A stretch of 64,000 nucleotides of DNA, taken from NCBI GenBank assembly GCA_028554795.2, contig CM068839.1, positions 89,252,182-89,316,181 on the forward strand, in the 5' to 3' direction. Each line of letters begins with the position of its first letter. The first letter of the stretch is position 1. Positions 1-64,000 of this stretch are shown piece after piece. The position numbers and the translations under genes were made by a program. The notes under the pieces were generated by a model. The model was not told the DNA's origin. It saw only the letters and a list, made by a program, of their open reading frames with translations, and searched no databases. This DNA comes from Sinohyriopsis cumingii. Its lineage: Eukaryota > Mollusca > Bivalvia > Unionida > Unionidae.

Positions 1-846
1 GTGGCGCGGGGATACATGGACTCCTGAACGAATGGGAGAAAAATATATACCTAAAATAATTATTTGGGATGAGATATGTACGGTGTCATTGGATACATTA
101 AAAACGTTTCTTGATTGGTTGTTGACGAAAAATACCGCTGTGGTGGTCTGTGGCGATCATGGTCAACCGTCGCCTTTTGTTGGACCATCTCCACATGATT
201 GGTTAAAAAATTTCGTTGATTATTACGAAGAAATAGATGATGATCATAGAGCTCTCGATGCAAATTTGAAGGAGTTCAAAAAATTAATCAGATTACAATC
301 AAACAAAATTCAGTGTGAAATAATACGCGGAGTAATCTCAGAGACCTCAGTGGGTGATTTTTTTAATTTATGGAGACCCACCGATTTGATAGTAGCAAGC
401 AGAAAAATAATCAGAGACGATTTACAACAGCAGTTATTTCAACTACATAAAGAAAAATATTCAGAATTACCCGTACCGTTGTGTTATAGACCATCAGATA
501 CACGAAAACAAAATATTAATGTTCATATTCCAGGACAGACTGAAAAATAGAATCTCGTATTAAATGATATTGTCGCCGTTGATATCAGTGTGGTCGAAGA
601 TGCATTACGCGCTGACAAATCTTCATGGGTGTTGGGATACGCTATGACGATCCACTCGTCTCAGGGATTAACTATTTCTGACACACGAGTCTGGATTGTG
701 GATGATCGTATCGAGTGGTCAAATTTAGTCTATTTAGCGGTATCGAGGGTCAGAAAGATATCTCAATTACGTAGAATTATAATTCCTGAAATCGTTGATA
801 AATTTAACATCATCGATGATGATATAATAAGAAAAAAATTAATCGG
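1..846 (+). pseudogene. SF1 helicase, C-terminal two thirds (element copy A)
   Basis: Superfamily 1 (Pif1/RecD-like) DNA helicase fragment cut by the left window edge. Visible motifs: motif II IIWDEICT near 58-80, motif III VVCGDHGQPSPF at about 150-180, motif V GYAMTIHSSQGLT at about 630-670, and motif VI NLVYLAVSRVRK at about 722-757. Walker A would lie left of base 1. A stop plus frame change near 548-560 separates the frames 32-550 and 590-967, so this copy is dead. The same protein recurs in copy B at 11320-12330, where it directly follows a DNA polymerase B. Presumed role: unwinding during replication of the virus-like element. Confidence 0.85.
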
Positions 847-1102
847 ATATAAACAATCTGATAAAAAAAATAAACGCGACTTTGATCTCGATGTTGAATT
901 TATTATTGAGTTAAAACAGCAGCAGAATAATCATTGCACAAGTTGCAATTGTATAATGCTATGGTAGTATTCGAATAAAAATTCAAGACAATTTACCGTA
1001 GATAGAAAAGATAATAGTCGCGGTCATACACGAGAAAATACCATGTTGACCTGTCTTGAGTGTAATCGACGTCGGGGTGCAGGCACCCTTGGCGCTAGTT
1101 AA
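847..1102 (+). pseudogene. HNH-type zinc-binding nuclease domain (copy A)
   Basis: In-frame continuation of the helicase, so it was probably a C-terminal domain of the same protein. Pattern: NNHCTSCN, then FTVDRKDN, then a GHTREN stretch, then LTCLECNRRRG. This is the C-x2-C / DR-x-DN / N-x(n)-C-x2-CN layout of HNH (His-Me finger) nucleases. A TAG at 965-967 interrupts it where copy B has a Gln codon. The frame otherwise closes at TAA 1100-1102, only tens of bases from the converging integrase. Activity is not shown; it could nick or process element DNA. Confidence 0.7.
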
Positions 1103-2063
1103 GTGATCGCGGTGGTAGTTGTGTATCCGTGGGGATTATTTGTAATTGTTCACGTGTAAATCCACGTTGAGGAGCAGCCGAATCTAATCTGTAGATTGCA
1201 GGTCTACCTGAGGATCTTGTCACGGTGGATATTTTGTGTGTGGTAACACTCCAAATAGGATCAGTCGCTCTTTTTTTTACCACCTTCAAGTTCACCAGGC
1301 TCATATAAATATCGTCAGTGACATCACCCAATATTTTCTGTTTTTCAACATCTTTTCGTTGTGTTGGTATATTTTTTTTGTGACCGCGCTACTGGGTTTC
1401 ATGTTGGTTGTTCGTGTAATCTCATTACTTAATGCAGCTATCACGCTTGGTAATCTTGCAACCCATTCGCGAGATCTTTTATCCTGAATAAATTCCCTCG
1501 CGTATTGATATCCAAATAACCGCTCAGCGAGTGTTCGATTAAATCGCTCAACAATTGCCTGATCACGATGAATTGCAGTATGCCCTCGTCTTATTTTGGT
1601 ATTATGTTGTTTCATCAACAATGATACTGGACCAAGAAATTCCTTACCAGGATCAACCTGTAGTAGCTGTGGCCATCGCAGACCACCTCGTGGTTCACCA
1701 CCTCGTTGATAAATTCGCTCAAACGCATCGGCTACTTCAGATGATGTTTTCGTCGATAACGGTTCTGCTTCTTTATATCTACTTGCAACATCAACTACGG
1801 TTAACGCGTATTTGTATGTTTTTCCACGCACAGTATCATGCGGTAAAAACAGAATATCAGCTTGATGAACTTCATTAGGAACACTGACATCGAAATACGC
1901 GTACTGAATTTGTTTCGGTGGTGGTAGATAAATTTGCCATAATTGCTTGTTTAGATAACCACGTTTTAGCAGTAGAATGTTTAACCGCTGCTGCATCAGC
2001 AAGTTTACCAACTGCTGCTTTGCCTCTCCAGTATCCTCTTGGTGAATAATAAATCAATTCCAT
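1095..2063 (-). pseudogene. rve-type integrase (copy A)
   Basis: DDE integrase read right to left. The N-terminal part is a small helical, HTH-like segment (YYSPRGYWRG, TAKTWLSKQ) at 2063-1940. The catalytic core follows at about 1900-1480: first Asp in HQADILF, second in LQVDPGKEF, and Glu in IVERFNRTLAERLF about 34-35 residues later, the retroviral/Polinton spacing. The C-terminal SH3/chromo-like barrel is at about 1300-1100 (DPIWSV, GRPAIYRLD, FTREQL). Frame breaks near 1990 and 1310 divide it into three frames, so it is inactive. Its start codon abuts the stop of the PLA2 gene at 2064, suggesting co-transcription. Expected role: inserting the element into host DNA. Confidence 0.85.
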
Positions 2064-2567
2064 TTATATATTACCAGCCCCAAGCGCTAATTTACTTTTC
2101 ATCGCGGATCTTACTAACCAAGTAGCTAATTTTTCTTTGATATTTGTATTTTTTATAGAATCTAGCGCGTGAATTAATTTCACATCCGCAATATGTCTAT
2201 CTTGTAGATTTTTACTTTTATACGCAACATCATGAGCGTGACAAGCTCGATCAATAGCGTTTATTGGTTCCTCGCCTGGTTTTGGTTGATCTTGATTATC
2301 GAGCCTGATATCAAGTCTGGTACCAGGACCGCAATAATTATATCCTGGTAGATGTTTTTCTCCGCTGTATTTAGCCCATGGAGCACCTGGAAACTTTGAC
2401 ATCAAATTAGCAATATCACCACCGCGCTTATTAGGTAAAAACGAAAATTTCTTCCTACCGCATACAGAACATTTTCCACCATACGCTATTTTTTTATTTT
2501 TTGTTGTAACCGTAGCTAAATCAACAGTTGGAGTTTTAAATCTACAACGTAAACAATATAAATTCAT
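2064..2567 (-). CDS. zinc-ribbon phospholipase A2-like protein (copy A, intact frame)
   Basis: 167 codons, uninterrupted. Residues 5-8 and 33-36 form two CxxC pairs (zinc ribbon). Residues 78-83 (YCGPGT) fit the calcium-binding loop and 106-116 (DRACHAHDVAY) the catalytic His-Asp helix of the PLA2 fold found in parvovirus VP1 unique regions and in some adinto-like viruses. There the domain helps virions cross endosomal membranes; for this element that is inference. No signal peptide is seen, which argues against a secreted host PLA2. It sits directly upstream of the integrase on minus and back to back with the ATPase, with a 12-bp AT-rich gap that must hold both starts. Copy B has the same gene, broken. 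Confidence 0.8.
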   Translation of the reverse strand: MNLYCLRCRFKTPTVDLATVTTKNKKIAYGGKCSVCGRKKFSFLPNKRGGDIANLMSKFPGAPWAKYSGEKHLPGYNYCGPGTRLDIRLDNQDQPKPGEEPINAIDRACHAHDVAYKSKNLQDRHIADVKLIHALDSIKNTNIKEKLATWLVRSAMKSKLALGAGNI

Positions 2568-2579
2568 GATATAATATAT

Positions 2580-3242
2580 ATGGATATAATTGATTTCTCA
2601 GCGACAAGAAAACGAGAGCCAGTTAAACATCATCCTGCGCTACCGAACTCCATCAGAATGATTATCATAGGACCATCTGGATCGGGTAAGACGCAGTTAT
2701 TACTTAATCTGATAATGAGATGGTTGAAATGGGATAAATTGTATTTAGTAGCACCATCCGCTGATGATCAACGATGTTATGATGTACCTAAAGATTTCAG
2801 TGAAAACGCGCGATTACTGGATGAAGGTAATGATGTTATAGAGTTTATAACCGATATTGATGAAGCACCGTCCGTAGATATTTTAGACGGATTTATCAAT
2901 AATTTAGTTGTATACGACGATGTGATGCTAGATAAACAATCAAATCAAGCCAGAATATTTTCCCGAGGTAGACATAAAAATACAGATGTGATCTATGTTA
3001 CTCAACGATATACACAAATACCAAAAGTGATCAGAGACAACTGCAACATTTTAGTTGTGTTTAATGGTGTAGACACACACACGTTGCGAAATATTCATCA
3101 AACTTGGTGTGGTGGTGACATGGATATAATTAAATTCAAAAATTTCTTCTCACGAGCGCAAGCTACTCCGCATGGATTTATAACAATAAATTTACATGAT
3201 CCAAGAACAAGATATCGTGTGGGTCTTGATAAAATTTTTTAA
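2580..3242 (+). CDS. A32/FtsK-HerA-like packaging ATPase (copy A, intact frame)
   Basis: 220 codons, open throughout. Walker A GPSGSGKT at residues 31-38; Walker B NLVVYDDVM near residues 110-117; then the conserved QRYTQIPKVIRDNCN stretch typical of the poxvirus A32, adenovirus IVa2 and Polinton/adintovirus genome-packaging ATPase family. Such enzymes pump viral DNA into capsids. Its preservation while its neighbours carry stops may be chance or mean younger decay. The ATG lies in an AT-rich spacer shared with the divergent PLA2 gene. No capsid gene is recognised nearby. Confidence 0.85.
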   Translation: MDIIDFSATRKREPVKHHPALPNSIRMIIIGPSGSGKTQLLLNLIMRWLKWDKLYLVAPSADDQRCYDVPKDFSENARLLDEGNDVIEFITDIDEAPSVDILDGFINNLVVYDDVMLDKQSNQARIFSRGRHKNTDVIYVTQRYTQIPKVIRDNCNILVVFNGVDTHTLRNIHQTWCGGDMDIIKFKNFFSRAQATPHGFITINLHDPRTRYRVGLDKIF

Positions 3243-3250
3243 TTAATATA

Positions 3251-3507
3251 GCAGCAGAGAGGGCGCCTACCAACGTTGGTCGTCCAGTAATTAAACAAAA
3301 AAAAAAATAAATAAATACGCAGAGTACTTTATTTTCCAGCTATCTTTTCGAACTAAGGTTTTATTGATGGGGTTGGTTTCAACAAAAAATAAAATCATCT
3401 CAAGGAAACGTTTATTTGTGAAAATCTGGACCTTTCTATGAGATTTTATTTTTTGTTTGTTTTATTTGTTTGTCGGAATCATATGGTCTGTTCGCCCTCT
3501 CTGCTGC
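3251..3507. repeat. 15-bp perfect inverted repeat around ~230 nt (end of copy A)
   Basis: GCAGCAGAGAGGGCG at 3251-3265 is matched by its exact reverse complement at 3493-3507. The left arm starts 8 bp after the ATPase stop. Inside are a small palindrome (CCAACGTTGG) and AT-rich sequence. Copy B has the same arrangement at 15056-15288, and both right arms are preceded by GTCTGTTCGCCC. Similarity between the copies ends about here, so this may be the element terminus. Confidence 0.6.
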
Positions 3508-4251
3508 TGACTTCGATACAACTTCATTTGTAAATTAGAAAGCCCGACGTGTCCATTCTATACCTAAATTTTACTCTAATTAATGCAAGACCACAGATAA
3601 AACAAACTGCCAAATATTTATCAACCGCACATCTGCATGTTTTACCTTCATCATGTTTCCGTACCGCCAACCGTTCACACCTTAGAAAATATACGAGTGC
3701 CTCCTAACAATGGGAACTATTTTAACTCCGCCATCTTAGGCCAGTCAATGCATGCTTTCCAGGCACATTTCGCCAATATAACTGCACCATATTCGCCCAC
3801 ATGGCGACATAAACGGTGTCTGCCAAGTCCCTTCTTATTTATTCCCTTATGTAATTTACCGGTTTAATACCGTAAATACTGTCCTTGCAGTCACGCCACC
3901 AATGTATACCACTAGATTTTAATATGGACTATTTTACGACAGGGACATTCATTCGGTTTTGGCCGGAATTCACTACTAGTGAACCATGGCATCATGTAAA
4001 CACACTAATACTTCACTCCGTGACGTTTTCTCCTAATAATTAACTCATTACTTCGGGCTATGAATATTTCCATGGCGCCGAATTCCAATAATCACACAAA
4101 TCTAAGAATTCTTTAAAATGGGGCGCTATAACCAAGTGCGCATACTCTAAATTTATTACATTACTATAGCTATATTGGGCTAAGTATTACATATTTTTTT
4201 TAAATATTTACTTATATGCTATTGATATTGTAACATTGTATGTTGGGCTGA
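3508..4251. other. Spacer without recognised gene
   Basis: No convincing coding frame, repeat or RNA gene seen. It separates copy A from the inverted-repeat element. Confidence 0.4.
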
Positions 4252-4435
4252 CCTTGTCCAAAATCTGAAATTTCAAATAAGGATTTAATTCTTGGATGGT
4301 ATTATTATGATCCAACAAAAGATTGTTGTCTTATTAATGAATATTCTGTTCTATCGCAAATATATTCAAGTATACAACAAAAAGTAAATGAAAAGAGATA
4401 CAGGACCGGCACTATAGCGACAATGAGAATTTAAC
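4252..4435 (+). other. Coding-like open stretch running into the inverted repeat
   Basis: After a TGA at 4249-4251 the frame stays open for about 60 codons (reading KDLILGWYYYDPTKDCC and LSQIYSSIQQKVNEK) to a stop near 4433. It has no ATG start and no domain I recognise. Amino-acid composition is protein-like up to 4394; beyond that it enters the inverted-repeat arm. It may be the end of a gene interrupted by the insertion, or chance in AT-rich DNA. Confidence 0.3.
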
Positions 4436-4637
4436 ATGGGGAAATTTAACATGGATGGGTCTGTATAGGGACAAGGGGAATTAACATTACAGACTCCCTA
4501 TAGCAATTATAGCGACAAAATTTATAGCGACAAGGGAATATAACATGGGAAATGGATATAACACAGACAATAGACAACAGACATTTTTTTTAAAGAAATT
4601 AGGCAAGAAAGTCAATTTCTTTTCGAGGCATATGAAT

Positions 4638-4653
4638 GGTCCTGAAAAGGACC
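4638..4653 (-). terminator. Histone-type mRNA 3' stem-loop (left arm)
   Basis: On minus: CCCAAA, then GGTCCT-TTTC-AGGACC, then ATTCAT. That is a 6-bp all-Watson-Crick stem with a 4-nt TTTC loop. A conserved CGAAAAGA block starts about 12 nt downstream, where a U7-binding histone downstream element would lie. It sits 33 nt past the stop of the minus-strand 198-codon gene. It matches the metazoan histone consensus rather than a poly(A) signal. Confidence 0.8.
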
Positions 4654-4685
4654 TTTGGGTTCTTCTTCTTCTGCTTCTTCTTCTA

Positions 4686-5282
4686 CTACTTTCTCCATTT
4701 CTTCATCCATCCCCAGACCTTTCCCAAAATTCCTTTCTTCTTCCTCTTTTCATTTTCTGGTAACCAGTCAGGATGACCCATAGACCTGAACTTCTCCTGT
4801 ATCTCGATCCAATTCTGACTGAGTTTGTCAAAGGCCTCTTTCTTCTTTATTTTTTCCTTATCCTGTCTTTCTGGACTCCATTTTTCTTTAATGTTATTCA
4901 CCCCTTGGGTCATCACTTGTCTCATTATTTCTTCTCCTTTTTTCAACCTGTCCAGACCCCTCTTCACATAAGACAACTCCGTCCAATACACTATATGTTC
5001 TAGGAAGCACCGAACTTGAATGACATGATCCACTGCTTCCTTCAAACTTCCCACTCTGACGAAAGGCTGGACAATTAATCCTCTCAACGTATTAACTTCT
5101 TCTTCTATCATCCCTTCTATTAGATTCCTGGCTACCTTTAGACCTTTGACTTGACTGGTTACCAAGTCTTTGGTATCTCCATACCTCCATTCCTTTTCTA
5201 TCCTTTCTATAACATATTCTACATCCATCATCCAGAAATAGATATCTCTCAATTGATTGAATAAAGCAGACACTTGCGCCAT
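4686..5282 (-). CDS. 198-aa helical protein with basic amphipathic tail (left copy)
   Basis: Intact frame of 198 codons, nearly identical to 7320-7916. Not recognised. It is charged and predicted mostly alpha-helical, with long heptad-like stretches (ERIEKEW, DRLKKGEEIMRQVM, KEKIKKKEAFDKL). The C-terminus is strongly basic and amphipathic, ending GKVWGWMKKWRK, which could contact membranes or nucleic acid; that is inference. No signal peptide. A TATA-like CTTATA (5333-5338 on plus) lies about 50 bp upstream and a histone-type stem-loop 33 nt after the stop. Both copies staying open suggests recent duplication, gene conversion or selection. A structural or core virion protein is one possibility. 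Confidence 0.7.
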   Translation of the reverse strand: MAQVSALFNQLRDIYFWMMDVEYVIERIEKEWRYGDTKDLVTSQVKGLKVARNLIEGMIEEEVNTLRGLIVQPFVRVGSLKEAVDHVIQVRCFLEHIVYWTELSYVKRGLDRLKKGEEIMRQVMTQGVNNIKEKWSPERQDKEKIKKKEAFDKLSQNWIEIQEKFRSMGHPDWLPENEKRKKKGILGKVWGWMKKWRK

Positions 5283-5345
5283 CTTGTCTCGGTTATTCCG
5301 TAGAATGGCGCGAACGACGAACGCTGTGAATTCTTATATGTAAAG
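5283..5345 (-). promoter_or_regulatory. TATA promoter of left 198-aa gene
   Basis: Minus strand reads CATATAAGAA at about 5333-5341, about 55 bp before the ATG, followed by a CG-rich leader (CGTTCGTCGTTCGCGCC). The mirror copy is at 7258-7319. Confidence 0.5.
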
Positions 5346-5439
5346 CACGAACGTGAAGGAAAATACCCCCTACTTTTCTCTTCTCATATTATCTACTATT
5401 CGCACAGTAATGACTAGACAAATAACACAACCACAACCA

Positions 5440-6800
5440 TAATATGCTATCCACACACTCGAAGAAGCCAAAACATGACCACCAATATAGTATCCACACA
5501 CGGGAATCAGCAAAACAAACTCTTACTTTACTATCCACAAACCCAAATATACTATCCACACACGCGCAGCATCAAAACAAACTCTTACTTTACTATCTAC
5601 AAACCCAATTCTATACTATCCACACACGGAAAGCAGCAAAAAACAAACCCAAATATACTAACCACACACTGGAAGCAGCAAAACAAACTCTTACTTTACT
5701 ATCCACACACCCGAAACAGCAAAATCAAGCCCAAACCTACTATCCACACACGGGGAGCAGCAAAAACATAACCATAATATACTATCCACACACGGGAAGC
5801 AGCAAAAACATAATCACAATAAACTATTCACACACGCGATGAAGCAAAACAAACTCTTACTTTACTATCCACACACGGGAAGCAGCAAAAAATCAAACCC
5901 AAATCTACTATGAACACACGGGAAGCAGCAAAAATCAAAACCAAATATACTATCCACACACGGGGAGCAGCAAAAACATAACCATAATATACTATCCACA
6001 CACGGGAAGCAGCAAAAACATAATCACAATATACTATTCACACACGCGAAGAAGCAATACAAACTCTTACTTTACTATCCACAAACCCCATTATATGCTA
6101 TCTAAGGAGCCAAAACTAAACACTCATCTACCATCCACACACGGGAGAAGCTAAAAACATAACCACAATCTACTATCCACACAGGCGAAGAAGCCAAATC
6201 AAACCCAAATTATACTATCCACACACTGGAGAAACATAACCATATTCTATTATCCACACATGCGAAGAAGCCAAAACATAACCACCAATATATTATTCAC
6301 ACACGCGAAGAAGCAAAACAAACGCTTACTTTACTATCCACAAACCCCATTATATACTATCCACACACAGGAAGGAGCCAAAACTAAACACTCATCTACT
6401 ATCCACACACGCGGAAAGCCAAATCAAACTCCAAATCTACTATTTACACACGCGAAGAAGCCAAATCAAACCCAATAATCTACTATCCACACACGCGAAG
6501 AAGCAGAAGATAACCACAATCTACTATCCAGACACGCGGAGAAGCAAAAACTAACCCTTATTATACTATCCACACACGGAGAAGCCAAATCATAACCATA
6601 ATTTACTATCCACACGCACGAAGAAGCCAAATCAAACCCAAAATCTACCATCCACACAGAAGGGAAGGTTAAATAACCACACACTCTACTATCCACACAA
6701 ACGTACGTGAGCGCTTACAAAATCGGGAAAAAGCCAAATTAAACCCAAATTCTACTATCCACACACGCGGAGAAGCAAACAATTAAACACACATTTACTA
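5440..6800. repeat. Minisatellite, unit ~27-40 bp (CTATCCACACACGCGAAGAAGC)
   Basis: About 40 imperfect units built on ACTATCCACACACGCGAA, GAAGCAAAA and variable spacers (TCTTACTTT, CATAACCA, AAACCCAAA). Some larger blocks repeat as a whole, for example around 5740-5830 and 5950-6040. Frames read through it on both strands but encode only the repeat. It lies between the two inverted arms. Confidence 0.9.
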
Positions 6801-7257
6801 TCCGTTTAATATTTGATGTGGCAAGAAGAAATGGTACAATACGCAACAAATGGATTGTAAGTTTACACTCCAATCTGTCTGCACTGCAGTGGTAACAACG
6901 CTCTTGCGTTGGCAATATTTTGCCACACTACCTAAGAAAAAAACAATGCATCACTCATCATAAACGATTTCATTGGCTAGACTTATTTTCTGACCGTTTT
7001 CACTTCGAATTAACTTCAGTACCTTTTCGCACAGGGACAAGATCGGACGTGTTTTTATTATGATGCGGCAGGCCGCTACACTACTTTCCCTGAATTTACA
7101 CCAAACAATGTGTTACACACTGTAAGTGACTTCATTGGCAAACCGATATTTTACACTTCTGTCTCTATTGATGTGAGTGTGCTTGTCGAAATGTTTGAGG
7201 AAGATTACAAATGTTTGTCAGTTTCAAAACGCGAACCAGTACTGTGGCCGTTTAATA
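6801..7257 (+). other. Inner spacer with unrecognised coding-like frame
   Basis: Between minisatellite and right arm. GTTTAATATTT occurs at both ends (about 6803 and 7249). From 7014, after TAA 7011-7013, the plus frame is open to TAA 7266-7268 (84 codons), reading for example RTCFYYDAAGRYTTFPEF and FEEDYKCLSVSKREPVLW. There is no start codon or recognised domain. It could be the 3' end of a truncated element gene. Confidence 0.3.
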
Positions 7258-7319
7258 TTTACATATAAGAACTCACAGCGTTCGTCGTTCGCGCCATTCT
7301 ACGGAATAACCGAGACAAG
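7258..7319 (+). promoter_or_regulatory. TATA promoter of right 198-aa gene
   Basis: TATAAG at 7264-7269, 56 bp before the ATG at 7320, with the same CG-rich leader as the left copy. The spacing resembles that of the gene pair at 61.7-61.9 kb. Confidence 0.5.
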
Positions 7320-7916
7320 ATGGTGCAAGTGTCTGCTTTATTCAATCAATTGAGAGATATCTATTTCTGGATGATGGATGTAGAATATGTTATAGAAAGG
7401 ATAGAAAAGGAATGGAGGTATGGAGATACCAAAGACTTGGTAACCAGTCAAGTCAAAGGTCTAAAGGTAGCCAGGAATCTAATAGAAGGGATGATAGAAG
7501 AAGAAGTTAATACGTTGAGAGGATTATTTGTCCAGCCTTTCGTCAAAGTGGGAAGTTTGAAGGAAGCAGTGGATCATGTCATTCAAGTTCGGTGCTTCCT
7601 AGAACATATAGTGTATTGGACGGAGTTGTCTTATGTGAAGAGGGGTCTGGACAGGTTGAAAAAAGGAGAAGAAATAATGAGACAAGTGATGACCCAAGAG
7701 GTGAATAACATTAAAGAAAAATGGAGTCAAGAAAGACAGGATAAGGAAAAAATAAAGAAGAAAGAGGCCTTTGACAAACTCAGTCAGAATTGGATCAAGA
7801 TACAGGAGAAGTTCAGGTCTATGGGTCATCCTGACTGGTTACCAGAAAATGAAAAGAGGAAGAAGAAAGGAATTTTTGGAAAGGTCTGGGGATGGATGAA
7901 GAAATGGAGAAAGTAG
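7320..7916 (+). CDS. 198-aa helical protein with basic amphipathic tail (right copy)
   Basis: Same protein as 4686-5282 in opposite orientation, differing at a handful of residues (for example Val for Ala at 2, Lys for Arg in PFVKVG, Glu for Gly in the QEVNN segment, Phe for Leu in KGIFGKVW). No family recognised; helical and charged, ending in a Trp/Lys-rich basic segment. TAG stop at 7914-7916, then a GAAGAA run, then a histone-type stem-loop 26 nt after the stop. The short 3' UTR is what replication-dependent histone mRNAs have. Confidence 0.7.
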   Translation: MVQVSALFNQLRDIYFWMMDVEYVIERIEKEWRYGDTKDLVTSQVKGLKVARNLIEGMIEEEVNTLRGLFVQPFVKVGSLKEAVDHVIQVRCFLEHIVYWTELSYVKRGLDRLKKGEEIMRQVMTQEVNNIKEKWSQERQDKEKIKKKEAFDKLSQNWIKIQEKFRSMGHPDWLPENEKRKKKGIFGKVWGWMKKWRK

Positions 7917-7942
7917 AAGAAGAAGAAGAAGAAGAACCCAAA

Positions 7943-7958
7943 GGTCCTTTTCAGGGCC
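7943..7958 (+). terminator. Histone-type mRNA 3' stem-loop (right arm)
   Basis: CCCAAA, then GGTCCT-TTTC-AGGGCC, then ATTCATATGCCT, then CGAAAAGA. The third base pair is T:G here but T:A in the left arm, so pairing is kept in both. Confidence 0.8.
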
Positions 7959-8029
7959 ATTCATATGCCTCGAAAAGAAATTGACTTTCTTGCCTAATTT
8001 CTTTAAAAAAAAATGTCTGTTGTCTATTG

Positions 8030-8335
8030 TCTGTGTTATATCCATTTCCCATGTTATATTCCCTTGTCGCTATAAATTTTGTCGCTATAATTGCTATAGG
8101 GAGTCTGTAATGTTAATTCCCCTTGTCCCTATACAGACCCATCCATGTTAAATTTCCCCATGTTAAATTCCCATTATCGCTATAGTGCCGGTCCTGTATC
8201 TCCCATGTTAAATTCCCCTTGTCGCCATAGTGCATATCCTGTGCTCCCATGTTAAATTTCCATTGTTGCCATAGTGGATATACCCTATTTTAACATTACA
8301 GGCCCTTTGTCGCTATAGTGGCCCACTATACTACT
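8030..8335. repeat. Terminal tandem motif zone (CCCATGTTAAATTCCCCTTG)
   Basis: Imperfect units of CCCATGTTAAATTCCCC + TTGTCGCTATAGTG, about 35-45 bp each, at least five. The 8030-8202 part belongs to the right arm; the rest is unique to this side. Clearly related units occur at 62400-62610, tying the two elements together. Confidence 0.75.
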
Positions 8336-8897
8336 GCTGTATGATTCGGAAACTTCTGTACATGTTGTCAGCCTGTTTTTCACACTTATTTAAAGTTAAG
8401 CTTATAATTATCATAGCAAATTTCACATGACTTTCCACGTCGTGGCCCTCCACGTGACAAAAAAACAGTTGTTTTCCTCTCGGAAATTAGGTCTGCCAAA
8501 TGACCTTTCATCTTTGACCACAACTGATTTAGAATTGAACTTACGCCAGAAGGTAGATCGCGCCGCCTACCGAACACGTTACCTGACAACGTCTTAACCT
8601 CCGACAAACATTCTGTGAAAATGGCGTGCGTGGTAACATTAAAAGATATACCAGACGATATTGGTGATCAATATTTGCCATATGAAACGACATTCAGACA
8701 GAGACAGAAAGCGAGAGCATTTATCCATCGCTTGCACTTCTCTAAGTTACGTCGGTATGCGGAGAACTCGCCCCCACGTATCTGGAGAAGTCGCCCCAGA
8801 GTGGTTGGAGAAGTCGCCCCAATTGGTTGGAGAAGTCATCCCAAAACTTGTCACCCAAATAACCTTTTTATAACACAATTAAGTCATCTTTTACGTG

Positions 8898-8990
<93 letters not shown>
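8336..8990 (+). other. Promoter-like, partly coding-like segment upstream of copy B polymerase
   Basis: An ATG at 8615 (or 8621) opens a frame that reads QYLPYETTFRQRQKARAF, then a short tandem repeat (TGGAGAAGTCGCCCCA, three copies at 8775-8845), then a (TA)n array before joining the polymerase frame at 8991. I do not recognise the first 50 residues. The fusion through (TA)n is probably fortuitous, with an unrelated first exon or target-site sequence upstream. Confidence 0.3.

Positions 8991-8991
<1 letters not shown>
8900..8991. repeat. (TA)n microsatellite
   Basis: About 46 TA units. It reads as Ile-Tyr repeats in one frame, with no biological meaning implied. Confidence 0.95.
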
Positions 8992-8993
<2 letters not shown>

Positions 8994-11330
8994 CCAGGCA
9001 AGTCCTGACTGTTCTGTTTGATATTATCAGAGATGCCAAAGAAGAATTTCGTAATGATGGAGCATCTCACGTGAGGTCTACATTCAAAATTATACGCGAC
9101 ACTGACGAAGTCATTGATGCTACAATGAGTGATACACTAGCGAAAACAATCATCGATTACCTCAATCAGAAATATCATTTCAGAATAAAGTTTATTGTGC
9201 AAGCAGATTCTGATACGTGGATTATCCGTGACAAACGTGACCCTGTCCTTGCTAATGGAAAAACCGCTCTGTTAAGTAAAGATTCCAAACCAGGAATGTT
9301 AACTGGGATTGATAAACCATATTACGCTCGAGAGTATCCTGTGACCGCGGTCATTTATGGAATCTATCAGCTAAATGATAGACCTAACATTAATGATCTT
9401 ACCCCGATGAGATTTTCAAAGCTGAATTGTGTAGCCGAGCGAGTAATGGAACATTTTAAAAATGCGAGGCGTGGAAACGGTATAACTGATCTGCGACGTG
9501 AAAAAATAAACAAATGGGCTGAATCGGTTAAGGATACAGGAGCGTCAATAAACGATGTCGCTGAGTTATCAAGTAAATTAAATTTTCCAATGATAGTAAA
9601 AACGTTAACAGAAGAGGTTTTATATGAATCAGATAGTAAATCAAGAGGAGCGCCAATTGAAATTATTGACCATAACGCTCACGCTTGGACCTCCGCGGTA
9701 ACAATATTTCCACGAAATCGTGTTGTGAGATATTACTTGTCAGAGAGTTTTTGGAGTGGAATGTTTGATGCTATCAGCCGGATAAGCGAAAACGACCCCG
9801 TGTCAGTGTGGTTGTTTAAAAGTTCCGAAGATGGCGAATATGATCAATTTGTAAGACCTAACGGCGAATTATATCGTAAAGAATCTCTCCACGAAGAAAT
9901 GAGAAAACTCGCACAGAGATATTCAGAAAATACTGAGCAGTTATTAACCAATTGTTTTACAGTACCGTCAGTTGCTGCCCACGCCGCGAGAGAGAGAAAT
10001 TCATGGAGACCAACACACGCTGAGTTCCTTGAAGATGTCCAGGATAGTTGTATCGAATACGGACACAGCGGTTTGTGGAACACCGAGTATAATATCGGCG
10101 AGATGATTTCCGTAGATATGACCGCGTGTTATCCTGGAAGTTTTCTTGGGATGGGCGAGTGCGCCGGATATTTTAAAAGATTTGGTCATCGTTGTCATGA
10201 GATGGTAAGAGAGACAATTAATGTTCCATTACCTGATTTTGATCTGACAGGATTTGTTCGTGTAACGTCGTTTGAATTCACTATGAATCTTCATCCTTGC
10301 TGTCATGTTTGGTTTGGCAGACACAGAGGCGTAGCTATGATATTTTGCGCCCGGGGACGAACTATAAAATTGGCGCCCCAGCCCCCTCCCCGTTTAATCA
10401 CATTTTTGAATATTACCCTTGTTTACTTATTATAATGTAACGTTGTAAGCCTCATTTTGGCGCCCCTGTACCTTGGCGCCCGGGGACATATGTACCCCCC
10501 CTGCCCCCCCCCCCTCAGCTACGCCTCTGGGCAGACACTTCTCGGACAAACGTTGGGGGCCAATAGTGTTATTACGATATATGCTTGACAGTAAAATATT
10601 GATATCGTTGGTTGTCAGTGAAGCAATTATATCATATCGGCCGCAGACTTCAATTTGGTTACCAACACCGGAGCGTATCAGTCTCGATGAAGTCATCGAA
10701 GAATATTCGCTGGAATATCCGGACCTGTCCGCGGATGTCATTGTTAATGATGCTCCTAATATTCTTAAGATTAACCTCAGCAACAGTGAAAAAACAGCAA
10801 AGGATCTCGGTAGAAGAATAATTGGTAAATTTACTCAGGGTGGTGCATATGACCATAAACGACATCACTCACGATTGATTATGGATGATGTTGAATTAGA
10901 TTTTATAATTAATGATACCACTGCGAGAAATATACTTTGTAATCGGGAAGACGCTTACTTGTCTGACGGAACACGGTTGGGCACGATTGTTAGTTACATC
11001 AATGGAGAATCACCTCAGTACACACATTTAAGATCTTCGATGCTCGCTTATGTTTCTATAAATTTGCTATCGATGATAAATAGATTTCCTGACACTGCAG
11101 TTACAGTTGCAACGGATTCATTTTATTTCGATAAAAGATATTCAGAATTACTGGCTCGTTTCACAAGCATTGATGAATCATGGATTTCATGGAGAATAAA
11201 AAAAGAAATGTTACATTGTTATTGTGAATCCGCAGATGCTGCGGTTAAAGATAGCTATTGCAAATCAGAATTATCAGAAATGTCGAATGCACCATCTGTG
11301 TATGATCCAGTATCCAGACACAAAACCGTT
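8991..11330 (+). pseudogene. Protein-primed-type DNA polymerase B (copy B)
   Basis: Family B polymerase of the viral/organellar DNA_pol_B_2 kind. Upstream part 8991-10100 includes LNCVAERVMEHF and INDVAEL, a region I associate with polymerases of selfish elements (recall, unverified). Motif A is DMTACYPGSF near 10115-10144. Motif C reads VTVATDSFYF near 11100-11130: ATD replaces the common DTD. A hAT-type MITE interrupts it at 10324-10529; the reading phase is the same on both sides of the insertion. The frame continues without a stop into a helicase Walker A at 11338, so polymerase and helicase form one open frame. Canonical exonuclease motifs were not identified with confidence. Confidence 0.7.
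10324..10529. mobile_element. hAT-type MITE, 206 bp
   Basis: Terminal inverted repeats CAGAGGCGTAGCT / AGCTACGCCTCTG, the common hAT terminus, flanked by an exact 8-bp target duplication GGCAGACA (10316-10323 and 10530-10537). GC-rich interior without a gene. Inserted in the polymerase of copy B. Confidence 0.9.
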
Positions 11331-12330
11331 TATTTGAACGGGGCGGGTAGATCTGGTAAGACAACTCGAGCGATTGAATTATTTCGACAGAATTCAGATA
11401 TGATTGTGCTAACACCAACACACAAACTTGACAGGGAGATGAAACAACGAGGAGTCAATTCTAGTACAAATACAGCGGTGGTGTGTGGACTTCAGATCGA
11501 ATGGTAGATAAATATATTCCAAAGGTTATAATTTGGGATGAAATATGTACGGTACCGTTCGAAAAAAACATTTCTCGATTGGTTATTAATAAAAAATACA
11601 GCTGTGATAATGTGCGGCGATCACGGTCAGCCACCTCCGTTTGTTGGACCATCCCCACATGATTGGTTGAAGAATTTTGTTGATTATTACGAAGTAGTGA
11701 CTGATGATCATAGATCTCTCGATGCAGAATTAAAGGAATTTAACACATTAATCAGACTACAACCGAATAAAATTCAGTGTGAAATTATGCGTGAAATAAT
11801 TTCAGAAACTTCCTTGAACGACTTTTGGAAAACGTGGAGACCAAACGATCTGATAGTGGCAAGTAGAAAGATAGAGACACACTTCAACAGCAGTCATTTC
11901 AATTACACAAGAAAAAATTTCCAACACTGCCAGTGCCATTGTGTTATAGACCAGCTGATACGCGGTTACAGAATATTGACGTTGATATACCAGGACAGTC
12001 AAGGAGGAAGCAGAATCTTGTGCTGAATGATATTGGCGCAGTTGATGTCAATGTTGTTGAAGATGCACTGCGCGCCGATAAATCCCCGTGGACGCTAGGA
12101 TACGCAATGACGATACATTCATCTCAAGGACTGACTATCACTGATACATTTGTTTGGATCATTGATGATCGAATCGAGTGGTCAAACTTAGTTTACTCGG
12201 CTGTGTCCAGAGTCAGAAGAATATCTCAACTGCGAAGGATTGTCTTGGATGAGTCAATGGCTTATGAAATTAATAATGAAAACAACAGCGATATAATCAG
12301 AAAAAAATTAGCTGGTTACAAACAGAGTGA
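11331..12330 (+). pseudogene. SF1 helicase (copy B)
   Basis: Walker A GAGRSGKTTRAIELF at about 11341-11385, in the same frame as the polymerase. Motif II IIWDEICTV at about 11530-11556. Motif III CGDHGQPPPF near 11612-11641. Motif V GYAMTIHSSQGLT near 12098-12136. Motif VI SNLVYSAVSRVRR near 12182-12220. Frame breaks near 11500-11560 and 11870, plus a final slip in an A-run at about 12332-12340, kill this copy. Highly similar to 1-846. Confidence 0.85.
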
Positions 12331-12557
12331 CAAAAAAAAATAATCGCGATTTTGACCTTGATGTTGAATTTATCATGACACTGAAACAACAGCAGAATAA
12401 TCACTGTGCGAGCTGTAATAGTATAATGTTGTGGCAGTATTCGAGTAATAATCCAAGACAATTCACCGTAGACAGAAAGGATAATCGTCTTGGTCATACA
12501 CGCGAGAATGTGATGCTGACCTGTTTCGAGTGCAAACGGCGTAGGGGTATTAGTTAA
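12331..12557 (+). pseudogene. HNH-type domain (copy B)
   Basis: Motifs NNHCASCN, FTVDRKDN, GHTREN, LTCFECKRRRG; TAA at 12555-12557. Same as copy A but displaced in frame from the helicase by the A-run. It was probably the C-terminal domain of the polymerase-helicase protein. Confidence 0.7.
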
Positions 12558-12949
12558 GTGGTCTAGGCGGTAATTGTGTATCCTCGGGAATTACTTGTAA
12601 TTGTTCACGTATGAATCCACGTTGAGGAGCAGTCGAATCCAACATGTAGATTGCTGGTCTACCAGTAGATCTAGTTATGTTAGATATCTTGTGTCGTGAT
12701 GCTCCAGATAGGATCAGTCGCTCTTTTTTTTACCTTTTTCAAGTTCACCTGGTTCATATAAATATCTCACAGTGACATCACCCAGTATTAATTGTGCTGA
12801 AAAATCACGTCGATGTGGTATATGTTTTTTTGGTAATTGTGTTAATAGGTTTAATGCTGGTTGTTCGAGTAATTTCATTATTTAATGCAGTTATCACGCT
12901 TGGTAATCTTGCAACCCATTCGCGTGATCTCTTGTCCTGAATGAATTCC

Positions 12950-13008
12950 ACTTGCTGAGCGGTTATTTGGATATCAATACGCGATATCCAAATAACCGCT
13001 CAGCAAGT
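12950..13008. repeat. Perfect 26-bp inverted repeat, 7-nt loop
   Basis: Arms 12950-12975 and 12983-13008 (core TGAGCGGTTATTTGGATATC) around AATACGC. Copy A (about 1495-1535) has only the right-hand version, so the left arm arose in copy B as an inverted templated duplication. Confidence 0.85.
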
Positions 13009-13227
13009 GTTCGATTAAATCGCTCAACAATTGCCTGATCACGGTGAATTTCAGTATGTCCTCGTCTGATGTTGACATTATGTTGCTTCATCAGCGATGA
13101 TACTGCACCCTGAAATTCTTTGCCAGGATCAACTTGTAAGAGATGTGGCCATTGTAGAGGTCCTCGTTGATAAATTCGTTCAAAAGCATTGGCTACTTCA
13201 GTTGATGTCTTTGTTGACAACGGTTCT

Positions 13228-13478
13228 TGTTGTTGTTGTTGTAGGGTTTAACGCCATTTTTCAGCACGCAATAGGCTATACATGGCGGCCAGTATTAATG
13301 GTGGAGGAAGAAACCGGGAAATCCCCGGAAAGAACCACCGACCCTCGAGAAGCTACTGGCAAGCTTTCTCACATATCCACATTTGCCGAATCCGAGACTC
13401 GAACCCACGCAGACAGAGGTGAGATGGCAGTGATCCGTAACGGTGAGCGCTTTAGACCACTCGGCCACTGGTGGCCCC
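13228..13478 (-). mobile_element. tRNA-derived SINE, 251 bp
   Basis: Read on minus from 13478: tRNA Ser/Leu-like head with A box TGGCCGAGTGGTCT and B box GGTTCGAGTCT, then a body (AAGCTTGCCAGTAGCTTCTC, CCACCATTAATACTGG), then an (AAC)n tail. Flanked by a 12-bp target duplication GACAACGGTTCT (13216-13227, 13479-13490). Related copies: 17656-17814 and a decayed one near 50170-50345. Confidence 0.9.
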
Positions 13479-13800
13479 GACAACGGTTCTGCATCTTTGT
13501 ATCTACTTGCAACATCAACTACAGTTAACGCGTATTTATATGTTATTTGACGTCTTCGGATTTTAATAGTATCATGTGGCAGAAATAATATGTCAGCCTG
13601 ATGAACTTCATTGGGAACACTAACATTGAAATGCGCAAGGTGAATTTGTTTAGCCGTGGTTGGTAAATTTGCCATATTGCCTGTTTGGATAACCATTTTT
13701 TAGCAGTATCGCGTGTAACTTTTGCTGCTTCAGCGAGTTTACTAATTGCTGCGCTACCCCTCCAGTATCCTCTTGGGGAATAATAAATCGACTCCATTAT

Positions 13801-14368
13801 AATTAATTACCAGCACCTAACGCTAATTTACCTTTCATTGCGGATTTTATTAACCAACTAGCTAATTATTCCTTGAGAGATTTATCAGTGATGGAATTTA
13901 ACGCGTGAATTAATTTCACATCTGCGAGATGTCTATGCTGCAGATCTTTACTTTTATAAGCTACATCATGAGCATGACACGCCTTATCAATAGCGTTTAT
14001 CGGATACTCACCTGGTTTTGGTTGATCTTGGTCATCAAGTCTGATATCAAGTCGGGTTCCAGGGCCACAGCAATTATATCCTGGAAGGTGTTTTTCTCCT
14101 GGGTATTTAGCCCACGGAGTCCCAGGTAGTTTTGTTAATTTTGATGCGATGTCCCCCCCGTGTTGCTTTTTTTTTTACTTGATTTTGGCTTTGATTTTGG
14201 CTTTGGTTTTGGTTTTTCACCTGACTTGCCAGTAGAGATAAATTTAAATTTCTTTGTACCGCATCGTTCACACTTGCCCGTAACCGCAGATCTATTATTT
14301 TTTGTTGTAATGGTTGTTAAATCACTTATTGGTGTGCGCGCCCTGCATTTCACACAATATAGATCCAT
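13801..14368 (-). pseudogene. Zinc-ribbon phospholipase A2-like protein (copy B)
   Basis: Same domain order as 2064-2567: zinc ribbon (YCVKCR, CERCG) at 14360-14250, then a Lys/Pro/Ser-rich linker longer than in copy A (KPKPKSKPKSSKK). A frame change near 14150 is followed by the PLA2 core (CCGPGT near 14055-14075; KACHAHDVAY near 13955-13985). A stop near 13870 removes the tail. The linker looks like a local repeat expansion. Dead copy. Confidence 0.8.
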
Positions 14369-14388
14369 ATTTATTTTATATTATTCTA

Positions 14389-15055
14389 ATGGAGATCACT
14401 GACTTTTTTGCTACAAAACGACGAGAACCAGTTAAGCATATTGCTGCGTTACCAAATTCTATTCGAATGATTATAATTGGTCCATCTGGAAGTGGCAAGA
14501 CGCAGTTGTTACTTAATTTAATAATGTAGTGGATGAAGTGGGATAAGTTGTATTTGGTAGCTCCATCTGTAGACGATCAGCGTTGTTATGATGTAATAAA
14601 AGATTTTAATGAAAGCGCAAAATTGTTAAATGAAAACGGAGATGATGTTGTTGAATTTATAACTGACATTAATGAAGCACCAAGTATCGATGATATTGAC
14701 GGGTCAATTAACAATGTAGTTGTGTACGATGATGTAATGCTGGATAAACAATCAAATCCCGCCAGGATATTTTCCAGAGGCAGACACAAAAACACAGATG
14801 TAATTTATGTAACCCAGCGGTATACACAAATTCCTAAAGTGATCAGGGATAACTGTAATATTCTTAGTCTTTAACGGAGTTGATACTCACACATTACGAA
14901 ATATTCATCAGACCTGGTGCAGCGGTGACATGGACATAAATAAGTTTAGAAATTTCTTTAGTCGTGCTAAAACAAACCCATACGGATTTATAACAATAAA
15001 TTTACACGATCCTCGAACACGGTATCGAATCGGGTTAGATAAAATTTTTAACTGA
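14389..15055 (+). pseudogene. A32/FtsK-HerA-like packaging ATPase (copy B)
   Basis: Begins 21 bp from the divergent PLA2 start. Walker A GPSGSGKT near 14479-14502; Walker B VVVYDDVML near 14717-14745; QRYTQIPKVIRDNCN near 14815-14860. A TAG at 14527-14529 replaces a sense codon of copy A, and a one-base slip near 14868 shifts the C-terminal part, which continues to TGA 15053-15055. Otherwise closely similar to copy A over its length. Confidence 0.85.
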
Positions 15056-15288
15056 GCGGCAGGGAGGGCGACGCTCTCAACGCGTCACCGACAATCGCGC
15101 ATGTTTCCTTAAGTTGCATCAAAGGAAAAAAAAACTATCAGCGATTCAGCGTAAGCCAATTTGTCATCTTACGCTGAATATCGCATTTTTTAAAACGATT
15201 TTTGTGATCCCCAGGAAGTCGTATTTTGGCGAAATATAGGTGAACCAATTAGAGTCTGTTCGCCCCCCCCCCCCCCCCCCCCGCTGCT
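15056..15288. repeat. Terminal inverted-repeat-like block of copy B
   Basis: GCGGCAGGGAGGGCG at 15056-15070 and CGCCC...GCTGC at 15261-15287, where the right arm is inflated by a run of about 20 C. Same position relative to the ATPase stop and same preceding GTCTGTTCGCCC as copy A, but the loop sequence differs and holds its own hairpin (TCAGCGTAAG / CTTACGCTGA). Confidence 0.5.
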
Positions 15289-15291
15289 TCA

Positions 15292-15762
15292 CTATATACC
15301 AACATTCCGCAGGCAGATGGTATTGAAGAGTACAAATATTTTCTTAATAACAATCCTAATAATAGCACACTATCTAGCGAAGATATTTGTAAAATAATAA
15401 AAACTTATCTTGGAAAATAATTAATTTCAATTTAATAATACGAATTACATACAAATAATGGGTATTAATATGGCTCACATATACTCTTTCCTTTCATGGG
15501 TGGATTAGAAAAGGATTTTATTCAAAACGAAAAGTTTAATCCATTTCTCTGGTTCAGATTTTTAGATGACATATTTATGATCTGGAAGCATTCAACTGAA
15601 GAACTGAAAAAAATGATTGATCGCCTCAATCATTTTCACCCAACGATTAAATTTACTTATACTGCATCTAGTACGCATGTTTCCTTTTTAGATGTAAATG
15701 TAATAAAAAATACTGATAACACTATTTCTACAAATATTCTTAAAATGCATCTAATGATTTGA
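15292..15762 (+). pseudogene. Penelope-like reverse transcriptase fragment
   Basis: Pieces in order: YTNIPQADGIEEY at about 15294, FMGGLEKDF near 15496, FRFLDDIFMIWKHS near 15556-15600, HPTIKFTY near 15637, VSFLDVNV near 15678. These match the order in Penelope-like elements, with LDD in the catalytic YxDD position. A stop near 15418 and the loss of flanking domains mark it as a remnant. It begins directly after the poly-C arm of copy B. Confidence 0.65.
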
Positions 15763-17655
15763 AGAGCAGAGCAAAAGGGACAGATAACACTTATTTTTTG
15801 TTAAGTACAGAAGCGGAGTTGATCAAATGGAAAAGTTGAAAAATTGCAAATTTTATAAATTTAATAAGTTATTAAGTTGAAGAAAAACAACAATAAATAA
15901 AGCCTTAACAATGTCGCTATATCTCAGAATTACTATATATGATCCTTGTGGCGACTTCTCCGAACCGTTGCGAAATTTGTAAATATATACAATAGCCGAG
16001 TCGATATCGACAGAAGCAGCTTGTCGGAGGAAAATGGCGGACGTAAACAGTGTCTGGAGGTGTGTATAGGTATAACGGTACCAATTGCGCAAGTCTAGGT
16101 GGGCGGAGCTTAAGGTGTATGGAACATTGTATTCAGAATTAAAGAACAACACTAGCTGTGATTGGTGCATTATGTAAGACTTGTACTTTCTGTTTGGCTT
16201 AAAAAAAAGTTGAGCCTCTTGGCAACATGTGAGTTTGTGTTAATTTCTATCTAGATCATATTTTGTATTTTTTATGATTTTTTTAAAATATGGTACACAT
16301 GACTGAAAATGTGCTTGTTGTGACTAGATAACTCTTACCCCTGTCTAGTTCCAGGAGAGTTATCTCTCTTAAATGCAATGGAGTACCTGGTTATGTCATT
16401 GTCAAATTGACAATCTAGCATTGTTCTATATGACAGCGTGTGACATGCATGCCCAAGTAGGACAGAAAGTATATTTATTTCACAAAACATTAGCATTGAG
16501 GTATATGGAAAAACAATTGGTACCGTGATACCATAATAGCGCTCGCTGATTGGTCAATCGAGCAGAACGTTTGACAACTGGCGATAGGTCAATTCTTTGT
16601 AATGGAGCAGTTATTAGTAACGGGAAGTGAGGAAGTGATAACGTTGTATGTTCTCGTTGAGCGAAGCTTCCAGTTGTAAAATAATCCAAATCATCAAGGA
16701 AGAAACTTTAAAGACCATTGGCAGGATACTGATGTCACTGCTCAGTAAGTTTTGAAATTGGTAGGTTTCCTAAATGGCGGCGATAAGGACATCGACCGTC
16801 AATACCGCCTATATGCAAGTTTGATATAAGACCAGTCTGTATGGCGTTCTCAACACTCATCGTCGTCTGCTATAACTTAACTGCTATTTCTTTTCATTTA
16901 TTTATTTAAAATAACTGGACTATCAAGTTTTCAAGGTTTGTAGTTATCAATCTTATTTGGTCATGTAGATTTTTTTTAGGGAAGTGTCGGGGTGTATCTG
17001 TCGATCGACTGTGTTCAACAAAAGTAGGATGATTCGTGAACCACGGTCAAAGGTGAAACATAATAATAAATAAACTTATCACGTGTCAGTTTTAGTACTG
17101 AACGTATGTGCTAGTGAAACGAATAATTAATAACCGTGAAGATTATCATGGTTCAGGCAGACTAATTCAGCCAAAATCCCAGGCTGATTCGGACCATGTG
17201 ATATATCATTGAGAAAAAAAAGAAGAAAAAAAAAAATCGATCTGCTATGGTTTGTGCCCGTAACATAAATTGTAACACTTATAATATTGCGTGAAACTAT
17301 TTAAATCACAATAGAAAGTATTCAAATGTATCTGCTTAGTTTATTCAGTGTTGATAAATGTTTAAAAACTCTCCAAATTTTGTGCTAACTAGTTTTACCA
17401 AACATTTAATTATTAATATTTGCATCTGTAATATATTTAATTTCTTTCAAATGCATATAATGATGACAAAGTTAACAAAGAAAAGTATGCTTTTTATATA
17501 TTTTTTGTCTTTCAAACTTTTGAAAAAATTATTCTATTTACAGATGTAGTGTGTTTTTAAAAGACTTTTTGTCATGCTAGTGTATAACAAAGATCTTTTC
17601 CTCTTATATCAAATTATTTAAATGAAAAATTTAATTCTCTGTAGTTTTACATTAG
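15763..17655. other. Non-coding stretch, promoter-like patch near 16.5-16.75 kb
   Basis: No gene recognised. Around 16540-16640 lie ATTGG boxes (GATTGGTCAATCG), tandem ETS-like GGGAAGTGAGGAAGTG and, at 16744, CTCA|GTAAGTTTT, a good splice donor. This could be a non-coding first exon of a plus-strand host gene, but no transcript evidence is available. Confidence 0.25.
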
Positions 17656-17814
17656 CGTCAGCCAATGTGGGTATGTGAGAAAGCTTGCCAGTAGCTTCTC
17701 ATAGGTCGGTGGTTATTCCCGGTGTTTTCCCGGGTTCTTCCTCCACCATTAATACTGGCCGCCATGCATAGCCTATCGTGTGCTGAAAAATGGCGTTAAA
17801 CCTGACAACAACAA
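17656..17814 (+). mobile_element. 5'-truncated SINE copy
   Basis: Matches the body and (AAC)n tail of the SINE at 13228-13478 in plus orientation (AAGCTTGCCAGTAGCTTCTC, CACCATTAATACTGGCCGCC) but lacks the tRNA head. Confidence 0.8.
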
Positions 17815-18359
17815 CATCAGAGTCATTATTCCTAACAGGATGGGCATGAAGTCAGGACGGTCAACAATATACATGAAGGTCATGAATATAGCCATTTTAA
17901 AGTACCTGATTGTCAGGTATATTGCAGTTTTGGCTCAGGCTATATAAAGGAATAAGGATGGTAGGGTATGTAGCCATTTTGATGTACACTAATTGGGTTA
18001 ATAATGTTCCAAAATGACTGAATACACGACTGAAGCTATATGCAGAAGTGCTACCTTTAAATATCTAGGGATGTTCTATGAAGAAATCTCAGAAAAATCA
18101 TAAATATTAAATTGGCACATTACATTAATGTGAAATATGATTTGTGAAAATATTATTTACTGGTACTGTGTGATTAATGCACCTATTTAGAAATCGCACA
18201 AAGTGCATATCATTTTTGCTTTGATGGGACCAAATTAATTATGGATTAAATGCTATAATGGGCAATCTTTCTTTAAGCCAATCGGGTCAGCAGTGGACAT
18301 AAGTGCTGCTAAGAAGAACGTCACAAAGTCTGTGCAGTGAAATCAGCCCACTACAGTAC

Positions 18360-20262
18360 GAAAATCATGGAAAGTTCTAGCTGCAAAGAGCTCTTTGAGA
18401 TTACTAACCAGCCAGTGTAAAGGAATAAATGTACACCACTTCCAACTACCTTCTCTCTAGTTGACCTTCCGGACCTGTTTGCAAATTTCTTCCGGGACAA
18501 AGCACAAACTATTAGAGATAAGCTTGTCAACACAATTTCAATTGATTCGTCATCACCATAGTTGGGATACGGAATTTCAGCGGCAACCATCAGCAGCATT
18601 TGAACCTGTCTCTATGGATTTAGTATGTACAGTCATGATGAAGAGTGCACCAAAGTCATGTGAACTTGATCCAATTCCAACATCACTTCTGCTTGAGTGC
18701 TTAGATCCAGTATTGCCTTCACTAACTGAAGTTATTAATATCTCTCACTCATCTGGGGAATTCCCATCATTTTTCAAAACTGCCATTGTAAAGCCTCTGC
18801 TGAAGAAACCAACACTAGACCGTAACGATTTAAAGAACTACCGCCCAGTTTCTAATCTTCCATTCATATCAAAAATCTTAGAAAAGGTTGTTCTATCCCA
18901 GCTTGTATCTCATGTGAATTCAAACAGTCTTTTTAGCAATGTACATTCTGCATATCGCCCTTGCCACAGTACTGAAACTACTCTTCTAAAAGTAGTTAAT
19001 GACATTCTCTCTGATTTGGATAGCGGAAAGATTACAGTCCTCACCCTCCTTGATGTGTCTGCATTTGACACAATAGACCATGATATATTACTTCACTGTC
19101 TCCAGCATGTATTTGGCATTCATGATATAACCTTACTGTGGTTCAAGTCCTACTTGGTCAACAGGACACAAATTGTATCTGCAAATGGAATACACTCCAG
19201 CCCAGTTAATCTATGTTGTGGTGTTTCACAGGGGTCTGTTCTTCTCTTCATTCTATACACTCAGCCGCTCTAAAGTGTCATAGATCATCATCCATTGTCT
19301 CGCCAATTGTACGCTGATGACACCCAAATATACAAATCTGGCCACCCAACTGAAGTTGATGCTACATCCAGGGTGTAGAGAGGTGCATTTCTGATGTGAA
19401 ATCATGGATGACATGTAACAAGCTGCAGATGAATGATGATAAAACAGGCCATTCTGATCACAACGCAAAGACGTTCTGAGTCACATCCTTTACCTCAAAC
19501 AATAATATCAGTAACACCAACATTAAATTCACAGAGTCAGTATGAAACCTAGGTGTCACTCTGGAAAGTACTCTCACATTGCACTAACATGTCATGAACA
19601 TATGCAAGGCTGCATATCTTGAGCTGAGACGTATCAGCTCCATTTGAAAATATCTTTTAGTTGATGCCACTAAAACACTTGTATGTTCATTAGTACTTTC
19701 AAGACTGGACAATTGTAACTCAATTCTGTCTGGTCATCACAATATCTACTTCAGAAACTTCAAAAAGTTCAAAACACAGCTGCTCAGAACATGCTTATAG
19801 TACCATGATCAGAGCATACCTCCCCGCTGCTCTATACCCTACACTGGCTATCCATTCGATCCAGAATCAAACAAAATTTGTTCTTTGTGCTACGTTTCAC
19901 TGACGGACTCCAGTCCAACATACTTATCTGACCTCACCCATGTGTACACACCAGCAAGATACTTAAGCTCCTCTTCTGACAATCTTATACTCATTATTCC
20001 CACGACGAAAATGAAGTCATATGGACAACGTTCTTTTACATACCAGGGCCCAGCAATGTGGAATGAATTGGCCACTGAACTTAGACACAAAGACATATCG
20101 ATCCCATTCAAGAGTGCTCTTAAAACTCACTTATTTCGACTGCAAGAACAAACTTAAAGACCTAATAATGTTCCCTACCTTTAATATTTTCAGCATGTTT
20201 TTTATGTTTTCTAAAGATTAGGCGCTATACAAAGTCCTCATTATTATTATTATTATTAATAT
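18360..20262 (+). mobile_element. CR1/L2-like LINE, 5'-truncated and broken
   Basis: Reverse transcriptase region: KNYRPVSNLPFISKILEKVV near 18830, CHSTETTLLKVVNDI near 18963, TVLTLLDVSAFDTIDHDIL near 19034-19095, CGVSQGSVL near 19217, YADDTQIY at 19310-19333 after a frame change, and C-terminal YQGPAMWNELA near 20041. The 3' end GATTAGGCGCTATACAAAG + (ATT)n at 20216-20260 is typical of L2/CR1-like families. The Asp of motif A remains (LLDVSAFDT), but frameshifts make it inactive. A second copy of the 3' half is at 54360-55265. Confidence 0.8.
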
Positions 20263-20997
20263 GCTGATTTTCATCTTGGAATGAGTTATTTTTTTGTTCC
20301 TAGTATTAAGTGATTTCATGGGAAGTGTACTCAGCATGTGCAGGCATTTCACATTGATTTCCAGTTGATTGAGCGAAATGCCCCATAGCAGCTGTAAATT
20401 CAGCAATAATGGAATAGAGAGGGAGAGAGTGATATCTTCACAAGCCAAGGTTCCAATAAGTTAGCCTATCTACACCTTGGTGGATCGATCCCATATTTCA
20501 TTGCTTTTTACTAGCAACATCTATTGATTTCAAGAGTTGCCTCCATTAGTATAATTAACATATTAAGACAGCTAACCAGGAGAATAGTGTATAACTGCAT
20601 CTAGCAAGCAGCGTGTCAGTACAAAACTGACCTGTCACTCTGTTATTGACAGTGACAATAAAGGTAAGAGCAATTTTGATTGGATGAAGTACCACTTCAT
20701 CCAGTGAAATTAACAGACCAAAAGTCCTCAGATATTGGATTGATCCACCAAGGTGTAGATGAATTTACTTACCTGGACCTTAGCTAGCGATGGCGAGAGA
20801 GATGGGGGAAGCGAACATGAAACTCCTTGTGTTTTATATGTTTGGTTTGCTCTCTCAATAATTAATTTGCGAAGGAGAGAGATTAATCACTACTTAATGA
20901 ATCCACTCTTATGATAGGAACAGGAAATGCCTATGACTTAGCAATCTAAATAATCCAGACCTGCATTAACATAGGTTTAATAATTTGAGTCACATTG
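20263..20997. other. No gene seen
   Basis: AT-rich spacer between LINE and SINE. Only a short inverted echo is visible (CACCTTGGTGGATCGATCC near 20473, TTGATCCACCAAGGTGTAG near 20740), suggesting a decayed MITE. Confidence 0.35.
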
Positions 20998-21262
20998 CAA
21001 TGATGTCTGCAGTGTGGTAGTTGATAGTGATGTCTAGCACTGGGGCATCATGCTGCAGACATGTGGTATGATATCCCACCCAGTCACATTATCCTGACAC
21101 TAGGCAGACCAGTCCCAACACTAACCTCTTAATGCAGAGTGCCAAGCGAGGCAGCTGCTAGTAGCATTTTTGTAAGTCTTTGGTATGACATGACCAGGGT
21201 TTGAACCCTCAACCTCCCACTTTTGAGGCAGACACTAACCTCTTAGGCCACTGGAGCAGTCC
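20998..21262 (-). mobile_element. tRNA-derived SINE (family 2)
   Basis: On minus: head TAAGAGGTTAGTGTCTGCCTC with B box GGTTCAAACCCT, then a body shared with 52592-52908 (GGGGCATCATGCTGCA, CACATTATCCTGACAC on plus). Diverged. Confidence 0.75.
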
Positions 21263-21275
21263 CTTCAACATAAAC

Positions 21276-21394
21276 ATTGCAAATGCATTAACAGATACAG
21301 ACCAGAATGTGTGGACAAAAATGGTGTCACCAAAGCTTGCAAATGCATTAACAGACACAGACCAGAATGTGTGGGCAAAAATGATGTCACCAAA
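21276..21394. repeat. Tandem duplication, ~60-bp unit x2
   Basis: TTGCAAATGCATTAACAGA...ACCAGAATGTGTGG...GTCACCAAAG twice with four or five differences. Confidence 0.9.
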
Positions 21395-21904
21395 GTATTT
21401 ACGTACTTGGACCAAGATATATATGTATATATAAGAAAAATTGTTACTGCATGGGCCAGATTTGCTTGACTTTTTGCAGTTAGTAATTTGCATACAATTA
21501 AATGATTCAGTGTGAATTCACAGAAAACAAAAAACATACTTTTCTTCAAACAAAGATTTCTAAAGTGGATCTCATCTTTCAACACCATTTCGTTATTTTC
21601 TTTATTTTAATTAGAATAAGATCTGCAAGATTTTAGAATATAAATGTATACTAAATGTATACTATTGATTACGATATTTTATTGGATTATAAATTTGACA
21701 GGATCTCAGTGTCAGTTTTAGAATACATTTGTTATTTAGCACAAATTTTATATAGTACATTGTCCAGGATAAAGAATAAGTGTAAATAAATCTAATGCCC
21801 CCCCCCCCAAAAAAAATATTTGTGTTCCCCAGTTAGCCAACTGTCCAAGTTTTTCATTGCTGACCTCAGCATTTTTTTGCCCCCATGGTAAAAAAATTAA
21901 AAAA

Positions 21905-22330
21905 TGTTTTTTAAAAATTCCTGAAATTAATTTGTGAATCTAATTGAGCTGGGTTTACCCAGTACTTGAAGTGCTTAATACATTACATATACAAATCAAT
22001 ATAATGTATATAATGTTTAAATATAAAAAAAATTATAGCCAAAAAAATCCCATAATTGATTTGTGCAGCTAATTAGCAAGTTTAGCCCAGTACATGTACT
22101 TGAAGCGCTTGGTACATTTTATAGATAGATATATAGATAGTTTTTAAAAATTCCTGAAATTAATTTGTGAATGTGAGTTGGTTCAACCCAGTATTTGAAG
22201 CATTTAATACATTATATATACATATCAGTATAACATATATAATGTTTAAATATTTAAAAAATTATAACAAAAAATCCCATAATTGATTTGTGGAGCTAAT
22301 TAGCCAGATTAACCCTGGTACTTGAAATGC
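21905..22330. repeat. Satellite-like array, ~115-bp subunits in ~230-bp higher-order unit
   Basis: AAAATTCCTGAAATTAATTT recurs at 21914 and 22145, and CCCATAATTGATTTGTG at 22048 and 22275. Each subunit contains CAGTACTTGAAGTGCTTA-like text. Two subunit types alternate for nearly four subunits. Confidence 0.7.
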
Positions 22331-22333
22331 TTA

Positions 22334-22335
<2 letters not shown>

Positions 22336-22414
<79 letters not shown>
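22336..22414. repeat. (TA)n microsatellite
   Basis: About 39 TA units directly after the satellite array. Confidence 0.95.
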
Positions 22415-22417
<3 letters not shown>

Positions 22418-22849
22418 GTTTTGTTTTAAAACTGTCTATCTGCCCTTATTTTAAAACCAGTGCAATAGCAAGCATATTTTTGCCTCACTCAAGCATTCAC
22501 ATGTTCAGATCAATATACATGTATATAGATAAAAGTTGTGTTAATGAATGAGCCTGTTTTCACAATGTTTTATCAGTGTTAGTAATTTTTTTTTTTTCCT
22601 CAATAAACTATTTGCATTTTGCACAAAGAGGAATCAGCTGCTTTAAAAATATTTCACCATTAATTTGCCAATGCAAGATAAAGTCTTACATTATTTCATT
22701 TCATCATATATAACAACCCACATAAAATGTTTTTGTTGTATTAAATGCAGATTTGAACTGCTTAATGTATCTCAGAAATAAACAGAAGCATCTTTTAAAC
22801 AAATGTTAATGTCACCTCTAAATCCTTGACAAAACTTACTAATATTTCA
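22415..22849. other. No gene seen
   Basis: AT-rich, unique-looking sequence. Confidence 0.4.
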
Positions 22850-22869
22850 CAGGATCTGCATAAGTCTGG

Positions 22870-22985
22870 CATTTGGTCCAAAATATGCCTGCAATCTGGG
22901 CTAAATCAGCCCATAATTTGGGCCAAATAAGCCTGAAGTCGGGGCTAAATCAGCCCATAATTTGGGCCAAATAAAGCTGGACTGA
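22870..22985. repeat. Short tandem repeat, ~40-bp unit
   Basis: GGGCTAAATCAGCCCATAA + TTTGGGCCAAATAA alternate about three times; each unit is itself a small palindrome (GGGCTAAATCAGCCC). Confidence 0.7.
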
Positions 22986-23021
22986 ATCAGTCTGTTACTG
23001 CTGCAAGTTTCACTTTCAGTA

Positions 23022-23203
23022 TACAGTAGAACCTTTCATGAGAGCCCACCCCTTTTGCCAAATAGTTTTAGTCTTTCAAGACAGGTAGTTTCTCATCACA
23101 GGTCATAATGCTATATAATCAGTTAATCTGTGCATTGAGAACATGGTCTGTCAAGACAGGTGGTGTTACATAGCAGTGGTCTTTCAAGACCGGTTTTACT
23201 GTA
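23022..23203. mobile_element. Tc1/mariner-type MITE, ~180 bp
   Basis: TA|CAGTAGAACC at the left and GGTTTTACTG|TA at the right form imperfect terminal inverted repeats flanked by TA. Inside, TCTTTCAAGACAGGT-like motifs repeat three times. Confidence 0.6.
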
Positions 23204-24008
23204 CTCATTTCTCCCATTCTCACAGGATATTAACCACATCCCACTTAGGTGAATAAAGTCATGAAGTTGACGATGGTTTACAATGATGCATTTAAAACCC
23301 TTTCATTTGTCCTGGAGTGTTGCAATTTTTTATGACTCTTTCTATTGATATGCTTATTTATATGCCAATATATGTTAATGAAAGTATGCCAGTAATTAAT
23401 ATTAATTAATATATTACATAAAAGCTGTAATTATTAAATATAAGGCAATTAAATCATATATTTAACAAAAGGGAAATAAAGGAGTGAAAGAAAATAAAAG
23501 AGAGATGTTTCAAAAGACTATTTAAAAAGTACAGCATCTAGATCTTTAATTGCATGTGCATGAAAGATGGGCACATGGCACTATCAACCACATATAGAAA
23601 AGAAAAGCATTTCAATAAATGAAAAGAAATATCCAACAAAACATTGTCTATAGAAAAGAAAGTACCTTCTGACAAAAACAATAGCAATGTGTATGAGAGT
23701 AGAATTCTGGGAGATCGAGTCGAAAGTTGCTAATCCAGAGCAACTTATTAATGATGCTTATTAATTGCAAACAGCTGATTATTGTAAATAAGGGAAGAAT
23801 CTGACACCACTGGACTTGTGATTAAGCCCAGATATTTTAGCACTGAGGAGATAGTATGTTTTCAGGTCCATGAATTACCTTCTCAGAGATAACTGGTTTT
23901 GAAACATTATTTACTAAACAATTGTAAATACTTTTTAGTATTTTAAATTTTCTGCATTGGATGACAATTTGGCATCTTTGTGACATTGTTTTCATTTCAT
24001 CCATACAG

Positions 24009-24175
24009 TGATTACATCATATGCAACAAGAAAGCAAGAAACTCCTTTGATATAGCAGTAAAAACAGGATGGTTCACTGGATTTCCTTTATTAAAAAGTT
24101 GGCATAATTTACAATATTTGCTGAATACAGGATTGGAGATAGATGATAAGTCAACAAGGCAACTTCCATTAACAG
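24009..24175 (+). CDS. Candidate internal exon, unknown gene
   Basis: A pyrimidine-rich acceptor TTTCATTTCATCCATACAG precedes an open 167-nt segment ending ACAG|GTAAAG, a good donor. It reads KKARNSFDIAVKTGWF, KSWHNLQYLLNTGLEIDD and so on. No domain recognised; weakly ankyrin-like in rhythm. It could belong to a plus-strand host gene upstream of SLC49A4 or be a spurious exon. Confidence 0.3.
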
Positions 24176-26794
24176 GTAAAGTATTGTCTTTTACTTAACA
24201 ATTCATTTCAGGTTTCATAAATGATATGACAACACATCATGGTATCCCAACACATGATGCATTGTAATATGATAAAATACAGGAGCATATATGCAGTTAG
24301 GAAGAAATATGTTTTTTTGGTAGAAATGTGTTCTTCTTGGTTACAGTACTAAGAAGAAGAAATCTTTAGTATTTGCCAGCACCCTTGGTAGTTTGTACCC
24401 CACCCCCCTTAATATTTCCAGTTTTAAAAAAAACCTGAAGGATATGACAAATGCATAAAGGTATTGTCACGAATGGTTCCCAAAACACTGTCAACTTCTT
24501 CATGTTTAAAATCAAAAAAGGTTTAAGTGTAATGATGAGTCTGTTGAGTCAAATTTGCCAATTGTTGGAAAAGTCTGTTTTCAGTAAATGGTTTGTGTCT
24601 TTGGACTACATGTACATAGACTTCAAGGTAGACTCTACATGATCATCATCCTGATTTTTTTTAATGACTAGTTCTGATATTTCTAAAAAAATATAAAAAA
24701 TATTTTTACAAAAAATATGCCATGAAATTTGAGAACATGCACAATAAGTGATTTCAGTAATTGTAACTTTATTGTACAAAGTCATCAAAATAGACTCATC
24801 CACTCAAATAATCATTGGGCACCATGTTAGTGACCTGCAAGCAATAGTTGGTTAGAAATGATAAATCAACAAATCAAATGACTCGGGTTTGCTTGCCCTT
24901 TAAAGTTATCTTACACCAGCTCAATATGAAGAGAAATTCTTGCTTCAAATAAATTACATGATCTACTTATCCAGCCAACCTCCCACTAATTTGTTTTTGA
25001 GTTTCTTTTTTCCCAATCAAAGAATGAAATACAGTGATATCTTCAACCTGTTTGGAAAGATAATACCTACATTTATGTACAAAAAAAAAAATAAATAACT
25101 TACATGTAATTTGATCTGGCTTAATTTTGTCAGCTAGCTCTATATACACACCATGATCTCAATTTAATATTGGCATGCTTGGTGTGTCCTGAAATGTTTC
25201 AGGTAGGTGTCTTTTCCATGGGGGATGTTTTCTCAGGTTTTTCCCAGAAGTTGCTAAGGATTTTCTCGAAATACAAGTACATTTACTATGTTTACCTTAA
25301 AAGCTCTGCAGTTTGGAGTTTTCTTTCCAAATTTTATTCTCATTTATTTTAATGTGACAGTTCACCTAGATTAATTATATTTTAGTGTCTTTTTAAATAC
25401 TTCTCTCACTTTATCAAATTTGTTACCTTTCAAATTATACTGTGGAAAAAGACACAAAGGCACAGCCTGGAGACAACACTAGCAAATGAGATATTATTCG
25501 GCCTCATTAATACAAAAAACTATCACGATTATTGTTTGGTATGTATTGCATTAAATATTTTTTTCAGAATTGGCCCATAGAATCAAAACATTTAACTGAC
25601 CATGTGTTTTGCCTCTAATATGCCTCACTTTTTGTAAGTATTATTTCCAGCTTTTTTCTCAGCTAAAACTAAAGTTGAGATAATGGGATGACTTGATTCC
25701 CATTTTATGAGTTTATTTTTCAGGAGCATGATAATACAACACTCCCTTGCTATAAGGCCCCTCATTATAACACTTTGTTTTTATGCAAGTATTGTCATGG
25801 ATACAAGTTCATTATGTAGTAGTGAAATAATATGCATAGTGTTCTGCATTATAATGTGGTCTCACTATAAGGAGTTGCACTCTAGCTTCCATAGACATTT
25901 GTTACAACAGGGATTAAGAGCATTAGAAATTGAAAGTCACATGTTTGATACTTTATTCTAAGTCTAGACATCAACATCCCAACACTTTTTTCATTAACTT
26001 TTGATGATTCAACAGAATTGCAGTGGCATAATTTACTTACCAAAACTTTCTTGTAACATACATGTCATTTTCTTTCTTGCATGATGTCCTAGGGCATTGA
26101 TCCATTGCACATTGACATGGATATATTTATATATGGTTTAACTAATTTCATTTTATCCTAATTCAGTTACAGTATGATGCTGTTGTAGTCATTGGTTGTG
26201 GTCCATGAATACTAGCACAGAGTGAATAGACAAGGATTTTTCTTCAAAATGCCATTGCATTTTGTACTGGGTTCGGTTATTAGTTGTAGAATTGGCAAAA
26301 TTGCAGAAATTTTATCATTTTTGGCTCTGATGCTTATACTTATGGACTAGAAGAACTTATCAGCTGGCCTGTTGTATGTTGTCTACAACTTCTAAAATAT
26401 TTTGTAGGGTTTCCATATAACTTTATATACTATACCTTCTAAATTCTAGTTGGTTCTATATCATTTACATGGAGGTTAATCTTTGGTGTCAAATGATACA
26501 AGTACATCTGTGTGCGCACTTGCACAGATGCTAATGTTTTCGCAGTGTCAAGCTTCTGCAAAGTAAGACTTGACAAAATCAAGACATAAGAAAAATGATA
26601 GCCCCAAATTAAAAACAAACTGTTCATGCCAAGAAACTGGAGGTCTTAAAAGCAGACACTTGTATTAACGAAAGTTCAGCATTTTTCTGTAGGTATGGAT
26701 AGGGTGTTGTAGATGGAATTATTGATGAATAAACAAACTTGGTGTAAACAAAATGCAATCTCTAATGAAAATTGACTCTTCTTTAGCATTTCAG
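24176..26794. other. Probable intron or intergenic sequence
   Basis: No gene seen. Scattered CACTATAAGG / CATTATAACAC repeats near 25720-25870 look like an old MITE. Confidence 0.35.
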
Positions 26795-26942
26795 TTGCAT
26801 TAACATCATGAGTGACACACATCGAATACCATCATCGTTTCCTGTGAATTATGAGGCATCTTCAGGGTTTGATCATCCTGCTGTTCTTGTAGATCAAGCT
26901 GGAGAGAAAACTCCACTTATTACAACAGCAGTAAGAACAAAG
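26795..26942 (+). CDS. SLC49A4: SLC49A4 (DIRC2-like) N-terminal exon
   Basis: Acceptor CTTTAGCATTTCAG ends at 26794; ATG at 26808-26810; donor AAAG|GTACAA after 26942, phase 0. Encodes the 45-residue cytosolic N-terminus. Residues 33-38 are EKTPLI, an exact [DE]xxxL[LI] dileucine signal; human DIRC2 uses an N-terminal dileucine signal for lysosomal targeting (established). The acceptor upstream of the ATG implies a non-coding first exon further 5'. It splices in frame to the exon at 29189. The downstream 440 bp is tandemly duplicated. Confidence 0.7.
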
Positions 26943-27690
26943 GTACAAAAGGACCTGTCAGACTTGACATCAATCAGAAACTAAAACGAAATAATGAAGT
27001 CAGCAATTTATCTATTTTTGCATGAAATATTTCTTCTTCTTTTTCTTCTCCTAATTCTTTTTCCCACTCTTACAAAAAGTTCGTACTGCAGATTTATGAT
27101 GCCATCTATTTCTCATCCATGAAGTCCATGTGGTAACTTGTAATGGGCAAGAGTGGCAACATTTTTTCTTTTTTTCAGCCCCTCAGCTAGCGTCCAGTGA
27201 CAAAACTTTATATGTGTATATACAACTGTATAAAAATTACATGTGAATATGTATGACTGTAGAAATTGAAAATGGATTAAATATAACAGATTCCATGTAC
27301 AATAATGTGATTTTCAGGGTCCATAGAACCTGACCATATTATAAACCAAATTGTGAAGAAAGAGAAAGCTCCACTTATTCAAACAACAGTAAAAACAAAG
27401 GTACACAAGGACCTATCAGACTTGACATCAATCAAAAATTCAAATTAAATGATGAAGCCTGCAATTTATCAATTTTGCTGGAAATTTTCTCCATTTTCTT
27501 CTCCTAATTCTACTTCCCACTCTTACAAAATGTTATTACTGCAGGTTTATTTATGATGCCATTTATTTTTCATCCATCAGTTCATGTGGTAACATGTAAT
27601 GGGTAAGAGGGGCGCATTATTTTTCAACCCCATCCTCTAGGGTCCAGTGACAAAACTATTTGTGTGTATATACAATTGTAGAAATTGGAG
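26900..27690. repeat. Tandem segmental duplication covering exon end plus intron
   Basis: About 26915-27270 matches about 27365-27690 (GAAAGCTCCACTTATT, AGGACCTGTCAGACTTGACA, TTCTTCTCCTAATTCT, CCAGTGACAAAACT) with moderate divergence and small indels. Period about 440 bp. Confidence 0.85.
27318..27400 (+). CDS. SLC49A4: Duplicated alternative N-terminal exon of SLC49A4
   Basis: Acceptor TGATTTTCAG, 83 nt, donor AAAG|GTACAC. Open only in phase 1, which differs from the phase-0 end of the first exon, so the two cannot be spliced together in frame. It ends in KEKAPLIQTTVKTK, matching the GEKTPLITTAVRTK end of the first exon and keeping the dileucine signal (EKAPLI). It would need a different upstream exon. 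It could be a genuine alternative N-terminus or a decaying duplicate that stayed open by chance. Confidence 0.4.
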
Positions 27691-29188
27691 ATAGATTAAA
27701 ACTTACACATTCCAGGTAGAATCCTTGGGTCACGGTAGTCCCTTGGCAGGGGGTAATTACATGTATATATATTAGCAATTTAAATCAAATGTATATGTTA
27801 AAATTCACAGTGGATATTATTATTATTATTATTATTATTACTATTATTATTTTCTAGTTATTAATAGATTTGCTATGCTTAAATTTAAAGTCAGTTTAGT
27901 TACATAAAGAAAATGTTTGAAATTAGTTGAATAACATGCTACTTGTTGCATAGCATGATAGCATACTGCATGACACTGAGTGACATAAATTTCATGTCAG
28001 ATAAACAAGTTTGTCATTCAAAGAATATTACTACACAGAGAATTAATTTTTCAATGACTCTGCTATGGGATTGCCCATTGGTTCATATACTCATGTTACT
28101 ACAAAGAGGAAGCAGTTTTCAATGACACTGCTATGGGTTTGCCTTCTGGTTCATATTCCCATGTTGCTACATGGAGAAAGCATTCCTTAATGACAATGCT
28201 TTAATTCTGCTCTAGAGGTCATCCAAACCTGTGAATTGTTTCTTTTGCCACCACATCCAGGCTAAACCTGCCTTGGAAGCCTCTTCCAAAAACACAGGTT
28301 GCATACTTTTGTTTTCCCTATCAGAGAAGAGAAACATCACAGCGGAGTATGCCAAAACATACAGTACCTTACCTGGCATTGCTTATTCTTGATTAGTACA
28401 GTATTCAGTTGGTTGGAGGAGTAGGTAGCATGCCTTTTTTCCCAACCACTCCTGTTTCTGTAGGATTAGAACTGGCTATATGACCAGTACCAAAAGAAAA
28501 TGTTTCCTTTACAAGTTTTGAATTTCACAATGCAGAGCTTTTTTACATTTCTTTTTCTAACCCTTATAAAGATTGGAATTTTCTTCTTTACTGTACATTT
28601 GAGTAATATTTGCTGTCACCACCATATACATTGAACCAGTTCATGAGGGTCATATTCCTTTTAGTCCCATCACATTGTGTTCTGCAGATTTCCATTATAT
28701 CGTGGTCACTTGCTGAACAGAGTGGATAGTGTATAAATATCCAGTAAATAGTGTTCACTTGCAGAAATGGTTTGTGCTTACTGCATAAATGTCCTGTAAA
28801 TAGTGGTCACCTGCTGAATGCAGCAGTCACTATAAATTTTCTCTATATAGTTGTCACTTGTGGGACATGATTAATCAGGTCACAGTTTAAATTTCTGTGT
28901 ATAGCAGGCACTTGCTGAATACAATGGTCACTGTATAAATTTTGAAGACACGGTTCCTGTGTAAAATAGTAGGTTAACATAAATGTTTATATCATCTAAG
29001 TATTAAATGATGAGTTCATGGTTTATTTCATTGGATGGGTAAATTTAAAACATGACAAAAACTGACATCTCTTTCTTATTTACATTTGAATTGTTGTAGA
29101 CTACTTTAACCATTTATGGGATCTTTTTTTCTTTCTAATCCATCCCTCTCTTGAAGTTATAATTAAACATGTACATGGTACATTTCAG
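27691..29188. other. Intron with decayed tandem repeat
   Basis: (ATT)n at about 27813-27850. At 28690-28960 a degenerate repeat on GTCACTTGCTGAAT and AAATTTCCTGTAAATAGTG. No gene seen. Confidence 0.4.
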
Positions 29189-29396
29189 GTATATTTCCAA
29201 AGATGGTATATCCTGATTGCTTTTTCCCTCAGTTCAGCAATACAAAATGGAGTATGGAACACATGGGGGCCAATTGCAAGTGCTAGCGAGGATGCATTTG
29301 GCTGGACAGATTCAACGATTGCTCTCCTCAGTAACTGGGGGCCTATAGCTTACATCATAGCTGCATTCCCTCTGTCATGGTTAATTGATGTAAAAG
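29189..29396 (+). CDS. SLC49A4: SLC49A4 exon: TM1-TM2
   Basis: Acceptor CATTTCAG|GT, donor AAAG|GTAAAT; phase 0 in, phase 1 out; 208 nt. Encodes RWYILIAFSLSSAIQNGVW, NTWGPI and, in the second helix, ALLSNWGPIAYIIAAFPLSW + LIDVKG. The VWNTWGPI signature and LD/ID-x-(K/R)-G loop are hallmarks of DIRC2 (SLC49A4), a 12-TM major facilitator protein of the lysosomal membrane. SLC49A3 and the FLVCR proteins lack this exact signature as far as I recall. Confidence 0.85.
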
Positions 29397-29689
29397 GTAA
29401 ATACAAATTTGTTGATTTACTGGTGGCAACCAATGTTTTGTAGTAAACATCCTGTAGCAAAACCCCTGCATATGCAGGAAATATCCTGTAGATCAAAGGT
29501 TTTGACTGGCACATGCTGAGATGCCAGACATTGGTCATAGGAATTCTCAGATATTATTATTATTAATTTGTGTATCCATTTAGCCACAAAAGAAACACAT
29601 TAACAAAGTAAAATTTAAAGTTCAATAGGTCTGGTTTACAGATTGTTTCTTTATTGGACAATAAATATAGATGTTGCAGACTTAGCTTA

Positions 29690-29961
29690 CCATATTTACC
29701 GTATGTTTTTGGACACTGTTTTTTTGTGGAAAATATAATATTTAAATGCCTTGTAAGTTTTTGGACATTGCTATAATTTTTTCTACAATTTATGTTTTTG
29801 GACACAATCTAGGAAGATCTGCTTCTTCGTTTTATTGTAAAATTCACAGCGTGTTTACTGTTAATTTAACTGATACAAAATTCGCTTCATTTGGTAGCCA
29901 ATTATTTATTGTGATCATGAACTTCCATGAACTAATATAATTTAAATTTTTTAATCGTATG

Positions 29962-29995
<34 letters not shown>

Positions 29996-32974
29996 TGTAT
30001 GTATGTATGTAGATAGATAGATAAACATTGTTATATTAAGCCATACACAATAAGTAGCAATATCAAAGAATGAAAAGAAATATGATATAATGCTGTAATA
30101 TATTTAAATATATTATTCAATATCAAGTAGCTTGTCCATAGCCTTTTGTAGGTCCTCGGGCGAAAAGCCCTCAAATTCTGTATCACTATCATCATCCATA
30201 TTGTTTAATTGTTTGTCATTTCTGATCAGCGCGTTTTCACTTCCGCTCAGATTGACACTGATGCCGCACACCTTGAAAGATTTAATTATCAATGTGCGCT
30301 TTTCCTTTAATGTGTCCATGGCATTTACTACCCAGTCCAATACAGTCTGTTTGCTGGCTGTCTTGATCTGTCCATTGCTGCTTTCATTAGATGATATTAA
30401 TGCATTTGTAGCATCCCTGATGTATTCCGTCTAGCTGCGGCGGAGGTAGCTCTTGACAGGTTTATTGATGCTCACATCAAGAGGTTGCAATTTGGATGTG
30501 CAGCCTCCATGTATTATTGCTGGCACAACGTTTCCGCGCCGCAACTGTTTCTTCACGTCATTAGTGATGTGAGCCCGGAACAAGTCCATAACTAATAGTG
30601 ATCGGTCTCTTCTGGTGAATGGCAGATAAATTTCTTCAATCCATCGCAGCATTAGCATTTCGTCCATCCATGCTTTCTCTTGAACTGCGATAATCCACCC
30701 TTTTGGTGCCTTCAGATCTAGCTGTCTCTTTCCCTTGAAAATAATCATTGGAGGTAATATGTCGCCAGAACCTGCAATGGCTAAAACGACAGTAATGTGT
30801 CTCTTCTCTGCGCCAGTTGTACGAATCAGAATGCTTTTCGTTCCTTCTTTGTCCACCGGTTTCCCTGGCACAAGATCAAAGTACATCGGTGTCTCGTCTA
30901 TGTTAATAATAAACTTATTGTCAAACTCATCCTCCTCACGTCTATCCATCACAAACTTGTGGAACGAAGCAATCTTTTCTTCCAAATCCTTTGGTAAACA
31001 TTGGGCAAGAGAGGTCCTGCTTCTGAGCACAAAGTCATGTCTTTTCATGAAACTCTGTCCCCATGAACGACTGGCATGGAATTTGCTCTCCGGAAATTCT
31101 GTTGAGACAAGCTCCTTGGCATATATACATATTCCCTAAACACTGATTGGAATTTGTAAGTCACACTGAGTGAGCACCCATTGAGTTATCTTATCATCCA
31201 TAGCTTGTCCATATGAAATGGGTCATCCACACTTAGGCAAATGTCCGTTCAAGTTCAGATCGGCAGAAAAGTCAATTTTCATCCAGGTACTCACCGTGGA
31301 TTTCGGAATCTTGAATTTTTCTGCTGTAGGTCTAATTCCCAGACATTTTGCATTGTTAACGATATCCTGCTTATGCTTTAATGTATAATGTTTATAGTGA
31401 TCACGTACAGAACCGGGTGGAGCACTCTCGGGTTCAAGATAATCAGACTCGTCATCTAGAGCAGCTTTCTTCGTAGGCGGTTCTTTTTATGATGCATCCT
31501 CAAAATCATTAATTCGAGGTAGCTTCTGTGGATGGCCTACTTGCCTCTTTGGAGACGATTTCGGCAAGGGAGAGACCCTCCATGAACTAGGCAGTGCCTC
31601 CTTGCTTGTTGCATAACGTATGATAAACTTATCCATCAAAATTATTACAGTGCTAACAATATTATGTTTCACAACGACAGCTATCCAGTATATAAACTTT
31701 TGATAGTGGTGGGTATTTTATTTATACTTTATATTTTAATAGCTTGATTGGCTAACAAAAATATGATTGGTTGTCATGTAGACATTACACACAAAACCAC
31801 TTCAAACAGGTGTGACAGTTATGGCTTTGATTAGAAACCATGACCCCTGCTTTATATCATTAAACAATCCATCGGAGATTCGGTATGGATTAGTAAAATT
31901 CATTGGCATTGTGCAACAAAACAAACCCCTTATCCCTGAGGCATTATATACCAAGGTTTAAACATAGTTATTGTTCTGTTGGTAGTAAACTTCTTTGTAG
32001 ACGATAAATATTGATTGTGGGTGCTAAATGTTCGGTACATCGTGTGCTCTTTTAATGAAATCCAGAAGGCTGCATTTTATTTCCGAACACACATGTCTAA
32101 GAAATCCCACAAGTTTTATTATTAACAATTATCACCTAGACACCTTGAAATCTCCGACATACCGGTACATCAAAACAATCTTTGAGCAGTCGATTGTTTC
32201 GAGTCAGCAAGCTCTACTCATTTTGAAGCTACCCTCGGCTAGGAGGGGGTGAAAAAAAAGAGAAAACCACAACAAATAGACCACCTTTATTTTGTAAAAA
32301 AAATACCAACATATTAATCACGCCGACTCGTATATTGCAACTTGCTTGTTATTTTTACCCTTCATATTCCTGCATACAACACTCACCCCATATGGAGCCT
32401 CTCACCCTTGGTGCTCTAAGATTAGCCATCATACATGTACCAGTATTTCTACTCTCGATACTAAAATGTTTCTGTCATAAATATCTTAAAAATTATAATT
32501 CCAAAATCTTTTTATTTAGTTTGCATTAATATCCTAATTACACAGAAATTAAGCTTGCGCGCGTTGGTAATGTAGATTTTAATGATCACCGATTAGCAGA
32601 GGGTTAAACTGTGGATTGCAAGATTATATAGTAATATGGCAGTTCTTTTGGAAAATACGCACACAATCGTGGCTCTAATACATGTATGGCTGTGTTTTCT
32701 GGTGGATGGACATGTATCACATAGACAAAATAGGCAAGTAATGCCTGTTTTTCATTCATTATCCTTTCCGTGGTGCTTGACAAAATACTTGTTTTACTTC
32801 ATGGCAGCACGTCGTCATGTGAGCTAACAGCAACTTCGTTACAGACGGGGGGGGGGGAATAAATCTATCTTCAGCTGTATGTTTTTAGACACCTAATTAA
32901 AGAATTTGATTTGTATTCGGACAATAAAAAAAAGTATTTATTTGTTGCAGTCCAAAAACATATGGTAAATATGG
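29690..32974 (-). mobile_element. pogo/Tigger-type DNA transposon, 3.3 kb, full length
   Basis: Terminal inverted repeats CCATATTTACC(G/A)TATG + TTTTTGGAC at 29690-29715 and 32950-32974, flanked by TA on both sides. Sub-terminal copies of TTTTTGGACA occur at 29755 and 29790. The interior carries a broken pogo-family transposase on minus (30113-31672). The 5' third (31.7-32.9 kb) has no recognisable gene. It sits inside an SLC49A4 intron. Confidence 0.85.
30113..31672 (-). pseudogene. pogo-family transposase
   Basis: N-terminus near 31672. A psq/CENP-B-type helix-turn-helix region around 31400-31260 (KHYTLKHKQDIVNNAK, KSTVSTWMKID). Then the DDE core at 31048-30431: first Asp in NIDETPMYFD, second in LLVMDLFRAH, third in LQPLDVSINKPVK. 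Frames break near 31480, 31220, 31140 and 30434, and TAG follows LRRS, so it is inactive. The tail 30340-30113 is acidic (DDDSDTEFEGF). The domain order is that of Tigger/jerky-type proteins. Confidence 0.85.
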
Positions 32975-34079
32975 TAATTTAAAATGGTGGCTTGATATAA
33001 TTTACAGTTTCTTTGTCAGATAATCAATAGAGGTGTTGTTGACAAGGCTTGTTTGGTCTCTATGTTTTTTCAATTGTTTAATCATTTATATCCACTAAAC
33101 ACAAAACAAAAAAAGTGTCAGAGCTTATTTCCAGGACTTACCAAAAAACCTTCAACTGAATGATAGCTTCAGGGTCAGTACTAAAAGACTTTAGATCAGT
33201 CCCTTATGCCATCTGGTTTTTGTTGAGATGTATTATTAGTGCATGATATCTTTTGAGTAATATGCAGTGTCTTGGGGACCTGATCAGATAATACTTCACC
33301 ATCTGGAAATTAATGTGATTTTTTTGAGGTAGCAAGTCAGCTTGTCGTGAGTTATATACTTATTTTTGAAATTAATAGAACAAAACCAGATACAGTTGTT
33401 GGTTGGAATTCTGTTGTATAGTGCCATCGAAGGAGTTTTATAAATAATTAGTTTGAGAGGAAACTGGAAGGATAATACTAACATGAAAGCAGCTCCAAAA
33501 CTCACATTTTGTCATACTTTTAATAATTAGGTACATTGATGCTTTGTATTTTTTCACAACTTTTGATATCTCTTTTGAATGTTTTTATATTAAATTGCAC
33601 AAATATATGCCTTTGTAATTTTCTGGAACTGTAGTTTGTGTCTGACTTTAGATATCCTGCCATGAAATCTTAAGTAGACCAGTCCAGGCATTATATGGAC
33701 ACAATAACCTTTACAAAAGTATGGTGAGTTTGAGATTTGTAGTTTAAAAAAAAGAGGTCAGGACATAACAGATAATGGGTCCAATAATAAAAAAACCCTC
33801 TAAGGGCTGCTCTAAAGAGGCAAAGATACACTTAAGAGACCTCATCCTTTCAGAGGCATCTCAGATTTGAGGAACCAGCAACACCGATCCCATGAAGCAG
33901 ACCAAGAATCAAGCTCATCTAGATTACCTTTCGGGTCCTTTCAGATGTTTTAAGACAATGCAGCCCCAACAGACCAAGAAACAACCCATGTTCAAGCCAC
34001 CATCTTGCAGGAAAAACCCACTGAGGAGATCTGCAGACTCCTCCCAATTTGCCCATTATGGGTGAGGCCCAAGGGATTT
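32975..34079. other. Intron, no gene seen
   Basis: Unique-looking AT-rich sequence. Confidence 0.4.
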
Positions 34080-37060
34080 TTGAGCCTTCTCTTGCCATAT
34101 ATTCCTCTTTCCGGAACCTCAGTTTAGGCATCCAGCTAGAACTTTGCAGAGCTCTTGTCAAGCATTATTAAAGATTAGGTCCTTTTATCATAAGGAAGTT
34201 TACCGACTTTGTTTCCAGGAACATTCTTATCTTTCATTGAACCCCTGTCTCCTTTTACTAGTCGAAGCTGGTTCAAATAATCAAAGAGGTGCACACATTT
34301 CTGCAGAAGGTTTCAGAAGAGAGCATGGAAAAAAGCAAGTCCCTAGTTTTATACTCCCAGATTTTCCTGGTTTCCAAGAAAGATGGATAGTTTTGGCTTA
34401 TCATTGATCTGATTACTGTAAGCATATTCCTGTGGGAGAAGCCATATAAGATGAATACTACTACTTGTCAGGAACACCTTAAAGCTCTGGGCATTTTGAT
34501 AATTAATTTAACATACCTATATTTCTTCCTGATAGGAAGTGCTTAAAGTTTTGTCTGGAGCAGGAGTTGTTTTTTTAAATGAATTTAACCTAGCTGCCAC
34601 TCCCAGCGTTTTTACCAGGGTCATGAGAATAGTTGCATCTTACCTAAGGTATTAAGGGTTTCCTGTCCTCCATTACTTTGATACCTATTTGATGCACAGT
34701 GCTGTAAGAGAGTATCCTGCAAGATCTGTCCCTCTGTTGGTCCACCACTCTTGAGAAATCACATGCAATCCCCTCAAAGGATTTTGTGTATGTGCAGAAG
34801 ATACAGTGGAAAAAGACCAGTCCCCAGCGCTATACTCCTGCATTTTCTTGGTATCCAAGAAAGACAGAAGTTTTGGTATATCATTATTCCTATCACCTTA
34901 ACTATATTCCTGGGGAACATAAAGGTGTCACTGGATACTTGGGTAACCACCCGTTCATAGTTACCGTGGTAATAAAATTAGCTATACTGTACCCATTTAG
35001 TTACTGTAAATTCAGTTTAGATCGAAGATATATCTGGTGATATCAGGAGTGAGTGAGACTCAAAATAATGAGTACAGTTCAAGGCTTGTGCCTCCATCTA
35101 CTCATCTTCATGTTGTTGACGTGCGCGACCGTTTGGGTACATTTTCCTTATTTTCTATTTATAGTGGCTGTACCTGACAAGTTTTGAAGAAAACAGACAG
35201 GTTTCTTGAATTTGAAACCATGTGTCACAGACTAATTATAATTTTACACACACTTCTATAGCCGACCAGTTTATATTGAAAAAACATGACGCCAAATATT
35301 ATCAAGTGAAATGGGCTTTATCTATGTGACTCATGGATGTTATATGACTTAAAAATGTTAGAGGAGAGGGATTTTGTTAATCTGAAGAACATGTTGCATT
35401 AGGAAAAGGACAAATCAGTAGCACTTTACAAATTTGAAAGAGGAATTCTACATTGATATAATACAGCATTCGGAATTCATGAACTTAACTTTATAACTTT
35501 TGATGAGAGTTAAATATGTGATGTAGACTAATTAAAGTGAATGTTGTGTATAAATAATTTATCATTTTGTTTTGTGTCTGTATTCTCATACTAATCCACA
35601 TGGATTTCGCCGATTTGTGACAAGAATTTTAACTGCAGATCCAGGTACGGTAAGTAGCAGAAATAATTGTATGTTTTTCATATGGTTTTCAGTAATTATG
35701 GCATGTAACATATAGATCACTCTTTTTATGATCAGATTGCACTTTTTTGCCACTCATATTAGCAATAATTATGCTTATACCTCTTGAGGGGATGGCATGT
35801 ATAAACTTACAACAAAGAAGTTCAGGTTCCCCATCTGATTTAATTGCCCATTGATCGCGTAACAGATCATTAGGATCGTCAGGTACCTGATTGACTTTTT
35901 CTAAAATTTTGACATCTCTAGTAGAGGAGCCATGCAAGATGAATACTACCACCTCAGCTAGGAATGCTATAATGCCCTGTAACTGGGCATTAGGGATACC
36001 TATGTTAACATACCCATTTTTCCTCCCTGTAGGAAGTGCCTCTAGTTTTGCCTGGAGTAGGAGGTTTTTCAGTTATGAACCCTACCATTTGGCTTAGCTT
36101 CTGCTTTCTCCAGAGCTCTTACCTGGGTGATGGGAATAGTTGCATCCCACCTAAAGTCGCAAGGGTTCCCTGTCCTCCATTGATAAGATGACTATTTGAT
36201 GCACAATGTCTTTAGAGAGTGTCCTGCAAGATCTGTCCCTCTTTTGGCCCACCATCCAAGAGAAATCACATGTAATTCTCTCTCAGGATCTTGTGTATGT
36301 GGGATGTACTTCCTCCCCAGCCTTGGCAAGTTCTTTCTCTACTACACATGATAGGATTGACTTCCACCCTGTCCATATCCTCCTGGCAAACTGGAGACTG
36401 CATGGCAGTCCACTCCAGCTAGGATCCCTCTTGGATTTTTAGTTCATCACCACCAGAGTTGGTGGTTCAATCTGGACCAGTACATGCCCGAATCCCACTC
36501 CTGTCTGTACACCTATGCATCAGGTTCTGGTTGAAGCACTAACCTAGACCCAGAAGGGGTAATTCTTAAGGGGCTGTTATCCTGAAAAGAAGCAACCCTT
36601 TACAGAAATAACTTGGAAACATGGGCAGTAGTTTTAGCCCTGCATGGGTGTGGCAAGCAATTATGGAGTCTTTGTGTGATTGTCTCCTCTGATAACATGT
36701 CAATGGTAGCATATCCCAGGCAACAAGAAGGTACAGATACTCTTTCATTTTGGAACATCCTCCATTGGTCAACCTTGTAGGTGATTACTCTCTCCTTCTC
36801 ACATGTTCTGGTCAAGAAAAGTAATCTAGTGGACAGTCTGTCTAGGAGGTGCAGGGCACCAATCCATGGCTGAGGTCTCGGTTCAGGCTGCAGGGAAGAC
36901 CATTGGTGGACTTGTTGACAACAAGGTAAAGAACAACCCCCTCTTTTATGTCTCTGCAGTCCCATACCAGGTGGCCTGGGCAGTGGATGCCTTCAGTCTG
37001 AGACGGATTGACTGTTTGCCTTTGCCTTCCCACCTCTCAGGATGAATGAGTAATTGCAGA
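34080..37060 (+). pseudogene. Degenerate DIRS-like retrotransposon remnants
   Basis: Reverse transcriptase scraps FLVSKKDG and LIIDL near 34365-34410. A palm-like segment occurs twice, near 34480-34780 and 35930-36300 (TYPFFLPVGSA / TYLYFFLIGSA). RNase H region near 36605-36850 reads TWAVVLALHGCGKQLW, SSDNMSMVAYPRQQEGT and SNLVDSLSRRC. The end near 36960-37020 reads WAVDAFSLRRIDC. The SDNM...VAY...Q.GT pattern and the WAVDA segment are what I associate with DIRS-type elements; a Gypsy-like origin is possible. Full of stops. Duplicated palm segments imply rearrangement or two overlapping insertions. Confidence 0.5.
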
Positions 37061-38941
37061 ATAGGGTAAAGCTGGTGAAGATATTGTGTGACTGTAAAGG
37101 GTCAAAATTAAAATGATTAAAATTGTTGCATGTAATGAGCCAATCTTATTTTAGAAGAAAAAAAAACAATAGAAAAACTTAAACTTTATGAAAATATTAA
37201 GTTTTCCTTAGTTTGATACAACAAATTTGTTGTATGACTTTGTGTTTGTAAAAGATAGTAATGTTTTAAAAAAATTGGGTTAGTCAGGGCTGATCAAATC
37301 TTATAGACTGACACACAAAACGATACAGTTTTGAAGCTGGACAAGTAAAATTTTCCAATGCACTAGTCTGGACAAGTGCTATTTTCAACCACATAGGGTT
37401 CATAATTATCTATGGCTTGAAGTCTTTGGCTAAGAAGGAAAGATATTTTGCAGTTATTGGAGAGAATGTCATAAACTGGCACAGGCTGGAAATTCAGCCA
37501 ATATATTTATCAATGGAACTGACAAATTCAGGATTTAAACAAGTAAGTCTTATGACAGTTTTGGACCTCATCAAGTCTGTGCAGCACAGTATTATACATG
37601 ACAAGAGCCAAAATCCCTGAAGTTAGAGTTGCTAACACTCCACTAGAAAAGGCCATTTTAAAACTAATGAAAATGAAATGAAAAACCACAAAATACGAGT
37701 GCACTCTATAACACAGCCTACACCCTAGCAAAATACGTAAAACCATTTTTTATATGGAAATGATGTGTGCACTCCAGGAGATCTTGATAGTAATTATAAG
37801 AACAGATTCGAGGCAAGGGACTTTGTTCAGTCAGTTGATTGAGTATTGAGAGCAGAAGTTAGGTAATGCCTAAATTCCAGTAAATTTCTTCTATTCTTGC
37901 TGGTGGAATTTCTGATGCTACCATAATTGGAGCAAGAAAGAGTTAGCATTAGATAATTTGATAGTGACAGAAACTATAGAATTAAACCCTTTGAAGAAAT
38001 AAATATGTTGTTCATTGTTTCTTTTGTTTTTCATGTTGATTCAAATACATAAATCTTGTCGAACCTAGTCAAAAGATTTAAATTTTGGGAAAGAGGAAAA
38101 TGCAGGTGGGACAAGTGAATTTTCTGAAGCCACTTGTTCTGGTGGTTGAAAAGGAAATTTTATCAGCCCTGGGTTACTTACATATATTGAAGCACAGGTT
38201 CTCCCTTTCCACATCCTTTCTTATAAGTGTAACAAGCCCTAAACATGTAGTACTACAAAAGATAAATGCAAAGATGCTAAATTTCTTGAACAGGTACATA
38301 AAAGAAGAGATAAGAGGATGAAAGGATGTGAAGGTGTATGTATGTATTGTTGCACTTGTACATACATGGTACCCAGAGAAGGCACCTTTTTAAAAATGTA
38401 TGCCACTATACTTTGAGTAATGAAAGAGTTCATATGAAAATGATGCAAAATTCTGCATTATATTAATTCTAGTCAAAATTTTCACTTTGTATTCCAGGTG
38501 AATTTTTCAGAACTTGTTGGTTTTCGCTCTTTTCTGTTACTTAGATCTGGTGTTTTTCTTTGTTTCTTTGAAATTGTTTTTTTCCCCAAAGTTTGGAGGA
38601 TGTTTTTTTCCCAAAACTTGGGAGGAAAGGGGGATACTGTCTTCTGCCCATGGGATACTAGGTGTTATATTGATGCTTTCTTACAATAAATAAAGACAGT
38701 CATGCATACTATTTGCAGAATACTGATTGATCATGATAATAGTGGAAATTAAACCCCATATAGTACTATCATCAGTCACAGTTTTTTAGCTAAATGAAAT
38801 TATTGCAAATTGAATAAATTTATCATATTTGTGACAAGAGTTATTTCACTTGTTGGTCACTATGCTTCTTTTGCAGCAGTTTTCTATTAACGTTAAAAGA
38901 ATTCAGCAAATTCCTTTATTTGGCATCTCTACAAATTGCAG
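37061..38941. other. Intron, no gene seen
   Basis: No exon-like or repeat structure recognised. Confidence 0.4.
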
Positions 38942-39032
38942 GTATCCGATGGGCTACATTGTGCACGAGCTTTCTGATTGCCTTGGGAACTGGTTTACGC
39001 TGTATTCCTGCTGATCCAACAACAGCAACTTG
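38942..39032 (+). CDS. SLC49A4: SLC49A4 exon: TM3
   Basis: Acceptor CTACAAATTGCAG, donor TTG|GTAAGA; 91 nt, phase 1 in, phase 2 out, matching its neighbours. Encodes IRWATLCTSFLIALGTGLRC then IPADPTTAT. LGTGLRCIP is strongly characteristic of DIRC2. Intron sizes of 9.5 and 5.3 kb on either side reflect transposon load. Confidence 0.85.
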
Positions 39033-39074
39033 GTAAGATTCAGTTCTGCTTAATTATATTCCTATATTAGTTGT

Positions 39075-39305
39075 TATTATTTACGTGTGATATACCACAG
39101 AGTGGAGAATAATCACACATAATTACATGTAACATCTCACAGAGTAAGGACAACTTAATAAATTAAGTACCTGTGATATCTCACAGACTACGGAAAAATT
39201 ACAATTAAATTACGTATTTGTGATATCTCACAAGTGAAGAAAAATCACAAGGCAGTTAATTCCATACCTGTGATATCTCACAGTATGAGGAAAAATCACA
39301 TAAAA
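39075..39305. repeat. Tandem repeat, ~50-60-bp unit
   Basis: ACCTGTGATATCTCACAG + GAAAAATCACA + ATTAAATTA, about four to five diverged units. Confidence 0.75.
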
Positions 39306-41430
39306 TTATAATGGCTAACCTTAGTTTAAATTATATTTATTTAAAAAAAACATCACAGAAGTCATATAATTCAAAACAGTGCAATATCTGGGGATTGAGT
39401 AGAAAGCTGGAAGCTTAGTAAAACTCTCTCCCCTAATACATAGATTTCAAGCAGTATTTGTCTACTGACTTTAGATGAAGGCGACATATAGCAATTGTGA
39501 TAAGTGGTGTAGGTCTCATTGTTTAAAAACAGGATTTTATATTTTGTATTGTCACTAGTTTGGAATAAGACCTTGATAAAGTTTAAACAATTCAATACTG
39601 TAGTGTCAGAAATTTTCATGGAGAACCAGTTTTCATGGTTGTGGTTGTTGCCCCGAACCACGAATTTAAAGAGCCAGCAAAAAATTGGTCACATACGATG
39701 ATTACCCCAATGCACACACTTTTTCTTACTGTGTTTTGCAACTGGATATTAACAAAGCTGTTAGTTGATAAAGCTACATCAATACTCTAATCTGGTAATG
39801 AACTATCAGCATTTGTACAAGTTTGTTTTATTTAAACCTTTGAAAAAGAATTATAAAGCATTTGATATTGTTTCAATGCATACCTATCGATAAAGTGTCC
39901 ACTAGCTATAATATCCATGAACTGCCTTAAACTGATGTGTGAGCTAAGTAAGAATAGAGAGAAATGAGAAAAGGCATAAGGTATTCAAACACTAGTACTA
40001 CTGAAAATGAAAGAAAGAATAATAAAAAATACTAGTATATGAAACTTATTTTAAATACCTATTCTAATTGATCCTTGATTCTAGTATAACTGTTGTTGAA
40101 AGATTTTAATTCCTCCTTTAACCACCTTTCTTTTTATCCATGCATTCAAAGTCACTGTGTCAGAGTCAGTAGCGTTTCATTCAGATCTCATGCTTCTTAG
40201 ATAAACAATCCCCAAATTGCAGGATTAAAAAGTCCAGCTTTCTCAGAACCACCAATACTTAGACCCGATATTTCACTCATTGTCGTGCAAGTTCAGTTAT
40301 GCATTCAACTTGAATTGGCTTGATTAGTGAGGTGTGGTTCACTGACACACTGCACTGATTGTCTGCAGTAACACCTACCCTTTCCGTGGTGACTTCCATG
40401 ACCTGTTAGTTTACCAGTTGTGGAAGTGTGGTGTTAATTCTTCTTTGTACTCTTTATTTATTGTGAAGTCTAGTGGCTGAAGTTTGTCCGTACATGAAGC
40501 ACCAGCATAGGAGTTATTCCAATGTATTTCAATTTAGTTAGCATCTTCACACTTTGGTGGCAACGGCCTCCTTTGTTGTTGAGCGTCCAGACAAAAACAT
40601 GGTGAAATCTTTACAGCTGTTTTATTTGTGCTCCTAGAGGTGGTAGTATTGTTTAAGTGCTGTTGGCTGCATCAGCTTCCATTGGTGTTATTCATTTGGA
40701 CTAGAACTTATGAGTGTTGAACTTGTTAGGTCTTTGACTTTTGCTCATACATGTAGTAGTGTTGTTTTAAACACTCATGTGGCTGCTGTTTGTATAAGCA
40801 TAGTTTCATTCTTTTTGTATTTTTTTTGTTGGATACCTGCAGAGGTTAACCACAAAATTAAATACAAATGAATATGCAGACTTTGGAAAACCACAAATTT
40901 AAGTATCCATGAAAATGCCATATTTTTTTTTTATAAAACCATGTTATTGAGTTGCACGAAAGTAAATTATACTACAGTAAATATATGCTTCTAACATGGA
41001 GAATTCAGGCTGTCCCACCCAGTTTCCTCATATAGTAGTGTCCAAAATGTTTTCTTGTTAGTACCTATTTCTATTCTCATAGCTTCCAGATTTATTTTTC
41101 CACATGGGTTCTTTTTCTTGCACACTACAGTTTTCTGAGACAAGATCAGCAATCAGATTATGTTGAGCAAAATATTTATTCAGAGCTGCTTAGACACATT
41201 TTTCAAATACCTTGGATGAAATACAAAAAAGTAATAATTTTAAACATTTGTTCTTCAATATTTTATTGTTGACGGGCTGCATTTGTTAGTTTCCAAGAGT
41301 CAGTAGATGTTATGGGTTCAGAAGGAATTTTAATATGCGATACACTGAATACTTGAATCAACTTGCAATTCCTTCAGGTAGCTTAGTATGCAATAAGCCG
41401 GGGTGACATGCCTTTGATTGACTTAAGCCA

Positions 41431-41434
<4 letters not shown>
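39306..41434. other. Intron, no gene seen
   Basis: No coding or RNA gene recognised. Confidence 0.4.

Positions 41435-41490
<56 letters not shown>
41435..41490. repeat. (TA)n microsatellite
   Basis: About 28 TA units. Confidence 0.95.
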
Positions 41491-41494
<4 letters not shown>

Positions 41495-42601
41495 TCTTTC
41501 TTACCCTCTGTTACAATGAATGAATCAAAAAAATTCATCTTAGACTTCCCCAAGATTTCTTTTAATGTCATTCCTGTGTACCTTGGAGTGGCCTGAGGAA
41601 ATTTTATTTTTTTAGTTAACCATTGATTATGAAAATATTTTGACTCACATATTTCACTAATAATTCTATTTCTTTTCATGGCGATGTATAAACCAATGAC
41701 AAGGTGTTTTGTATGTTTTGCTTCATTGTAAATCCAGTTTCTTTCTCTAATACATTTTCTTGTTTCATTGTGCATCAAGGGCAAATTTTTAGCATAAAAG
41801 TGTCTTTTGTAGCACAGTTTTACTTATTGCATCCCAAATTAGGCTTGTTAATGCTACCATTAATGTTGTTTGTGTCAAGTATTTCCTCCCATAAAACAGA
41901 CTGCAGACCAAAGTGAAATTAAACGTTTAATCGCCCTGATCATATAACCATATCACTCTTTTATAGTACTTGAATTTTGGAGCAGTAAGTATTGTAGCAT
42001 ATATTGGACAATGGTGACTGACTCCACTTGAATGAAATGTATCCAGGACACCAGCACTAAATAAAACATTGGGGTCTCACACCATTATTATGTCAATCAG
42101 AGTCTCATGATACTCAGCAAATTTGTTATTTTTTTGCAATTTGCTGTAGATTACAAGACTGGCATAGTTAAAGTACTTAATTATTAGGAGCAAGAGGTTT
42201 AATTAAAAATCTCCCATAAGGACTAGATAGTCTGGTTACTTTCTTGGTTCCCTCAATTCTTAATTCAGTACATTCCCAAACAAATGATTCACTATTTAAT
42301 GGTATTAATGTCCAATCAACAATTCTTCCCATTTAGATTTTTTGTATATGCAAATACATTCTAAACCTCATAAACCAAGATCAGATTGTAGAATTGCAGG
42401 AATGTAACTTTTGATGTGGACTGATTACTCCCCCTACCACCAAAGAATTTTCTATCCTAACAGAATCAGAATAATCGAATACAGTAATTTCGTTGTTTAA
42501 AGTCAATTTATTAAGCCAATTTTCAGTAAAAACAATTAGAGTATCAGACTGAGACGTACTGAAATGAATCAAGCTGAGTTTAGATTTCAGACTGAAAATT
42601 A

Positions 42602-42835
42602 AGATTTGATGCATAGTGTCATATCCAGGATGCATAGTGTCAGGCCCCAAGAGGCATAGTATCAGACCCTGGATGCAGTGTCAGGCCCATGATGTATGGT
42701 GCCCGACTCAGGATGCATTGTCTGACTCAGGATGCATGGTGTCAGGCACAAGATGCATAGTATCAGACTCTGGATGCAGTGTCAGGCCCAGGATGCATGG
42801 TGTCAGGCTCAAGATGCATAGTAAGGCCCAGAATG
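42602..42835. repeat. Minisatellite, ~20-24-bp unit
   Basis: About ten units of GGATGCATAGTGTCAGGCCC with variants (GACTCAGGATGCATG). Confidence 0.9.
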
Positions 42836-44363
42836 ATCATTGGCTCATATAAGAAACAACTTAACTCACATAACTGAAATAAGGGGGCATGATTATAACT
42901 CTCACTAAACACTTTAAAATGTTGATATCCCTTGAATATAGTTGAATAAATCAAAGCAATAGACCAAGACATCAATGTTTCCAATGTAAAAGCATAGCAG
43001 CAGTAATAGAACTAAGTAAAAGCATCCCAGTACATGAACACGTAAAACCCTGGTCAGTCTGTATTAATCATTTGTAATTGCCATTTAACCTGTCCATCCG
43101 TTCGCTGTGGTCGCTTAAGATACATGTAGTTTCACAAGAGATATGAAAATCAATCAATATTACTGAAGTTTACATAAACATGATCTTTCTTTATAGTACA
43201 TAGAACATGTTGGGTGACCATTAAAACTCACAAAAAGAAATAGAAATAAAGAAAATTGTATTACAAAAATAAGACAAAACATTGGCATTATTTGTTTACT
43301 ACATAATAGGACTTTAACCCTATTCTGTTTTTTTATATGCTTAAACTTTCTTATTCTTTTTTGTGGTAATTGCAGGATATGTGATACATAAATCCAAGTC
43401 ATTATTTAATGGTCTTGTATATATTTTGACAACAGGCTTCAGCTTGAGTACTGGTTAAAATTACCTATAGATAAATGACGTTAAGAGTATTTCAGTTATT
43501 ATTATTGGAGATCTGTAGCTTACAAAATATGTGGTACCAGTAAAAGTTAACACAACATCATTAATATTTTACCTTAATACATATGGAAGAAATCTAAAAT
43601 AAAGTCTTACAGAAAATCCTCTAATCATGATGAATATTTTATCATGTCTCACATTGTAATGTCTGAAATGTCATTATAACCCTTCACTGACATGTGGAAG
43701 CCCTATATAGTATTGTCCTTTGTGACCCAGTCACTCTTGCTAATTTCTTAGGGGACCTAGATTGTCTTGTGTCAAATTTTGTACCTCTGGAGCCCAGCAT
43801 TTGACCCTATTTCATTTGCATATGCAAGGGTAGGTCTTCACCCTTTAGCTGTTGATAGTTTTCTCCAATTTTCTTGTCTTCACATCTAATACCACCTTAG
43901 ATCTATTGTTTGCTTTTCAGTCTGTAATGTGATTTATAACTGTTAAGGGAATATATTGTAACATCTTTGCCTTTAAAAATGAGGAAAAACAAATCAGATC
44001 ATGGTAGCCAATGTTTGCTGCTCCACTGATTATACAATTGTTTTTACATTTGATGCTTTTTCTCTGACACTCTGCAAGACAGCATCAAAGTCAATAAAGT
44101 GTAAACAGTTTAAGGACTGTTATTTACACCCATATGAAGGAGGTCACAATGACCTGCTTTTTCTGTGCTAGTGTATTATTTAGGTTTTTTAAATAGTGTA
44201 GCAGTGGAGTACATGAATCATAGAACTATAATATATCTTGTTGGTATACCTGTAAAGAAAAACGAACTTGATGGATTAGCAGATGGTATTATTGTTTCAT
44301 CATTGACTGACTTCATTTCAAGGTTGATACTTACTGGAAATTGTTTCTCAACTTCTTTTCAAG
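42836..44363. other. Intron, no gene seen
   Basis: AT-rich; nothing recognised. Confidence 0.4.
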
Positions 44364-44527
44364 GTTGATTCATGTAGGTCAGTTCTTAAATGGAGTTGCA
44401 GGTCCTGTTGGTATGGGAGGGCCACCCGTGGTGTCAGCAGAATGGTTTCCACCTCACCAGAGAACCACAGCAACAGCAATTTCAATTGTTATCAGTACCT
44501 TGGGGATTGGAGCATCATTTTTACTAG
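44364..44527 (+). CDS. SLC49A4: SLC49A4 exon: TM4-TM5
   Basis: Acceptor ACTTCTTTTCAAG, donor CTAG|GTCAGT; 164 nt, phase 2 in, phase 1 out. Encodes IHVGQFLNGVAGPVGMGG, then PPVVSAEWFPPHQRTTATA, then ISIVISTLGIGASFLLG. The GQxLNGxAGP and EWF-x5-RxTATA motifs are the conserved MFS segment of DIRC2. The seven or so remaining helices are not found with confidence downstream. Confidence 0.85.
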
Positions 44528-45728
44528 GTCAGTTATTGGTTTTATTTTTTTTGTCTGAAAAAAGATATTTGGGCAGTTTAATCGCAACTTAGATTTGTTT
44601 CCAAATATATTAAAAGAAGGGAAAAGTGTACATTCTATAAACTTTGTCTCAAGAAAAAAAGCATAAGTTCTAAAGTTTTGACTTCTTACTTTTACATTGA
44701 CAGTGTTGATTTTTAGATGAGAACCTTCCATTATTACGACAAGACCCTTTTTCTTGAAACCCATTTCAGTCAAGTCATTCCAAAGTGCTATTTTGTCATG
44801 TGTGCAGATACCCCACTTTGAACTGGCTTATGGGTAGATGTTTTCAGGTCAACTGAGGCCTGATCTCTGTGTACATATCCACTGTCTGTATCTTTGCAGT
44901 TACATTTTACATATTTTGTAACAATTCATTCAGCACCATAAATAATAACACTGGCTTTCAGCAAAACGTTTTGGATCCAATTTTTGACCACACGGTCAAA
45001 GTCACCAAGCATCAAGGGGTTCCCATGGTGCTGTTTTGTCAGGATTGTTTCCAACAAAAGAAGTTTACAATCATTGTCATTGTTAAGGCACCTTATCCCT
45101 AATTTTTTAGAACTATATACTTTAATAGCAGTCCTTAAGAATACATGAGAAACTAATTACTTAAGATTACAGTAGTGGTATTAAATGTGATTATTCAAAC
45201 ATGTGGAAAAAGAAGTTGGCATTTTCTTTAAGATCTCCGCATTTACGCCAGTTGTTAGCAATGAATAATTTAATTAACTTAATTACTGCAGTATGGATTA
45301 CACCTGTTTGCGTGTAGTTGCTTGAAAATGTGAAAAAAGAAGTTGGCATTCATTTAGCACCATCCATCCACCACTGCTTTTTGTGAAAACTTATTGTCAC
45401 TCTTGGGGAATGTTTTTTTCTATTTATAATTAAAATTTCTTTACTCTTCATGAAATGCAGACTGCCAGTCTAAAGAGGTCTGTGTTTGACAAGATTTCCA
45501 TAAATGTTAAGTCCTGTCAATAAAGTTGGTTTATCACAATAGGTTTTTTTGGTGGGAGGTGGTCCTATTTGTAGCATATTCACATGACATGGCAAGTTCA
45601 AGTTTGCTCTTTTAAGAATTGTATTCCTCCATTCAATCCATTTTCTTATCACCTTACATTAGAATAAGTTTCTCTGCTACCTCCGAATCCAGCTCTCCCA
45701 GAAAGACAGAAAAATGTTATATATTGGT

Positions 45729-45729
<1 letters not shown>
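44528..45729. other. Intron, no gene seen
   Basis: No exon with a convincing transmembrane continuation seen. Confidence 0.35.
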
Positions 45730-45763
<34 letters not shown>

Positions 45764-46130
45764 GTTTTAGGTGCGTTGTGGGCAGTCATCCCGAAAGTGG
45801 GTTTACGGGAAGGACATGATATAGTTTACATTTCAAATCAAAATACATATACATAGGTTGTATTTCTTACATAGTAATTATGTATATGTTGAAAATAAGT
45901 ATATACACTTATGTTATAGTCCTATTCATGTTTTCGGTTCGTGGGCAGATATATATATTTCATGGGCAGTTTTGACCTTTAGGTTGAAGATGACAAAGTA
46001 ACTGCCCAAAAATACGTTCACGAAGAACAAACATATAGCATTCTGCCCGTGAATACGGTCACGGGAACAATATATAGCGTACTGCCCACGAATACGTTCA
46101 CAAGTAACAAATATATAGCATGACTTTCCG
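45730..46130. repeat. (TA)n plus ~41-bp tandem repeat
   Basis: (TA)n at 45730-45760. At 45990-46125, about three units of CACGAATACGTTCACGAG + AACAAATATATAGCAT + CTGCC. Confidence 0.8.
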
Positions 46131-47992
46131 GTGTGCGCGCGCAAAATGGTTGTCAAGACACGACGATAAACATTAATCTATTAAAGCATCCTTTGCAATG
46201 GCCAGCGTACATATAGCGGACGTGAGGTTCGTTTTTCACAGCTTGTTTGAAATAAATGGATGATTATATATCCAGTGTAACAACTTGTCTTGACAGCTTA
46301 TGGATGCTAATGTTTGACATTTATTGTGAAGATGATTGTTCACTGCTTGTTGATGAATTCGTAGCTTCTGTTAATCGATGCTATAGCTCAATTTAACTGT
46401 CATACACTGATATGTTTAAGTCTGCTTGCACAGTTAACTATGCAGAGTTATGGAAATATAACAAATTGGTTTTAATAACTTTCAGAGTTTGTTTTACTAT
46501 TACTCAATATTTGTTTCAAGTACTATAAAGGCTGTGATAGGTTGGGTGGCTTAGATTACAAATCAGGCCCTTCTCACTGGGGGTGGGGGGTGGGTACTGC
46601 CCATTATGAATATTACTGGTCCTAGATGTCCAACCTGATATTTATGACATATAGGTTCAACATCTTACTGCCAGCAGAAATGGTGTTCTGTAGTATTTTT
46701 CCCAGTCAATAGTTTATGGATATATTATGTCATGTACTATGCTTGTTTAATTCTCTCATCTCAGTTCTGACGTTACCATTGAATGCTATAATGTTCCCAG
46801 ACATCCGGTATTCTTGGTTATTAAAATTATATATATACACAGATAACTGAAGGTGAGTTCTCATTATTCCCTAACAATTGTAATTAGTGGGGCTGTAGCA
46901 ATTGATGGTCTGAGAATTCAAGTTAACTGGTTCAAAACTTGGGTAAACAACAAACTGTTTTCTTCCTTTGACAGGCATCATAAAGTTTTGCATCTTTGTC
47001 TCTCTGATGACTGTGGTACACAAGTTACAGACTTTGCCTTAGAATGAGCCTGATTTTTGATACTTGTTACTGAATGGGGTGGGGTAGGGAAGTAACAAAA
47101 TTATTAAAGGTGGAATGTATGCAAACCATGCTGGAAATAGATATGTGCCAGCAACTGCAACATGTAAGCTTCAATCAATTTGGAAACTATAAGCTTTATC
47201 CTGTAAATATTAACAGTTCACACCCTGTATAAAAGGTGATTTTGTGTTTGATTAACTGGAACTGTTAATTTATTATGTTAAGGAATTTATTGTTTTAACC
47301 CTAGTAAATGTAATATAATTAGGTCAAAAGTTCCAGTTTGTTTATTGTTTCCAGAGTTGATTATTGTAACTGGAAGAACCTGTTTCTAAGTGTTAAATGA
47401 AACGAAAGAGATATTGTTTACTCAAGTGATATAAAATAAAAGTTTAAAATGAACTGAAAGAAATATTGTTTATTCAAGTGATACAAAATAAATGCAAAAG
47501 TGTATATTCATTAAGAAGTGTATTGTCAATTGCAAATAAATGAAGATTTATCTTATTTTGTTCTTTACTTGTGTACAAAATTATACCTGGATTGGGCAAT
47601 AATTACTTGGACTCCATTTGGAAAAGAAAAATCTATATGTCCTAAATACCTAATGTTCATATCATAATGCTCTTTTAATGGATGATTATGCTTTTCAGCT
47701 GACGTTACCATATTGCCAAGTGAACTAATAGTATGGCCTTCGGTGTGGCCCACTAATCACATTTGTAAATGAATTATGCATACAATAGAGAAATAGCTCT
47801 TAAAATATCTTATGAGTTGAACAATGTGTGTACAGAAATAAACATGAAGCAAATCTTTGAACTTGTATGCCACACATGCAAGTGAATTGGTGGTTTTCAT
47901 ATGTAACTTGTGTACTCTAATGGCTTTTGTCTATATTACTTTTAGCCATTTCTATTCACACACCAGAACACAACCTTTTTTGTCTGATTCAG
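46131..47992. other. Intron or intergenic sequence, no gene seen
   Basis: A short CG-containing patch (GTGTGCGCGCGCAAAATGG at 46132) is followed by an ATG at 46199 and then GAC|GTGAGG, a weak first-exon look-alike. Confidence 0.3.
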
Positions 47993-48078
47993 GTACTAAT
48001 GCAAAACTTATTTCAGCTGTAACTGAAGTATACAGAATTTTTCCTGACGTTGAGGCCTACTGTGTAGACAGTATAGCT
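47993..48078 (+). CDS. Candidate next exon, phase-compatible with SLC49A4
   Basis: Acceptor TTTTTTGTCTGATTCAG, strong donor GCT|GTAAGT, 86 nt, open, and in the phase required by the exon ending at 44527. Encodes TNAKLISAVTEVYRIFPD then VEAYCVDSIA. This does not resemble the DIRC2 TM5-TM6 loop as I remember it and contains no helix-like hydrophobic run. It may belong to another gene or be a poison or alternative exon. Confidence 0.3.
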
Positions 48079-50169
48079 GTAAGTCATCAAATCAAATGGA
48101 AGACAACAGTGTGCAGTTGAAGAAAATGATATATACCCAGTACCATTTAGAGTTATCTTAAAGAAAAGTCACAATGCACACTGATACAAGTAGTTTTAGA
48201 AAATGCATTTGTTCCACATACATTTTAACTTAACCCAAAAGTTCAGTCTCTTGCCTAAAATTCAATCAGATGTATGCATTTATTCCATAAAACACAAAGA
48301 TATAATGAACCAAATCATTTTCATTATTGAGTTAGGTAGTAGGCTATGTTAAAGAGTGCAATCACTTTATCGATTTTTTTTTCCATTACATTTTTATTTA
48401 TTATAAAATGACATTTCTTAGTGGAGTGCTAGCAACTGTAACTTGAGGAATATTTTGTACATGCTGGCCTAAGTGTCATGAATATACTGTGCTACATTTT
48501 GCTTTATTAGGTATAATACTATCATGAGACTTGCTTGATTAAATCCTGAATTTGTCAGTTACACTTACAAGTCCACTGGTAGAATTTAAAATCTGTGACA
48601 GTTTGGGAACTTTTTTTGCAGTAACTGCAAATCACTTTGCCTTCACAGTCAATGAATTCAAGCCATTGATAATTGTCAAACCATTGTGACTGAAAATGTG
48701 ATTGTCTCTTAGTTGTGTCCTATTTGATAATTTTGCTGCCACAGAGTCTGGATTGTGTCTCTGAAGAAATAGTTCATCTAGACTCTGTTGCAGTATTACA
48801 TTTTATATGTTCAATTTAATGAATTTTCTTTCTTTGAATCATTCTTATGTCATAACTTGCGAAAATAGTTTAGTTAACAATATTTATTCAAACAGAAAAG
48901 ATAACCTCACTTGACAAATCATCCTAATAAAGTGATCATGGCATACACTTTTATCTTTGAAATTCAAATATTGCCCACTCGTTAATTAACATAACTAATA
49001 TTGCACATTGAAGGTGATCATATGTATCATCAGTTTTAAAAAAATAAAGACATAATACTATCATTTAATCACTGCATACAGGAAACAGACACTTGTGTCT
49101 GTAAAATGCCTTTCATTGGATTACTTTGGTTTATTAAAACCAAACAGCAATCCACTCAGGATTTTCTAGGATAGATACAGAGAATATATTATGGTCATTC
49201 AGAACGCTATCAATACATTAGACCAGATTGTTTTTATTATTATTTAGGCAAAATAACTTAGTAAGTCAGATGGCAAACATGAGGATGGTGATAGGTTATG
49301 TGGAATTTGCATTGAATCATCTGATCCCAGAAGATTTGATACAATGTCACTGGCTGTGGTAATCATCAAGTGCAGTTGCACGGCACCATAAGACTTATCA
49401 AGATACCATAAGCTAGAAAGATGAAGAAAAAGAAAAACGATGACCCAAAGACAAATCCTGCAAACTGTGTGCAAAAATGATTCCACAGATTATAGATGAA
49501 AACTTTACTATATTTAGCTTCAAGATATTAATAAATTCGGATTACTTCCTCCAGTCTGCTACAGTAATTCATGCCCATTGCACTCATAAATTGATTATAG
49601 TCCTTGCAGTATTTTGTGTGGGCCACAATATTTTAATTGATGCAGCTGATGCTCCATTCTTCAGTTCAGTGTTGATTCAAACATAGCAATGTCCCTTTGG
49701 GATGTGTGCATAAATAAAGAATGCCTGTCCCTTCATTACCACACTTGTTGAATTTATCGTGTCTCTCTGAAAACTGTACCATGTGAGAAAGAATTTTATA
49801 AACAAACTGGACATAAGTATTGCTAGACATATACTCAGACCTGAGACTTCATAAAAGACTGCTTACTTGTGAGGCATTATTAGTGCTAGGGCTTGAGGTA
49901 ATAACTTGCTATATGTTTGGTAAGGCAAAATAAGGGGCCTTATGACTTAAATTGAAACTGTGAAAAAACAAAAGGTTCAAATGCAATAAACTTTTGTTTT
50001 TCCTCATTTGTTATATTACAGTGCCATGAAAGGTCATTTCTTTTATCTTTTTAATCCCTTGCCAATTTTAAGTCATCATCACTAACCAAGTCTCTAAATC
50101 AGTTCTTGGCATATTTAGCTAAAATGGTGTCTACTGTTCCATTATATCATTGATTGTTTAGCTTGCTTG
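48079..50169. other. No gene seen
   Basis: AT-rich, unique-looking. Confidence 0.4.
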
Positions 50170-50345
50170 TATGGAGCTTAACACCATTTTTCAGGACATC
50201 ATAGACTTTACATGGCAGCCAACATATTTATTGGAAGAAATCAACACACATAACGCTACTGGCAAGCTTTCTCATATACACACATTGGTTGGACTAGTGA
50301 GAGTTGATTAGTGATGTGTATGCCTAGACCATTCTATAATCCAGG
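50170..50345 (-). mobile_element. Decayed SINE remnant
   Basis: Resembles the 13228-13478 SINE on minus (ACACCATTTTTCAGGACATC, CATGGCAGCCAACAT, CTACTGGCAAGCTTTCTCAT), strongly diverged, with a poor tRNA head. Confidence 0.65.
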
Positions 50346-50784
50346 GCCCCATGATTGAATACAGCTTAAAGAAATTAACCCTAATTCAATTTCCTTGTTG
50401 CATTTAAATCATAACACCCACCATGCAAAGTGACACATGTCTCAAGATTTTCAAATTTGTATATGTTTTGCAACTTTTAATTCTGAGTTGATGCATGTGG
50501 ATGTGGAAATTCAGTTACTGAATACTTAGCTACTTATATAAGGAGCTCTCACACTGGTAAAAGCATGCAATTGGGATTGTATTTGCAAGAGGGCAATTAA
50601 TTGTTCAAAATACTGTTTTAGCTAACTACATATGCGAAGGGTTGATGTATAAAAAAGAGGATCAAGAAATCCTAGCTGGTAAAGATAATTGTATCCAACT
50701 TGACAGAAAGTGAGAAGGCCTTTTAATTTTGTACAGCAGTTTCATTAAGGAACCAACTATAATACCATTAGAAGTTTATGAGCA

Positions 50785-51140
50785 GCAAAAACCACATTTA
50801 GGACCAACTAGACATCAAAACCATATGCATAGTTCCATTTACGGCCAACCAGACATCAAATAGGTCATCTAGTGAAAGCACAATGTCAAAATGACCAGCC
50901 ATCTAGGAGAAGTAGCAAGGAAGGGGTTTTCCAGATGCCCATTAAAACAGCCATATTGGAGGTTAGATTGGCACTATTTTCATTTACGTCCAACTAGACA
51001 TAAGAAGTCTTTCACTGATATGACGATTCATTCAGGAGAAGTAGTTATACCAAGATTTTCAGGATGGCCACATTGGTGGCCTTATAGGATGTCTGTACAG
51101 CACCATAATTCTCATTCAGGACCTGCTAGACATCAACATA
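50785..51140. repeat. Dispersed short repeat, four copies
   Basis: CATTTAGGACCAACTAGACA recurs in variant form at about 50793, 50837, 50983 and 51113 with irregular spacing; GGAGAAGTAG occurs twice. A degraded satellite. Confidence 0.5.
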
Positions 51141-52591
51141 AGTATTTTGTACACATGTTGACACGCTGACACAATTATCCATTCAGAAGTAGCGATAAAA
51201 AGTTTCTTAATATGGCTACTGTGGCAACCACATTGTATGTGTGAGTGGCACCATCTTGTTTTTTCTTCCAGATATTTTCACACAAATATCATATTTAAAG
51301 ATAACATGAATTCATACAAGATCTTGTCAGTTTATTTCATAACAGATTTTTCCCTCATATTAATATAATCTTTTGAAAACATTTATACATTATAGTTCTA
51401 GAAATTTTTCATGCTCTCAGAAACTATTAAAATCACAGCAGAAAGTGTTATGTTATATCTTTATTCAGCACTGAAAAATATTTATGAACTCTTAAAGTTT
51501 TTTCCCCTATATTAACTTAATTTAATGAAGATTTTCAGACTATAACCTTTCCATTGGATTTATTTTTTCAAACATGGCGTAAAAAGTATGTTATAGTAAC
51601 CAATTTTTACATTGCCTTCACCATTGCAGAAATCTCTATAATCAATTTCCTAGTAAAGAAAAGCCAAGAAAATAAATGGACAGTTAATATTCACTTCAGG
51701 ATCACAGACCTGAGGCAAATATGTCATTGTTAAATCAAACATTTTTATTGTGTTTCCTTAGACCTAAATATATATATATACTTGCTGTTACTCTAAACGA
51801 AGGCTGGTGATCCAGTTGATAACCTTTTGGGGGTTTTAAGGATGTCTTTAAAATTAAGGCCTTAAAAATGTTGAGATCTTATATTAAAAATGACAATTTG
51901 AGCCTTGCAGATTCATGTCCACAGGTGCCCAAATATAAAAAAAAGGGGGGGGGGGTGCAAGGGGCAAGCTTGTTGGTGTGTTATAAAATAACTGACTTAT
52001 CATCGGTGTGCTGACAGGTGATGTGTAATTAAATCACTGTTGTAATATTAATAATGAGTGAGTCTGCACAAAGGAATTTCATACAGCTAAACTAGCTCAA
52101 CAACTAGAGGCAATTAAGAAATATATCCACATTCATGATTCTGTCAAATGGCAGATACAACAGCATCAGGAAGCTCAAGTGGCATTTACAGAAGGTAAAG
52201 AGCCGCTATACTTGTTATCTTTTTAGGGATGTGCTTGGATTTTGCCCTCAAGCTGGAGCAGTCATAGGATATATAATAAATCGCCACGGTCGGAATTTAT
52301 CCCCAAGCTGGGGTAATCGATGGGTAAAGTCTTATCCACAGTCGGGGTTTTATTCAAGCTTCAGGTGCAAGTTTTTGTGCATCTCCATGCCCTTGCATAA
52401 AACACAGTTACACGTTTTTTTATATAGATATTTTTCAGTTGTAGACAGGAATAATAAGTATTTGCGAGTGTTTGAAATGAATGGGTTCATTATGAATTGA
52501 GTGGCACTACATTTCAAAAGCAAAATTGGATTGAAATGCAAGAACTGTAGTACGGAATTAGTGTTGGTTCTGGATCGTAGAATGGAATTGT
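51141..52591. other. No gene seen
   Basis: Includes a G-run at about 51943. The open frame at 52135-52500 has no recognised domain or splice context. Confidence 0.35.
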
Positions 52592-52908
52592 GTGTGTGTA
52601 ATTGGATTTTTAACGTAGCTTGAATAATTTTTCAGTCATATTGCTACGATGTCTGCAGTGTGGCAGTTTATAGTGATGTATAGCACTGGGGCATCATGCT
52701 GCAAACATGTAGTATGATGTTGCACCCAGTCACATTATCCTGACACCAGGCCGATCAGTCCTAACACTAACCTCTTAATGCTGAGCGTCTAGCGAGGTAG
52801 CTGTTAATACCATTTTTGTAAGTCTTTGGTATGACTTGGCTGGGGTTTGAACCCATGACCTCCCGCTTCTGAGGCGGACGCTCTAACCACTAGGACACCG
52901 GAGTGGTC
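52592..52908 (-). mobile_element. tRNA-derived SINE (family 2), complete, 317 bp
   Basis: On minus from 52908: A box TAGTGGTTAGAGCGTCCGCC, B box GGTTCAAACCCC, a body shared with 20998-21262 and a short TG-rich tail. Exact 13-bp target duplication AGAATGGAATTGT at 52579-52591 and 52909-52921. Confidence 0.9.
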
Positions 52909-52921
52909 AGAATGGAATTGT

Positions 52922-54359
52922 AACAATTACAATGGAAGCAATTTGTATTATGCTTGTTGGGGCATTCCTCACTGATGGCTGTCAGTGACATCATCATGGG
53001 AATGTGTAACAGCCACATTTTGTAAGAACAAGGTGTAGTTGGTGAACAATACAGACACTTTTCTGCCATTTCCACTGGCATCATCTCATATGATGTTATT
53101 TAAAAAAACTTCCTACAACATACTCACAACATATAAAACCTATATGCAAATCTGATGAAAGCTGCTTGTGTTTCTGAAACACATATTCCATACTGGTGGC
53201 AAGAATGTCCAAATCTACATTACAAAAATGAAAACATTACCATCCATCTAGGAGTTGCAAATGTATGAAATCCTCTTGTTGGGTAGTTTTACTAACAGGC
53301 TTTACAGCAGGGCCTTCCATTAGATTTAAATGTGGCAGGTAAGTTGACAAAGTAGGGTGGGGGGTTGGGGGGACCTACCCCAATGGGGATAATTCATTTT
53401 TTTTTTAAAGTAGCATGGTGTAAAGTAAAAGTAGATGGGCTGATAAGGAATCCACTGAATTTACAGACTAAAGGTTCAGACATTTGTTTTTAAGAGAAAA
53501 ATGAAAGAAGGAAACAATACAACAGATATTTTAATATGACTTTAATGTTTATTTTCTAGATTTAATTAAGATTATGAATCAGAATCAGTCTCCAACTCCA
53601 CTGTAAAGTTTATCTATTACTTCTTCTGCTCAGGCACCTGCAAATTAAAACAAAATTGTAATGCTTAAATAAAGTCATATCATCTCAGCACTAGTTACAT
53701 ATGCAGAAGTCATGTTAATCAGCATTATAAAAATGTATGAAATTTTCTTCACTGCACTTGTGCTTCCCTTACTATCGTTAAGCCATGATACAAGATAACT
53801 TTGCACTTACTTGTCATTTCTGGCAAGTGGATGGTGCAATCAATTTGCACAAAGATGAATTTATTTCATCCAAATATTTCATGTGAATAAAAATTCCAAA
53901 TGGAGGCACTTGTCCGATCAGACAAGATATATGCATATTGTAGTTAGCTGGACTCTAGCTCTGATAGTCCTGGGCAATAGGATAAGCTGATTTTGTTATC
54001 AGTTTAGAAATGCATCCGCTTTGCAAATACTATGCTTTAAAAGACGAAACTGAATCCAAAATTGATGAAATAAGAGTCATTTGGATTACCTTGTTTTTTA
54101 TCATTCTGCGTTGGTTGGGTGCATATTTGAGGGTCTCTGATATGGTCTCTTCCATTCCATTTGCCTTTGCTTTGCCATTAGTTTTCAAGCAGGCTTCTGC
54201 ATGAGTAATACAATGTTTTAAAATAAGTTTCACAACAAAGGATGCATTGCATTTTTCTAAATGCCAGCAATAATCAATGGAATATTTTTAAAACATGTAC
54301 TTTGAAATGTGTCTCAAGTTACTTTATCAATTCATTTAAAAATCTCTGGCAAGTCACAT
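52922..54359. other. No gene seen
   Basis: AT-rich; nothing recognised. Confidence 0.4.
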
Positions 54360-55265
54360 GAAAAACACAATTTAAATCAAGCCATACTTACTTATCAAAG
54401 ACTTTCTCATTCACATCCTTTACCTCACACAATAAATATCAGCAACACCAACATTAAATTCACACAATCAGTACAAAACCTAGGTGTTACTCTGGACAGT
54501 ACTCTCACATTGCACCAACATGTCATGAACATATGCAAGGCTGCGTATCTTGAGCTGAGACGCATCAGCTCCATTCTCAGATATCTTTCAGTTGATGCCA
54601 CTAAAACACTTGTGTGTTCATTACTGCTTTCAAGACTGGACTATGGTAACTCAGTTCTGTCTGGTTCATCTTAATATCTACTGCAGAGACTTCAAAAAGT
54701 TCAAAACATAGCTGCTTGGATCATACTTAGAGTACCACAATCAGAGCACACCTCCCCGCTGCTCTGTACCCAACACTGGCTATCCATTCGATCCAGAATC
54801 AAACACAACGTTAGTTCTCTGTGCTACGTTTCACTGACAGACTCTAGTCCAACATACCTATCCGACCTCACCTATGTGTACACACAAGCAAGATACTTAC
54901 ACTCCTCTTCTGACAATCATATACTTATTATTCTCACTATGAAAACAAAGTCACATGGACAGCATTCTTTTGCATACCAGGGCCCAGCAACATGGAATGA
55001 ATTGCCCACTGAACTTAGTCACAAAGACGCAGTGATCCCATTCAAGAGTGCTCTCAAAACTACTTATTTTGACTACAAAAACAAACTTAATGACTTAATA
55101 ATGTTAACTACCTTAAATATTCTCAGCATGTTTTTTATGTTTTCTAATTTCATGGTGTTTGTTTTTGTAATCATATCATTGTGTATGTTTTTATGTTGTC
55201 TAATGTTGCAAAGCGCTTAGAGCTTCTAAAGATTAGGCGCTATACAAAGTCCTCATTATTATTAT
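54360..55265 (+). mobile_element. CR1/L2-like LINE, 3' half (second copy)
   Basis: Reads NISNTNIKFTQSVQNLGVTL, LELRRISSILRYLSVDATK, then after breaks YQGPATWNELPTELSHKDA. Ends AAGCGCTTAGAGCTTCTAAA, GATTAGGCGCTATACAAAG + (ATT)n. Same family as 18360-20262 and less decayed. Confidence 0.85.
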
Positions 55266-55794
55266 TATTATATTTAGCTTGGATGAATATTTTTTAAATC
55301 AGTGGCCATAACTAAAAAATGGGATTTTGTTTTATGATCATAAAAGTATGTTGGACACCATCCATGATGTACAATGCTGTCTGACATTTCTATGCACCTA
55401 AGGTTTCCATCTCAAATATTAAAGCAAAATGCATACCGAATTTGACAGATTGATGAAAATAAAAAAAAGCAATGCTTACCATTTGAAAAGAGGCAATTGT
55501 CACTAGAATATTCTATTCAAAATGATATTAATTTTGGACACAGGGGATACCACCCCCATGTTTTCCTGACTCGTGATATGTCGGCCTATTCTGTGCACAA
55601 CTTTAAAAGATGTAATGTTTATCCATCGAGCTATAGAAATGAAATACATTTACTGTAGACTGTTTCTGTCAGCAGTTAAGTTGAGTAATTAGGTCAGGTT
55701 TATAGCTAGTTTACAAAATTCAATGTAGAATGCCAATAAATGACAAGATGTATTTTTGCAAACTAAAGTGATCTTGAAAAAAGATTAGTAAAGT
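55266..55794. other. No gene seen
   Basis: Spacer between LINE and BIR gene. The left boundary of the viral element must lie here or further left; no terminal repeat is seen. Confidence 0.35.
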
Positions 55795-56265
55795 TTAACA
55801 TTTTATAAAAAATAAGCTATTATGTGGAAAAGAAACAACAATGAAATAGGATGCAATGTGTTTACGTCTAGTTTTGGAAGGTACCGTCTCTAAGGTACCA
55901 TCATAATTGTACCGTAGTTTAATGGGTGGAAAGGCCATTGAAAGGTAAGGGCAGTGCGGAGACCATCGAGTATGTTCCAGAATAGCTGAATCTTTGTAGA
56001 TACATAGATCCATTCGTAACTTAAGTCCGCAAGCGAAACACTGTACTTCGTATCCCAATCCTGACTCGGGTCCGAAGTAGACAAATCCTGTTCTAGCTAA
56101 AACATACGAAGAAGGTAATCCTTCCCTATCCGTAGGCCATTTTTGAAACATGTCCAATCGACGGGCACAATCACAATAGTCAGGTAAGAAGACTGGAAAA
56201 TGGTAGGGTTTGAACTTGGAGTTCTCACTGGATTTCTCACTCGATTCTTGCTGCGGCGAAGTCAT
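55795..56265 (-). CDS. BIR-domain (IAP-like) protein in viral element
   Basis: 156 codons, open. One baculoviral IAP repeat at residues about 33-110: CARRLDMFQKWP, LARTGFVYFG, then zinc ligands in QCFACG (CxxC), EHTRW (His) and PHCPYL (Cys). No RING domain follows. BIR proteins bind caspases or IAP antagonists and block apoptosis (established for baculoviral and host IAPs). The Trp usually found after CxxC (NW) is Met-Asp here, so peptide binding may be altered. It starts 15 bp after the PolB frame ends on the same strand, suggesting viral co-expression and capture from a host IAP. The last 25 residues are hydrophobic and may be read-through of decayed sequence. Confidence 0.8.
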   Translation of the reverse strand: MTSPQQESSEKSSENSKFKPYHFPVFLPDYCDCARRLDMFQKWPTDREGLPSSYVLARTGFVYFGPESGLGYEVQCFACGLKLRMDLCIYKDSAILEHTRWSPHCPYLSMAFPPIKLRYNYDGTLETVPSKTRRKHIASYFIVVSFPHNSLFFIKC

Positions 56266-56280
56266 CCTTCTGGTGGGTGG

Positions 56281-59200
56281 CTATCCTCTTACAACCAATG
56301 TTTTATATCGACATGTCCATACGGCAAAGTAAAGTGGGTGGGAAGCCGCACTCGCTTCTGCTACACGATTTGATAGACTTTTTCCAAGGGTCGACTGACG
56401 ATGTGGTGTGTGGGTAAACGTACAATCTTGTTGGGTTGATAGGTGGTCACTATCTCTAGACTGCAAGGCTTCTTTCAATATGCCAAAGTTGACCACTCGA
56501 CTGGTACGATAATTCAGAGTAAGTCCTTTCACTTTACACTTCGTGTGCACTTCTCCTTGTTTGGCCCAGTATTCGTAGCCGTAATTTTTGGGACCACCAC
56601 TAACGAAACTTAGAATCTTGTCATTGGGGTGCTTGTCTGTCCAGGCTCCTAAACGGTCTCCTTCGATGTCAGGGTGCTGTTGACTCGGGTGATCGATATA
56701 AATGCAACTGTCCATGTCAAAGTACAAGACACGTTCCCCTAACAGTTCTAAAGCTTCGTACAATTTTAAGCGAGCATGAGCTGTCATGTAAGCTGCAATG
56801 ATGACATTTCCAAAGGGGTCATCTTCTACAAAGTTCAGATCTTCTTCGTAATTCACCAAGATCAAATCCTCACGAACGACGTCCACGTGTTTCATGAATT
56901 TGGCTTTGTCGTGAATCATCTGAAAGTAGCGGGAAGGTTCGGTGAAATACTCCGTCTTGGGTAAACACGGTCATTGTGCCATTTTACCCCACAAGCAATT
57001 TAACATCACTTTGGCAAACGATCGCCTGCCTTCGTTTTTCTCAATGTGATCTGAAGTAATGCCTTCTTGTGCCCAGAATTTCTCTCTGAATGTCTTTTGG
57101 TCTTCGGGAGTGTGACACCAGGACAGATAGCCACTGGCTTCTTGCTCAGTTTCAAAAAGGCATCCACGTAGTCTGCGAAAATGCCTTTCTGCGTGGGGTC
57201 ACCCTTGTGGAATTATTGTGTCTTGGGAAAGTGGCAAATTTCGTACACTTCTAACAGTTGGTATCCCATGTTCAGAGCTTTGAACAATTCTACGCTGACC
57301 CATGTCCCCGTCAAGGCCCGTTCTTCCTGGGTGTGATGACAAGGTTGATCTTGGTTGCACGTTTCAGCACAAGTACGGCACAAAGGAAACATAAGTTTGC
57401 CTTGGCAATGGCGAGGTAAGATGGGATGGTATAGGTTCGTGGGAGGCAAAACTTTGCACTTGATCAAGCCTTCGTATTGTCGAATGTTTTTTAGGTCGAT
57501 GTGTTCGGTGAACAATTGTGGGTGCCCTGCAGGAAAGCAACAATATTTGCACACGTAGGGATACAGTGAACACACGTCCAAGTATATGATTTCTTCTCCT
57601 TTCTCTTCGTCAGCTTGGTACAGCAAACAGGTGGCATTGGTCCTTCCTCCGTACAAACTATTACTTGGGTTCAGGGGGTCAATGAACTGGTAACTTTCCA
57701 TGAGGCGTTTAAACTCGGGATCGGTGTTCAAACGGTGATTGTATTTGTGTTCCCACATTTCCACCACTTGGTATCCTTCCTGTTCTAACTTTAGGCGTGG
57801 CTGACAAATGGCCTGGTACAAGTCTTCCATGGTTCGTTGTAAGAACTGATTTTTAGTGCCGCGGTCAGGGTAACAGACGGGACATCCGTGAAATAAGCAA
57901 CCGTTAAACTCGTACATGATCTTGGGGTTTTCTAAGTCCCAGCCATTGACCGAATGCATTCCGATGATCTTTCGCCCTGTCCGTTGCGGGCATGCTGAAT
58001 CCATTTGTCTTCCTTGTCGCACAAGTAATGCAACCAGCATGGGGCTTTGACCGAGTATTGACGTTTGACATAGTTGGTCGTTTGAGGACTGATGACAGCC
58101 ACAGTGTTTTCAAGCATGAATCGTTGTCGGTAGACTAAGGAACACGCTTTGGCAATGGTGCAAGCCTCTTTTAAATGATCAACCCCTCCATGTTCCATGA
58201 ACAGTTCTCGAAATTTTCCACAGCATCGCCGTAAAATGTCCATGTCGGAACGACGATACTTTAGCATTTCTTCCTGAAAGTCGAAAGGGTCGGAGGCGTG
58301 AGCCTGGTACCAAGCGTAGAAAGTTTCTCGTTCGGTACGCATGTTGTCAGGGTCGTAATAGTGAGCCTGAGGCAAATGGGGTAGAACGGCGTGTTGATTG
58401 GCTTCTGTATTGAAAAAGTGTGGAAAGTATCCTTTAGCCATTTCTGTCATTCCAAACATTTTAGGCATTCGACTCAAAGGCATGGCTAAGTAGCTCATCG
58501 AATCTTTAAACTGCACTTGTCCCACTTGCATGAAAATGATTTTGGCTCCGTTCAAAGTGATTTTAGGACGCTCGATGCCACGTTCCGTATAACATCTCAA
58601 AAGAAACTGTCCATCATATCCGGAGAAATTGTGAGCCATCACCGTGGCATGACAATGACAATCTCCATAATAATGTTCGATGTCCTCTTGGCTCCACGTC
58701 TTGTCGATGGGGTCTAAGACCCATTGTGTGAAATCGGCTAGTGTGTTCGGTCCTTGAAAGATTTTTTCACGCCCTCCAGGAATCTTACTGCAGTGAGGGC
58801 AATAACTCAAGATAGGTTCTTGAATCACTTCTCGCACGCTCGATGAGCCACACAGAAATTAGGAATGTGAATACTGATCTCTTGCATGCATTCAAAATCG
58901 AAAAAGATGAAATTGCCTTTCTTCTTCTTGTGACCATCCTCTTTCTCTGGTTGGGATTGGTATTTTTGTATGTAGCATTGGTGTTCCAAGTCCACAATGC
59001 AGTGACAAATGTGACATTTTTTCTTTCCTGAACATACGTGTGCCTTGGTACTGTTGATACATAGACCTTGTCCACACATTGGGCACAATCTCAGGAGTTG
59101 ACAAGCACATTTCTTCTGTGAACCTTGCATCTTCAGATGTTGTTGGTAACAGGCAGGGCTGACAAATGTGCGCAGACAAGCAGGACAATGCACTGGTTCT

Positions 59201-60300
59201 TGCCCTTCGCTCAGACAGGGTTGAGAGGCCAAACATCCTGAGCATTTCGATCCACAATGTTTGTGTTGCTCTCGATTATTATAACCATCATAAGTCACAT
59301 TTCTCACAGTAATATTTGTATCCCAGGAATCCAGTGATAGTGGTAATGGTATCGAAATGGTCATCGTGATGATAGAGGTGAATGTATTTTCCATCCTTAA
59401 AGTCTTTCCCTCGAAACAACAGAGACCCGCGCACTTCTTGAGGGTGCACTTTCAAGGTGTATCGTGGAGCTAGGGCATCTTGCAATTTTTGCATCTCAGG
59501 AATGCCACAGGATGTGTCTTTGGACAGGCATGCTTGTTGTAACAGAAGTTCTGCTTCATTTCGTTGTTTGGCTCGGTTCGATTTTCGAATGTTCTCCCAG
59601 GCTCTTTTCCATTCTACCGTGTCGTTCTTGTCGGCATAGGTTCATCCCACCACGATGGCTCGGGCTAAACACATGTGGTCTTGAAAATTGTTAATTTGGA
59701 CAAGACTTGTTTTGGTAATGCGAAGGTTGTTGACCAATAAGGTCTTTCTGCATTGTCCGGTCCCTTGAGGAGGAGAGACGTGGGTCATGTCCAGTGTGGC
59801 TTTTCCATCGGTGATGTCAAACTGGTCATTAGATTGTTGCACGTGTTGAATCTTGTCCATGACTTTGGAAGTGGTCAATTCTGCAGGGCTGCTAAACTCG
59901 ATCCAAACAGGGGATTTCAAGCCGTCATGTTGTATGGAAAGTCTCAAGCGATCATCTTCTTTGGGTTGACATTGTCGCTTGAGTGTGGTGAGCAAAGAAT
60001 CCCACATCTCGGTGATGAACCCTTTTGCTTTCTCTAACAGTACTTCAGACTTGAAATCTTTAAACTTCACTGTGTATTTGTAAGCCGTAGTTCTAAATTT
60101 TCTAGAGGGACGCTTTTCCGTCTCTCGAATGTCATAGTACTTTTCAGGGTTGACTAAGGGTGGTAAACTTTGTTTAGAGGGTTTGGATTCTGGTTCACTC
60201 ATGTCCTCTTCAAAATCACTGGCATGAATTTGTGCCAAGACTTCAGCCCTAGTACGAGGCGATAGATCACGTTTCTGCCTCTTACTTTCTTCTTCTTTCT
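56281..60300 (-). pseudogene. Protein-primed DNA polymerase B, adinto/Polinton-like, fragmented
   Basis: Read right to left. N-terminal region 60300-59640: unrecognised, with a KRQKR basic patch and no clear ATG. Then Cys/His-rich fingers 59290-58990 (CSGCLASQPC, CPACL, CPMCGQGLC). Exo I FFDFECMQE near 58920-58890. Exo II AHNFSGYDGQF near 58640-58605. Exo III YRRSDMDIL near 58260-58225. Motif A LDVCSLYPYV near 57585-57550. Motif B LNCLWGKM near 57005-56980. Motif C YFDMDSCIYI near 56730-56695. At least five frame breaks or stops. Gene length and order match full polymerases of adintovirus/Maverick elements. It is distinct from the copy B polymerase, with canonical D-x-D in motif C. Confidence 0.85.
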
Positions 60301-60390
60301 TCTCAAATGAATTGGATCATTTCATCTCGATAGCAAAAAGTCAAATGACTAAAGTTTAAACACCATGGATTAATTTATAGTCATAGCAGA

Positions 60391-60458
60391 CCAGCGTATA
60401 TAAAGGGTATGTGTCTTGTCCTTTCACTATTCATTTCACTCTCAAACTGAGCACAACA
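60391..60458 (+). promoter_or_regulatory. TATA promoter of zinc-knuckle gene
   Basis: TATATAAA at 60397-60404, 55-62 bp before the ATG at 60459. Confidence 0.55.
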
Positions 60459-60909
60459 ATGGAAGAGACTACCAAGATTGAACGTTTCATCAGAGCTTTG
60501 CGAGGGGTCATTAGAAAATTCTCTTCAGACCAGCCGAGGGACTACTCTCCTTCCTTTCAAGATAAAAGTCAAGATACTTGCTATATCTGTCAGAAGAAAG
60601 GGCATTGGTCTTCAGAGTGTCCAGACCGTCAAAAAAGAAAAAAAAGGGGTTAGAAGAGACAAAAGTCAAGATACCTGTTATTATTGTCAAGAAAAAGGAC
60701 ATTGGTCACCAGACTGCCCAAAAAAGAAACAAGAGGAGTCAGAAGAAGAGAGGGATTCTTCAGAGGAAGAGGAAGAGGAAGAAAACAGACAGGTGAAGAA
60801 AAAGAAACAGGAGAAGAAAAGAAGGGAAGAAAGTGAGGAGGAAGAGGAGGAAAAGACTATGACGGTGAAGAAATTAAAAAAACAGAGAGTGAACAATGAG
60901 ACAGAATAA
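60459..60909 (+). pseudogene. CCHC zinc-knuckle protein with charged tail (frameshifted)
   Basis: The ATG frame gives a basic N-terminus (KIERFIRALRGVIRKF), then knuckle 1 CYICQKKGHWSSEC (C-x2-C-x4-H-x4-C). It reaches TAG at 60651 after an A-rich run. Knuckle 2, CYYCQEKGHWSPDC, and an acidic/basic tail (EEERDSSEEEEEEEN, KKKKQEKKRREE) follow in the next frame and end at TAA 60907-60909. Either a slip mutation or programmed frameshifting on the A-rich tract. Knuckles bind single-stranded nucleic acid, so a core or nucleocapsid role is possible. The two knuckle segments repeat each other, so they arose by internal duplication. It is followed by AATAAA at about 60969, not by a histone stem-loop. 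Confidence 0.65.
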
Positions 60910-61125
60910 GTCTATGAATTTTTTAAAGTGCTCTGTTGTGAATTGTGAATTGTAAATATTTATAAAAGAATAAATTAATTATAAAAGGTAAGTGTCTTTG
61001 GGTTTTGATTTTAAAATAAGAACCTACACTCACGCACACTCATACACAGACAGGTACTATTGGGTAAAATGTTTTTTTTTAGTTATTGGCAATTGAAAGC
61101 CTATCTCTTTTCGAGAGACGTGGAT

Positions 61126-61141
61126 GGCCCTGAAAAGGGCC
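61126..61141 (-). terminator. Histone-type mRNA 3' stem-loop (minus gene of divergent pair)
   Basis: On minus: CCAAAAAA, GGCCCT-TTTC-AGGGCC, ATCCACGTCT, then CTCGAAAAGAGA. Perfect 6-bp stem, TTTC loop, purine block about 13 nt downstream. Confidence 0.85.
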
Positions 61142-61296
61142 TTTTTTGGTGTAAGGGGTGAGTTTAAACAATCAACTTTAACTGTCTTAAGCCTTTGCCA
61201 TGGCCAAGGCCTACTTCTGGACTGCGTACTGTTGATGATGATTTCGTTGAAATCACTAAGGATGGTGCAGTAGGCGTAGTCACAGGGTTGGAGTGT

Positions 61297-61728
61297 TTAG
61301 CTTGGGAAGGTCGTATTCTCTTCGGCCGTAATAAAGAAGTCTGATACATCTGTTTCAGACTTCTTAACTAAAATGTCTAACAGTACCGTGACCGTTTGAT
61401 TTTGACACCCTTGTTTCTTTGCTGCTGCGTCTTCTTCTTCTTGTTTTTTTCTTACCTCTTCTTCTTGCTGCTGTTGCTGTAGGAGAAAAGCTTGTTCCGC
61501 TTCCTTTTGCTGTTGTATAAATTTCTCCAATTCTTCTTTCTGTCTCTGTCTAAAATTTTCCATGTGCGGTAATGAAGGAGAAGGTGACGAAGGTTCAGGA
61601 ACAAATTCTTGCAAGGTAAAAAAATCCACAAAATCCCAATTCACCTCTTCTGAAAGTAAGTCTGGGTTCCCTTGGGTAGTCTCCACCATCAGTGCACCCA
61701 AACTGATCGTTTTCTGAGTTTCCGTCAT
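61297..61728 (-). CDS. Unknown Gln/Glu-rich coiled-coil protein
   Basis: ATG chosen at 61728 (MTETQKTISLGALMVE) because TATATA lies 49 bp upstream; a longer reading would need a GTG. Central residues are coiled-coil (RQRQKEELEKFIQQQKE, then a Q/E/K tract), preceded by a Pro/Ser segment. Stop at 61297. The frame 61349-61164 continues Arg/Pro-rich sequence after a possible one-base slip and would end 23 nt before the stem-loop. So the original protein was perhaps 190 residues, or the 3' UTR is about 155 nt. No family recognised; a virion core or scaffold role is speculative. Confidence 0.55.
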   Translation of the reverse strand: MTETQKTISLGALMVETTQGNPDLLSEEVNWDFVDFFTLQEFVPEPSSPSPSLPHMENFRQRQKEELEKFIQQQKEAEQAFLLQQQQQEEEVRKKQEEEDAAAKKQGCQNQTVTVLLDILVKKSETDVSDFFITAEENTTFPS

Positions 61729-61948
61729 GTTGAAAAACTGTCGCTTAGATTGACTACGCACAGGCGCTAGCGAATCTATATAGACTATGTGACGTCACAG
61801 ACTGCTCTCTTCGGATTGGACGTGGGCTGACTGAATTTTGTAACGCGTGTTTGGATTGGTCAACAAACTCAATCCGTTTCAATCCTTCCTCCCCCTATAA
61901 ATAAGTACAGTTCACTGCATTCCTTCACCTGTTACTCAGCACCCCAAC
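61729..61948. promoter_or_regulatory. Divergent histone-like promoter
   Basis: TATATA at 61777-61782 (for minus) and TATAAATA at 61896-61903 (for plus), each about 50 bp from its ATG. Between them are a CRE palindrome TGACGTCA (61790-61797) and two inverted CCAAT boxes (ATTGG at 61815-61819 and 61855-61859). Layout resembles the H2A-H2B divergent promoter. Confidence 0.6.
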
Positions 61949-61950
61949 AT

Positions 61951-62199
61951 GTGGACCGATGTACAATCTTCAACGCTTGTGTCTTCGATGATGTTCCGGA
62001 CGGACATATCAATGTATGTCCGATCCAACTGGACAGTTATCCACAGGACAGACACCAGCCTGTGGATGCGAAGAATCTTATGTGGAGCATCAAGGATGCC
62101 TCAAAAGAGTCTTAATCTATGGTCCTGCAGTCAGGCACAGCCTAAGGTCAAGAAGAAGATGTCACAGATGCCCTTTATGTTAAGGGTATATTAACATAA
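61951..62199 (+). pseudogene. Unknown small protein, plus gene of divergent pair (decayed)
   Basis: The ATG at 61949 opens one frame (81 codons), but the neighbouring frame from GTG 61951 looks more protein-like: CTIFNACVFDDVPDGHINV and QPVDAKNLMWSIKDASKE, then stops at 62113 and 62143 and a final TAA at 62197-62199. A one- or two-base change near the start plus two nonsense changes would explain this. Function unknown. The final stop lies 7 nt before a histone-type stem-loop. Confidence 0.45.
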
Positions 62200-62206
62200 A
62201 ACCAAA

Positions 62207-62222
62207 GGCCCTTTTCAGGGCC
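62207..62222 (+). terminator. Histone-type mRNA 3' stem-loop (plus gene of divergent pair)
   Basis: ACCAAA, GGCCCT-TTTC-AGGGCC, ATTCCTATCT, then CTCGAAAAGATC. Best match of the four to the metazoan histone consensus, including the CCAAA flank; purine block at 62235-62242. Confidence 0.9.
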
Positions 62223-62334
62223 ATTCCTATCTCTCGAAAAGATCTTGACTTTCAATTGCCTACCCCTTTTTTTATTTTTTTGTTTAAAAAAATAATAAAA
62301 AAATAGAGACCCCTCCCTGTTTCAATTTTCGCCT

Positions 62335-62620
62335 GTTCCATTTTCATAGACCCATCAGGTCGGGACCTTATTAAAATAGGGTCCCGACCCTGTTCCATTT
62401 CCCCTAGTCCCAAGACAGTCCCACGATTTATTCCCCATGTTCAATTTCCCTTGTCCCTAGAGTGAATAGTTTTTTTTCTTTCTCCCATGTTAAATTCCCC
62501 TTGTCCCTAGAATGGATATTTTTTTTTCTTTCTCCCATGTTAAATTACATAGTCCCCAGAGTGGATATACCCTTTTTAACATGGAAGTTCCCTAGTCCCT
62601 AGACCGTCCCTATTCACTAC
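62335..62620. repeat. Terminal tandem motif zone of right-hand element
   Basis: Units of CCCATGTTAAATTCCCCTTG + TCCCTAGAGTGGATA, three to four copies between 62450 and 62580, flanked by looser ones. Related to 8030-8335. Contains a 10-bp hairpin (GGTCGGGACC at 62358-62367, GGTCCCGACC at 62380-62389). Confidence 0.75.
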
Positions 62621-63439
62621 TACCATTGTCATTACCAGCCTGAAACCAAATTTAATGCCATTTGTATAAATTCATTTCAAATAAATATTATGATATAGTT
62701 GAAGTGTAAAGTCAAGCAAGTATTCTGTTTGCAGATTTTACATTTTAGATATTATAGTAAAGTCATATTTTCTCTTGTTTAGTAAACTTTATTGCAACTG
62801 GTTCCAAAATAGTAAATCTTATTTAATGTTCATTCACCAGAATAGGTATTAATACAATCCCGAATTAACTGTATAGTACTAAAATATACCCTGATCTTGT
62901 GTGAGATTGTAATATACAGAACTATACCTCAAGACAACAATAATATATTGAATTTATATTGTATCAAGACTGTCATGGTTATGAACTCCAACTTTATTCA
63001 GGTTTTTTCATAATAAATGATCATCTTGTGCTATGGTTGAAAAGAAATCAAAGTTCAGTTTAACTCCATTCTCTCCACATTTGTAAGTTGTTAAGAGGCA
63101 TACTCATCCTCAGTGTTATAGTAAAATGTAATCTTATTTGGATCAATCTTGGTGGTGTAATATATGAATGGAGAAAGAATATTATCATCCAGATTAAAAT
63201 ATGTTTTATTCAGACTCTACTAAAATTTTTAGTTGGATATGGGTTACGGAGCCTGATGTGTACGAACAAAGCAATGTGTACCATGACCTTTTTAATTTAA
63301 CATTTTAAACTCCTGCAGAAGAAAGAGATTTTTTAGATCCATTAATCTGTATTAACAAAAACATTTCTTCAGTATGATTTTCAATTACTTAGTATTGACA
63401 AAACTCATATTTTAAAGTTGTTGTTTTTTTGTGTTTGGT
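62621..63439. other. No gene seen
   Basis: AT-rich sequence right of the element. Confidence 0.4.
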
Positions 63440-63616
63440 TTGGCCTTTTATGGTAAACCAACACAAGTAAGTTATTTAGTGCCAAGGCACTTTAAGTATA
63501 GTGCCTTGCCCAAGGACACACCATGGTAGCTAACCCAGGTTGGTCTGATGGTAGAATTTGAACCTACCTTATTTCACAGGTCCAGAAAGCTAACCACTGA
63601 GCCACTACAGCTCCCC
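63440..63616 (-). mobile_element. tRNA-derived SINE (family 3)
   Basis: On minus: TAGTGGCTCAGTGGTTAGC (A box), then a T-arm-like GGTAGGTTCAAATTCTACC, then TGTCCTTGGGCAAGGCACTA, a motif common in marine-animal SINE bodies. Ends poorly defined. Confidence 0.65.
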
Positions 63617-64000
63617 ATCTTATAGTGGAATGCTGGTATACTTTATGATCAAGAAGGATGGGTTGGGGTATGCATGTTGCATCTGAAAAAAGTGATGGAA
63701 TTTTTGTTTACATAATATTTTTGTCATACAATATGAATCATTTTCTATAGATTTAAGATGTATCAGATCAAGTTAAGAAAAATCATATATTCTGTTTCCT
63801 GGGAATGTACTAAAATTCACTGTTATTGTTTGATTTTTTGGTAGTAAGCTTACTTGGTATTTTTTTCTTTTTAACTTGAATACCTAATTTGTTAACATCC
63901 TATTCTAAATCTTCAGAGTTCTGTCTATTAAGTGACAACTGTTGATACATGTAGGGAAGTTTTTGTTTATATCTTTTAATTTTTGTGATTCTGGAAGTTG
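63617..64000. other. No gene seen
   Basis: AT-rich to window end. Confidence 0.4.

Follow-up and report, generated by a model that had tools for sequence, protein, structure and literature searches.

A candidate histone-type 3'-end signal behind short genes of a Polinton-like element family in Sinohyriopsis cumingii

Introduction

The stem-loop signal at the end of replication-dependent histone mRNAs is known from histone genes, and the formation of these ends involves SLBP, the U7 snRNP and CPSF73. To our knowledge this 3'-end pathway is held to serve histones alone. For the mouse, a passage of PMC7026596 describes an HDE whose purine core AAAGAG pairs with CUCUUU of U7, and a substrate in which ACCCA follows the stem. 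In one passage, a paper on host histone mRNAs during poxvirus infection cites binding of SLBP to TCF15, a host mRNA that is not a histone mRNA.

Histone biology is also met in animal DNA viruses. According to passages of PMC11071296 and PMC12819152, Xeno-class adomaviruses encode 'Histoid' and a bracovirus encodes a variant of histone H4. The locus described here shares with them this link to histone biology, but in these passages the viruses carry histone-like proteins, whereas here it is the mRNA end signal alone. Likenesses to the signal itself are described for coronaviruses, with a weak Histone3 prediction of 14.7 bits inside the coding region (a passage of PMC7786107), and for loop 27 of potato spindle tuber viroid, which has a histone-like loop without an extended stem (a passage of PMC6827988); unlike the sites reported below, neither of these, as described there, stands at the end of a gene and is followed by a downstream element. 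Among the matches listed from papers free of subscription (titles, abstract starts and term counts) no mobile element and no DNA virus, Polintons/Mavericks and adintoviruses included, was described with mRNA ends of the histone type, and in this respect the present elements differ from the latter. In this paper we describe a window of 64,000 nt on contig CM068839.1 of Sinohyriopsis cumingii, in which such a signal stands behind several short genes.

Results

Two elements with similar ends

The sequence-only reading of this DNA had placed two copies of a 198-codon gene in a virus-like setting. Both ORFs are present, inside the inverted arms of a palindromic element, which we call element A:

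4395..5344, no strand: left arm of element A, inverted repeat, 98-99% identity
7258..8202, no strand: right arm of element A, inverted repeat, 98-99% identity
5426..6803, no strand: minisatellite centre of element A, 42-bp unit family
8117..8296, no strand: terminal tandem repeats of element A
4686..5282, minus strand: 198-aa ORF of the left arm (two relatives, 53-54% identity)
7320..7916, plus strand: 198-aa ORF of the right arm

The mobile or virus-like character is supported through a second element, B, with its PolB pieces, a BIR-domain ORF and terminal repeats which in blastn are 73% identical to those of element A:

56281..60238, minus strand: broken PolB gene in pieces
55795..56265, minus strand: BIR-domain ORF (Pfam) adjoining PolB
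60459..60653, plus strand: zinc-knuckle ORF, start of a gene-like stretch which by eye ends at about 60907
61164..61349, minus strand: piece in another frame, matching the C-termini of the relatives of the following ORF
61297..61728, minus strand: 143-aa ORF, N-terminal part of a frame-broken gene of c. 200 aa
61949..62194, plus strand: 81-aa ORF
62399..62582, no strand: terminal tandem repeats of element B

DNA_pol_B_2 was found by Pfam in two of the five PolB pieces tested, the remaining three being assigned to the gene by order and strand only. A PolB of this type, confined to element B, and the terminal repeats are features shared with Polintons/Mavericks and adintoviruses. Regarding the terminal inverted repeats of Polintons/Mavericks, element A has inverted arms, while of element B one end is in view. 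Unlike Polintons/Mavericks, the ten ORFs and pieces of element B searched with Pfam include no rve integrase, A32-type ATPase or jelly-roll capsid gene, but with only one end in view, loss is possible. At 1301-3242 there are rve and A32 ORFs, which belong to another, duplicated element.

The 81-aa ORF does not look like an intact gene either: judged from the sequence, the gene in this place is probably broken, and another frame appears more protein-like by eye. The gene of c. 200 aa has 16 relatives at E<=1, and because 12 of these 16 matches are near-full-length we regard it as a real gene family.

Four copies of one module

Four copies of a module of about 60 nt were found in the window; the four sites mentioned in the sequence-only reading must therefore comprise B_in and B_end besides the two in the arms. 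Each is composed, in this order, of an AAA flank, a 6-bp stem, a UUUC loop, a spacer of 10 nt, an invariant CUCGAAAAGA and CUUUC(AA)UUGCC. The purine-rich CTCGAAAAGA follows the stem after 10 nt at all four sites, and both its sequence and the length of the spacer are invariant. In the arms of element A the 6-bp stem, the TTTC loop, the CCCAAA flank and the downstream CGAAAAGA block had been noticed before, and all of them are as claimed. The sites are:

4638..4653, minus strand: histone-type stem-loop A_left
4618..4627, minus strand: HDE-like CTCGAAAAGA of A_left, 10 nt after the stem
7943..7958, plus strand: histone-type stem-loop A_right
7969..7978, plus strand: HDE-like CTCGAAAAGA of A_right, 10 nt after the stem
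61126..61141, minus strand: histone-type stem-loop B_in, internal in element B
61106..61115, minus strand: HDE-like CTCGAAAAGA of B_in, continuing as AAAAGAGA
62207..62222, plus strand: histone-type stem-loop B_end, near the end of element B
62233..62242, plus strand: HDE-like CTCGAAAAGA of B_end, 10 nt after the stem

The sites were scored by cmscan with Rfam RF00032 (histone 3' stem-loop, Histone3), for which the gathering score is 34 bits. B_in passes with 35.2 bits (61146-61101, minus strand), B_end (62202-62247, plus strand) and A_left (4658-4613, minus strand) stay narrowly below with 33.5 bits each, and A_right is clearly below with 28.0 bits (7938-7983, plus strand). The histone model therefore accepts one site out of four at its own threshold, and neither of the two in element A from which a histone-type end had originally been proposed. 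Measured by the refuting condition of the sequence-only reading, a lack of hits above threshold, these two would fall by themselves, but B_in clears it. The strict motif GGYYYU[UC]HUHARRRCC, which we take to be the histone stem-loop pattern, was searched as GGYYYT[TC]HTHARRRCC and gave four matches in the window, all at the module sites, against 0.025 expected (mean per window from 40 first-order Markov sequences). A model built from the four sites themselves (R1) gives them 83-90 bits and the next best place in the window 14.5.

The hairpin of 6 bp and 4 nt is the MFE as well as the centroid fold at each site. For A_right this is not exceptional (13 of 200 shuffles fold as well), while at the other three sites only 2, 0 and 1 of 200 shuffles do so. 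It had also been argued that pairing survives substitution between the arms. The third stem pair is indeed T:A in the left and T:G in the right arm, but this is a single G-U change on one side of the stem. Of the six pairs, one varies among the four sites (CG in two, UA in one, UG in one), a result equalled by 261 of 500 shuffles. We have therefore rejected the arm-to-arm pairing as evidence of selection.

In comparison to the histone mRNA 3' end the modules are alike in the letters of stem and loop, in the AAA 5' flank and in the purine-rich block past a short spacer. The purine core is AAAGAG, inside AAAAGAGA, in B_in and AAAGA in the other three sites. Differences concern the CUCGAAAAGA and CUUUC(AA)UUGCC parts, which are not those of the mammalian HDE, and the bases after the stem, which are AUUCA, AUCCA or AUUCC instead of the ACCCA in the mouse passage of PMC7026596.

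The module is kept across elements and genes

Leaving out the comparison of arm with arm, 46-53 of 57-60 aligned bases are alike in the five comparisons between elements or genes, and the alignment gives a module identity of 81-88% between elements. In blastn the modules of element A are linked to B_end with 84-86% and to B_in with 77-79% identity, and B_in to B_end with 86%. For the 100 nt on either side of the module the best free-end alignments comprise 11 bases at most, given as raw lengths. That the module is kept from element to element and from gene to gene carries more weight than the pairing between the arms.

Position behind genes

All four stem-loops lie in sense shortly after a stop codon, at a distance of 12 (B_end), 22 (B_in), 26 (A_right) and 32 nt (A_left), the two last values agreeing with the short distance already noted for the 198-codon gene. 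Positions that follow the stop codon of an ORF of at least 60 aa by 12-32 nt, a range which is taken from the data, make up only 1.6% of the strand positions. Three different non-histone genes end in the module: the 198-aa gene, the gene of c. 200 aa, whose other-frame piece provides the stop before the best-scoring site B_in, and the gene of the 81-aa ORF before B_end. None of the 17 ORFs and pieces of the window, nor the three relatives tested, matches a Pfam histone family.

No AATAAA or ATTAAA occurs within 250 nt past the stop at three of the four sites, while B_end has an AATAAA at 99 nt and an ATTAAA at 175 nt. The zinc-knuckle gene of element B represents the contrast case, with an AATAAA 61 nt beyond its gene-like stretch and no stem-loop. 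TATA-like hexamers were found 53-57 nt before the start codon of all four stem-loop genes. Because the zinc-knuckle gene likewise has such a box, at 60-62 nt, it can not serve as a marker of stem-loop genes. In their short ORFs, TATA-like box, short 3' UTR and the missing poly(A) signals near three of the four stops these genes are like histone genes; they differ from them in being non-histone genes in mobile elements. As a whole, the idea of a histone-type 3' end has kept its footing in the RF00032 matches, one of four above gathering, the place behind stops, the exact spacing of the purine block, the three stops free of AATAAA and ATTAAA within 250 nt and the recurrence in two diverged elements and three genes, but has lost the pairing between the arms.

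Discussion

We consider it highly probable that some short genes of a Polinton-like element family are followed by a portable 3'-end signal of the histone type, and that the family would use SLBP and U7 of the host to obtain non-polyadenylated ends. What is observed within this explanation is the signal, its position and spacing, its conservation in both elements and behind three genes, together with an adjacent gene that has an ordinary poly(A) signal in its place. Transcription would be by host Pol II from the TATA-like boxes; SLBP would bind the stem-loop, the U7 snRNP would pair with the CUCGAAAAGA block, and CPSF73 would cleave between the two, leaving an mRNA without poly(A). The synthesis and retention of such mRNAs may be largely confined to S phase, the time at which a DNA element could use precursors for host replication. 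In a wider sense, we are inclined to believe that an animal mobile DNA virus lineage has built the histone 3'-end pathway into its expression, with the signal behind several genes and poly(A) signals behind others, and that the first set of mRNAs would be made and kept only during DNA replication.

The part of U7 is the point at which another reading comes in, according to which SLBP binds, or the stem-loop protects RNA ends, without U7. In that case the ends would arise from termination or through a different nuclease, or polyadenylation would take place downstream as well. For the 5' end of vertebrate U7, pairing with the modules does not exceed that with shuffled sequences (60-264 of 500 as good), B_end is followed by the AATAAA and ATTAAA, and bdelloid histone genes can have both signals according to a passage of PMC2642717. 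However, spacer and purine block are invariant and the three other stops are free of these hexamers within 250 nt, so that we regard this reading as unlikely. Somewhat more doubtful still is a DNA-level terminal element, i.e. an origin, packaging or recombination hairpin which resembles the histone stem-loop. Three of the four sites are near element ends and the module sequence is a short inverted repeat, but B_in is internal, directly behind another gene and in the opposite orientation to B_end, all four sites follow a stop in sense, and the conserved asymmetric AAA flank and fixed-spacing purine block suit the histone signal better.

A one-time capture of the module from a histone gene may well have occurred. 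That the elements have merely copied a piece of a host histone gene, of which the sites are functionless remnants, is nevertheless very improbable, as none of the 17 ORFs and pieces has a histone match and the module is kept between flanks which are unrelated from site to site, which is unexpected for a dead fragment. Weak matches do arise easily, as the coronavirus coding sequence in the passage of PMC7786107 shows with its 14.7 bits, and two looser stem-loop patterns each gave two stray stretches in IMG/VR, only one of which (L002) matched RF00032 at the thresholds applied, with 24.8 bits and below gathering. Yet the strictest pattern had no match there, and the four sites all lie behind stops. 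Chance resemblance is given practically no credence by us and is regarded as refuted because of the strict-motif count and the common downstream block.

If the portable histone-type signal serves the elements as proposed, a pathway regarded as exclusive to histones would gain in them a second natural user, which would break that rule, and a DNA parasite would have a route for coupling its genes with S phase. A mobile element with this end would be a natural reporter of the effect of the signal on a non-histone gene. For the U7 of the host, a 5' end holding UCUUUUCGAG is predicted.

Relatives of the module and of the element genes

The module was seen in one genome only; the genome contigs searched gave neither a relative of the element genes nor a match to the module pattern. 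Among the viral contigs of IMG/VR no relative was found for the 198-aa protein (alone or as alignment), for the PolB piece alone or for the alignment of the c. 200-aa family. The PolB alignment found 173 distant loci, and in the 80 of them that were kept nothing convincing resembles the module (best R1 match 17.3 bits, E 0.49). For one PolB piece the named relatives come from molluscs, arthropods, a rotifer, a coral and vertebrates.

The 198-aa family shows no relationship to the c. 200-aa family in hhalign (probability 0.7%), and AlphaFold2 on four sequences gives a mean pLDDT of 42. A weak Pfam match to SseC was disregarded (16.8 bits, cut-off 30.2), and so was a membrane-active C-terminal helix, its hydrophobic moment being unremarkable (reached by 211, 63 and 55 of 1000 shuffles). 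Between the two arms all seven coding differences in the 597 nt compared are non-synonymous and none is synonymous, therefore the arms look unconstrained since copying.

Histone-type stem-loops behind the genes of elements A and B

Element A is a palindromic element with one 198-codon ORF in each arm, both pointing outward, and 3′ of the stop of each ORF lies a stem-loop of 16 nt whose letters match the histone mRNA 3′ end. The sequence-only reading had placed these stem-loops close behind both stops, which is confirmed by distances of 26 nt in the right arm and 32 nt in the left arm. Two further sites are found in element B, which contains PolB in broken pieces together with one BIR and one zinc-knuckle ORF.

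Features of elements A and B
4395-8202, element A, palindromic, arms 98-99% identical
4638-4653, - strand, stem-loop A_left
5426-6803, minisatellite array with a 42-bp unit, centre of element A
7943-7958, + strand, stem-loop A_right
55795-56265, - strand, BIR (inhibitor-of-apoptosis) ORF of element B, immediately behind its PolB pieces
61126-61141, - strand, stem-loop B_in, internal in element B
62207-62222, + strand, stem-loop B_end, near the end of element B

A strict motif search returns four occurrences in the window, all of them these sites, with 0.025 expected per window (40 Markov sequences). The Rfam model of the histone 3′ stem-loop, RF00032, is placed at all four by cmscan (35.2, 33.5, 33.5 and 28.0 bits); in this covariance check, proposed earlier, the 35.2-bit site exceeds the gathering score of 34, and the other three stay below it. 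Each site folds the expected hairpin, and out of 200 shuffles 2 (A_left), 13 (A_right), 0 (B_in) and 1 (B_end) fold equally well. The zone 12-32 nt past the stop of an ORF of at least 60 codons takes up about 1.6% of strand positions, and all four sites fall in it; the range was taken from the sites themselves, so that the percentage is a rough guide only. The arms of element A being copies, three of the four sites are independent.

Conservation of the module

Each stem-loop belongs to a module of about 60 nt. Beyond the stem-loop the aligned sites have in common AAA on its 5′ side and AT on its 3′ side; CTCGAAAAGA begins exactly 10 nt past the stem-loop in all four and is followed in the aligned modules by CTTTC-(AA)-TTGCC. 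Leaving aside the pairing of the two arms, the modules are identical at 46-53 of 57-60 aligned bases in the remaining five comparisons, and the 100-nt flanks on either side align over no more than 11 bases (raw alignment lengths). By blastn the module is 84-86% identical between A and B_end, 77-79% between A and B_in and 86% between B_in and B_end. Because of these matches, and of a 73% blastn match between their terminal tandem repeats, A and B are judged to be diverged kin which have both retained the module. Within B one copy follows each of two different genes, in opposite orientations. This retention, across the diverged elements and behind two genes of one element, is the best evidence for function. 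It takes the place of an earlier argument from pairing kept between the arms of A, which fails: the change from T:A to T:G is one-sided, the arms are near-identical and 261 of 500 shuffles do equally well.

Genes, promoter-like features and proposed processing

For the 198-aa protein there are two relatives (54% and 53%), both on short contigs. The gene ahead of B_in has a broken frame in this copy: a 143-aa ORF matches one part of a family of c. 200 aa (16 matches, 12 near-full-length), and a second piece, read in a different frame, matches the other part. The stop of the C-terminal piece lies 22 nt upstream of the stem. Ahead of B_end an 81-aa ORF stops 12 nt upstream of the stem; by eye, a different frame resembles a protein more closely, so this gene too is probably broken. 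Among the 17 window ORFs and pieces given to Pfam none matched a histone family.

All four stem-loop genes have a TATA-like hexamer 53-57 nt upstream of the start codon, as does the zinc-knuckle gene of element B. Within 250 nt of the stop neither AATAAA nor ATTAAA occurs at three of the four stops; both are present at B_end. The zinc-knuckle gene lacks a stem-loop and carries AATAAA at +61; both kinds of 3′ end therefore seem to be in use within one element. The region between the two stem-loop genes of B (61728-61949) looks like a divergent promoter and is reminiscent of divergent histone gene pairs: TATA-like boxes point in both directions, and inspection by eye shows a pair of CCAAT-type boxes plus a TGACGTCA palindrome.

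In animals, histone 3′ ends are made by SLBP, which binds the stem-loop, together with U7 snRNA, whose 5′ end pairs with the downstream element, and CPSF73, which cuts between them. From the signal we infer that mRNAs of the elements would use this pathway, with SLBP at the stem-loop, U7 on the downstream element and cleavage by CPSF73 between the two. The purine core is AAAGAG at B_in and AAAGA at the other three sites. According to excerpts of the respective papers, CUCUUU of mouse U7 pairs with the purine core AAAGAG (PMC7026596), and in Hydractinia the stem-loop and the purine element are described as hallmarks of replication-dependent histones (PMC5011920). When a vertebrate U7 5′ end was paired with the modules, 60 to 264 of 500 shuffled modules paired equally well, which says little about so distant a host, yet lends no support.

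Among the matches listed from the open-licence literature there is no histone-type mRNA end in a mobile element or DNA virus. The nearest parallels, as far as the source excerpts go, are a coronavirus Histone3 prediction (14.7 bits) within coding sequence (PMC7786107), a viroid loop matching the histone loop (PMC6827988) and viral histone-like proteins, none of them a gene end like that of the module. Signal and element class are both known; the combination is, as far as could be looked, new.

Class of element B and neighbouring elements

The PolB piece of element B has 340 relatives at E <= 1e-5. Named ones, a minority among the 120 matches listed, come from clam, oysters, coral, rotifer, insects, spiders, toad and fish, and two of the 120 are labelled bacterial. 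We take this as a PolB of the Polinton/Maverick/adintovirus sort. Because no integrase, ATPase or capsid gene is among the ten ORFs and pieces tested from the part of B within the window, the element is here called Polinton-like rather than a Polinton. IMG/VR yielded no near relatives, and model R1 finds no convincing module in 80 distant PolB loci.

Element A sits between two copies (1-3265 and about 11486-15070) of another virus-like element, 74-80% alike in three blocks, in which model R1, built from the four window sites, finds no convincing module. This element carries helicase-like (by eye), rve integrase, PLA2-like + DUF5679 and A32-type ATPase ORFs. The window also holds retroelement and transposase ORFs (by eye), which, together with the animal relatives of the PolB, suggest an animal genome.

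Features of other elements
2064-2567, - strand, DUF5679 + Phospholip_A2_4 fused ORF, adjoining the A32-type packaging ATPase
30431-31048, - strand, Tigger/jerky-like transposase ORF, named by eye
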